From the NCBI GenBank assembly GCA_945888515.1, contig CAMDAD010000026.1, forward strand, positions 1 through 42,507: DNA of 42,507 bases, read 5' to 3'. Source of the DNA: Akkermansia muciniphila (GTDB lineage: Bacteria; Verrucomicrobiota; Verrucomicrobiia; Verrucomicrobiales; Akkermansiaceae). A program made the translations under genes and the position numbers. Each line of letters opens with the position of its first letter. The first letter of the stretch is position 1. Shown piece by piece: positions 1 to 42,507 of this stretch. Below the pieces are notes generated by a model, which worked only from the letters and a program-made list of their open reading frames with translations, made no database searches and had not been told where the DNA came from.

Positions 1-279
1 CTCTGATTGGTAGACTGATCATCACGCTGGAGCTTCCACGACTCAACAATCAGCGAACAAAACATCACACATCCCGGTTCTTATCGAAATGGCACATGCC
101 GCCCGCAGCATGCTGCGCAGCGTAAAAGATACTTTTTCAGCAAACACTAAATATCTGTAAATATTGATTGAATTTCCCAGCGAATCATTTCTATAAGTCG
201 TTGATTTTCAGTGATTTTTTGCAGGAATTGGGATTCTTGAGAAATCGGTAAAAAAATGAAGTGTACCCATAAAAAATGT
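1..279. other. Non-coding region upstream of the dcw cluster
   Basis: No coding region with recognisable protein features is seen on either strand. A frame on the plus strand is open from base 3 to a stop near 123, but its translation resembles nothing I know. A perfect 14-bp palindrome (CGCAGCATGCTGCG) lies at 104-117 and is followed about 20 bases later by a short T-run (ACTTTTT), so it could end transcription of a gene to the left; this is weak. From about 130 to 300 the sequence is AT-rich, as expected ahead of a promoter. Confidence 0.5.
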
Positions 280-308
280 TTGACCTCGAAAAGTTTTTCA
301 GGTGTACT
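280..308 (+). promoter_or_regulatory. Probable mraZ promoter
   Basis: TTGACC at 280-285 and TGTACT at 303-308 are separated by 17 bases, a sigma-70-like layout in which the -10 box matches four of six consensus bases. Transcription would start near 315, giving a leader of about 20 bases before the mraZ ATG. The -10 box lies inside the first of four phased repeats, which fits autorepression. No Shine-Dalgarno site is visible before mraZ. Confidence 0.45.
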
Positions 309-337
309 GAAATGCACGCAAGCGTATTGTAGCGTAT
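301..337. promoter_or_regulatory. Candidate MraZ operator: four 10-bp-phased boxes
   Basis: Four consecutive boxes begin at 301, 311, 321 and 331: GGTGTAC, AATGCAC, AGCGTAT and AGCGTAT. All fit RRYGYAY followed by three variable bases, and the last two are identical over seven bases. A further AGTGTAC sits at 260-266, one base out of phase. Known MraZ proteins bind direct repeats with a 10-bp period upstream of their own gene (TGGG boxes in Escherichia coli, AAAGTG-type boxes in Mollicutes). The boxes cover the -10 element and the start codon, so binding should block transcription. The assignment to MraZ is inference from position and spacing. Confidence 0.5.
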
Positions 338-797
338 GAGTATCGTCCTTTCCCAATTTAACGGCTTCCAGGAGCACAAGATGGACCCGAAGTATCGGGT
401 GGCCATCCCTGCGCACTGGCGTCCAGAAGAAGGGGCACAGTTGATTTTGCAGCAATCCAAGCGTTACGGCATTGCCTGCGTGCGGGTGCTGACCTTGGAG
501 GCCTTTGCGGACATGGAGCGTGATATTCGAGAGTATCCGAATCGCAGCATGGGGCAGATCCGCGAGGCACTGGAATTGCTGCACGCGGGGATTCTTCCCG
601 TGAGCGTGAACAATCAAGGCAAGTTGCTCATTCCGAAAGAATGGAGCCTGCGTGCCAATCTCGAGGCGGAGTCCACGGTGACGATGGTCGGCCGAGGCAA
701 GTATTTCGATATTTTCAACAGCGCGGACTACGGAAAAGTATTCGCGCAGCAGACGGCGAACGTCAACGAGGCGTTTGGCGACCTTGGTATTTTCTAA
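336..797 (+). CDS. mraZ: Transcriptional regulator MraZ
   Basis: 153 residues, the usual MraZ length. MraZ is a DNA-binding protein of the AbrB-like swapped-hairpin fold that forms rings and regulates the dcw cluster. Two half-domains are visible: the first around DPKYRVAIP (residues 16-24) and the second around NNQGKLLIPKEW (about residues 90-101). It is the first gene of the cluster, as in most bacteria. The ATG at 336 is chosen because it gives the normal N-terminus just before the first half-domain. The start codon lies inside the candidate operator, so the gene is probably autoregulated. The first half-domain carries DPKYR where the family usually has DxKGR, a mild divergence that could accompany altered DNA recognition. 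Confidence 0.92.
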   Translation: MSIVLSQFNGFQEHKMDPKYRVAIPAHWRPEEGAQLILQQSKRYGIACVRVLTLEAFADMERDIREYPNRSMGQIREALELLHAGILPVSVNNQGKLLIPKEWSLRANLEAESTVTMVGRGKYFDIFNSADYGKVFAQQTANVNEAFGDLGIF

Positions 798-934
798 CAT
801 TTTTCATGACATTTCCTCTTACATTCACGAGCCTGGCCACCCTGCTGATGCAGGTGCGTGGTGCGTGGTTGCGTTGGTTGGGAAGAACTCATGGAGCGGG
901 TATGGCAAAAAAAAAGCCTCTCGAGTGGGTGAAC

Positions 935-985
935 TTTCTTATGGCTGGGCGGGGCGAGGAGCAAGGGACGGCTCCTCTCCCGCCA
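935..985 (+). repeat. 51-bp hairpin repeat, copy 1
   Basis: Bases 935-985 are identical to 1091-1141. The element contains an inverted repeat: GGCGGG (948-953) and GAGGAGC (956-962) pair with GCTCCTC (971-977) and CCCGCC (979-984), with an 8-base loop and a small 2/1 internal bulge. In the rsmH reading frame it encodes the peptide FLMAGRGEEQGTAPLPP. The two copies are 156 bases apart, a multiple of three, so both are in the same frame. This resembles short palindromic elements that spread between and into genes. Its abundance elsewhere in the genome cannot be judged from this window. Confidence 0.9.
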
Positions 986-991
986 ATTTTT
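948..991 (+). terminator. Possible terminator or attenuator in the mraZ-rsmH gap
   Basis: The 13-bp GC-rich stem of repeat copy 1 (948-984) is followed directly by AATTTTTCC, with five T at 987-991. This is the shape of an intrinsic terminator reading on the plus strand. Copy 2 of the same hairpin has no T-run. If active, it would reduce read-through from the mraZ promoter into rsmH and the rest of the cluster. No clear second promoter is seen between 992 and the start of rsmH. Confidence 0.4.
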
Positions 992-1039
992 CCTGCCCTG
1001 ACGCCTGCCCGCGCCTGGGCCATGGCTGGGGCAACTGCA

Positions 1040-2071
1040 ATGTCTGACTCGGCGCGTGATCAGCGCGCAGATCATCGTAAGCCCACGACTTTTCTTATGG
1101 CTGGGCGGGGCGAGGAGCAAGGGACGGCTCCTCTCCCGCCATATCATCTTCCCGTATTGCCTGCCGAGGTCGAGCGATGGATGGACGCGAAATCAGGCGA
1201 TGTGATCATCGATGGCACCTTGGGCGGTGGTGGTCATACTTCCCTGTTTTTGCAAAAAGGTGCGCGCGTACTTGGCATCGATCGCGATCCTGAAGCCCTA
1301 GCTTATGCTGGGAAACGATTGGCCGCATATCGTGACGCACTTTCGACGTTTCAGGCGAACTACTCGCAAATGTCCGAGCATCCTAACCTGCCCGAATCTG
1401 GGCAGGTACAGGGTATTTTGTTAGATCTTGGTGTTTCCTCGCATCAGCTTGATTGTGCCGAGCGGGGCTTTTCGTTTCAGAAAGATGGACCGCTCGATAT
1501 GCGCATGGGGCCGAACGCGGAAATGACTGCTGCGGACTTTGTCAACGCTGCCAGCGAGGCGGAAATGGTGCAGGTGTTGCGTGAGTTCGGTGAGGAACCT
1601 CAGGCACGACGCATCGCGCATTTGATCACCGAGCGCCGCCGCAAAACACCATTCACCCGCACGGGAGATCTCGCTTCGTGCATCGAGTCCGCTCTCGGCA
1701 GGCATGGCCGCACCCATCCCGCCACCCGCACATTTCAGGCGATCCGCATGCGCATCAACGAGGAGCTCTCGCTCTTGCACGATGCGCTCGAAGCCGCCGT
1801 GCGATGTCTCGCTCCCGGTGGTCGTCTGCTGGTGATCACCTTCCATAGTTTGGAAGACCGGATGGTGAAACAGTTTTTGCAACATCGTGCCAAGCCCTAC
1901 ATCGATGACCCTACTTGGCCGGCGCCGCGCGATAACCCCGAGTATCATCTCACCCTGCCGGTGCGAAAATCCATCAGCGCAGGATCAGCCGAACTAACCT
2001 CGAACCCCCGGGCCCGTAGCGCGAAGTTACGGGTCGCAGTGCGTAATCACCGTAAACTCGAAACACCATGA
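1040..2071 (+). CDS. rsmH: 16S rRNA m4C1402 methyltransferase RsmH (MraW)
   Basis: Cytosolic SAM-dependent methyltransferase acting on C1402 of 16S rRNA, the usual second gene of dcw clusters. Conserved features are YHLPVLPAEV at the start of the domain, the SAM-binding IDGTLGGGGHT, LLDLGVSSHQLD, GPLDMRM, and near the C-terminus FHSLEDRMVKQF and NPRARSAKLRV. The conserved part (from 1142) is 309 residues, normal for the family. The start is uncertain. ATG 1040 is chosen because it gives a short tail, interrupted by the 17-codon repeat element. ATG 902 has the best ribosome site (GGAG, 5 bases upstream) and would add 46 residues including repeat copy 1; ATG 1097 lies inside copy 2. The stop overlaps the next ATG (ATGA). 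Confidence 0.93.
   Translation: MSDSARDQRADHRKPTTFLMAGRGEEQGTAPLPPYHLPVLPAEVERWMDAKSGDVIIDGTLGGGGHTSLFLQKGARVLGIDRDPEALAYAGKRLAAYRDALSTFQANYSQMSEHPNLPESGQVQGILLDLGVSSHQLDCAERGFSFQKDGPLDMRMGPNAEMTAADFVNAASEAEMVQVLREFGEEPQARRIAHLITERRRKTPFTRTGDLASCIESALGRHGRTHPATRTFQAIRMRINEELSLLHDALEAAVRCLAPGGRLLVITFHSLEDRMVKQFLQHRAKPYIDDPTWPAPRDNPEYHLTLPVRKSISAGSAELTSNPRARSAKLRVAVRNHRKLETP
1091..1141 (+). repeat. 51-bp hairpin repeat, copy 2, inside the rsmH N-terminus
   Basis: Perfect second copy of 935-985 (stem halves at 1104-1118 and 1127-1140). It is exactly 17 codons long. Removing it would join MSDSARDQRADHRKPTT directly to YHLPVLPAEV, a normal RsmH beginning, so it looks like an in-frame insertion into the disordered N-terminus. 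The short string ATGGCTGGG, which opens the coding part of each copy, also occurs at 1022 in the same frame, which may be a decayed third copy. Confidence 0.85.
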
Positions 2072-2409
2072 ACCAGACCCGTTCCACAAACCGATCGAAT
2101 CCTTTTTTCTGGATAAGCTTTTTCATCGCCGTGGCAATCATGACTATCGGTGCCGTTACCTACGTAACCTATCGGAATTTGCAAATCCAGACAGCCCGAG
2201 AGATCGAGGCCACGGAAAAACGCATCGCTTCGCTGGTGCAGGATGACATTCCCAGCATCGAGGCGGAGATTGATCGCCAGCTCGCGCGTTATGATTTGCG
2301 CGAAAAATTGCAGCGCAACGGCAGCGACTTGATTTCCACGCCTACGAATCGCATCGAAGTGGTCCGGCCTCCGCATCCCGCCGTCTCGCAGCATGTCCTG
2401 CGTCCCTAA
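2068..2409 (+). CDS. FtsL-like small bitopic division protein
   Basis: 113 residues with one membrane helix at about residues 12-33, followed by a charged heptad-like stretch (about 38-80) likely to form a coiled coil, then a short Pro-rich tail. Size, topology and position between rsmH and ftsI match FtsL, which bridges FtsQ/FtsB to the FtsW-FtsI synthase at the septum. FtsL sequences are poorly conserved, so the call rests mainly on architecture and context. It overlaps rsmH by four bases (ATGA) and ends 3 bases before ftsI, implying translational coupling. Confidence 0.7.
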   Translation: MNQTRSTNRSNPFFWISFFIAVAIMTIGAVTYVTYRNLQIQTAREIEATEKRIASLVQDDIPSIEAEIDRQLARYDLREKLQRNGSDLISTPTNRIEVVRPPHPAVSQHVLRP

Positions 2410-2412
2410 CAG

Positions 2413-4329
2413 ATGATTCGCTCCTTTCATAGCCGTTGCACGTTACTGTTCCTGCTCATCATCGCAGGGTTCAGTGCGCTGGCTCTGCGCTTGATGGACA
2501 TCCAATACTTCAATCGCAAATGCTATCAGGAAGCCGCGAAAAATTTCAATACGACGAAAACTTACTTGCCCGGTGGACGTGGGCACATTCTTGATTGCAA
2601 TGACGAATTGATCGCTCGCAGTGTCACCTTGGCCAAGTTACGCGTGGATCGTTACGCCCTGAATAATCCCGAACTTGCGGCCTTTGCCATCGCATGGGAT
2701 GAACTCAGCGTGGAGCCCGGTTGGGCCAATCTAACTGATCAGGCGAAGCGACACAAGCTCCGGCCGCTCGTGAAAAAAATCCTTCGCACGGAAGAGGAAG
2801 ATTTCCTCATTCAGAAGCATCTCGCCTATGCCATCGGTCACCTCGCTCCCGCACTGCGATTAAAGCGCGAAGAACTGCGCGCGCGCATCGAAAAAAATCC
2901 CAAGAGCATGTGGTTCGTCATCGAGCGCAACATGGAGGAGGAAATCTTTGATCGCGTGCAAAGCGTAATCGATGACCACAAGATCCAAGGATTCAGCATT
3001 GAGAAATCGGCTCGTCGCCGCTATGCCTCCCCCGAGTTGGCCAGCCACGTGGTCGGCTACACCATCATCAAGGAGATTACCCAAGGCAATTACAGCTACG
3101 ACAAGGAAGTGGGTGCCTTTGGTGTGGAAAAAGCCCTAGAGCCGATTCTGGCAGGGAAAGACGGCCACCGCACTAGCGTCACCAATGCACGCGGCTTGCT
3201 CATCACTCCGGAACCCAGTGTGACGCTGCCGCCCCGCTCGGGCATGAATGTGCAGCTCACTCTGGACATGGAAATTCAGAATATCATCCAGGAGGAACTG
3301 ATCGCTGGCATCCGTGAGCACGAAGCGCCGCGCGGTTGCGTGATCGTGATGGACCCTCACACGGGCGGCATTCTTGGCATGGCGAATTATCCCTCATTCC
3401 ACCTGAACACGCTCGATCAGATTGCGACGAATGGCATCAATTTTGCCACGCAAATGGTCTATGAACCAGGCTCTACTTTCAAGGCAATCGCTGCTGCGGG
3501 AGCTTTGAATGAAAAACTGATCACGCCGAACACTCCTATCTATTGCCACAACGGCTTCTACAAACAAGGCACATTGGAACTGAAGGATCATCACCCTTAT
3601 GGATCGCTCTCGGCTGAATGGGTAGTCGGAAAATCAAGCAACATTGGCATTTACAAAATCGCCTCGCAGCTTGGCATGCAGCGGTTTTATGATTACGTGC
3701 GCGCCTTTGGTTTCGGTGCAAAAACCGATGTTCCGCTCAGTGGTGAGGTCAAAGGCTATTTTCGGGAAACGGACAACCCGACCACTTTCTCCAGCATGAC
3801 CTTCGGCTACGCGGTCAACGTCACGCCCTTGCAAGTGGCTTGTGCCTATTCGGCGATTGCCAATGGCGGCAAGCTGCTCAAACCACAATTGCTGCAAGCG
3901 GTGATCGCCAACGATGGAACTCCGATCGATCGGATGGAACCGGAAGTGGTGCGGCAGGTCATCAGTGCGGATGCCGCGTCGAAACTTCGCCAGTGCATGA
4001 CGTCTGTCGTCACCAAGGAGGGAACCGCTTTTCAGGCAGCCGTTCCCGGCTATCAGGTGGCGGGGAAGACGGGTACGGCGCAAAAATACAACGTCGAAAC
4101 CAAAAAATATTTCAAAACCCGCTACACAGTGTCTTTTGCTGGCATGCTGCCCGCGAAGGATCCCGCTTTTGTTTGCGTGGTGGTCATCGATGACCCACAA
4201 ACCACCAAGGTCTCGCGCTATGGAGGCACGATTGCTGGGCCTATTTTTGCGAAAGCGGCCGAGCGCATTGCGCGGCATATGCACCTCACGCCTACCGAGC
4301 CGATTCCTACTTCCGTTGCTAATCAATGA
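2413..4329 (+). CDS. ftsI: Peptidoglycan transpeptidase FtsI (PBP3-type)
   Basis: Class B penicillin-binding protein of 638 residues, the septal D,D-transpeptidase. It has an N-terminal cytoplasmic stub, a membrane helix at about residues 9-28, a dimerisation domain beginning around GRGHILDCNDELIA, and a transpeptidase domain with all three active-site motifs: STFK (Ser354, Lys357), SSN (408-410) and KTG (552-554). There are no PASTA repeats at the C-terminus, as in Gram-negative FtsI rather than sporulation-type SpoVD. It follows the FtsL-like gene and overlaps murE by four bases (ATGA). FtsW, its partner glycosyltransferase, ends the same cluster. Confidence 0.95.
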   Translation: MIRSFHSRCTLLFLLIIAGFSALALRLMDIQYFNRKCYQEAAKNFNTTKTYLPGGRGHILDCNDELIARSVTLAKLRVDRYALNNPELAAFAIAWDELSVEPGWANLTDQAKRHKLRPLVKKILRTEEEDFLIQKHLAYAIGHLAPALRLKREELRARIEKNPKSMWFVIERNMEEEIFDRVQSVIDDHKIQGFSIEKSARRRYASPELASHVVGYTIIKEITQGNYSYDKEVGAFGVEKALEPILAGKDGHRTSVTNARGLLITPEPSVTLPPRSGMNVQLTLDMEIQNIIQEELIAGIREHEAPRGCVIVMDPHTGGILGMANYPSFHLNTLDQIATNGINFATQMVYEPGSTFKAIAAAGALNEKLITPNTPIYCHNGFYKQGTLELKDHHPYGSLSAEWVVGKSSNIGIYKIASQLGMQRFYDYVRAFGFGAKTDVPLSGEVKGYFRETDNPTTFSSMTFGYAVNVTPLQVACAYSAIANGGKLLKPQLLQAVIANDGTPIDRMEPEVVRQVISADAASKLRQCMTSVVTKEGTAFQAAVPGYQVAGKTGTAQKYNVETKKYFKTRYTVSFAGMLPAKDPAFVCVVVIDDPQTTKVSRYGGTIAGPIFAKAAERIARHMHLTPTEPIPTSVANQ

Positions 4330-5873
4330 AACTTTCCGATCTGATCTCTCTCTTCCTTCGCCCTGTGGTCTCCGGCCCCACGGATCAATCTATTGCCGCG
4401 GTTACGGATGACTCGCGTCAGGCGAAAGAGGGCGTTGTGTTTGTGGCATTGAAAGGCGCTAATGCCGATGGCAATGACTACGCGATGAAGGCTCTCGCCG
4501 CAGGCGCGGCAGCTGTGGTTTCCGAAAAAGCACCACCCGCTGATCTCGGCAACGTGATGACGTGGATCCATGTGTCCGATGCCCGCCACGCACTCGCCCA
4601 ATGCGCCGTAGCTCTTGCCGGAAATCCAGCAGCGGGAATGAAACTCTGCGGTGTCACCGGTACGAATGGCAAGACCACCACTGCGTTTCTCATGCACTAC
4701 TTGATGAAGCAGATCTGGCACCGCGCCGGTATGCTCGGCACGGTGCGTATCGATGACGGGGAAACGGTGGAGGCGGCATCCAGCACCACACCCGGATCGA
4801 TCGAACTGCAAGGCATTCTGCGCCGTATGGCAGATCACGCATGTCGTGGCGTGGCGATGGAAGTTTCCTCGCACGGCATCCATCAGCACCGCGTCACTGG
4901 CATTCCCTTTGATGCATGTATTTTTACTAACCTCACGCAGGATCATCTCGATTACCATGGCACCATGGAACATTATTTCGCTGCGAAAAAAGCGTGGTTC
5001 GATGCCGTGGCAGCAAATCCGTTAGGGAAAAAACCAGTTGCCATCATTAATCTCGATGACCCTTACGGCGCGGAGCTTGCAGACTCGCTCAGAGGCAAAC
5101 TTCCCGTATGGACCTTCGGCTTCGGCGTGCACTGCGACTACCGCATGAACAACATGAGGCAAACGGCGCGCGGCATGGAGTTCGAGCTGAATCACAAAGG
5201 TCGACAGTTCCTAGTGCGCGCGCCATTGATCGGACGCTTCAACGCTTACAACATCGCCGGTGTGCTTGCAGCTGCGGCGGCGTGCGACATTCCCCTGCGC
5301 GATTCCGTGCCGCTCATGGCCCACGCGACTCAAGTGCCAGGACGCATGGAAAATGTCGGCAATGCCGGCGGCGCGACGGTGTTTGTCGATTATGCACACA
5401 CGCCCGATGCGCTGGAAAATGCCTGCCGCACGCTCCGCGAATTGGAGCCAGGGCGCTTGCTTACCATATTCGGCTGCGGCGGTGATCGCGACAAACGCAA
5501 GCGCCCGCTCATGGGCGAGGTCGCCGCCCGACTCAGCGATTTTTGCGTCGTCACCTCCGACAATCCACGCAGTGAAAATCCCGAAACCATCATCCGCGAG
5601 ATTGTCTCTGGCATCGGCGGCACGCATCACGTCACGATTGTTGATCGAGCCAAAGCGATCCACGACACCATTGCCGCCACGCGTGCGGGAGACATCGTGC
5701 TCATCGCTGGCAAAGGCCACGAGACTTACCAGCAATTCGCTGATCGCACCATCGACTTTGACGATAAAAAAGAAGCCACCATTGCCCTTCGCGATCGCGT
5801 GGTAGCCGCCGCAAAATTTCGCGAGTCGTTGCCGCCGCGCAAAACGCACAAGCCCCGTCGCAAAGATCCCTAA
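4326..5873 (+). CDS. murE: UDP-MurNAc-tripeptide synthetase MurE (meso-DAP type)
   Basis: 515-residue Mur ligase that adds the third amino acid to UDP-MurNAc-dipeptide in the cytoplasm. The ATP-binding loop is GVTGTNGKTTT, with Lys116. YAHTPDALENA marks the C-terminal part of the MurE family. DNPR at residues 412-415 is the motif that selects meso-diaminopimelate over lysine, so the wall is probably of the DAP type expected in diderm bacteria. The C-terminus ends in a basic tail (RKTHKPRRKDP) of unknown use. The start overlaps ftsI (ATGA) and murF begins 3 bases after the stop. Confidence 0.95.
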   Translation: MKLSDLISLFLRPVVSGPTDQSIAAVTDDSRQAKEGVVFVALKGANADGNDYAMKALAAGAAAVVSEKAPPADLGNVMTWIHVSDARHALAQCAVALAGNPAAGMKLCGVTGTNGKTTTAFLMHYLMKQIWHRAGMLGTVRIDDGETVEAASSTTPGSIELQGILRRMADHACRGVAMEVSSHGIHQHRVTGIPFDACIFTNLTQDHLDYHGTMEHYFAAKKAWFDAVAANPLGKKPVAIINLDDPYGAELADSLRGKLPVWTFGFGVHCDYRMNNMRQTARGMEFELNHKGRQFLVRAPLIGRFNAYNIAGVLAAAAACDIPLRDSVPLMAHATQVPGRMENVGNAGGATVFVDYAHTPDALENACRTLRELEPGRLLTIFGCGGDRDKRKRPLMGEVAARLSDFCVVTSDNPRSENPETIIREIVSGIGGTHHVTIVDRAKAIHDTIAATRAGDIVLIAGKGHETYQQFADRTIDFDDKKEATIALRDRVVAAAKFRESLPPRKTHKPRRKDP

Positions 5874-5876
5874 GCC

Positions 5877-7235
5877 ATGAAAGCGCTCACCGCACAAGAA
5901 CTTACGGCCCTCATCGGCGCGACATTGGTCGCTGGTGACGCGGCCGCTTGGGCGAATGCGGGCGTTTGCACGGATACGCGCAAATTGGTGGCAGGTTGTG
6001 TGTTCTTTGCGCTTAAGGGAGAAAATTTCGATGCTAACGCTTTCGCCGCACAAGCCCTGCAACAGGGTGCTGCCATCGTCGTGGTCTCTCAGTGGTCGGG
6101 CGCGATGATCCACGGCGGTGCCGTATTGTTAGTCGATGACACCCTCTTGGCACTGCAACAGCTGGCTGCTTGGTGGCGCGCGCAGCTCGATTTGCACGTG
6201 ATCGGGCTGACGGGATCTAACGGAAAAACTAGCACCAAGGATTTCACCGCCGCGGTTCTTTCGCAGAAATTTTCCACCTGTGCCACGCGTGGAAACCTGA
6301 ACAATCACATCGGGCTGCCGCTCACGGTGCTGGAAACGCGGGAGTCGCATCAGGCTGCCGTCTATGAAATGGGCATGAATCATGCAGGCGAAATCGCTCC
6401 ACTCGCCGCCATCGCGAAGCCGCAAATTTGCATCATTACTAACATCGGCTCCAGTCACATCGAGTTTCTCGGCACGCGTGAAAACATCGCGCGGGAAAAA
6501 GCCTCCATCGCGGCAAGGCTCACGGAACACGAGACGCTCATCGTGCCTCACGATTGCGACTTTTTGCCCTTGATCCGCAGCCTCACGAGCGCACGCTTCA
6601 TGAGCACCGGCGGTGAAAATGATGTCGTGCGCGCTGCGGATGTGCGCGAGGAGGCAGGGCGCATGAAATTTTTGTTAGTCTGCGGCAAGAACTCGGCGAA
6701 AGTTGATCTTCCCGTTTCTGGACGGCACATGGTGGCAAACGCCTTGCTTGCCGCGGCGGCAGGATACTTGTGCGGGCTTTCCGTTGATCAAATCGCGCGC
6801 GGGCTCGGTCAAGCCAGCTTGACCGCGGGACGCCTTCGCCGTTTTGTCAGTCGCGGTATCATTGTTTTTGACGATACCTACAATGCGAATCCTGAGTCGA
6901 TGATTGCGGGCCTGGAAACATTGGCGCGCGAGTCAGCGAGCGGCAAGCGCTATGCCGTGCTCGGTCGCATGGGCGAGCTCGGTGAACATGCGGTGGAAGG
7001 TGGACAGCGCGTCGGCGAGTGTGCGGCGCGTCTGGCGCTCCACACGTTGACCGTGGGGCAGGATGCCGATCTCATCTCGCGGCATGCGGGACCCACAGCG
7101 CGGCATTTCGCCACACAAGAAGAAGCGGCGGCCTTCCTCAGCGAGCATTTGCATGCGGGCGATGTGGTCTTTTTCAAAGGAAGTCGCACCGCTGCCATGG
7201 AGCGGGTGATGAAACAAATTTTCCCTGACGACTGA
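5877..7235 (+). CDS. murF: UDP-MurNAc-pentapeptide synthetase MurF
   Basis: 452-residue Mur ligase that joins D-Ala-D-Ala to UDP-MurNAc-tripeptide, the last cytoplasmic step before MraY. Visible motifs are the P-loop GLTGSNGKTSTK (Lys117), the region around GMNHAGEI and ITNIGSSHIEFL, and VFDDTYNANPESM, which is diagnostic for MurF. Length is normal. It lies directly after murE, and its TGA overlaps the mraY ATG by one base (TGATG), so the two are probably translationally coupled. Confidence 0.95.
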   Translation: MKALTAQELTALIGATLVAGDAAAWANAGVCTDTRKLVAGCVFFALKGENFDANAFAAQALQQGAAIVVVSQWSGAMIHGGAVLLVDDTLLALQQLAAWWRAQLDLHVIGLTGSNGKTSTKDFTAAVLSQKFSTCATRGNLNNHIGLPLTVLETRESHQAAVYEMGMNHAGEIAPLAAIAKPQICIITNIGSSHIEFLGTRENIAREKASIAARLTEHETLIVPHDCDFLPLIRSLTSARFMSTGGENDVVRAADVREEAGRMKFLLVCGKNSAKVDLPVSGRHMVANALLAAAAGYLCGLSVDQIARGLGQASLTAGRLRRFVSRGIIVFDDTYNANPESMIAGLETLARESASGKRYAVLGRMGELGEHAVEGGQRVGECAARLALHTLTVGQDADLISRHAGPTARHFATQEEAAAFLSEHLHAGDVVFFKGSRTAAMERVMKQIFPDD

Positions 7236-8428
7236 TGTTATACTGGATCTATCAATTCTGGAAAGAAGCCTTCACTGCGGAAAACGCGAGTGGTGTGGAA
7301 GGCTGGGCGCATGCCTGCGACGCGCTGAATTTGTTCCGCTACATCACCTTCCGCGCGGCCGTGGCTTGCTTACTGGCATTCGGTATCAGCTTGATGATCG
7401 GACCACGCGTGATCCGGAAATTGATCTCGATGAAACTCGGTCAACCGATCCGCACGGCGGCGGAGGTGCACAAACTGGCGGAACTGCACGGTGGAAAAAT
7501 CGGCACGCCTACGATGGGCGGCGTGATGATTCTCGGCTCGGTGCTACTCGCGACACTGCTTTGCGCCAATCCGCTCAACCCTTTCGTCGCGGTCTGTGCA
7601 TGCACCATGGGCGCCTGTGGCTTGTTAGGCTTTTGTGATGACTATAAGAAGGTGAAGGAGAAAAAATCTGATGGCCTCAGCAGTCGACAGAAACTCTTCT
7701 GGCAGATGATCATCGCCGTGATCGCCGCATGTTTCATGTATTTCAAAAAAGAAATTTCTGGCTTCGGCGACGCGACGCATGGATTCCAGTTAGGCAAGGA
7801 AATGATGAGCATCGATGCCATTTGTTTCCCGCTTTTCAAAACGCCGCTGATTCATCTCGGCTGGTTGATCATTCCGTTTTTCGCACTGATCATCATCGGC
7901 TGCTCGAATGCCGTGAATCTAACAGATGGTCTGGACGGTCTCGCTACGGGCTGCACCATCACCACGGCGCTGGCTTACTCGATGCTAGCGTATTTGGCGG
8001 GGCACTTTTTCCTCGCCACCGATTATTTAGTGATTCCGCACAATCAATACATCGGCGAGTTGGCGGTGTTTCTCATGGCGATGGTCGGCGCGGGGTTGGG
8101 CTTTCTGTGGTTCAACTGCCACCCAGCGAAAGTCTTCATGGGTGACACTGGATCGCTGGCCATCGGTGGTGCGCTCGGTTCCGCGGCGATCGCAACCAAG
8201 CAGGAGTTGTTGCTGGTCATCATCGGTGGTGTTTTTGTGATGGAAGCGATGTCCGTTATCCTGCAGGTGGCGAGTTTCAAGACGAGAAAAAAACGCATCT
8301 TCCGCATGTCGCCGATCCACCATCATTTCGAGCTAGGCGGTTGGCATGAGAGCCAGGTGATCATCCGCTTCTGGCTGCTCTCACTGATGCTCGCTTTGTT
8401 TGGTTTAGCCCTTTTGAAAATCCGATGA
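7235..8428 (+). CDS. mraY: Phospho-MurNAc-pentapeptide transferase MraY
   Basis: Polytopic inner-membrane enzyme of 397 residues that transfers phospho-MurNAc-pentapeptide to undecaprenyl phosphate, making lipid I. Key signatures are DDYKKVKEKKSDGLS (the Asp pair), NAVNLTDGLDGLATG, GFLWFNCHPAKVFMGDTG with the catalytic Asp, and SPIHHHFELGGWHE with the His triplet. About ten hydrophobic segments can be counted. The N-terminus (MLYWIYQFWKEAF) is slightly extended, as is common outside Proteobacteria. It overlaps murF by one base and murD by four (ATGA). Confidence 0.96.
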   Translation: MLYWIYQFWKEAFTAENASGVEGWAHACDALNLFRYITFRAAVACLLAFGISLMIGPRVIRKLISMKLGQPIRTAAEVHKLAELHGGKIGTPTMGGVMILGSVLLATLLCANPLNPFVAVCACTMGACGLLGFCDDYKKVKEKKSDGLSSRQKLFWQMIIAVIAACFMYFKKEISGFGDATHGFQLGKEMMSIDAICFPLFKTPLIHLGWLIIPFFALIIIGCSNAVNLTDGLDGLATGCTITTALAYSMLAYLAGHFFLATDYLVIPHNQYIGELAVFLMAMVGAGLGFLWFNCHPAKVFMGDTGSLAIGGALGSAAIATKQELLLVIIGGVFVMEAMSVILQVASFKTRKKRIFRMSPIHHHFELGGWHESQVIIRFWLLSLMLALFGLALLKIR

Positions 8429-9726
8429 CACTAACAGGAAAATCAGTAGCCATACTAGGCGCGGGACGCAGCGGTCGCGCCGCCGCCGCCTTGGCTCTGC
8501 GTGAAGGCGCGGTAGTGACAGTTTATGATGAGGCGGAAACGATCACAGGATTTTCTGATGACGTGACGACTCACCCTTGTGCGTCTGCAGAAATCGGTGC
8601 GACTGTGCGCTGTGATCTTCTGATTGTCAGTCCGGGGATCGATACCTACGGTCCCTTGGTGCAGGCCTTTTCGCAACAGGCCGGCAAGGTGGTGGGAGAG
8701 ATGGAATTCGCGTGGAATTATTTCCGAGGATTCACGATTGCCATTACGGGGACGAACGGGAAAACGACGACCACCGAAATCATCAGTCGTATTTTTCAAG
8801 TCAATGGGATCTCCTGCGTGCCCTGTGGCAATTATGGCAAACCACTCGCCGAGGTAGTGATGGAGGAGCCTATGCCGGAAGTCATTTCGTTAGAATCGAG
8901 TTCGTTTCAGTTGGAGACGATCGATCGATTCAAACCTCACGTCGCGGTGTGGCTGAACTTCGCACCGGATCACATGGATCGCTATCCTACTGTCGAAAGC
9001 TATCATCACGCGAAACTCCGCATTTTTGAAAATCAGGATGCGGATTCTGTTGCGGTGGTGCGGCGAGGCGAAAATTTGCCGACTCTATGCGGAAAGGTCG
9101 TGACCTTTTCCACCGAGAGCGAGGAGAGCGAATGGACATCGAATGGCATCACCATCGAGCACGCGGGGCGAACCGTATTGCACGTCGAGAACGATACCTG
9201 CCTGCGCGGATTGCATAATGCGGAGAACATCATGGCAGCTATGGCCGCCTGCTCGGAATTCGGTCGCACGCTCGATTGGAAGGCCGCCTTTGTGGGCTAT
9301 GTGCCTCCACCGCATCGTTGCGAGCTAGTGCGCACGCTCGATGGCGTCGAGTATCTCAACGATTCGAAAGCCACGAACCTGCATGCGCTAGAGAGCGCCC
9401 TCCGTTCCCAAACACGCCCCGTTGTATTGATTGCGGGTGGCAAGGAAAAAGGTCTCGACTACTCTCCCGTCGTGCCACTGCTTCAGCAAAAAGCCATCGC
9501 TGCGGTGACCTTCGGTCAAATCGCCGCGTCTCTGGGCGAGGTCTTGGAAAAAGGTGTGCCCACTCGCGTCGTTGCGTCGCTGGACGAAGCCATCGTGACC
9601 GCCCGCTCGCTCGCGCCGCGTGGCGCTACGATTCTTTTTTCTCCCGGCACATCTTCCTTTGATCAGTTCCGCGGTTACGAACACCGCGGTGATACCTTCC
9701 GTCAACTTGTCCAACAACTCCACTAA
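8425..9726 (+). CDS. murD: UDP-MurNAc-L-Ala:D-Glu ligase MurD
   Basis: 433-residue Mur ligase that adds D-glutamate to UDP-MurNAc-L-Ala. The N-terminal Rossmann part carries VAILGAGRSGRAAA, the central domain the P-loop ITGTNGKTTTTE (Lys113), followed by SSSFQLE and NFAPDHMDRY; the C-terminal domain carries YLNDSKATN and LFSPGTSSFDQFRGYEHRG, both typical of MurD. Overlap with mraY is ATGA. A 12-base gap separates it from the LysM gene, the largest gap between rsmH and ftsW. Confidence 0.96.
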   Translation: MTLTGKSVAILGAGRSGRAAAALALREGAVVTVYDEAETITGFSDDVTTHPCASAEIGATVRCDLLIVSPGIDTYGPLVQAFSQQAGKVVGEMEFAWNYFRGFTIAITGTNGKTTTTEIISRIFQVNGISCVPCGNYGKPLAEVVMEEPMPEVISLESSSFQLETIDRFKPHVAVWLNFAPDHMDRYPTVESYHHAKLRIFENQDADSVAVVRRGENLPTLCGKVVTFSTESEESEWTSNGITIEHAGRTVLHVENDTCLRGLHNAENIMAAMAACSEFGRTLDWKAAFVGYVPPPHRCELVRTLDGVEYLNDSKATNLHALESALRSQTRPVVLIAGGKEKGLDYSPVVPLLQQKAIAAVTFGQIAASLGEVLEKGVPTRVVASLDEAIVTARSLAPRGATILFSPGTSSFDQFRGYEHRGDTFRQLVQQLH

Positions 9727-9738
9727 TTACACTCAACT

Positions 9739-10548
9739 ATGAAACCTCGAGAATTACCCGTGAAACGCCAACCTTTGAAAAGGGGCTTATTCCGCACCTT
9801 GTATGCGAAGATCAAGAGGCCCGCTGCGACTGCCGCGGCGAATCCTGCGGATTTGGATGGCGATATTCCGCGCATGAATGTCGGTCGCGTTTTGATCGTG
9901 ATTGCCTTAGTCCACGTCATTGGCATCGCTGGTTTTTTTGCGCAGCGCTATTTTGAATATAGCAATCTGAAGCAGGATCCGGGTGGGCCGACTCCTTCGC
10001 AGAAGCCACTGGCAGCTGCGGCGGCGGTGAGCACGGATCGCCCGAATTTCGGTTCCACGGCATTGGCTAGCATGACCGATTTGCCTCAGATCCAGCGTGG
10101 CGATGACAGGCACATGGTGCTGGCGGGCGATACCTATCTCTCGATCGCGCGCAAATGGAACATCAGCGAGCAGTCGCTCCGCGCGGCGAACAATGATGTG
10201 AATCTTTGTTCGGGACTGGTGCTGCGTGTGCCGCCGCGCGAGATTGTGGCCTTGGAACCCGAGGAAATGCAGCGACTCCGCCATGGGGGAAAACCCACGG
10301 GGCCCTCTCCGCGCGCGATTCTTGTGCGCCCGAATTTTGATCTGGAATCGGCACCGCGTGCCACGCCAGTGATCGAGGAAAAGGGTGCAACTGGCAACAC
10401 CTACAAGGTGCGCAAAGGTGACACATTCTATCAGATTGCCCGCGCGCACAAAATTTCTGTCGACCTCCTCATGAGCAGCAATGGCATCAAAAATGACAAA
10501 TCATTGAAAATCGGTCAGGTTCTCCGAATCCCCACGCAACAATATTGA
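9739..10548 (+). CDS. Membrane-anchored LysM-repeat protein inside the dcw cluster
   Basis: 269 residues: a basic cytoplasmic N-terminus of about 53 residues, one membrane helix (about residues 54-72), then a periplasmic region with two LysM modules. The first covers about residues 117-160 (GDTYLSIARKWNISEQSL), the second about 223-268 (YKVRKGDTFYQIARAHKIS). LysM modules bind the GlcNAc-MurNAc backbone of peptidoglycan. No catalytic domain is present, so a scaffold or sensor role in wall synthesis or division is likely, but this is inference. Its TGA overlaps the ATG of ftsW (TGATG), so the two are translationally coupled, which suggests work with the FtsW-FtsI synthase. Confidence 0.88.
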   Translation: MKPRELPVKRQPLKRGLFRTLYAKIKRPAATAAANPADLDGDIPRMNVGRVLIVIALVHVIGIAGFFAQRYFEYSNLKQDPGGPTPSQKPLAAAAAVSTDRPNFGSTALASMTDLPQIQRGDDRHMVLAGDTYLSIARKWNISEQSLRAANNDVNLCSGLVLRVPPREIVALEPEEMQRLRHGGKPTGPSPRAILVRPNFDLESAPRATPVIEEKGATGNTYKVRKGDTFYQIARAHKISVDLLMSSNGIKNDKSLKIGQVLRIPTQQY

Positions 10549-11699
10549 TGGCACGACTCGCAGCCAATTTGATCCTCATATCCGTTGGGCTACTGGTGGC
10601 CCTGGGGATGATCATGCTGGCGAGCACGAGTTACTGGGCCAATGGCATGGAGCAACCGCATATGTTGGTTAGCAAGCAGGCCAAGATTCTCCTGATGGCC
10701 TTGGTCACCGGATTCTGCGTCTATCTGATCAAGCCAGAATTATTGCGTAAAATAACATTATGGGTCTTTATCGGAGGAGTCGTATTATTAGTATTATGTT
10801 ATATACCGCCATTTGGGGTTGAAGTGAATGGGGCAAAGCGCTGGGTGAAATTTCCCGGCGTGCCGCAGTTCCAGGCATCGGAAATCGGTAAAATCACCAC
10901 GTTGCTCGGTCTTGCGGCTTGGTATGCCCGCTACAATCCAGAGGTGCGCACTTTTTTTAAGGGCTTTGCCTTTCCTGGCCTGGTCGCGGGTGTGCCGGTG
11001 TTGCTCATTTTGTGTGAGAAGGATGTGGATACGGCATTCGCGCTGGGACTGGCCTGCGCCGCTTTGTTTTTTTGTGTGGGCGTGAGAGCATGGTATCTGT
11101 TTCCGGTTCTTGGTCTGGCGGGATTCCTCGGCTACCAATTGGTGATGAATGATGAGACGCGCCGAGCGCGGATCGATGCGTGGATGCATCTCGAAGAAAA
11201 TCTCAAGGAATACCAGGATACCAATCGTCAGCAATGGCGTTCATTGCTGGCTTTCGGCAACGGTGGACCAGAGGGTGTCGGTCTCGGCAATGGCGTGGAA
11301 AAACACGGGTATCTTCCCGAAGCACACACGGATTTCATTTTTCCCGTCATCGGTGAGGAATGCGGCTTGTATTGCACGCTGGGCGTTGTGCTTTGTTATG
11401 TGACTCTCGGTATTGGTGGATTTCTTGTGGCGATGAATGCAACGGATGTGTTTGGTCGAGCTCTCTCGATCGGAGTGACTATGATGTTATTGCTCCCCGC
11501 CTTAATCAACATAAGCGTCACTGTTGGGAAATTTCCTAACGCCGGACTACCTCTGCCCTTTGTGAGCTACGGTGGCACAAACTTGATGTTTTCCCTTTGG
11601 TCAGTGGCTTTGTTACTCTGCGTCAATCGTGCGACTCAACTTCGAGCACGACGTGAATTCGATGCCTGCATCCCCACACCGACATCGATGAAATTGTAG
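10548..11699 (+). CDS. ftsW: Septal peptidoglycan glycosyltransferase FtsW (SEDS)
   Basis: 383-residue SEDS-family polytopic membrane protein that polymerises lipid II at the septum with FtsI. Motifs include NGAKRWVKFPGVPQFQASEI (family NGARRW...QPSE), EAHTDFIFPVIGEE, and PNAGLPLPFVSYGGTNL. ATG 10548 is preferred over the TTG one codon earlier because it overlaps the preceding stop as TGATG, matching other junctions in the cluster. Bases 10740-10805 encode a membrane helix with unusually AT-rich codons (five TTA, two ATA, two GTA). The gene is the last of the cluster and converges with an RfbD-like gene 4 bases away. RodA is an alternative, but position favours FtsW. Confidence 0.92.
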   Translation: MARLAANLILISVGLLVALGMIMLASTSYWANGMEQPHMLVSKQAKILLMALVTGFCVYLIKPELLRKITLWVFIGGVVLLVLCYIPPFGVEVNGAKRWVKFPGVPQFQASEIGKITTLLGLAAWYARYNPEVRTFFKGFAFPGLVAGVPVLLILCEKDVDTAFALGLACAALFFCVGVRAWYLFPVLGLAGFLGYQLVMNDETRRARIDAWMHLEENLKEYQDTNRQQWRSLLAFGNGGPEGVGLGNGVEKHGYLPEAHTDFIFPVIGEECGLYCTLGVVLCYVTLGIGGFLVAMNATDVFGRALSIGVTMMLLLPALINISVTVGKFPNAGLPLPFVSYGGTNLMFSLWSVALLLCVNRATQLRARREFDACIPTPTSMKL

Positions 11700-11703
11700 T
11701 CCG

Positions 11704-12582
11704 CTACCGCGAATCTTGACGCCGCATCGAGATGACCCGCTCTAAGGCTTCGCGCCAATCCGCGATCGGTCTGGGTAAGAGGGAAGAGAGTCGATGGTTA
11801 TCCATGGCCGTGTGAATGGGGCGGCGTGCGATGAACTGACGGGCGTCTTGGAGCAGGGTCGGCACGATGGTTGCATCGTCATCGAGCAGTCCGTTTTTCC
11901 GCATGATTTCATGCACTGCGACCGCGATACCATACCAACTCACGGGCTCCCCGCTGTGGCAACCGTGCAGCAGCGCACTGGGTTGCTCGATGAGCAGGTG
12001 TTCGATCCAGTGGCAGAGGTCAGGCATTGCCGTGGGAATGGACCATTTATCGGCGATGGCTTCTAGGCCCGCGCCTTCTTGCAAACGTGCCATGCATTGT
12101 TCGACAAAAGCCGGGGCCTTTGCGCCATAGACCCATGAGACGCGTAACACCGTGGCACGCGCGCCACTGCTAAGCACTGCGAGTTCTCCCTCGCGCTTGC
12201 TTTTTCCATAGGCATTGAGCGGATGAGCAGGTGCTTCTTCGTGGCACTTTCCTGATGTATCCCCCGCAAAAACGTAGTCGGTGCTGAAATGGAGCAAATA
12301 CTTGTCGCGCTGACGGCACACATCCGCCATCAGCGCTGGGGCGGTGGCATTGATCCTATGACCAAGCACAGGATCGCGCTCGCATTCATCTGGCGAGCTC
12401 ATGGCGGCAGGATTGATCCAAGCATCGAAATCCAGCGACTGCAATGCCTCGCGCAGCGCCGACAGATCGCAGAGATCCACATCCTCACGGCGCAGGGAAA
12501 TCACCTCATGATTGCCTGAACGGAAAAAATCGGAGAGCGCACCGCCCACACGTCCGTTTGTGCCCGTGATGGCAATTTTCAC
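11704..12582 (-). CDS. RfbD-like dTDP-4-dehydrorhamnose reductase family protein
   Basis: 292-residue short-chain dehydrogenase of the extended type. It shows the NAD(P) motif ITGTNGRVGGAL at the N-terminus, INPAAMSSPDECE, HFSTDYVFAG with the catalytic Thr/Ser, YGKSKREGE with the YxxxK pair, and RVSWVYG. The family includes RfbD, which makes dTDP-L-rhamnose, and related sugar-nucleotide or polysaccharide enzymes. No rfbA, rfbB or rfbC is nearby, so the exact substrate is open. The start codon is GTG at 12582, overlapping the stop of the upstream small membrane gene (GTGA). It converges with ftsW. Confidence 0.8.
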   Translation of the reverse strand: MKIAITGTNGRVGGALSDFFRSGNHEVISLRREDVDLCDLSALREALQSLDFDAWINPAAMSSPDECERDPVLGHRINATAPALMADVCRQRDKYLLHFSTDYVFAGDTSGKCHEEAPAHPLNAYGKSKREGELAVLSSGARATVLRVSWVYGAKAPAFVEQCMARLQEGAGLEAIADKWSIPTAMPDLCHWIEHLLIEQPSALLHGCHSGEPVSWYGIAVAVHEIMRKNGLLDDDATIVPTLLQDARQFIARRPIHTAMDNHRLSSLLPRPIADWREALERVISMRRQDSR

Positions 12583-12890
12583 AGCAAGCCTTGCTCGCGC
12601 AGCTCCTCATCGACATCGTCGAAACCAAAAGCACCGGCCTCGCGGATCGACTGCAGACGCCGCTGTGCCCCGCGTTTGGTGGTGGGTGAGTTGATGCGTT
12701 GTTTGATTTCGCCCACCGTGTAAGGAGCCAGTGCAGCGATGCCGAGAGCCAGCAAGCCAAAAGCGATGCCGCGACGCGCGCCCCGATGCATCAGCTCCCC
12801 TAACAACAATCCGGCAGCAGTCCCGATCAATGCGGGTGATACCAGCGCTGTGTGATCGGTCCAATCACGCGTGTCCTGTTCGTAAGTCAT
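12579..12890 (-). CDS. Small membrane protein of unknown function
   Basis: 103 residues from the ATG at 12890; a start at 12929 would add 13 residues. A polar N-terminus (MTYEQDTRDWTDH) is followed by two short hydrophobic segments (about residues 16-32 and 40-57) separated by HRGARR, then a charged C-terminal half with RREAG-like and acidic stretches ending FDDVDEELREQGLL. I do not recognise a family. It overlaps the RfbD-like gene by four bases, so the two are co-translated, and it is divergent from the LPS operon. Confidence 0.6.
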   Translation of the reverse strand: MTYEQDTRDWTDHTALVSPALIGTAAGLLLGELMHRGARRGIAFGLLALGIAALAPYTVGEIKQRINSPTTKRGAQRRLQSIREAGAFGFDDVDEELREQGLL

Positions 12891-13041
12891 GGGGGCAACG
12901 TAGCAAAGTTCGTGCGATGTGGCAATCACAAGTGAAACAAAATCTCCGACCGGGGTGATCCGACGTCTTTTTTGTCACAGAAAAAGCATCTTATCTCTTA
13001 TCGCCGGCCCACGGCGTGTCGGAAATTCCCATATTCGTGCT

Positions 13042-13069
13042 TTGCTGATGAGCAAACTGTCGCTATGAT
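13042..13069 (+). promoter_or_regulatory. Probable promoter of the DUF1844-kdsA-lpt operon
   Basis: TTGCTG (13042-13047) and TATGAT (13064-13069, five of six consensus bases) are separated by 16 bases. Transcription would start close to 13076, directly at the ATG at 13077, so the message may be leaderless. No ribosome binding site precedes either possible start (13065 or 13077). Confidence 0.4.
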
Positions 13070-13076
13070 CCGCGCC

Positions 13077-13334
13077 ATGCCGCATGATCCCCAAGCCGAT
13101 CCTCGTTTCGACGAATTTCTCTTTCTGCAAGCGCAGAATGCGGGGCTCTTTCTCGGCCAGATTCCTCACCCTGTGACTGGGGAAAAATCCCTCAACCTGC
13201 GTGCTGCCAAGTCCGTTCTCGATTGTCTGGAAATGCTGGAAAACAAAACGCAGAGCCATCTCACCACCCACGAGGCCAAGCTTCTGCAAGCTGCATTGGC
13301 CAACATTCGCACCCTCTACCAAAAACACCAATAA
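13077..13334 (+). CDS. DUF1844-like protein
   Basis: 85 residues from ATG 13077; an ATG at 13065 would add four. The core [19 protein letters not shown], then [41 protein letters not shown] matches my memory of the DUF1844 family: small helical proteins, function unknown, common in Deltaproteobacteria, Planctomycetes and Verrucomicrobia. The later start is preferred because the TATGAT -10 box overlaps the earlier one. Its TAA shares one base with the kdsA ATG (TAATG), so it is probably translationally coupled to LPS synthesis. Confidence 0.72.
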
Positions 13335-14167
13335 TGCCACTCGCACCCGTTCCTCATCCTTTCACCTTCGGCACGATCGAGGCCGGCGCCGGAACACCCT
13401 TTTTCATTTTGGGACCCTGCGCTCTCGAAACCGAGGCCTTTGCCTGGAGCATGGCTCGCGCTCTCAAGGCCATCACGGATCGCACTGGCGCGCCGTTTGT
13501 GTTTAAGGCATCGTTCGATAAAGCGAATCGTACGTCCGTGACCTCCTTCCGTGGTCCGGGACCGGCGGAGGGATGTCGTATCCTGGGCGAGATCGCCAAG
13601 GAGTTGGGCGTTCCCGTCACTACCGATATCCACACCGCCGAGCAGGCAGAGATCGCGGCGGAGCACATCGATATCCTGCAAATCCCCGCCTTTCTCTGCC
13701 GTCAGACGGATCTGTTAGAAGCGGCGGCAAAGACCGGTCGCGTAGTGAATGTGAAAAAAGGCCAATTCCTCGCGCCGTGGGACACGGTCAATATTGCGGA
13801 TAAAATGCGAAGCTTCGGGTGTGAGAAATTTTTCCTTACCGAGCGCGGCACGACTTTTGGCTACAATAACCTCGTCGCCGACATGCGCTCGCTCTACTGG
13901 ATGCGCAAGGAAGGCATTCCGGTGATTTTCGATGCCACGCACTCCGTGCAACGCCCCGGCGGCATGGGCGGAACCACCGGAGGCGATGGCGAACTGGCCC
14001 CCGTGCTCGCGCGCGCGGCGATCGCCACGGGCATCGACGGCCTCTTCATGGAAACGCACTCCAATCCTGCGGAAGCGTTATCCGATGGACCGAACCAGAT
14101 TCCTCTCTCTGATATGGAGCCTCTGCTCACCAAGCTCCAGGCTCTGCATTTAGCCGCTCATGCCTGA
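13334..14167 (+). CDS. kdsA: 3-deoxy-D-manno-octulosonate 8-phosphate synthase KdsA
   Basis: 277 residues. The enzyme condenses phosphoenolpyruvate with D-arabinose 5-phosphate to make KDO-8-phosphate for the LPS inner core. Signatures are [88 protein letters not shown] and METHSNP. The Asn of VNVKKGQ suggests the metal-independent class; this would need alignment to confirm. The ATG at 13334 gives the normal length. The 3' end overlaps the next gene by eight bases. Presence of KdsA supports an outer membrane with KDO-containing LPS. Confidence 0.95.
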
Positions 14168-15434
14168 AAAGAAGACAGCCCTTTTTCCGCGCAAAACCCT
14201 GCCTACGAGATGCCTCGCATGGTCGGCGGCACTGCTCTGTGCCTCGCTCTTGAAAGCCGGTGACATCAATGAGGTGCTCGAGCGTATGGAGCCCGGCTCT
14301 GTCATCAAAGACTTACTGATTCCCCGCTACGATGAAAACAAAAAGGCATCTCTCATCCTGCGCGCGGATCGCATGGTGGTGGAGTCGTTGAAAAAAATGA
14401 CGGCTGAAAAACTCAGCCTGCATCTTATTTCCTCCAAGAGCAACCGCGCGCTCAATGCCTCGTGGTTTTCGATAGAAAGTTGCAGTTACGATGTCAACAG
14501 CGGCTTGCTACGCAGTGACTCATCCGTGGATGCGGTGTCTGCCAATTTTCTTCTTCACAGTCAGGGCCTGATTACTAGAATCGAGCAAGATCAGACGGAT
14601 CACAGGGTCTTTCTGCTGCCGCCTGTGCAAGGGTTTCTCAATCCGAATTCCGATGAAATGACTACCATGAACCGCACTCGACAATCGCTCTTGCTCGCCA
14701 GTATTCTGACGGCTCAGGTCGCCGCGCAGCCGTCCACTGCAGTGCCCGCCGCTCCATCAGATGGCTTCTTCGCCGTGACGCCGCGCTCGCAGGAGATCGA
14801 TGCCGAGCTGCAGGAGTTTGCGAAAAAAAATGGCGTGCAGATCGTACCCGTGGTCTTGCCTGATGAGGCGCCCGCCGTGCTCAAGCCTATCGATCCGGCC
14901 GCTGCCATTCCTCAGTTCCAGCCTGCCGCAGATGCCATTGGCTTTGCCTGCCAAGGGGGTGTCTTCTACGATAGCAAAACATCTTCTTTTACGATGCTCA
15001 AGAACGTGACTGTTCGCAATCCCAGTTACGCCATGACCGTGAAGGGAGAGGTCAAGGTGCTGTTTGAACCAGAGCACGAAAAAAATAACGCTGCACCAGA
15101 GAAAGACGATAGAGTCAAAAAAAACGAGGCAAAATCGCCTGCGAATTCCATGGGCAAGGCGCAGCAAATGCTGGGTTCCGGTGGTGTGGCGTTTGAAGCG
15201 ACTGATAAGGATGGCGTCAAAAATTTCGCATCAGGTGACTCTGTCCTGTATGAAGTGAGTCGTGATGAAATTTTGCTCAAAGGCCGCAAGCTGATCTTTC
15301 AACAAGGCGTGCAGAATCGCTTCGAGTCCGCCGCTCCGGATGCGTGGCTGCGCTTCAATCTGAAGACGAAGGATTTCACCATGTCCGATGGCTGGAACGC
15401 GCGCTTGGCTATGCCGGCTAACAAAAATCCCTGA
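14160..15434 (+). CDS. LptC/LptA-like LPS transport protein with two domains and an internal signal peptide
   Basis: 424 residues between kdsA and lptB, the position of lptC and lptA. An N-terminal signal or anchor (about residues 12-32) precedes an LptC-like segment (about 45-140). At residue 167 a second Met begins [20 protein letters not shown], a typical signal peptide ending in a VAAQ cleavage-like site. The C-terminal part (about 255-420) has the beta-strand-rich pattern of LptA/OstA ([37 protein letters not shown]). The frame is open throughout, so this is either a fusion cut by signal peptidase, or two proteins made from starts at 14160 and 14658/14667. It overlaps kdsA by eight bases. 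The LptC and LptA assignments are from pattern and context. Confidence 0.7.
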
Positions 15435-15439
15435 TTTCC

Positions 15440-16168
15440 ATGCCTCTGCTCACTGCCACCCATCTCAGCAAGTCGTACAACAAACGCAAGGTCGTTAATG
15501 ACGTTTCAATGACCGTGAACTCGGGAGAGATCGTCGGGTTGTTAGGACCGAATGGCGCGGGGAAAACGACGTCGTTTTATATGATCGCCGGATTGGTTCA
15601 CCCGGATGAGGGCACGGTCATTCTCGATGGAAAGGACGTGACTCGCCTGCCCATGCACCGCCGCGCGCGCCTGGGGCTGGGCTACCTGCCGCAGGAGGAT
15701 TCGATCTTCCGCAATCTGAGCGCCGTGGACAATCTGCTCGCCATCCTCGAAACGCGCGGCGACCTCAATGGCAAACAACGCCGCGCGGAAGCGGACAAGT
15801 TGCTGCAACGATTCGGCATCGAGAAACTCCGCCACTCGCTCGCGATCACACTCTCCGGTGGCGAAAAGCGCCGCCTCGCCATCGCCCGCTCGTTGTGCTC
15901 CAACCCGAAAGTCCTCATGCTCGATGAACCCTTCGCCGGCGTGGATCCGCTCGCGGTGGAGGACATCCAGCGCATCGTCAAGGAACTGCGCGATCAGGAC
16001 GGCCTCGCGATTCTCATCACGGATCACTCCGTACGCGAGACATTAACGATCGTCGATCGCGCCTTCCTCATCCACGATGGTCACGTCATTCTTCAAGGTA
16101 CTTCCGAGCAGATCGTCAATGATCCGATTGCTCGGAAAAACTACCTCGGCGAAAATTTCCGGTTCTAA
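15440..16168 (+). CDS. lptB: LPS export ABC transporter ATPase LptB
   Basis: 242 residues, the normal LptB length. Walker A is GPNGAGKTTSFYMIAG (Lys42), the signature is LSGGEKRRLAIARSL, Walker B is VLMLDEPFAGVDP (Asp162-Glu163), and the H-loop is ITDHSVRETL. The Q-loop LGYLPQEDSIFRNLSA and C-terminal IVNDPIARKNYLGENFRF are specific to LptB. It powers extraction of LPS from the inner membrane through LptFG; those genes are not in the window. It starts 5 bases after the LptC/A-like gene and converges with clpB 16 bases away. Confidence 0.95.
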   Translation: MPLLTATHLSKSYNKRKVVNDVSMTVNSGEIVGLLGPNGAGKTTSFYMIAGLVHPDEGTVILDGKDVTRLPMHRRARLGLGYLPQEDSIFRNLSAVDNLLAILETRGDLNGKQRRAEADKLLQRFGIEKLRHSLAITLSGGEKRRLAIARSLCSNPKVLMLDEPFAGVDPLAVEDIQRIVKELRDQDGLAILITDHSVRETLTIVDRAFLIHDGHVILQGTSEQIVNDPIARKNYLGENFRF

Positions 16169-16184
16169 AAAACGCGCGACGCGG

Positions 16185-18764
<2,580 letters not shown>

Positions 18765-18767
18765 GGT

Positions 18768-18786
18768 CTTGGTTCTTTCTTGGTTC
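18768..18786 (-). repeat. Short tandem repeat in the clpB leader
   Basis: Read on the minus strand, GAACCAAG occurs twice, 11 bases apart, ending a few bases before the clpB ATG (CTTGGTTC at 18768-18775 and 18779-18786 on the plus strand). The rest of the gap to 18949 is AT-rich around 18850-18915 and probably holds the promoter, but no convincing -35/-10 pair or heat-shock consensus was found. Confidence 0.6.
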
Positions 18787-18949
18787 GTGGTAATGTAGGT
18801 GAGGACGCACGCTTTCGCTACGCTGAGGTTGCGATTTATGCGCCTTTTTTGTTGTCATGGATAGGATGTCATAGAGAAAAGTTTATTCAAATTATTTTCG
18901 TAAAATTTTCGCTATGATCTAATCAGGCTGATCAGACAGGTGGGACGGA

Positions 18950-19774
18950 TTAGTTGGATCGAGTTCGCCGACGCACGGCAAAGGGCAGCAGCACCGCGAG
19001 TGTGAGTGCGGCGGAGATGGCGGCGGCTTGGGGGAGATTGCGGTCGTTAAAAGTGCGTTGAGCGATTTTATTGCCGATCATTTCGCTTTCCTTGCCGCCG
19101 ACGAGATCGGGGATGATGTAGGATCCGAGCATGGGGATGAAGACCACGATGGCGGCGGTGCTAATGCCGCGGCGGATGCCAGGCAGAAAGACTTGGCGCA
19201 AGGCGCGGGCATGGGAGGCACCGAGGTCGCGGGCGGCATCCAGTAGCATGAAATCAAATTTTTCAGCGGCGGCATAGAGCGGTAAGATCGCAAAGGGCAG
19301 GAAACTGTAAATACTGACCACGATCACGGTGGCGGGGTGATAAAGGAGCGTTCCGTTTTCGTCTAACAGATGCATGTTCCGCAATCGCATGGCGAGAGGG
19401 CCCTCGCTGTGGAGGATTTGTTTCCATGCAAACACGCGGATCAAAAAGTTCGTCCAAAACGGCACTACGACGAGTAGCAGTAGCCAGTTTTTTACTGTAG
19501 TCGAAGCGCGTGCCATCGTCCATGCCACGGGCAGCGCGAGCAGCAAACAAGCGACGGTGGTGATCAGCGCGATGACAACGGTGCGGGCGATGATGGTTGG
19601 GAAAAAGGGATCCGCCAGCGTCTTGAATGCCGCGAGCGACCAACCCGCCGCGATGCCGCCATGGCTGGTGGCGGGTTTGAAGGCGATGTAACACACCAGC
19701 AAGGTGGGGATGGCGACGAATAGAAAAAGCCACAACAAGCTGGGCAGAGAGGCGCGGAGTTCCCGGGATTTCAT
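18950..19774 (-). CDS. Polyamine-type ABC transporter permease (PotB/PotH-like)
   Basis: 274 residues with about six membrane helices, length normal for PotB. The EAA loop, where the ATPase docks, is DAARDLGASHARALRQVF followed by LPGIRRG. PMLGSYIIPDLVGG and FWTNFLIRVFAWKQIL are typical of spermidine/putrescine permeases. It overlaps potA by four bases (ATGA). A second permease (potC) and a periplasmic binding protein (potD) would be expected downstream, but after a short gap clpB follows. Substrate is inferred from family only. Confidence 0.85.
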   Translation of the reverse strand: MKSRELRASLPSLLWLFLFVAIPTLLVCYIAFKPATSHGGIAAGWSLAAFKTLADPFFPTIIARTVVIALITTVACLLLALPVAWTMARASTTVKNWLLLLVVVPFWTNFLIRVFAWKQILHSEGPLAMRLRNMHLLDENGTLLYHPATVIVVSIYSFLPFAILPLYAAAEKFDFMLLDAARDLGASHARALRQVFLPGIRRGISTAAIVVFIPMLGSYIIPDLVGGKESEMIGNKIAQRTFNDRNLPQAAAISAALTLAVLLPFAVRRRTRSN

Positions 19775-20925
19775 GGCGCGGCGTCGTGGGGTTCTTCATC
19801 CAGCTCGGTCACAAGAGCTTCGTCCTGCGCATCGTAGGATTCTAACAGAAAGCTGTCGTCCGCCTGCCAATGCACCCATACGGCATCGCCCTCGGAGAGT
19901 AAGGCATCGGATGCGCTGAACTTCTGGTGCTGCACTTCGGCGGTGAGAAGGAGCGGTCCGCAGCGGACGCGGTAGCGCGTGTGTGAGCCGAAATAAATGT
20001 GGTCCTCGATGAGGCCTTGCGCGCGATTGCGATCCGGCACGTCCTCTGGTTCACTGCGGCTGAGATGGATTTTTTCTGGGCGAAGTGAGAGGTGCACTGA
20101 GTCGCCGGGGCGCAGGGGTCGCTCGTGTTTTACGATGATAGCCATTTCCACATCGATCCTGGCGCTCGAGTGATGCGGGTCCCGCGTGCTCTCGAGAGTG
20201 GCGTTGAGAAAATTCGTTTCGCCGATGAAAGCAGCCACAAACGAATTGTGTGGAGTTTCGTAGATTTCTGTCGGCGATCCGATTTGCTGGATGCGGCCGT
20301 GATTCATCACCGCGATCTGATCCGAGATGGAAATGGCCTCGCTTTGATCGTGTGTGACGTAGAGAAAGGTGATGCCGACTTCTTCGTGGATGGCGTTGAG
20401 TTCCATCAGCAGGCGTTGGCGGAGTTTCAGGTCGAGCGCGGCAAGCGGTTCATCCAGCAGCAGCACCTGTGGGCGGTTTACCAGCGCGCGGGCGATGGCG
20501 ACGCGTTGCTTTTGCCCGCCGGAAATGGCACCGATGCCTTTGTCCGCATGCGTTTCCAGATCGACAAGCGCCAGCATGCGATCGACTTCCTGACGGATAG
20601 TCTCTTTGCCATGTCCCGCGATCTTCAGGCCGAAGGCGATGTTTTCGCGCACCGTGAGATGGGGGAACAGCGCGTAGTTTTGAAACACCGTATTCACCTT
20701 GCGGCGCTCGGGCGGCAGGTCGGTGATATCGATACCATCCAAAAAAATCCGGCCCTGATCCGGTTTGTCAAAGCCCGCCGCCATGCGCAGCAGGGTTGTT
20801 TTACCGCTGCCCGATGGCCCCAAGAGCGAAAAGACCTGGCCTTTTTCGATCGAAAGGGAAACATCATCCACCGCCCGGAACGAGCCATACGATTTGCGGA
20901 TGTTTTCAAAGCGAAGAAACGACAT
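19771..20925 (-). CDS. Polyamine-type ABC transporter ATPase (PotA-like)
   Basis: 384 residues. The ABC domain has Walker A GPSGSGKTT (Lys42), Q-loop FQNYALFPHLTVRENI, signature ISGGQKQ (134-140), Walker B VLLLDEP (from 154) and the H-loop YVTHDQSEA. The C-terminal part (about 240-365) is a TOBE domain (LSLRPEKIHL). This order and length are those of PotA/FbpC-type importers. Spermidine/putrescine is the most likely substrate given the PotB-like partner, but other small cations or sugars cannot be ruled out. Divergent from gspE, with a 167-base gap that contains promoters for both. Confidence 0.87.
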   Translation of the reverse strand: MSFLRFENIRKSYGSFRAVDDVSLSIEKGQVFSLLGPSGSGKTTLLRMAAGFDKPDQGRIFLDGIDITDLPPERRKVNTVFQNYALFPHLTVRENIAFGLKIAGHGKETIRQEVDRMLALVDLETHADKGIGAISGGQKQRVAIARALVNRPQVLLLDEPLAALDLKLRQRLLMELNAIHEEVGITFLYVTHDQSEAISISDQIAVMNHGRIQQIGSPTEIYETPHNSFVAAFIGETNFLNATLESTRDPHHSSARIDVEMAIIVKHERPLRPGDSVHLSLRPEKIHLSRSEPEDVPDRNRAQGLIEDHIYFGSHTRYRVRCGPLLLTAEVQHQKFSASDALLSEGDAVWVHWQADDSFLLESYDAQDEALVTELDEEPHDAAP

Positions 20926-21056
20926 GACCTACGGCCACAACCCACCAAAGCCCAGCGCTGATGACAAGGACATTTGTCGCCGATTTGCCCGGTGCGGAGG
21001 AGTGGGCATGCCATTTTTCCTCAGACTGGCCAAAACTTTTCCAAGACAAGTTTGCC

Positions 21057-21075
21057 AAACCGCGGTTTTTATAAG
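21057..21075 (+). promoter_or_regulatory. Palindrome and -10 box ahead of gspE
   Basis: A perfect 12-bp palindrome (AAACCGCGGTTT, 21057-21068) sits directly before TATAAG (21070-21075), a good -10 box for the gspE-gspF operon. No strong -35 is seen 16-18 bases upstream, which fits control by an activator or repressor binding the palindrome. The six-base inverted pair CAAGAC (21042-21047) and GTCTTG (21082-21087) brackets it. Confidence 0.35.
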
Positions 21076-21092
21076 AGAAGAGTCTTGTCACC

Positions 21093-22808
21093 ATGATGGA
21101 AATACTGATCGATCCCGCTCGCCGCTCCGGCTGCGAGGACATTGAAAACTTGGAAAAGGTCATTGAGGCTTCGTCGCTGCGGCAGCGTTCGCCCTTGGAT
21201 GATATTCTCGATGCCAACGTGGTGGATGAGGAAAAATACTTGCGCGAACTAGCGCATGACATCGGCATGGAGTGGCTGGATAGCATTCCCGTGGTGGAGC
21301 ACCCATTGCCGCTGCGTGAGCTTTGCGGACCGCGCATCGCCTTGCGCCATCGCCTATTGCCCATCGCCATCATCGAGGAAGGAGATAAAAAGCGTCTGCG
21401 CTTGGCTACGTTCGATCCCTTCAATCTCGTCGCCCGTCAAGCCGCCTCGCAATCGCTAGAGGTGACCATCGAGTGGTGCATGGCCTCGCGCCGTCGCATA
21501 CACGAATCCCTGCGCCGTCTGTATGGTGTCGGCGCGGACACCTTCGAGCAAATTCTCGAAGGCCGCGACCTCGACTACGAGCGCCTGGAATCGCATGATG
21601 AGGCCAACGTCATCGACAAGGACGACGATGAAGAGGCCAGCGTGGTGAAGTTTGTCAACCAGATCATCCGTGAATCGCTGGAGCAGCGCGCGACCGATAT
21701 TCACGTCGAACCGCTCAGCACCAACCTGCGCATCCGTTACCGCATCGACGGCAAGTTGGTCGAGGTGACCGTGCCGGAAAACATCAAGGCCCTGCAAAGC
21801 TCGGTCATCGCGCGTTTGAAAATCATGGCGCGTCTCGATATCGCCGAGCGCCGCATGCCGCAAGACGGTCGTATCAACCTGCAGTTTGAAGGGCAGACCA
21901 TCGACGTCCGTGTTGCCACCGTTCCGACCGTGGAAGGCGAGAGCGTTTCGCTGCGTTTGCTCAACCAAGAAAAATTCTCGCTCGATAAACTCGGCATGGA
22001 GTCCTTTGTGCGGAAGCGCATCGAGTCGCTGCTTCATCTCTCCAACGGCATCATCCTCATCACCGGCCCGACGGGTTCGGGCAAATCCACCAGCCTCTAC
22101 AGCTTCCTCACCGAGGTGAACCACCCGGACCGCCGCATCGTGACGGTGGAAGACCCGGTGGAAAACAAGCTCCCCGGTGTGATGCAGATTGCGGTGAAGT
22201 CAGAGATCGGTCTCACCTTCGCCACCGCCCTGCGCTCCATCCTGCGTGCCGACCCGAACATTGTGATGATCGGTGAGATTCGCGACCTGGAAACGGCCGA
22301 GATCGCGATTCGCGCCTCGCTCACAGGTCACTTGGTATTTTCCACTCTGCACACGAATGATGCGCTTGGCGGTCTGAGCCGTTTGATTGACATGGGCGTG
22401 GAGCCCTTCCTGGTAGCGGCGGCGGTTCGTGCTTTCCTCGCCCAGCGTCTGGTGCGTCGTTTGTGCCCGCATTGCAAAGTACCGCGCGAGGTGACCCATC
22501 AGATGCGAGAGGAATTCGGCATCCCGCACGACATCCTCGGCCAGGCATACAGCCCACGCGGCTGCGATCGCTGCCGGAATACGGGATTTTCTGGTCGATT
22601 GGCGATTTATGAAGCCGCGCTCATTTCTCCTGCGATTCAGGAAATGGTGACCCACCAAGCCCCCGCAGCCGAAATCCGTGCTCAGGCGCTGAAAGATGGT
22701 TATATACCGATGCGCATCTACGGCTGGCACAAGGTCATGCAAGGGCAGACTACCATTGAAGAAATCATCTCTGTGACCGCCACCGATATCGGAGGAGATG
22801 ACGCATAA
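21093..22808 (+). CDS. Type II secretion / type IV pilus assembly ATPase (GspE/PilB family)
   Basis: 571-residue cytoplasmic secretion ATPase. An N-terminal MshEN-like domain (about 1-130) precedes the ATPase core with Walker A GPTGSGKST (Lys331), the Asp box (VTVEDPVENKL), Walker B (ADPNIVMIGEIRDLETAE) and the His box (GHLVFSTLHTNDA). Two CxxC pairs (LCPHCK and GCDRCRNTG) form the zinc site found in GspE and PilB but not in PilT, so it is an assembly ATPase. ATG codons at 21093 and 21096 are both possible starts. It is followed 11 bases later by gspF. No secretin or pseudopilin gene is in the window. Confidence 0.93.
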   Translation: MMEILIDPARRSGCEDIENLEKVIEASSLRQRSPLDDILDANVVDEEKYLRELAHDIGMEWLDSIPVVEHPLPLRELCGPRIALRHRLLPIAIIEEGDKKRLRLATFDPFNLVARQAASQSLEVTIEWCMASRRRIHESLRRLYGVGADTFEQILEGRDLDYERLESHDEANVIDKDDDEEASVVKFVNQIIRESLEQRATDIHVEPLSTNLRIRYRIDGKLVEVTVPENIKALQSSVIARLKIMARLDIAERRMPQDGRINLQFEGQTIDVRVATVPTVEGESVSLRLLNQEKFSLDKLGMESFVRKRIESLLHLSNGIILITGPTGSGKSTSLYSFLTEVNHPDRRIVTVEDPVENKLPGVMQIAVKSEIGLTFATALRSILRADPNIVMIGEIRDLETAEIAIRASLTGHLVFSTLHTNDALGGLSRLIDMGVEPFLVAAAVRAFLAQRLVRRLCPHCKVPREVTHQMREEFGIPHDILGQAYSPRGCDRCRNTGFSGRLAIYEAALISPAIQEMVTHQAPAAEIRAQALKDGYIPMRIYGWHKVMQGQTTIEEIISVTATDIGGDDA

Positions 22809-22819
22809 TACTTGGGATC

Positions 22820-24139
22820 ATGGCAGTTTTTACCTACAAAGCACTCAATAGCAAGGGCGCGGTCAGCCAAGGCGAAATCGATGCCACCGACCGCACCGAG
22901 GCCTTGCGTTTGCTCGATCGAAAGGGCCTTCAGCCCGTTTTCATCAAGGAGGCATCCGCCGTCAATGCGGCATCAGCCAAGCCCTCGAAAGCCGCGAAGC
23001 CCGCGGCCAAAACGCAGTCGCGCTCGTCTTCTCGCAGCACAGCCGCCGAGGGCGAAAAGGCGAAGCCCACCGAAAAAAGTGAAGGCTTGCTGAAAATGAA
23101 GCGCGCCGATGTGGTGATGTTCACTGAGGAGCTTTCCGACATGTTAGGTGGGGGCTTGCAGCTGGAGCCTGCCCTGCTGGCGATGGAGAGCCGGCAAGAA
23201 CTCGGTAACCTGAAAGCGATTGCTCAGCGCCTGCGCCAGGACGTGCGCGATGGTATGAATTTTTCGAATGCCTTGCGACGCACTAGTGCCGGATTTGACC
23301 AGCTCTACTGCAGTCTCGCCGCCGCCGGTGAGGCATCGGGTGCCCTCGATACGATCTTGCGTCGCCAAGCGCACTACCTGAAGACCCTGCAAGAGCTGCA
23401 ATCCAAGTTCGCTCTCGCGCTGATCTATCCTGGATTTTTGGTGCTCTCTTGCATCGGCGTTTCCATTCTCTTGGTCACGACCCTGATCCCGCAGCTCACC
23501 TCGCTGATCCAGAGCACGCCGGGTGCGAAAGTGCCCTTGGGCGCTGCCATTATGATCGGTGCCTCGGATTTCCTCAAGGAATGGTGGCATGTGATCACGC
23601 TGGTGCTGGTGGCGGCGACGATCTTTTTCAAAGCATGGAAAGACAATCCCGATAACAAATACGCTTGGGATGGGATCAAACTCAACATGCCACTCTTCGG
23701 CAAGCTCATCTCCAGCCGTTTCTACGTGCAGTTTCTCGAAACCATGGCCAACCTCGTCGGCAACGGACTGCCTTTGCTGCGCTCGTTGGAGCTATCGCGT
23801 GATGCCACGGGTAACTTGGTCATGCGCAAGCAGCTCGATCAGGTGATCGCACTGGTCGGCGATGGTCGTTCGTTTACCAAAGCCATGACGCGCGCTGGGG
23901 TTTTCCCGCCGCTTTTAATCGACATGGTCGCGGTGGGCGAGCAGACGGGAAAAATCGACATCTCCCTGCGCCGCGCCGCCGAGCGCTACGACCGCGAAAT
24001 GGCTAAGGACATGCAACGCCTCATGGCCCTCGTCACCCCGGTAATCCTCGTCATCATGGCCGGCCTGATCGGCAGCATGATGTATCTGATCTTCACCTCG
24101 ATCTTCCAGACGATTTCTGGTCTCAGCGGGCGCTCGTGA
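22820..24139 (+). CDS. Type II secretion / type IV pilus inner-membrane platform protein (GspF/PilC family)
   Basis: 439 residues. It begins with the family's FTYKALNSKGAVSQGEID, then a low-complexity Ala/Lys/Ser linker (about 50-90), and two T2SF domains (about 95-220 and 300-425), each starting with an acidic-loop helix pattern (FTEELSDMLGGGLQLEPAL; FLETMANLVGNGLPLLRSLE). Three membrane helices are visible (about 205-230, 255-275, 400-425). It works with the preceding ATPase as the motor platform. The start is set by a weak GGG ribosome site 5 bases upstream. Confidence 0.93.
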   Translation: MAVFTYKALNSKGAVSQGEIDATDRTEALRLLDRKGLQPVFIKEASAVNAASAKPSKAAKPAAKTQSRSSSRSTAAEGEKAKPTEKSEGLLKMKRADVVMFTEELSDMLGGGLQLEPALLAMESRQELGNLKAIAQRLRQDVRDGMNFSNALRRTSAGFDQLYCSLAAAGEASGALDTILRRQAHYLKTLQELQSKFALALIYPGFLVLSCIGVSILLVTTLIPQLTSLIQSTPGAKVPLGAAIMIGASDFLKEWWHVITLVLVAATIFFKAWKDNPDNKYAWDGIKLNMPLFGKLISSRFYVQFLETMANLVGNGLPLLRSLELSRDATGNLVMRKQLDQVIALVGDGRSFTKAMTRAGVFPPLLIDMVAVGEQTGKIDISLRRAAERYDREMAKDMQRLMALVTPVILVIMAGLIGSMMYLIFTSIFQTISGLSGRS

Positions 24140-24301
24140 GAGGTTCCACCGCAGGGAAATGTCACGATCTTTCGGGAAAAAGTCATTTTTTGACGATTTG
24201 TGAGCGTTTTTTCTTGCCGTCGGTGATCCAGGTCGGTAACTGCTCTGAGTCGTTTCTGTATAGTCCAAAAGCGCGTTTCTTCTCCCAACTCATCTCTTAG
24301 C

Positions 24302-24937
24302 ATGCGAAATTTTCTTCTTCCGCTCGGTGCGGCCCTCATGGTGGCCCTGCTCTTTTCCCAATGTTCTTCTCACTCCCTGACAATCGTCAAGCCCTCGGGG
24401 TTCTATGGCGCGCCCCAGTCCATCGTGACAGCGCCACCGTCGGCGCATGTGGTCGCGGCCGCGCAGTCGAAGCCCAAAGACCGCCACAGCATGCCGGTGT
24501 ATTCCTTTGGCGAGAGAAACCGCTTGGTCCGCACCACGGCCTATACTTGCTCGGAAGATGACCACATCCAATATGGCTCCGCCAACGCCATCGGCACACC
24601 GCTGAAATTCACTAACCGTGTGCGCTCGGCCGCCGCTGACTGGTCTTTTTACCCGCTGGGTACCGTTTTTAAGATCAAAGGTGAGTCACAGTTGTATGTT
24701 GTCGACGATTACGGCTCGGCCTTGACCGGCACTGGCACGATCGACATCTACAAACCCAATCGCGAGTGGATGAACGCTTGGGGCCGTCGTAACGTGGAAA
24801 TCGTAGTCATGCAGTGGGGCTCTTTTGAGCGCAGTGCCGAGGTCCTTTCCAAGCGCATGCACCACTCGCATTGCCGTCAAATGTATGCCAACATTCAGCG
24901 CATGCGCGGCGGCAAGAGCACCACGGCGATGCGCTGA
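24302..24937 (+). CDS. 3D-domain (double-psi beta-barrel) envelope protein
   Basis: 211 residues. An N-terminal signal of the lipoprotein type ends in FSQCSS; the Cys is a likely lipid anchor although the lipobox is not canonical. The C-terminal region (about 75-170) has the 3D domain: RTTAYTCSEDD, PLGTVFKIKG and VVDDYGSALTGTGTIDIY, with the conserved Asp residues. The 3D domain occurs in MltA-type lytic transglycosylases and in resuscitation factors, where it acts on or binds peptidoglycan. The size is too small for full MltA. A TATAGT -10-like box at 24259-24264 suggests its own promoter. Confidence 0.78.
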   Translation: MRNFLLPLGAALMVALLFSQCSSHSLTIVKPSGFYGAPQSIVTAPPSAHVVAAAQSKPKDRHSMPVYSFGERNRLVRTTAYTCSEDDHIQYGSANAIGTPLKFTNRVRSAAADWSFYPLGTVFKIKGESQLYVVDDYGSALTGTGTIDIYKPNREWMNAWGRRNVEIVVMQWGSFERSAEVLSKRMHHSHCRQMYANIQRMRGGKSTTAMR

Positions 24938-25044
24938 TCGGAAGGCAGGGAGAGCCGTCCGTCTCGCGGCGGTCAAGGAATACCCATCAGTGAATTCCTC
25001 CAAGCGCTTCAAGCATACGGGCCGGGCGATCGGTGAAATCACCC

Positions 25045-25938
25045 TCACATCGGTAAGTGATCGCGGCAGTATTCGTTGCCGTCGGTCGGATGCACGTAGA
25101 ATTCGAGGTCGGAATCGTCGTGTTCGGTGCGGGAACAGGTGACGCATCGGTGGAGGGCCTGGTCGCTCTTGCGCAACGCGCTGCGGAATTGTTGTTTGCG
25201 TTTGAGCAATGCCCAAGCGCCTCCTTGCAGGGCATTGATGATGCCCAAGAGCCCGCCAATAAGGAAGCCGACCAGGTGAGCGGTATTCGCGACAGGACCG
25301 AGTGCTCCCGTGAAACATACGACAAGCCAGATCAGCAGCGTGAAAACGGTTTGGCGGTTGAGAATGAATCCCGGATCGGGATGGAGCTTCGAGCGGGCTA
25401 ACAGAAATCCAAACAGCCCGTAGTTCACGCCGGACATCCCACCGAAATTGGTGCCGCTGATGAAGGCCTGCGCGGTGTTGGAGAGAATCGCAGTGAAGAG
25501 CACCAACGCGAGGAATCGCAGCGAGCGGAAACGTGTTTCCAGCACGCGCCCGAAGTCCCATAGCCACATCATGTTGAAAACGATGTGCAGGATGCCGAAG
25601 TGCAGAAAAATCGGCGTGACGGCGCGCCAGACCTGGCCTTTCTGAAGATCGCGTGCGGGGTGTGCGAGGATGGCATCGATTTGGTCATTGCGCTGTTTGA
25701 TTTCCGCCTGCGGGATGGCTTCCCAGTTTGCCAGTTCTTCTTCCGTATACATCACTTCCGCCAACTCGCGTTGGGAGGAAAAAAACAAAGCATCGACTTT
25801 TTCCGTCTGATCTCCGATTTGACTCAAGGCTGCCACGATGATGCTCACTCCCATGAGAATCATCGTCACGGTGTAGTAGTGTGTGGCATCGCGCCATGCG
25901 CGGTTCTTACCAGAGCGGGACAAAAAGGGATGACTCAT
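25045..25938 (-). CDS. Rhomboid family intramembrane serine protease with C-terminal Cys/His motif
   Basis: 297 residues from ATG 25938. About six or seven membrane helices are present, with the rhomboid catalytic dyad: Ser169 in GGMSGVNYGLFGF and His221 in ANTAHLVGFLIGG. HFGILHIVFNMMWLWDFG is the conserved HxxxN region. Between helix 1 and 2 lies an unusually long polar loop (about 43-105). The C-terminal tail (about 262-297) has CVTC, EH, and YCRDHL, a possible zinc-binding site. A start at 26103 is rejected because it would overlap gcvT. Substrate unknown. Confidence 0.9.
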   Translation of the reverse strand: MSHPFLSRSGKNRAWRDATHYYTVTMILMGVSIIVAALSQIGDQTEKVDALFFSSQRELAEVMYTEEELANWEAIPQAEIKQRNDQIDAILAHPARDLQKGQVWRAVTPIFLHFGILHIVFNMMWLWDFGRVLETRFRSLRFLALVLFTAILSNTAQAFISGTNFGGMSGVNYGLFGFLLARSKLHPDPGFILNRQTVFTLLIWLVVCFTGALGPVANTAHLVGFLIGGLLGIINALQGGAWALLKRKQQFRSALRKSDQALHRCVTCSRTEHDDSDLEFYVHPTDGNEYCRDHLPM

Positions 25939-26017
25939 GGAAAATAGTGTGCGGCAGATGGTATCGGAAGGGAAGGGGATTGACAAGAGGGCAACGCGTG
26001 TCAGTTTCTCGTTCGAA

Positions 26018-27115
26018 ATGTCAGACAATTTGCTCCGCACCCCACTGGAATCGGCACACATCGCACTGGGTGCCCGCATGGTGCCCTTTGGCGGGTGGTA
26101 CATGCCAGTTCAATACACATCCATCCTCGATGAACACGCTGCGGTGCGGCAACAGGTGGGCATTTTTGATATCTCGCACATGGGTCAGATCGTGGTCACG
26201 GGTGCGGGAGCGGAGTCGTGGCTGAAGCGCATGCTGGCCAACAATGTTGAGAAGTTGGATGTGGGACAGGGTCAATACAGTCTTCTGCTCAACGAGCGCG
26301 GTGGCGTGATCGATGACCTCATCATCTATCGCGAGGCGGACGATCGTTTTTTTGCCGTGGTCAATGCCTCGCGCATCGAGCAAGATTTTTTCTGGCTGGC
26401 ACAGCACCAACCGGAGGATGTCGTGCTTGCAAATGAAAGTGACCTATGGGCTGGTCTGGCCGTGCAAGGTCCACTGGCAACGGCAGTTTTCGCGCGATTG
26501 TTCACGGGTGTTGTCTTGCCGCCGCGCAATGGCATAGTGCGATTCATGCACGAGGGGCAAGAACTGGTGGTGTGTCGCACGGGCTACACGGGGGAGGATG
26601 GCTTTGAGTTTTTCTGCGCCGCCAGCGACGGATCTGCTTGGTTGCAAGCATTCGTAGCGGCGGGCGCCAAGCCCTGCGGTCTGGGAGCGCGCGACAGCCT
26701 ACGTTTGGAAATGGGCTACCCACTCAATGGCAATGATCTATCGGAAGACCTCACCCCACTCGAAGCGGGATTGGGAGTCTTTGTGGATTGGGATAAGGGC
26801 GACTTTATCGGGAAGGATGTGCTTCTTGCGCAAAAAAAATCCGGTCTTACACGCAAACTGGTGGGCCTGCAGTATCTCGAAAAAGGCGCTCCGCCCCGCA
26901 CTCACTACACGGTGGAGAGCACCGATGGCCAGGTCATCGGTGAGCTATCCAGTGGCTTGCTTTCTCCGAGCTTGATGACGGGTATTGGCATGGCGTATTT
27001 GCCGATCGAATCCACCAAACTTGGCACTGTAGTGAATATCGATGTGCGCGGGCGAAAATTTGCCGCCTCGGTTGTTAAAAAACCATTTTACAAACCCGCC
27101 CCGAAACAGGCATAA
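26018..27115 (+). CDS. gcvT: Glycine cleavage system T protein (aminomethyltransferase)
   Basis: 365 residues, the normal GcvT length. The protein releases ammonia from the aminomethyl group on lipoyl-GcvH and passes the methylene to tetrahydrofolate. Motifs: MVPFGGWYMPVQYTSI, FDISHMGQI, GGVIDDLIIYR, RTGYTGEDGFEFF, GLGARDSLRLEMGYPL and DFIGKDVLL. ATG 26018 is chosen over one at 25937, which would add 27 unrelated residues and start opposite the rhomboid start codon. A perfect -35 (TTGACA, 25980-25985) lies upstream, but the -10 is poor. gcvH follows after 11 bases. Confidence 0.94.
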   Translation: MSDNLLRTPLESAHIALGARMVPFGGWYMPVQYTSILDEHAAVRQQVGIFDISHMGQIVVTGAGAESWLKRMLANNVEKLDVGQGQYSLLLNERGGVIDDLIIYREADDRFFAVVNASRIEQDFFWLAQHQPEDVVLANESDLWAGLAVQGPLATAVFARLFTGVVLPPRNGIVRFMHEGQELVVCRTGYTGEDGFEFFCAASDGSAWLQAFVAAGAKPCGLGARDSLRLEMGYPLNGNDLSEDLTPLEAGLGVFVDWDKGDFIGKDVLLAQKKSGLTRKLVGLQYLEKGAPPRTHYTVESTDGQVIGELSSGLLSPSLMTGIGMAYLPIESTKLGTVVNIDVRGRKFAASVVKKPFYKPAPKQA

Positions 27116-27126
27116 ACCTCTTAGAC

Positions 27127-27504
27127 ATGAATATCCCAAGCGACCTCCGATACAATCAATCTCATGAATGGCTTCGCCTCGAAGGCGATGTAGCCACGGT
27201 AGGCATTACCGATCACGCGCAAGCCGAGCTGACCGATGTGGTGTTCGTCGAGCTCCCCGTCCTCGGTCGCCAGGTGGACATGGGTGACCCGACCGCGGTT
27301 GTGGAATCGGTGAAAGCCGCGAGCGATATTTACGCGCCGATCTCGGGAGAAATCATCGAAGGCAATCCAGAGGTGGAAGCCGATCCTGCTCTCGTGAATA
27401 CCGATCCGTATGGCAAAGGCTGGATTTTCAAAATGCGCGTCAAGGACGTGGCCGGTATCGAGAAATTGATGGATGCCGCCGCGTATCAAGCGATGATTTC
27501 CTGA
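27127..27504 (+). CDS. gcvH: Glycine cleavage system H protein
   Basis: 125-residue lipoyl carrier protein. The lipoylated residue is Lys63 in VVESVKAASDIYAPI. Other family signatures are SHEWLR, VGITDHAQAELTDVVFVELP and the C-terminal GWIFKMRV. It shuttles the aminomethyl group between GcvP and GcvT. gcvP is not the next gene; it must lie elsewhere if the system is complete. Probably co-transcribed with gcvT. Confidence 0.96.
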   Translation: MNIPSDLRYNQSHEWLRLEGDVATVGITDHAQAELTDVVFVELPVLGRQVDMGDPTAVVESVKAASDIYAPISGEIIEGNPEVEADPALVNTDPYGKGWIFKMRVKDVAGIEKLMDAAAYQAMIS

Positions 27505-27585
27505 GGCCTGGTTTGGCATGAGGTGGTATCTGTTGCAGTCGATGCTTTGCCGCCCCAGAGTCAGGGAAATTTTTTGCTTCGGCGG

Positions 27586-27614
27586 TTGCGGCGACGGGCA
27601 AAGTATCGCATACT
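27586..27614 (+). promoter_or_regulatory. Possible nadK promoter giving a leaderless message
   Basis: TTGCGG (27586-27591) and CATACT (27609-27614) are separated by 17 bases; each matches four of six consensus bases. The predicted start of transcription falls at about 27621, the GTG start codon of nadK. There is no ribosome binding site. Confidence 0.3.
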
Positions 27615-27620
27615 GACTTG

Positions 27621-28472
27621 GTGAAAGTCGGTATCATGGTGAATGAGCGCAAGGCGGACGCACGTGCTGCCGTTTCCGCGCTGCGGGATGTCTTGCGGTC
27701 GCGTGGGATCGAGGTGCTGCTGCATCATCCGGCGGCTTCTTTGATTTCCTCCACGGATTCCTTCGATGCCTCGGAGCTCGCGGCGCAGAGCGATGTCATC
27801 GCCGTGCTAGGAGGAGACGGCACGATGCTGTCCGCGATGGAAAAACTGGGCAGCACGGACAAACCGGTAGCGGGCATCAACATAGGCACGCTGGGCTTTC
27901 TCACGAGCTGTACGGAAAACGAGCTGGAGCTTTTCGCCGATGCGCTGCTGAGCGGCGATTACCGCACGAGTGAGCGGACCTTGTTGCAGTCGGTGATCCT
28001 CCATGCAGATGGAACGCGGCAGGAGTTTGCCGCCTTGAACGAAGTGGTGCTCGCACGCGGACAAACGGGCAAACTGGTGAGCCTGAGCGCCCGCATCAAT
28101 GGCGAAATTCTCAATCACTATCGCGCGGATGGCTTGATCGTCACCACTCCCACCGGTTCCACGGCCTACAATCTCTCGGCGGGCGGTCCGCTCATCAGTC
28201 CGGACGCGCGGGTGTTTGTGATCACGCCGATTTGTCCGCATTCGTTGAGTTATCGCTCGTTGGTGATCGATGACGCTTCCGAGGTGGAAATCATTCCCGA
28301 GGGCTCGGGCGATGAGCCGATGTTTTTCACCGTGGACGGGCGCGATATCGTGCAGATGTTCGCGGGTAGCCGCATTCAGGTGAAAAAATCGAGTCGCTCA
28401 TTTCATTTGCTGCGACTCAAGAACCGCTCTTTCTATGAAGCGCTGCGTCAGAAGCTCGGCTGGCGCGGATAA
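27621..28472 (+). CDS. nadK: NAD kinase
   Basis: 283 residues. Phosphorylates NAD to NADP in the cytoplasm. Signatures are VLGGDGTMLSA (GGDGT), AGINIGTLGFLT, ALNEVVLARG (NE), YRADGLIVTTPTGSTAYNLSAGGPL and the C-terminal VDGRD. The start is a non-ATG codon: GTG 27621, or TTG 27618 directly before it. The ATG at 27636 would cut the first beta strand (KVGIMVN), so it is less likely. Stands alone, 116 bases after gcvH. Confidence 0.93.
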   Translation: MKVGIMVNERKADARAAVSALRDVLRSRGIEVLLHHPAASLISSTDSFDASELAAQSDVIAVLGGDGTMLSAMEKLGSTDKPVAGINIGTLGFLTSCTENELELFADALLSGDYRTSERTLLQSVILHADGTRQEFAALNEVVLARGQTGKLVSLSARINGEILNHYRADGLIVTTPTGSTAYNLSAGGPLISPDARVFVITPICPHSLSYRSLVIDDASEVEIIPEGSGDEPMFFTVDGRDIVQMFAGSRIQVKKSSRSFHLLRLKNRSFYEALRQKLGWRG

Positions 28473-28526
28473 TTTTCCGCGAGTCACACATTGTGATTGG
28501 AGTTTGCAGGACTCTTTGGTTTGATC

Positions 28527-29822
28527 ATGCGCATGCGCTACAAGGCCATTGATCCTCAACTTTTCATTCGCAATCGTGAAAAACTTCGCGTTCTGCTGCC
28601 GCCTAACAGTATCGTGATCGTGGTGGCCAATGATGTTTATCCCACCAACGCGGATGGCTCCATGCCCTTCAAGCAGAATGCGGATTTGTTCTATCTCTGC
28701 GGCGTCGATCAGGAAGAAACAGCGTTGGTTTTGTTCCCCGATGCGATCGACCCCAAGCAGCGAGAAATCCTGTTTGTCAAAGAGACCAGCGAGCACATCG
28801 CGATCTGGGAAGGCGAAAAACTCAGTAAAGAACAAGCGCGCGCGGCGACGGGAATCGAACGCATCGAGTGGATCACCACGTTTGAGCCGATGCTCCATCA
28901 GCTCATCCCGCAGGCGAACCACATTTTCCTCACGACCAATGAATATCTTCGGGCGCACTTGATCGTGGAAACGGCGAACGACCGCTTCATCAAAAAATGC
29001 CAGCAACGCTACCCCTTGCATCGCTACGAGCGCCTCGCGCCATTGATGCATCAGCTGCGTATCATCAAGGAGCCGCAGGAAATCGCCATTATGCAGCACG
29101 CATGCGATATCACGGAGTCGGGCTTCCGCCGCTTGCTATCGTTCGTCAAACCCGGCGTGGGCGAGTGGGAAGTGGAAGCGGAATTACTGCACGAGTTCGT
29201 GCGTCGCGGTTCGCGCGGCTTCGCTTATCAGCCTATCATCGGCTCCGGCAAAAATGCCTGCGTGCTCCACTACATCACTAACGAAGCCGTTTGCCAGGAT
29301 GGTGACATGCTTTTGTTAGATGTGGCTGCGGAATACGCCGGCTGGGCCTCCGACCTCACACGCACGATCCCCGTCAACGGCCGATTCACCAAACGGCAGC
29401 GTGCCGTGTATGATGCGGTGCTGCGTGTCCTGCGCGGTGCCAATGAAATTCTGCGCCCCGGCAACACGCCCGCGCTCTATCAGCAACAGGTGCTGGAGTT
29501 GATGGAAAAGGAACTGGTCGATCTCGGATTGATTGAGATGAAAGAAGCGAAAAAACAAGGTCCGGACAAACCGTTGGTGAAGAAATACTTCATGCACGGC
29601 ACCTCGCATCATCTCGGGCTCGATGTGCACGACGTTTTCCCTCCGCATCAGCCGTTCGGCGTGGGTATGGTCTTCACCATCGAGCCGGGCATTTACATTC
29701 GCGAGGAAAATATGGGCATCCGTTTGGAAAACGACGTGGTCATTGGCGAGACTAGCAACTTCGATCTCATGGGCAAGATCCCCATCGAGGCCGAAGAAAT
29801 TGAAGCGTTGATGAATGGGTGA
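28527..29822 (+). CDS. Xaa-Pro aminopeptidase (aminopeptidase P family, PepP-like)
   Basis: 431-residue metallopeptidase that removes the N-terminal residue before proline. The N-terminal AMP_N domain (about 1-150; QNADLFYLCGVDQEETALVL) is followed by the pita-bread catalytic domain with the five metal ligands in LLLDVAAEYAGWASDLTRTI (two Asp), MHGTSHHLGLDVHD (His), FTIEPGIYI (Glu) and GIRLENDVV (Glu). ATG 28527 is used; ATG 28533 and a TTG at 28497 are alternatives. No clear terminator follows; 29823-29974 holds nothing recognisable. Confidence 0.93.
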   Translation: MRMRYKAIDPQLFIRNREKLRVLLPPNSIVIVVANDVYPTNADGSMPFKQNADLFYLCGVDQEETALVLFPDAIDPKQREILFVKETSEHIAIWEGEKLSKEQARAATGIERIEWITTFEPMLHQLIPQANHIFLTTNEYLRAHLIVETANDRFIKKCQQRYPLHRYERLAPLMHQLRIIKEPQEIAIMQHACDITESGFRRLLSFVKPGVGEWEVEAELLHEFVRRGSRGFAYQPIIGSGKNACVLHYITNEAVCQDGDMLLLDVAAEYAGWASDLTRTIPVNGRFTKRQRAVYDAVLRVLRGANEILRPGNTPALYQQQVLELMEKELVDLGLIEMKEAKKQGPDKPLVKKYFMHGTSHHLGLDVHDVFPPHQPFGVGMVFTIEPGIYIREENMGIRLENDVVIGETSNFDLMGKIPIEAEEIEALMNG

Positions 29823-29974
29823 TTTTGTTACCTGCGGCACCAACTAGGAAGTTCACTGGATATCCCCTCGGTGGTGAATACCCATTCTCCCCGTGAGGCC
29901 GATCAAATTACGGCATCATTCCTTTTTCCCGAGCCACTCGGTCCCTCAGCCATTTTCTTTGCGGGAATCATCCC

Positions 29975-30490
29975 CTAGGGCAGATCATCCTCATCGCCCG
30001 GAACAGGCGGGATGAGATCCTCGCGTTGCAACAAACGCTCGAGATCGAGGTCGTCGAGTAGGTCTTCTGGAGTCCGCTGAACGATCATTGCGTAGGGCAT
30101 GATGCGATCGAGCTCGGCGATGGCGCAATGCACCATGGACGTGATGATATCGGCATCGTAGCGCTCTTTTTCGAAAAGATTGGTGATGCGGAAAACGAGG
30201 AATTGGCGATCGAGATCATATTCAAATGATCCGAGATTGAGATATTTGTTTGCGCGACAGAGTAGCTCTAACAGCGGTGCGACATGGTCATCGCCAATGG
30301 GCAGCGGACTTTCCCCCACGACGGCTAGCGCGTTGATGGGCGTGTAAGATTGCGCATGTAGCTGGATGCGAGTGTGATGAGCGGAAAACGAGGCACGGAT
30401 CACATCGCGACCCTCGAGGAGTTCGCAGTGCCAGCCGTTGTTGCCAAAGACGGATTCGACCGAGAGAATTTGCAGAGATGGAGGACGCAT
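29975..30490 (-). CDS. YbjN-like domain protein
   Basis: 171 residues. The pattern of the YbjN / type III chaperone-like fold is visible: an N-terminal helix-strand (LQILSVESVFGNNGWHCELL), LLELLCRANKYLNLGSFEYD, DRQFLVFRITNLF, then a long helix and a C-terminal acidic tail (DLDLERLLQRED and DEDD). These proteins are thought to be adaptors or chaperones, often of unknown partner. Start at ATG 30490, giving a 2-base gap from the upstream membrane protein gene and thus an operon. The family call is by pattern, not search. Confidence 0.62.
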   Translation of the reverse strand: MRPPSLQILSVESVFGNNGWHCELLEGRDVIRASFSAHHTRIQLHAQSYTPINALAVVGESPLPIGDDHVAPLLELLCRANKYLNLGSFEYDLDRQFLVFRITNLFEKERYDADIITSMVHCAIAELDRIMPYAMIVQRTPEDLLDDLDLERLLQREDLIPPVPGDEDDLP

Positions 30491-30492
30491 GA

Positions 30493-30999
30493 TCAGAGAG
30501 TGGGTGAGGCGGTGGCGCGTTGGGCAGCTAGGGAGGTGACCAAGGCACGCAGCAATTCGCGCTGGGCGGGTAGTATAGGTGCAAGCGAAACCATCACGCC
30601 AGCGGATTTTTCGGCGGTGTAATGGATGAGTAGCCGGCGGAGATTCTGGTCGCACTCGACTGAATCGATCACCGACCACAGCACGAGCTGCATGTTTGCC
30701 TCAGGGCGGAATAATGGGAAAATCTCGATACCCAGCGGAGTGAAGATCAGGTAGGCGTGGCGAATGCACCGCACCGCCAGCCGCAGCATCACCCAAGCAC
30801 CGAACAAGGGAAATAAAGCTGTCCACAGATACCCTTCCCATCGAGGTGCTTCGAATTCAGTTCCTTGTGTCGCCAGCACCACCACCCCCAGAGCCAGCGC
30901 CAGCAAAAACGCGGCCAGTACCAGAAACAGACGTCCCTGCGTCGCCCGCGTGAAGCGCACTTCTTTTTCCGGTGAGGCGAGTGGTTTGGGAGTGGCCAT
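30493..30999 (-). CDS. Two-helix membrane protein with a PH-like cytoplasmic domain
   Basis: 168 residues from ATG 30999 (a start at 31023 adds eight). Residues about 22-44 and 60-80 are hydrophobic helices. The C-terminal half contains HAYLIFTPLGIEIFPLF, VLWSVIDSVECD and RRLLIHYTAEKSAGVMVSL, a run of strands like those of bacterial PH-domain membrane proteins (YdbS/YcxB type), followed by an amphipathic helix. I am not certain of the family. It is 2 bases ahead of the YbjN-like gene. Confidence 0.58.
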   Translation of the reverse strand: MATPKPLASPEKEVRFTRATQGRLFLVLAAFLLALALGVVVLATQGTEFEAPRWEGYLWTALFPLFGAWVMLRLAVRCIRHAYLIFTPLGIEIFPLFRPEANMQLVLWSVIDSVECDQNLRRLLIHYTAEKSAGVMVSLAPILPAQRELLRALVTSLAAQRATASPTL

Positions 31000-31150
31000 A
31001 ACTTGTGGTGAGGGCTTGAGCATTCACAGATCGCGGGTCGGGTCAATGCCATGATTGCAATCATGTGCGCGTTCATTCGCACCGATTGGAAAAAACGACG
31101 GAATTTCTTATCGCCAATCACAGCCGACAGGTTAGGATGCGACCGTCACC

Positions 31151-31585
31151 ATGGACTGGCTCACTTCTGAATTGTTTTGGTTTCTGTTAGGATTCTGCTT
31201 GCTCGTCGCCGAGTTTGTCTTGCCTGGCATCATCATTGTATTTTTCGGTATCGGTGCATGGATCGCCGCGCTGACGACATGGCTCGGCCTGACCGAGAGT
31301 GCTGCTTCGCAAAACATCGTGTTCGTGATCTCCTCTGTGATTCTGCTTTTTGTGCTGCGCCATCGTTTCAAAAAAGCTTTTATGGGAACTTTTACGAACG
31401 ACACTGTGGAAGACGAATACACAGGAAAAGAAGCGCGCACACTCACTGACATCGATGACCAACAGGGCAAAATTGAGATGAAAGGTGCGGAGTGGAATGC
31501 TCGCTCCATCGCGCCTATCGCCGCCAACGCTTGGGTGATCATCGAGCGCCGCGAAGGTCTTACCCTACACGTCCGTCCCCGCTAA
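31151..31585 (+). CDS. NfeD-like membrane protein
   Basis: 144 residues. Two or three hydrophobic helices (about 8-45 and 52-70) precede a C-terminal soluble OB-fold domain (about 85-142: YTGKEARTLTDIDDQQGKIE, AEWNARS, VIIERREGLTLHV), which is the short NfeD1b layout. NfeD proteins without the protease domain partner with SPFH/stomatin proteins. The SPFH gene follows after 24 bases, as usual. Confidence 0.88.
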   Translation: MDWLTSELFWFLLGFCLLVAEFVLPGIIIVFFGIGAWIAALTTWLGLTESAASQNIVFVISSVILLFVLRHRFKKAFMGTFTNDTVEDEYTGKEARTLTDIDDQQGKIEMKGAEWNARSIAPIAANAWVIIERREGLTLHVRPR

Positions 31586-31609
31586 TCTCCCCGACAAACA
31601 ACACATATC

Positions 31610-32614
31610 ATGAACGCATCATTCCTTATCCTCGCTAACACCGGAGTCACGATCGTCTCGCTCGGTCTCGTCATTTTGGTCATCGTCGCCTTGGTCAAAA
31701 CGGCAAAAATCGTGCCGCAGCGCACGGCCTACGTGATCGAACGACTCGGGAAATACCATCGCACGCTCGATGCCGGATTCCACATCCTCATTCCTTTCAT
31801 CGATCGCGTCGCCTACCGGCACTCGCTCAAGGAAATGGCGATGGATGTGCCGCCGCAGATGTGCATTACCAAGGACAACATTGCGATTGAGATCGACGGT
31901 ATCCTTTACATGCAGGTGTTGGATCCCAAGCTCGCCTCGTACGGTATCGACAACTATTACTACGCCGCCTCGCAGCTCGCGCAGACGACCTTGCGTTCGG
32001 AAATTGGCAAGCTGGAGCTCGATAAAACGTTCGAGGAGCGCGATACCATGAACGCCAGCGTGATCACTGCACTCGACAAAGCCTCCGAGTCCTGGGGCCT
32101 GAAAATTACGCGTTACGAAATCGCCAACATCAAGCCGCCGCAATCGGTGCAGGACGCGCTGGAAAAACAAATGCGTGCTGAGCGTGAGCGACGCTCGCAG
32201 ATCGCACTTTCCGAAGGTCAGCGTGAGGCGCAGATCAACGTTGCCGAAGGTCAGAAGCAGGACACCATCAAGCACTCGGAAGCGCTCAAGCTGAAGCAAA
32301 TCAACGAAGCCGAAGGTAAGGCCCGTGAGATCGAGTTGCTTGCTGTCGCCACCGCACAAGGCATCCGTCAAATCGCCGATGCCATCATGCAACCCGGCGG
32401 CAAAGAAGCCGTGAACTTGCGCGTGGCGGAGCAGTATGTGATCCAGTTTGGCAATCTCGCCAAAACGAACAACACGATGATCATTCCATCGAATCTCAGC
32501 GACATCGGCGGCACCGTGGCCAGCATTTCCAAAGTGCTAGAGAACCTCAAATCCTCGGGGACCGTAACGCCCACCGCCGCAACCCCACCACCCGTGCCGC
32601 ACTGGCAGGGGTAA
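31610..32614 (+). CDS. SPFH/stomatin-like membrane protein (QmcA/paraslipin type)
   Basis: 334 residues. One N-terminal membrane helix (about 10-32), then the SPFH domain (about 35-200; KIVPQRTAYVIERLGKY, RTLDAGFHILIPFID, ITKDNIAIEIDGILYMQV), a long charged coiled coil (about 200-245, rich in Glu/Lys/Gln) and a Pro-rich C-terminus. These proteins form large membrane-microdomain cages, often with FtsH or an NfeD partner. The upstream NfeD-like gene supports this. Converges with the ubiE/menG gene 12 bases away. Confidence 0.92.
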   Translation: MNASFLILANTGVTIVSLGLVILVIVALVKTAKIVPQRTAYVIERLGKYHRTLDAGFHILIPFIDRVAYRHSLKEMAMDVPPQMCITKDNIAIEIDGILYMQVLDPKLASYGIDNYYYAASQLAQTTLRSEIGKLELDKTFEERDTMNASVITALDKASESWGLKITRYEIANIKPPQSVQDALEKQMRAERERRSQIALSEGQREAQINVAEGQKQDTIKHSEALKLKQINEAEGKAREIELLAVATAQGIRQIADAIMQPGGKEAVNLRVAEQYVIQFGNLAKTNNTMIIPSNLSDIGGTVASISKVLENLKSSGTVTPTAATPPPVPHWQG

Positions 32615-32626
32615 GGCGCATCGTTT

Positions 32627-33325
32627 CTATTTTGTCGCCACATACAGACTCACCACGCCGAAGGTCAGTTCCTCGACCTCGGCGTTGGCGAATCCGTTAT
32701 CGCGCATGAGTTGGCACATGGCATCACCTTGCGGGAATTGTTCAATCGAAGCGCCGAGATACTCGTAGGCGTCTTTTTCCTGAGTGAGATAGCCGGCGAT
32801 TTTCGGAAGCACGTTGTGCAGATACCAGCGGTAGGGGGCTCGCAGTGGGCCTGTGGGTAGCGAAAAATCCAGCACCACCAAACGACCGCCCGGCTCTAGC
32901 ACCCGCGCCATTTCACGCAGAGCGGCGGGGTAATCCGCCATGTTGCGCAGACCGAAGGCAACCGTGACCACATCGTAGCTAGCATCGGCAAAGGGCAGGC
33001 GCAGGGCATCGGCGACCATCGTCTGCGGCAGACCACGGGCAGAAGCGTGAGCGAGCATTTCCGCGCAAAAATCCGTGGCCATGATGGACAAACCGGGGCA
33101 GGTGTCCTGAATTTCCAGTGCCAGATCTCCGGTGCCGCTGGCGACATCGAGCATCTTGCGTGCCTTCCAGTTACGGATTTTCCAAGCCACCCGCTTGCGC
33201 CACCAGATATCCATGCCCCCGCTCATCACGTGATTGGCCATCACATAGCGATCCGCAATGCGGGCGAAGGCGTCTTTGACATATACAGCATCAGGCACAC
33301 CTCTCCGTAGCGCAGATCTGCTCAC
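32627..33325 (-). CDS. UbiE/MenG methyltransferase (quinone biosynthesis)
   Basis: 232 residues. C-methyltransferase of demethylmenaquinone and/or 2-polyprenyl-benzoquinol. The N-terminal VKDAFARIADRYVMANHVMS corresponds to the family's VxxMFxxIAxRYDxxNxxxS, the SAM motif is MLDVASGTGDLALE, and VAFGLRNMADYPAALREMAR and LEPGGRLVVLDFS are family hallmarks. The canonical Asp of RYD is Val-Met here. The start codon is GTG at 33325; a second GTG nine codons later is possible. Menaquinone is the likelier substrate if this is a Verrucomicrobium. Confidence 0.9.
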   Translation of the reverse strand: MSRSALRRGVPDAVYVKDAFARIADRYVMANHVMSGGMDIWWRKRVAWKIRNWKARKMLDVASGTGDLALEIQDTCPGLSIMATDFCAEMLAHASARGLPQTMVADALRLPFADASYDVVTVAFGLRNMADYPAALREMARVLEPGGRLVVLDFSLPTGPLRAPYRWYLHNVLPKIAGYLTQEKDAYEYLGASIEQFPQGDAMCQLMRDNGFANAEVEELTFGVVSLYVATK

Positions 33326-33367
33326 TTGGCAAGGAGAAGGGCGGAATGAGACGCTCCGATCCTACGC

Positions 33368-34264
33368 TTATTTGATCGTTTGTGGCGTGAGCGTTTTTTG
33401 ATAGTCTAACAAAAGTTTCTCCGATTGTTCTTCCGCTTGTGGCAGAGGAAGGCCAGCGGGGACGCCGGGGCGGATGTGGCGGGTTTTGGTAAGCCAGGCG
33501 TGCTTCAGCAGGGCATTGCGTTGCGAGAGAATGTTCAGGGCTTCGCCCTCGGCCATAACGGGCGTGCCGGGAAGTTTCCAAAGCGACCACAATTGGTTGA
33601 CGATGGAGGTGGCGATGAAGTCATGCCCTTGCGGACCGGGGTGAACTTTGTCGCCTGCGAAGACGAAGCTGGGATTTTTTTGCTTCGCCTCAGCGATCGC
33701 CGTGCGGAGATCGGGTCGGATATCGATGACCTGCCAACCCTTTTGCGAGAGCAACCATGCGGCCTGCGCATCGAGCACGACATCGTAGCGTTGCGGGTCT
33801 TGCGAAGGATGATCCGCATCGTGTAGTGCTGCGGTGATGGCCACGAAAGTGCCTCCCCGTTTTTCGACCGCGTCTTTCAGGCGCCCCATGCCGTCCTGGA
33901 AGGCTTTTTGGCGGGTGTCATCGAGTGGTAGGTAAATGCCATCGTTCATGCCGTAACAGGCGAGAACATGGGTCGGTTTGAACTCCTGCAAGATGCGCTC
34001 CAACCGCTCGTGCAGACAAGGGCGGGGAAATTTTCCCCCGGCGTGTCCTTTTTCTGATAGACCGGACACCGTCTCGCTGGACAAGCCGAAATTGACAATG
34101 ACCGCATCCGCGAAGGACGGTGTGGAGCGCAGGGCAGACTCCACCAAGGTGGGCCAGCGACCACCGTAGGCGATACTGTCGCCGAGAATCGCCACGCGCG
34201 CCTGAGAAGCCTGCGAGGCAAGGGTGGAGAAGATGGTGAAAAGAATCGACAGAAAGGTTTTCAT
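33368..34264 (-). CDS. Secreted SGNH/GDSL-family esterase
   Basis: 298 residues with a cleavable signal peptide (about 1-22, SILFTIFSTLASQASQA). All four SGNH blocks are visible: GDS with Ser30 (VAILGDSIAYGG), Gly60 (NFGLSSETVSG), GMND with Asn107 (105-108), and Asp205-xx-His208 (DKVHPGPQGH). This fold includes polysaccharide acetylesterases, lysophospholipases and others; substrate cannot be told. The region after 225 is extra helix. It is 9 bases downstream of the glutaredoxin gene. Confidence 0.85.
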   Translation of the reverse strand: MKTFLSILFTIFSTLASQASQARVAILGDSIAYGGRWPTLVESALRSTPSFADAVIVNFGLSSETVSGLSEKGHAGGKFPRPCLHERLERILQEFKPTHVLACYGMNDGIYLPLDDTRQKAFQDGMGRLKDAVEKRGGTFVAITAALHDADHPSQDPQRYDVVLDAQAAWLLSQKGWQVIDIRPDLRTAIAEAKQKNPSFVFAGDKVHPGPQGHDFIATSIVNQLWSLWKLPGTPVMAEGEALNILSQRNALLKHAWLTKTRHIRPGVPAGLPLPQAEEQSEKLLLDYQKTLTPQTIK

Positions 34265-34273
34265 GGAAATCTG

Positions 34274-34516
34274 TTAGGAATTCACTTTGCGCAAAAACGG
34301 CACCAGTTCGTCCACGCCGAAGTCCGCTAGCACCGTGCCGTGCCAGTCGAGCGTGGGCGCCTTGCTCTGACCTGACAGTGCCACCATTTCCGCCATCGCC
34401 TCGCGATTGCCGCTGACGACTACAGTTTCATAATCGATACGCTGGCGATCGAGATAATCGATGACATCATCGCACCAAGGGCAACCGACTTTGATATAGA
34501 GAATGGGTAGGGACAT
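34274..34516 (-). CDS. Glutaredoxin-like protein
   Basis: 80 residues with the thioredoxin fold of small glutaredoxins. The dithiol active site is CPWC (residues 12-15 in IKVGCPWCDDVIDYL). The usual cis-Pro lies in SKAPTLDW, and the usual GG of glutaredoxins is replaced by FGVDEL. It probably reduces disulfides or glutathione-mixed disulfides in the cytoplasm. The spacing suggests co-transcription with the SGNH esterase gene. Confidence 0.85.
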   Translation of the reverse strand: MSLPILYIKVGCPWCDDVIDYLDRQRIDYETVVVSGNREAMAEMVALSGQSKAPTLDWHGTVLADFGVDELVPFLRKVNS

Positions 34517-34524
34517 GATTTGAT

Positions 34525-35079
34525 TTAGCTTTGTAATTGATCTAGTAGGTGAGTAGCGAACTCGGGCAGAAACTTTCCTAAATCGATCAGATGATCCTCC
34601 ACTGTCAATCCTCGTTTTTGAGAAATGCCGCCGATTTGGTCCATCACATGCAGAGGTTCTAACTCAAAAAGCATGAGTAAATAATCTTGAGGATGGATGG
34701 CGATGATTTGCCAAGGAGCGAGTGCTTGCGTTTGAAAGTCTTTCAGATTGAAAGTCAGAATCACTTCCGCCTTGCTCTGTATGGCGCAAGCCAAAACATG
34801 ACGGTCCTTGGGATCGTTGGTGCACTGATCCATCATGTGCTCATAACCGGCGACAAGTGATTCAGGAAATGCGGCGCGCAATTGCCTTTGAAAACTCTCC
34901 GCGATCCTCTCAGGCCAGCCAAGATGCAGGATCTGAGTTTTGCGCGTTTCGGTCAAAATGATTTCGCTCCATAGTGGTAGATCGAGGCGAGGCTTTTCCG
35001 CGAGTAAGAGAAGAAGATTGGCCACTCCATAGTTAGCGAGCACGCATGCATCTAACACCACCTTGAAGTCTGCCCTCAT
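34525..35079 (-). CDS. PIN-domain ribonuclease toxin (VapC-like)
   Basis: 184 residues. The PIN fold is indicated by VVLDACVLANYG with Asp10, an acidic residue in WSEIILTET (Glu39 or Glu44), NDPKDRHVLACAI with Asp89 and Asp92, and ILTFNLKDF with Asp114: the acidic cluster binding the metals that cut RNA. It is longer than classic VapC (about 130) and matches the PIN_3 type. The gene lies 5 bases after an HTH gene, the normal antitoxin-toxin layout. Activity is inferred. Confidence 0.85.
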   Translation of the reverse strand: MRADFKVVLDACVLANYGVANLLLLLAEKPRLDLPLWSEIILTETRKTQILHLGWPERIAESFQRQLRAAFPESLVAGYEHMMDQCTNDPKDRHVLACAIQSKAEVILTFNLKDFQTQALAPWQIIAIHPQDYLLMLFELEPLHVMDQIGGISQKRGLTVEDHLIDLGKFLPEFATHLLDQLQS

Positions 35080-35084
35080 GAGTT

Positions 35085-35531
35085 CTAGGCTGGCTCGGGA
35101 AAATACAAACCTGCCTCGATGACTTCATCAGTCAACTGATCGATGCACTCGCGCCGATTGCGGTCGCGTTTTTTCTCGTAATCAAGCAGATCCTTGAACG
35201 TCACACGGCGGTGGGTGCCTACGCGATGAAACGGAATTTCGCCTTTCTCCAAGAGATCGACGAAAAACTGCCGCGACATACCGAGGTAATCCGCTGCCGC
35301 CTGCGTAGTGAAAGCCTCATCCTCTGGCAGCATGACGATGGCCTTACGTTCCGACATGAGACGCACAATCCGAGAAAAGTGTTGATAGAGCGCTGCTGGA
35401 ATCTCCAACTGATTCCCCAAGCGATCCGTCAGCAGGATGTGTCCGGAGCTGGCGAAAAACTTCGCCATTTTTTCCAATTCCTCAGCAGGAATCATGGACG
35501 GATCGAGACGATTGTTGCGAGTGGTGATCAT
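35085..35531 (-). CDS. Excisionase-type HTH protein, probable antitoxin
   Basis: 148 residues. An N-terminal region (1-70) of unknown fold includes ILLTDRLGNQLEIPAALYQH, which resembles an AbrB-like or Phd-like dimerisation segment. The C-terminal part (about 74-122) is a winged HTH of the MerR/excisionase type: FTTQAAADYLGMSRQFFVDL, then GEIPFHRVGTHRRVTFKDLL. It precedes the PIN toxin by 5 bases. It likely neutralises the toxin and represses the operon through the repeats at 35578-35613. The tail ends in FPEPA. Confidence 0.8.
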   Translation of the reverse strand: MITTRNNRLDPSMIPAEELEKMAKFFASSGHILLTDRLGNQLEIPAALYQHFSRIVRLMSERKAIVMLPEDEAFTTQAAADYLGMSRQFFVDLLEKGEIPFHRVGTHRRVTFKDLLDYEKKRDRNRRECIDQLTDEVIEAGLYFPEPA

Positions 35532-35571
35532 GTTAAATGAATAAGTAGAAAAACGCTAACACGGTCACTAG

Positions 35572-35613
35572 ATTATGCAAGCCATATTCGCTATATCCGC
35601 TACAATCGCCATA
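35572..35613 (-). promoter_or_regulatory. Candidate operator/promoter of the PIN-HTH module
   Basis: Read on the minus strand, four adjacent 9-bp units run TATGGCGAT, TGTAGCGGA, TATAGCGAA, TATGGCTTG (35613 down to 35578), fitting the consensus TATRGCGRA. They are followed at once by CATAAT (35577-35572), a five-of-six -10 box. Transcription would start near 35565, about 34 bases before the ATG at 35531. Repeats next to the promoter of a toxin-antitoxin operon are expected for autoregulation by the antitoxin. Confidence 0.5.
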
Positions 35614-35614
35614 C

Positions 35615-35905
35615 TCACCTTGGCGGCGGATGGTGTAGTTTCTCGCGCTTGGATGCTTCTTCCAGTCGGGTTTTTTCCTTGGTGGTGAGGCTGTCGATAC
35701 CGCTTGAGGCGATTTTTTCGAGGATGCGATCGACTTCTTTTCGTTCGTTGTGGCGCTTGCGGTTTTCTTCATAGTCGCGGGAGCGCTCGCCGGCTTGGTG
35801 CGATGGGGTGCCGAATTCTCCCTCCTGGCTGCCCGTGATCCATTTCCGGCGGATGGCCCACCAGATCAAGAGCGCGATTGCGGCGATGATCAGGAACTCG
35901 GTCAT
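35615..35905 (-). CDS. Small membrane protein with a DUF6576-like tail
   Basis: 96 residues. An N-terminal membrane helix (MTEFLIIAAIALLIWWAI) is followed by a polar linker and a helical tail EVDRILEKIASSGIDSLTTK with EKTRLEEASKRE. This tail (xVDxILxKIxxxGIxSLTxxE) is like the small domain I recall at the C-terminus of rhomboid and other membrane proteins in Bacteroidota and Verrucomicrobiota. Function unknown. It starts 10 bases after the tyrS stop and ends just before the PIN-HTH operator. Confidence 0.75.
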   Translation of the reverse strand: MTEFLIIAAIALLIWWAIRRKWITGSQEGEFGTPSHQAGERSRDYEENRKRHNERKEVDRILEKIASSGIDSLTTKEKTRLEEASKREKLHHPPPR

Positions 35906-35915
35906 AGGTCATGCA

Positions 35916-37106
35916 TCAATCGATCATTCGCACGGCGTGTTTTTTCGAGAGCTTCAGAACATCGCCGGATTGAGGCGATACGGCAGCGAGGGGATCGGTG
36001 AGTTTTTCGCCATTCAACTGCACGGAGCCACTGGTGATGAATTGCTTGCGCAGCTCGCTATTGGATTTTTCCAAACCGAAGGCGGTGGCGAAAGCGTGGG
36101 CAGAAAGCGAGAGCACCGTGAGATCGGCGGGGAGTTGTGAGAGGGAAATTTCTGGCAACTCTGCTTCGGCGAGATTGCGTTTGGAGAAGCGCAGGTCCCA
36201 GTCGTCGCGTGCGGCGAGGGCGGCGGCTTCATCGTGGTAACGCGCGGTGAGTTTCTGGGCGAGGGCTTTTTTCGCTTCCATCGGGTGACCGCTAGGATCG
36301 CGTGTTTCCCCTAACAAAAGCTGGTAGTAGCGGTCCATCAGGGCATCTGAGACGCTCATCAGTTTGCCATACATTTCCTGCGGGCTGTCGTTGACGCCGA
36401 TGTAGTTGCCGTAGGATTTGGACATTTTTTTCACGCCATCGAGCCCTTCGAGCAAGGGCATGAGCATGACGACCTGTTGCGGTTGGCCTTCTTCTTTTTG
36501 TAGGTCGCGGCCTACGAGGATGTTGAATAACTGATCCGTGCCGCCGATTTCCACATCGCTGCGCACGACCACTGAGTCCCATCCTTGCATGATTGGGTAT
36601 TGTAGTTCATGCAGGCGCACTTCTTGGGCGTCGTTGAGGCGGGTGCGGAAATCCTCGCGTTGGAGCATTTGTTGCAATGTCACGCGGCCATTGAGTTTTA
36701 GCACTTCCTCGTAAGTCATTTTGCGGAACCAATCACCGTTATAAACGACCTCGGTCTTCGCTCGATCAAGAATCTTAAACGCTTGAGCCGTGTAAGTTTC
36801 CGCATTGGCGAGAACTTCTTCGCGCGTTAGTGGCGGGCGTGTGGCGGAGCGACCGGTGGGGTCGCCGATGGTAGCGGTGAAGTCGCCTATGATCAGCACG
36901 GCTTGGTGGCCTAGCAATTGGAACTGGCGGAGTTTTTCCAGAGCGACGGTATGCCCGAAATGAATGTCCGGCGCGGTGGGATCGACGCCAAGCTTGACAC
37001 GCAGGGGGCGACCGGAGGCGAGTTTTTCTGCAAGCTCTTTTTCCGAGAGAACCTTGGCGGCTCCCGTAGTGAGAATGGTTAACTGTTCAGTGGGCGACAA
37101 CGACAT
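35916..37106 (-). CDS. tyrS: Tyrosyl-tRNA synthetase
   Basis: 396 residues, class I aminoacyl-tRNA synthetase that charges tRNA-Tyr. The HIGH motif is HFGH (49-52), the second motif KMSKS (227-231), and GGTDQLFNILVGRDLQ and QGWDSVVVRSDVEIGG are typical of the TyrS2 (TyrZ) subfamily. The C-terminus (about 335-393) is an S4 RNA-binding domain (LRKQFITSGSVQLNGEKL). Start at ATG 37106 rather than 37142, which would add 12 unconserved residues. Confidence 0.95.
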   Translation of the reverse strand: MSLSPTEQLTILTTGAAKVLSEKELAEKLASGRPLRVKLGVDPTAPDIHFGHTVALEKLRQFQLLGHQAVLIIGDFTATIGDPTGRSATRPPLTREEVLANAETYTAQAFKILDRAKTEVVYNGDWFRKMTYEEVLKLNGRVTLQQMLQREDFRTRLNDAQEVRLHELQYPIMQGWDSVVVRSDVEIGGTDQLFNILVGRDLQKEEGQPQQVVMLMPLLEGLDGVKKMSKSYGNYIGVNDSPQEMYGKLMSVSDALMDRYYQLLLGETRDPSGHPMEAKKALAQKLTARYHDEAAALAARDDWDLRFSKRNLAEAELPEISLSQLPADLTVLSLSAHAFATAFGLEKSNSELRKQFITSGSVQLNGEKLTDPLAAVSPQSGDVLKLSKKHAVRMID

Positions 37107-37223
37107 TGGTGAGAGAGTAATGAGACGTGCGATGAGTGGCAAGGCGTTAGTGAGCGTGAGTTTTACGACAAGCGCTGCGTGCCACTTTCCGTGTGGACCG
37201 GTCAGGGGGGGCTCGTTGGCTTA

Positions 37224-37238
37224 GCGCTGGGAAAGCGC
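37224..37238 (-). terminator. Small hairpin after the ompA-domain gene
   Basis: GCGCT-TTCCC-AGCGC forms a 5-bp stem with a 5-base loop on the minus strand, 7 bases after the stop of the OmpA-domain gene. There is no T-run, so it is only a possible terminator or 3'-end stabiliser. The rest of 37107-37245 holds nothing recognised. Confidence 0.25.
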
Positions 37239-37245
37239 GATGCGG

Positions 37246-38625
37246 TTAGAAATCGAGGTAGATTTCAGTACGGCGGTTGGCGCGGCGGCCTTCGGGATCG
37301 TCTTCGCCGGACGCTTTGACATTGGGACGTCGTGGTTCGGTTAGGCCCTTGGCTGCGGTGACGATTTGGTGTGTATTCACTCCAGCGCTGATCAGATACT
37401 CCTTAACGGCATTCGCGCGTTCTTGTGAGAGGCCTTGATTGTAGTCTGCTGAACCGAGGGCATCGGTGTGGCCAGAGAGATGGATTTTTTTTCTGGTGTC
37501 TGTCTTGAGAATCATCGCGACGATGGCCAACTGCCGCTCGGTGCGTCGGGTGAGGCGTTCTTCATCAAATTCGAAATACAGCACCAGTGTATCTCCGCCG
37601 GCGGGGTTCTTGATCAGTGGTGTGTAGTAAACGTCACCGCCAGCGAAGCGCTGGGCGTAGTCACTGAGAAGTTGATCGAGATTTAATTCGTCGATGATCC
37701 AGTTTGGATTATTGGCATTTTTTTTCAGGATGATGGCAAACTGTGCCGCCTGAGTTCCATCGGCAGCTTGAACGTTTGCGAGGAAAGAAGCGATGTTGTC
37801 TTTTTGCAAAATGGCGCGCAGTGGTTTTTCGGGACGCAGTCGGTAGTTGCCTTCCTCGAATAAAATGCAGAGTCCGACCAAGGTGGCATCGGACACTTTT
37901 TCCGTATTCACAAATTCCTTTGCTAGAGTGAAATTCTGACTGAGCACGGCAAGCAGGAACGAGTCCGTGATCCCCAGTGAGTCTACCATCATCGCGCGAG
38001 GGATAGGCTCACCATCGGCGGGTGGCAGGGTGATTTTGTCTACTTCCCAGAGCAGTCCGTTTTTGACGAGATCAAAATAAATGCGATCGCGTCCGGGTTC
38101 GCGATCCGCCAGTTCGAGGGCGTAACGTGCTCTCTTATTCAGTTCTAGCTCACCCACCTGCCTTACGGGATTCGGAGCCCTGAGTTTCAGAGTGGTGCTT
38201 AATTGTTTTAGTTGTTCGCGCGTTTCTGGATCCATCGCCCGCGCTCCGATGAGCTTCTCGGCTGTGGCGAAGTCCTGATTGGCGAGAGCATTGCCGATGG
38301 AGGTGATCAGATCAATTGGATCCTCTTTTCCAGGTTGCTGTGGCACCGAGCCAGTGGTTTTCAAATTTTCCTCGGCCTCTTGCAGTGCCGTGAGTGGAGT
38401 AACGGGTGGCGTCTGCGGATTCACTTGCAGCACCGGTGGTTTTTCCCATTGCGATGAGAGAGGGATTAGGGTTCGACGCTTGTTTTTCTCCAACAAGATG
38501 AGAGTCACGGTCATCGCGACGAGCACGAGCAACAGGAAAAAAATCAGTGGAGCTTTGGATTTTGATGCCGATGGTCGTATCGGATAGCCCTCAAGATCTG
38601 GCGGTGGAATGGTGATATCCTTCAT
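37246..38625 (-). CDS. Membrane-anchored OmpA/MotB-domain protein, kinase neighbour
   Basis: 459 residues. A short cytoplasmic N-terminus (1-25), a membrane helix (about 26-45), a Pro-rich linker, two similar alpha+beta modules (about 105-200 and 215-330, each ending in a WxVD/WxID strand) and a C-terminal OmpA-like peptidoglycan-binding domain (about 345-459; HLSGHTDALGSADYNQGLSQ, then ERANAV). Asp388 and the Arg of QERA bind DAP in this family, in line with the MurE type. It follows the Ser/Thr kinase gene by 12 bases, so they are one operon. The two repeats may be an internal duplication of NTF2-like or related folds; not certain. Confidence 0.82.
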   Translation of the reverse strand: MKDITIPPPDLEGYPIRPSASKSKAPLIFFLLLVLVAMTVTLILLEKNKRRTLIPLSSQWEKPPVLQVNPQTPPVTPLTALQEAEENLKTTGSVPQQPGKEDPIDLITSIGNALANQDFATAEKLIGARAMDPETREQLKQLSTTLKLRAPNPVRQVGELELNKRARYALELADREPGRDRIYFDLVKNGLLWEVDKITLPPADGEPIPRAMMVDSLGITDSFLLAVLSQNFTLAKEFVNTEKVSDATLVGLCILFEEGNYRLRPEKPLRAILQKDNIASFLANVQAADGTQAAQFAIILKKNANNPNWIIDELNLDQLLSDYAQRFAGGDVYYTPLIKNPAGGDTLVLYFEFDEERLTRRTERQLAIVAMILKTDTRKKIHLSGHTDALGSADYNQGLSQERANAVKEYLISAGVNTHQIVTAAKGLTEPRRPNVKASGEDDPEGRRANRRTEIYLDF

Positions 38626-38637
38626 CGGAGTAAGCGG

Positions 38638-41310
38638 TTATTCTCCTAGCATCGATTTTACCCACGAATCCAGTTCGTTGGCCTCATCGAAGTAAACTTT
38701 TAATTGGCGAGCTAAGTCTTGTTGTCCCGATTTCTGAGCGCTGGCACCCATTTCCCTGAGTCTGAGTAAATAGGAATCGCGGATTTTTTCGTTACGCATT
38801 TGATAGGCCGTCTCGGCATCGGTTTGTTTTGTCAGTGAATACGTATGAATTTTCACAATACTTGGATGCATAACTGGAATGGCATCGCCTCCGCTTGCAT
38901 CTCTCTCACGAAATCCTACGCGCTGGATTTCGGCCACTTCCTCGGCCGATGGAATGCGGCCTTGGTTTGTGATTCTTTTGAGAAGATCGACTGGCATCTG
39001 CCACTGCATTTTTTCTACGGGCTTCAGGCCGCGCAACCATACATCGAGGTCCCAGTTGAATGATTTGACATTCGCTGCGAGCTTGTCGTTGCGCTCTTTG
39101 GCAGAGCTGGCGAGAAGAGTGCGACATTTGGTAACAAGAGCGGCAATGTCGGTAGTTGTCCCGCTCATGTTTACTGGTCCGGAAGCTGTGGCATCTGGAT
39201 CTTTGCTCCACTCAAGCAATACTCCATCGGCTTGGTCTTCTTTGTTTACGTTGTGCCAGCCTTTCTTCGGCAAATAGACTAGGAGCGTTGCGGTCTCATT
39301 TTCGTCGGGAGACTCCGCTGCCCACTGTGCATAGGTCCATGGTTCTTTGGTGGACCATTCCCAGACGCCGCCCACTTTTTCGCCGCCAATCCAAATGCCG
39401 CGATCAGCGTTGAGCGAGCTAAGATGATCCGTGACCCAGTAACCTTCTTCCTTATTGCTAAGAGCCGCCACATGCGCGCCTGCCTGTTGTGCCAACTCGT
39501 AGGCTTCCACGCGATTCATGGGGCGCAGGATGGGCAGGTAGTAACGAGCTCCCGCGGCTTCGGTGCCGGGAGGGAAAAGCGGCGTATGAGTGTCTAACGA
39601 TTTACGAGTGGCTTGCAGCAAATTCGCCAACGAGGAGGGATTTGAGCCATCGCGATGCCATGCCATGACGAAAGGGAAGGCCCGCGCCGCTTCACTGGCT
39701 CTCACGTTTCCGAGGTGAGACAAGGTCGCATAGTTTCCGATGCCGGGAGGAGTTTTTTCCATGGACCAAAGCGAGCCATCGAGAAGGATCCATTGATCAC
39801 CGCCGCTCCGACCTGCTCCGAGCCAGATCGTTTCGTTGTTTTTCAGCAGCGATGCCAAAAATGTCAACTCGTCTGCATTCGTGGGCAGGGCTATGTGAGC
39901 GCCATATTTTTCCGCGAACAGCAGCGCCGCGTCCCATGACATCGGCTCAGGCACGAGGAAAAAATCCATTTCTCCGCGCCGTTTTGAGCCCACCGGCATC
40001 TCGTCGCGCGCACCCTTGGATAAGTCGTATTGCAAGCGCTCCAGAGACTCCATAGCCGTCTCCTTCTTTTCCTCGACTGGTGCCACAGGAGGCGTGATGG
40101 GTGTGACGGGCGTGATCGTTTCCGGTTCGGGCAAGGGCGGTGTCTTAATGCGCGCCATCTCTTCTTCGGCTTCGCGACGACGGCGCATGGCTTCTTCCTT
40201 TTGCTTGTTGTTGTAGGCTTGCTCCCGCGCGGCTACTTCTTTTTTGTGAATCTGTAATTTTTGGTAAACAAACACGAGCACCACAGCAAGAGCGGCGATG
40301 ATGAGTAAATTCCGCACGTAGCTCCAACTGGCATTTCCCGAGGAAACGACGAGGGCGGGCAAGGGTAATTCATCGGCATCCTCTTCTTCTCTGGCAGGTG
40401 TGGCGGGGGTCTTCGCCGCTACGGGCGTCTTTACGACCGCTGCGGGTCGGGCCATCGGCTGCGGGCGGGCTGCGGCAACGGCTGCGGGGCGTGCGACTTT
40501 TTTGTCGGCGGAGCTGCCCGGCTTGATCGCCTCACGAATGGCATTCGCCATCGCGGTGGCGTCTGGGTAGCGCATCACCGGATTGGGATGCGTGGCCCGT
40601 TGGATGAGGGCATCAAACTCTTTTCCGCACTTGCACAATGATGATGGCAGGATGTGAGGTGCGGGTTTCTGACCCGTGAGCAATTCATGCAAAATGACGC
40701 CGACAGCAAAAAGATCCGCGCGACGATCCGCTTTTTCCGGCCGCGAGATCACCTCGGGCGCTGCGTAGCCGGGCGTGCCCATGGCAATGCCATCGTTTTT
40801 GATGCCCGTTGCTTGCGCGAGGCCGAAGTCGCCGATTTTTGGTTCAATCTTGGGAGTGAGTAAAATGTTCGCCGGCTTGATGTCGCGGTGGATGATGCCG
40901 TTTTCGTGAGCGTGGCTGAGACCTTCGCAAATGGCGATGACAATGCGACTCGCCTCTGCGGGATCGATTTTTTTATTCCAAGATGAGTGATAGAGCGACT
41001 TCCCGGGCACATACTCCATCGCGATGTAGAGCATCCCATCGACGTCGCCGGAGTCATAAATGCCGATGAGGTTCGGGTGATTCAGCCGAGCCATGGCGCG
41101 GGCCTCGGTCTGGAAGGAGGCGCGGAATTCCGGATCGGCACTGAGCTCACGGGGAAGAATTTTCACGGCCACCTCACGATCCAGCGATACTTGCTTGGCG
41201 AGATAGACTGCCCCCATTCCACCCTGAGCGATAAAATTGATAAAATGGTAAGCTGGTAACAACTTGTTCAGCGTCTCGATCGCAGGGGGTGTAAAAGCTG
41301 GTGATTCCAC
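38638..41310 (-). CDS. Transmembrane Ser/Thr protein kinase with two C-type-lectin-like domains
   Basis: 890 residues. The cytoplasmic Hanks-type kinase (about 21-262) has GGMGAVY (30-36), Lys50 (VAVKIL), HRDIKPANIL (141-150) and DFG (161-163), so it should be active. A Pro/Ala linker leads to a membrane helix (334-350), a charged coiled coil (352-388) and a Pro-rich stretch. Outside lie two lectin-like domains: a degenerate one (about 448-550; SWDAALLFAEKYGAHIALPT, WLGAG) and a clear one (about 589-702; GIWIGGEKVGGVWEWS, AQWAAESPDENE, GWHNVN). A helical tail ends the protein. The start is GTG 41310, with TATAAA at 41328-41323 a few bases upstream. The external ligand is unknown. Confidence 0.88.
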   Translation of the reverse strand: MESPAFTPPAIETLNKLLPAYHFINFIAQGGMGAVYLAKQVSLDREVAVKILPRELSADPEFRASFQTEARAMARLNHPNLIGIYDSGDVDGMLYIAMEYVPGKSLYHSSWNKKIDPAEASRIVIAICEGLSHAHENGIIHRDIKPANILLTPKIEPKIGDFGLAQATGIKNDGIAMGTPGYAAPEVISRPEKADRRADLFAVGVILHELLTGQKPAPHILPSSLCKCGKEFDALIQRATHPNPVMRYPDATAMANAIREAIKPGSSADKKVARPAAVAAARPQPMARPAAVVKTPVAAKTPATPAREEEDADELPLPALVVSSGNASWSYVRNLLIIAALAVVLVFVYQKLQIHKKEVAAREQAYNNKQKEEAMRRRREAEEEMARIKTPPLPEPETITPVTPITPPVAPVEEKKETAMESLERLQYDLSKGARDEMPVGSKRRGEMDFFLVPEPMSWDAALLFAEKYGAHIALPTNADELTFLASLLKNNETIWLGAGRSGGDQWILLDGSLWSMEKTPPGIGNYATLSHLGNVRASEAARAFPFVMAWHRDGSNPSSLANLLQATRKSLDTHTPLFPPGTEAAGARYYLPILRPMNRVEAYELAQQAGAHVAALSNKEEGYWVTDHLSSLNADRGIWIGGEKVGGVWEWSTKEPWTYAQWAAESPDENETATLLVYLPKKGWHNVNKEDQADGVLLEWSKDPDATASGPVNMSGTTTDIAALVTKCRTLLASSAKERNDKLAANVKSFNWDLDVWLRGLKPVEKMQWQMPVDLLKRITNQGRIPSAEEVAEIQRVGFRERDASGGDAIPVMHPSIVKIHTYSLTKQTDAETAYQMRNEKIRDSYLLRLREMGASAQKSGQQDLARQLKVYFDEANELDSWVKSMLGE

Positions 41311-41480
41311 AGGAATGATTGTTTTATACAGTGATTTGTTAGCACGAGTCTTTCCAGAAATCCAGAAAAATCAAGCAGATCTGAAAAAAAGTGATCGCAG
41401 GCAAAATCGATTGGCAAGGCTGCGGGAGCTTGCTAGCGTCGCGTGTGAACGAGCCGTATCTGCGATCTGATCTAACTGCC

Positions 41481-42359
41481 ATGGCGCTGCTGCTCGGCTG
41501 TATTTCGATGGCATGCCTGGTGCTGCTCGCAGGAGTATTGTTGAAACAAAGACAGCGTCTGATGCAGCCGCTGCTCCGCGATGACCAAGGTGTTTTGCTG
41601 CCCATGCCCCCGCCACTTCCCTCGTGGGGAAGAGTGCAAACGTGGTGGTGCCATGTCGTTGACATTCTCGGCTTGCTGCTCATCGGTGGCATTTTTGTTT
41701 TTTTTGGTGTGGCGACTGTGAGCGCCGCGGGACAAGAAACGGAAAAAGTCCTGAGCACATCGACTCTGTGGGCTAATATTCTAACCTTTGCCTCACTCGT
41801 TGCGGTAGTGTTTCTCATCGTCCATCGCCGCGTAACGCCTGTCACTTGGCTGGGCCTGCGCTGGCAGCGGTGGACGCATTTTTTCTGGATCGGCCCCGCG
41901 GTGGTCGTGGTGATGTGGGTCGTGATGATCATGCTCATGCAATCGGGCTATATCGCGTGGTTGGAAAAAGTCGTGGGCACTAGCAGCACTCAGGATGCCG
42001 TGGCATTGCTGCGGGAGAGCGAGGATACGATGAGTCTAACGCTGATGGCGTTTTCTGCCGTGTTTGTGGCGCCGCTCGCGGAAGAGGTGATCTTCCGTGG
42101 GTATCTCTATCCGGTGGCAAAATCGTTCGCAGGTCCCAACGCTGCGATTTTCTTCAGCGCTTTGCTTTTTGCCGCCTGTCACGGCAATATACCGCTGATG
42201 CTACCGCTGTTTTTGTTAGGGATTCTGTTGGCTCTGGCGTATGAATGGACGGGGTCACTCTGGGCGTCCATCAGCATCCATTTTTTCTTCAACGGAGCGA
42301 CCGTGGCGACGCAACTCGCCGCGCGCGCGGGACTTTTTCCGGAGATTCCCTCGTCATGA
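41481..42359 (+). CDS. CPBP-family intramembrane metalloprotease
   Basis: 292 residues from ATG 41481; a GTG at 41391 would add 30 residues without membrane character. About eight membrane helices. The CPBP (Rce1/Abi) motifs are all present: EEVIFRGYLYP (Glu-Glu and Arg), FAACHGN (FxxxH) and HFFFN (HxxxN). Bacterial members process membrane proteins or confer peptide/bacteriocin immunity; the role here is unknown. It is divergent from the kinase gene, and its stop overlaps thiL (ATGA). Confidence 0.85.
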   Translation: MALLLGCISMACLVLLAGVLLKQRQRLMQPLLRDDQGVLLPMPPPLPSWGRVQTWWCHVVDILGLLLIGGIFVFFGVATVSAAGQETEKVLSTSTLWANILTFASLVAVVFLIVHRRVTPVTWLGLRWQRWTHFFWIGPAVVVVMWVVMIMLMQSGYIAWLEKVVGTSSTQDAVALLRESEDTMSLTLMAFSAVFVAPLAEEVIFRGYLYPVAKSFAGPNAAIFFSALLFAACHGNIPLMLPLFLLGILLALAYEWTGSLWASISIHFFFNGATVATQLAARAGLFPEIPSS

Positions 42360-42507
42360 CTCGCGTCGTGGACATAGGCGAGGACGCTCTCGTCTCGAGG
42401 CTGTTGGAGCAGATGCCTGCCGCTTCCACTGATCTTTTCGTGGGCCCAGGTGATGACTGTGCGGTGGTTCCATTTTCTGAGAGCGAGTGGCAACTGCTTA
42501 AGACCGA
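42356..42507 (+). CDS. thiL: Thiamine-monophosphate kinase ThiL, N-terminal part
   Basis: Only the first 50 codons lie in the window; the gene runs off the right end. The start MTRVVDIGEDALVSRL followed by FVGPGDDCAVV matches ThiL (GEDxLI and the GDDAAVV nucleotide/Mg site). ThiL phosphorylates thiamine monophosphate to thiamine diphosphate. Cys replaces the first Ala of GDDAA, a mild change. The ATG overlaps the CPBP gene stop, suggesting translational coupling. Confidence 0.85.
   Translation, partial: MTRVVDIGEDALVSRLLEQMPAASTDLFVGPGDDCAVVPFSESEWQLLKT

Follow-up and report, generated by a model that had tools for sequence, protein, structure and literature searches.

The PASTA kinases PknB, PrkC and StkP join a Hanks kinase through one membrane segment to a C-terminal sensor part, and dimerisation activates them. 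Beyond the PASTA group, to our knowledge, neither the sensor domains nor the ligands are known for many Hanks kinases of bacteria. In plants, C-type lectin receptor kinases carry a C-type-lectin-like domain (CTLD) outside the cell, a membrane segment and a Ser/Thr kinase inside; the lectin comes first in these proteins, which presumably have a separate origin. The accessible part of one review names PASTA and beta-propeller kinase sensors and does not contain the word 'lectin' (PMC6213207). Cyanobacterial Ser/Thr kinase-CLec proteins, as described in the accessible portion of one study, combine an N-terminal kinase with a C-terminal C-type-lectin-fold domain and are tied to diversity-generating retroelements, and the variable proteins are mostly predicted to be cytosolic (PMC7517822). 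The FGE-sulfatase fold is called a C-type-lectin (CLec) subtype in the accessible portion of another (PMC10907252). A literature search, with most subscription journals and bioRxiv outside its coverage, found no description of Lectin_C-bearing kinases in Verrucomicrobiota.

The window, the whole stretch of 42,507 nucleotides analysed here, contains a kinase gene. Among kinases of solved structure, StkP and PknB are nearest to it in sequence. Its product resembles the PASTA kinases in having a Hanks kinase, one membrane segment and a C-terminal sensor part, but the sensor consists of two CTLDs, domains familiar chiefly from animals, and a helical tail. No PASTA domain was matched by Pfam up to E 1, and the NCBIfam PASTA-kinase model scored 253.9 bits against a cut-off of 450; identity as a PASTA kinase was rejected on these grounds. 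The earlier note had called the protein a different receptor design. Set against the PASTA kinases this is right, yet the protein does not stand alone: the phylum has recurrent kinase-CTLD fusions, and the genome of the window encodes two further kinase or kinase-like proteins with FGE-sulfatase domains. Four kinases of that genome exceed the Pkinase cut-off and a fifth protein matches weakly; among these only the window kinase coincides with a Lectin_C match. The two fusions, L114 and the weak-kinase protein L115 (L, G, f and g numbers denote loci or proteins, genomes, families and genera), share with the window kinase a kinase or kinase-like domain, a hydrophobic segment recognised by eye and the wider C-type-lectin fold; their domain is PF03781, whereas the window kinase matches PF00059 and has no Pfam match to FGE-sulfatase. 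The cyanobacterial kinase-CLec proteins have the same order of domains, but they are mostly predicted cytosolic and are partly diversified by reverse transcriptase in the accessible account (PMC7517822), whereas the window kinase has a membrane segment, Lectin_C domains and conserved CTLDs. No RVT_1 match was found at E≤0.001 in the window's genome (97.5% complete), and a retroelement-diversified protein was rejected for this reason. Compared with the plant receptors, the window kinase has the same three elements in reversed order. Other kinase-Lectin_C proteins of the phylum likewise hold both domains in one ORF but differ in their linkers and in extra domains.

Domain layout and predicted lectin folds

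The GTG start of the window kinase is consistent with the starts of aligned relatives. The gene and the parts of its product are as follows.

38638..41310, minus strand: complete gene of 890 codons, from a GTG start to a TAA stop inside the span
40525..41253, minus strand: Hanks-type Ser/Thr kinase domain, residues 20-262 (Pfam PF00069, E 6.5e-47)
40315..40524, minus strand: juxtamembrane linker rich in Ala, Pro and Lys, residues 263-332, poorly conserved in the alignment
40258..40314, minus strand: single membrane segment, residues 333-351, hydropathy 2.28
40006..40257, minus strand: stalk, charged and helix-like, then Pro-rich, residues 352-435 (sequence reading)
39646..40005, minus strand: CTLD1, residues 436-555, free of Cys and without a Ca2+ site (Lectin_C cut-off, fold match)
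39637..39657, minus strand: HRDGSNP motif at the CTLD1 end, residues 552-558 (alignment)
39196..39579, minus strand: CTLD2, residues 578-705, with WIGG, GGVWEWS, PDENE and GWHN, no Cys (Lectin_C, fold match)
38641..39150, minus strand: helical C-terminal region, residues 721-890 (predicted helices)

The architecture of a kinase with tandem CTLDs that had been described from this DNA is confirmed as real and lies far beyond chance. The Hanks-type Ser/Thr kinase signature is complete, comprising the Pkinase domain, the catalytic Lys, HRD and DFG; direct reading places GGMGAV at 30-35, VAVK at 47-50, HRD at 141-143, DFG at 161-163 and APE at 184-186, so that the motifs reported as intact (K50, HRD and DFG) are indeed in place. 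Judged from these residues, the window kinase probably catalyses phosphotransfer. The one membrane helix proposed at 334-350 likewise corresponds to a single hydrophobic segment, with its core at 335-349, and the stretch 352-400 that follows reads as charged, the coiled coil named in the note being putative. The helical tail at 721-890 was absent from the earlier description.

The kinase and the CTLDs are under strong purifying selection, and the tail is under purifying selection as well. Between the window protein and L013, dN/dS is 0.066 in the kinase, 0.047 in CTLD1 and 0.039 in CTLD2, compared with 0.26 and 0.23 in the connecting parts 263-325 and 353-435. The low CTLD values speak against a hypervariable lectin-fold region. 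Mean identity over 15 active-type sequences is 65% in the kinase, 45% in the CTLDs and 32% in the tail.

Pfam detects Lectin_C on two stretches of the protein (E 6e-13), and in a six-frame scan each CTLD alone scores above the curated PF00059 cut-off (39244-39516, 32.4 bits; 39769-39945, 25.6 bits). From sequence alone, a profile of ten ectodomains recovered 92 distinct solved-CTLD sequences at E≤0.01, the best at 1.6e-20. An AlphaFold2 prediction for residues 436-890, computed together with nine relatives (10 sequences), is of moderate confidence (pLDDT 77, pTM 0.53). Predicted CTLD1 (model residues 1-118) matched chain 5mgt_A (LLT1) with Z 16.1 and 2.1 Å over 116 residues, and predicted CTLD2 (model residues 147-270) matched chain 7jpt_A (DEC205) with Z 15.7 and 3.0 Å over 119 residues and SRCL with Z 15.3 and 2.8 Å over 122 residues. 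The first-ranked structural matches of CTLD1 are NK-type receptors or their ligands (LLT1, CLEC5A, NKp80 and NKR-P1B), and those of CTLD2 include DEC205, SRCL and mincle. The best Foldseek matches are tandem-CTLD receptors (Endo180, uPARAP, DEC205 and the mannose receptor; E down to 3.6e-10), with a poor whole-chain superposition (rmsd about 19 Å, TM-score about 0.23); domain-wise structural alignment covered well only model residues 1-120 and 141-269. Structure prediction had been set in advance as the test of the two proposed C-type-lectin folds, and the proposal stands because both predicted domains match solved CTLDs. We conclude that the two Lectin_C domains of the window protein have C-type-lectin folds as modelled.

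Within the ten aligned sequences, window included, RDGSNP at the end of CTLD1 is invariant, as are many Trp and Gly positions, and the motif is recognisable in many members of the wider set. The signatures cited for CTLD2 are found where they were described (WIGG at 640-643, GGVWEWS at 647-653 and PDENE at 668-672), but PDENE is not conserved in relatives.

Candidate ligands and membrane orientation

It is somewhat probable, in our judgement, that the window protein is a single-pass receptor kinase that senses the envelope, with CTLDs that bind a protein or another envelope ligand and thereby alter kinase pairing and activity. The N-terminal Ser/Thr kinase would lie in the cytoplasm and the stalk, the tandem CTLDs and the helical tail in the periplasm. 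The CTLDs, possibly together with the tail, would bind a protein or other envelope component, which in the window's genus could be the adjacent OmpA-type product or something that this product holds. Binding or clustering, relayed through the stalk and the membrane segment, would then change kinase pairing and, with it, activity on cytoplasmic targets. By analogy with PASTA kinases, dimerisation would activate. In the alignment, the activation loop has few Ser or Thr residues apart from the P+1 Thr; autophosphorylation control at this loop is therefore doubtful, and the switch may instead be allosteric.

Two genes flank the kinase gene.

37246..38625, minus strand: downstream neighbour with an N-terminal hydrophobic segment and a C-terminal OmpA-family domain, candidate partner (Pfam OmpA 2.2e-19; 12 bp from the kinase gene)
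41391..42359, plus strand: divergent neighbour, CPBP/Rce1-like membrane protein (Pfam 5.1e-22; context only)

The CPBP/Rce1-like gene adjoins the kinase gene in several genera. The OmpA-family gene lies directly downstream in all eight same-genus loci examined (window, L006, L007, L008, L012, L013, L122 and L123). All six loci of genus g10 (L116-L121) have the order OmpA-type gene, ORF of 267-283 aa, kinase, and of the six intervening ORFs the two that were scanned are M23 peptidases. The neighbours are at most suggestive of a cell-wall role in the two genera. An OmpA-type gene is absent from the examined stretch at 12 of 12 loci from other genera (L009, L010, L011, L014 and L126-L133), and the gene itself occurs in 69 of the 78 family genomes, including g2 genomes without a listed ectodomain match. 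The partnership may therefore be accidental. Structure prediction for the OmpA-type neighbour was poor (pLDDT 51) and was not used.

The earlier note had suggested that the lectin-like folds may sense a glycan or another ligand. EPN or QPD, E and WND are the motifs of Ca2+-dependent sugar-binding C-type lectins; conserved disulfides are typical of C-type lectin domains, CTLDs without disulfides exist, and the fold alone is no proof of sugar binding. A search for Cys in both window CTLDs returned none, and the disulfides of the canonical domain are accordingly absent. Positions for Ca2+ and sugar residues were taken from L134, a kinase from a different family that has Cys and the complete set of EPN, E and WND. 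In alignment with L134, CTLD1 has none of these residues and CTLD2 reads SPD, E and WHN. The corresponding positions in relatives read SPE, ELD, YPT, YPK, AVS, ASA or APQ, combined with WHN, WRD, WHD, WDG or WMD; L040, L043, L047 and L048 have SPD or APD with WDD, three kinases of family f4 have EPS or EPG with WGD, and in L135 and L144, kinases of other families, the residues are EPN, E and W-M/I-D. With the canonical residues missing, replaced or variable, textbook Ca2+-dependent sugar binding is unsupported for the window kinase, and the idea that a glycan is sensed at such a canonical site was rejected for CTLD1, which has no site, and is doubtful for CTLD2, where most residues are replaced. 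The glycan suggestion is weakened to this extent. A receptor in which CTLD binding of a sugar (a polysaccharide, for example, or fragments of peptidoglycan) activates the kinase, much as muropeptides act on PASTA kinases, is unlikely, even though the predicted fold, the Ca2+ and sugar residues in the other-family kinase-CTLD proteins L134, L135 and L144, and the cell-wall hint of the OmpA-type and M23 neighbours in two genera all point that way; CTLD1 is without a site, CTLD2 reads SPD, E and WHN, relatives vary, and a C-type-lectin fold need not mean sugar binding.

For the envelope-sensing receptor that we favour, the kinase is likely to be cytoplasmic and the CTLDs extracytoplasmic, because the kinase needs ATP. 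Flanking charge was counted in 33 sequences; L034 (on the same contig as L014) was excluded from the motif check, the Cys and K/R counts and the tree, and L045 (no kinase part at the locus) from the Cys and K/R counts and the tree. In the 15 residues that flank the membrane segment at either end, Lys and Arg average 1.9 towards the kinase and 4.0 towards the CTLDs. With charged residues trimmed from the core, the number is higher on the CTLD side in 29 of the 33, higher on the kinase side in two and tied in two; a cruder count went against the kinase-inside orientation in 31/33, and net charge on the two sides is near equal (1.5 vs 1.7). Taken alone, the K/R counts would put the CTLDs inside. 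As a control, 19 sequences were taken from the family of the OmpA-type neighbour, in which the C-terminal OmpA domain is expected on the wall side; their K/R means are 3.05 and 2.95, and the count is higher outside in eight, higher inside in six and tied in five. Because the control is unbiased, the K/R rule decides little here, and the positive-inside rule was dropped as proof of topology for its poor discrimination. Cys makes up 0.31% of residues after and 0.79% before the membrane segment in the 33 proteins, which weakly favours an outside location for the CTLD half.

An anchored protein that fails to cross the membrane, with both halves cytoplasmic and the CTLDs selecting substrates or partners of the kinase, one of the roles proposed for cyanobacterial kinase-CLec proteins, is quite improbable. 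Such a topology would accord with the K/R excess after the membrane segment, with eight complete ORFs of G433 (f58) and G419 (f57) in which the best hydropathy between the kinase and a C-terminal CTLD is below 1.6, and with the mostly cytosolic prediction for cyanobacterial variable proteins in the accessible text of PMC7517822. However, a conserved segment with a hydropathy of 1.9-2.6 in the relatives that hold it (this part is missing from L045) should insert, and the part that follows is poor in Cys. A chiefly structural ectodomain serving tethering or adhesion, beside a kinase that is constitutive or of lost importance, is very improbable: CTLDs are kept in four of five members of the g4 branch despite lost HRD, DFG and glycine loop, but the kinase is the most conserved part of the active-type proteins (65% vs 45% and 32%) and has a dN/dS of 0.066 between the window and L013.

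Kinase-CTLD proteins and a pseudokinase branch in Verrucomicrobiota

Lectin_C matches occur in 66 of 387 genomes of the phylum. From outside the window's family, 44 medium-length Lectin_C ORFs were examined with a kinase profile built in this analysis, and 32 of them also match the kinase at E≤1e-5. These ORFs were picked by open-frame length (about 580 to 1,730 aa), with shorter and longer frames, one frame of 1,715 aa (G535) and ORFs already in the window's family omitted; because of the hand-chosen lengths and the omissions, 32/44 is no rate for all Lectin_C proteins. Five of the 44 are truncated by the end of a stretch or contig (three with a kinase, two without), and the L169 ORF exceeds its listed frame length and is possibly the wrong one. 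By hand tally, the 32 fusions come from 23 genomes and 12 families. A hydrophobic stretch of at least 1.6 separates kinase and CTLD in 23 of them and is absent from nine. Kinase-CTLD fusion is therefore a recurrent design in the phylum.

We tentatively propose that Verrucomicrobiota possess a broad, undescribed class of CTLD receptor kinases that read the outside, a possible bacterial counterpart of the lectin receptor kinases. Some members would carry full EPN/WND sugar sites; in the window's branch the tandem CTLDs would lack the canonical calcium site; and a further branch would consist of CTLD-bearing pseudokinases maintained by selection. The breadth of the design and the pseudokinase branch are the main interest of these proteins. 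Ligand-site residues and kinase motifs vary naturally across a design that recurs in a large phylum, and comparing its members therefore offers a test of how a bacterial receptor kinase senses its ligand.

A search for loci related to the window kinase gave eleven, nine of them near full length (L006-L014) and two with the kinase only. At E≤0.001 the ectodomain has matches in 99 of the order's 288 genomes and in 22 of its 50 genera, many of the weaker ones comprising CTLD2 or the tail only. Matches of at least 300 residues are confined to family f1 and two f2 genomes, with none among the matches listed for g2 genomes. The kinase-domain tree, built from 54 rows, groups 45 of these (44 distinct proteins, from f1, f2 and named relatives) into one clade that includes the window kinase and has support 99/97; the outgroup branches are long and the placement of f4 is unsure. 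L020-L024, duplicates of the window, L013, L012, L008 and L006, were unused. Among 22 ORFs examined by BLAST, L052, L053, L058, L065, L067a and L068 were omitted from the tree, and L066a was kept though it duplicates L039.

Six kinases without a seen CTLD sit in at least two places inside the clade, one of these places having surrounding support of only 83-84, and BLAST detects a tail resembling residues 721-890 of the window protein in kinases without a CTLD match. These positions point to two or more losses of the CTLDs with a similar tail retained. Absence of a CTLD was called by Pfam for L055, L057 and L060 and by BLAST coverage only for L056, L059, L061 and L062.

Five proteins of genus g4 (L031, L032, L033, L035 and L060) have HG in place of HRD and NFG in place of DFG and have lost the glycine loop; the VAIK Lys is kept. 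They form one branch with support 100/99, and the CTLD ectodomain is retained in four of the five, L060 being without a Lectin_C match. This branch is a natural experiment on ectodomain function in the absence of catalysis. The kinase-like domains gave dN/dS values of 0.12 and 0.26 in two pairs, below those of the CTLDs of the same pairs, the estimates being rough with synonymous sites near saturation in places. The g4 proteins look like functional pseudokinase receptors.

Pseudokinases of genus g4

Among the relatives of the window's kinase, five loci of genus g4 (L031, L032, L033, L035, and L060) form one branch in which the HRD and DFG motifs and the glycine loop have all been lost. Reading frames are open throughout this branch, which is under purifying selection, as measured for two pairs, and four of the five members contain the C-type-lectin-like domain (CTLD) ectodomain. 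Judged from their sequences, the five proteins are pseudokinases.

Other proteins with kinase or lectin-like domains

L134:1573-3678, - strand: kinase ORF with a CTLD, 702 aa

The L134 protein combines a kinase and a membrane segment with a CTLD that has the complete set of canonical Ca2+/sugar residues (EPN, E, and WND) plus Cys; the tail C-terminal to the CTLD looks repeat-like by eye. From its sequence, L134 is a candidate for a true lectin receptor kinase.

Eight kinase ORFs of about 1,040-1,190 aa (L137, L138, L154, L158, L160, L161, L164, and L166, from genomes G433 and G419) have a CTLD at the C-terminus, and a clear membrane segment was not found in any of the eight.

An additional domain of about 80 residues is located at the C-terminus of the relatives L009, L010, L011, and L014; the corresponding end of L066 is weakly DUF5640-like, below the cut-off. 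Lectin_C is combined with C-terminal leucine-rich repeats in the family f4 kinases L050 and L054.

In the window's own genome, two further kinase or kinase-like proteins, L114 and L115, contain FGE-sulfatase domains, L114 with PEGA in addition. L017 (C7), also of this genome, is part of a 1,859-aa frame with a Lectin_C match; EPN, WND, and FGE-like ends are visible by eye.

Cell-wall and peptidase genes

L117:5414-6262: M23 peptidase gene, genus g10
L118:3550-4389: M23 peptidase gene, genus g10
Window 641-11696: division and cell-wall gene cluster

At both g10 loci the M23 peptidase gene is flanked by an OmpA-type gene and the CTLD-kinase gene. The window's cluster contains an MraW-type methylase, a PBP transpeptidase, and Mur ligases, together with a family 4 glycosyl transferase, a LysM protein, and an FtsW/RodA-type protein.
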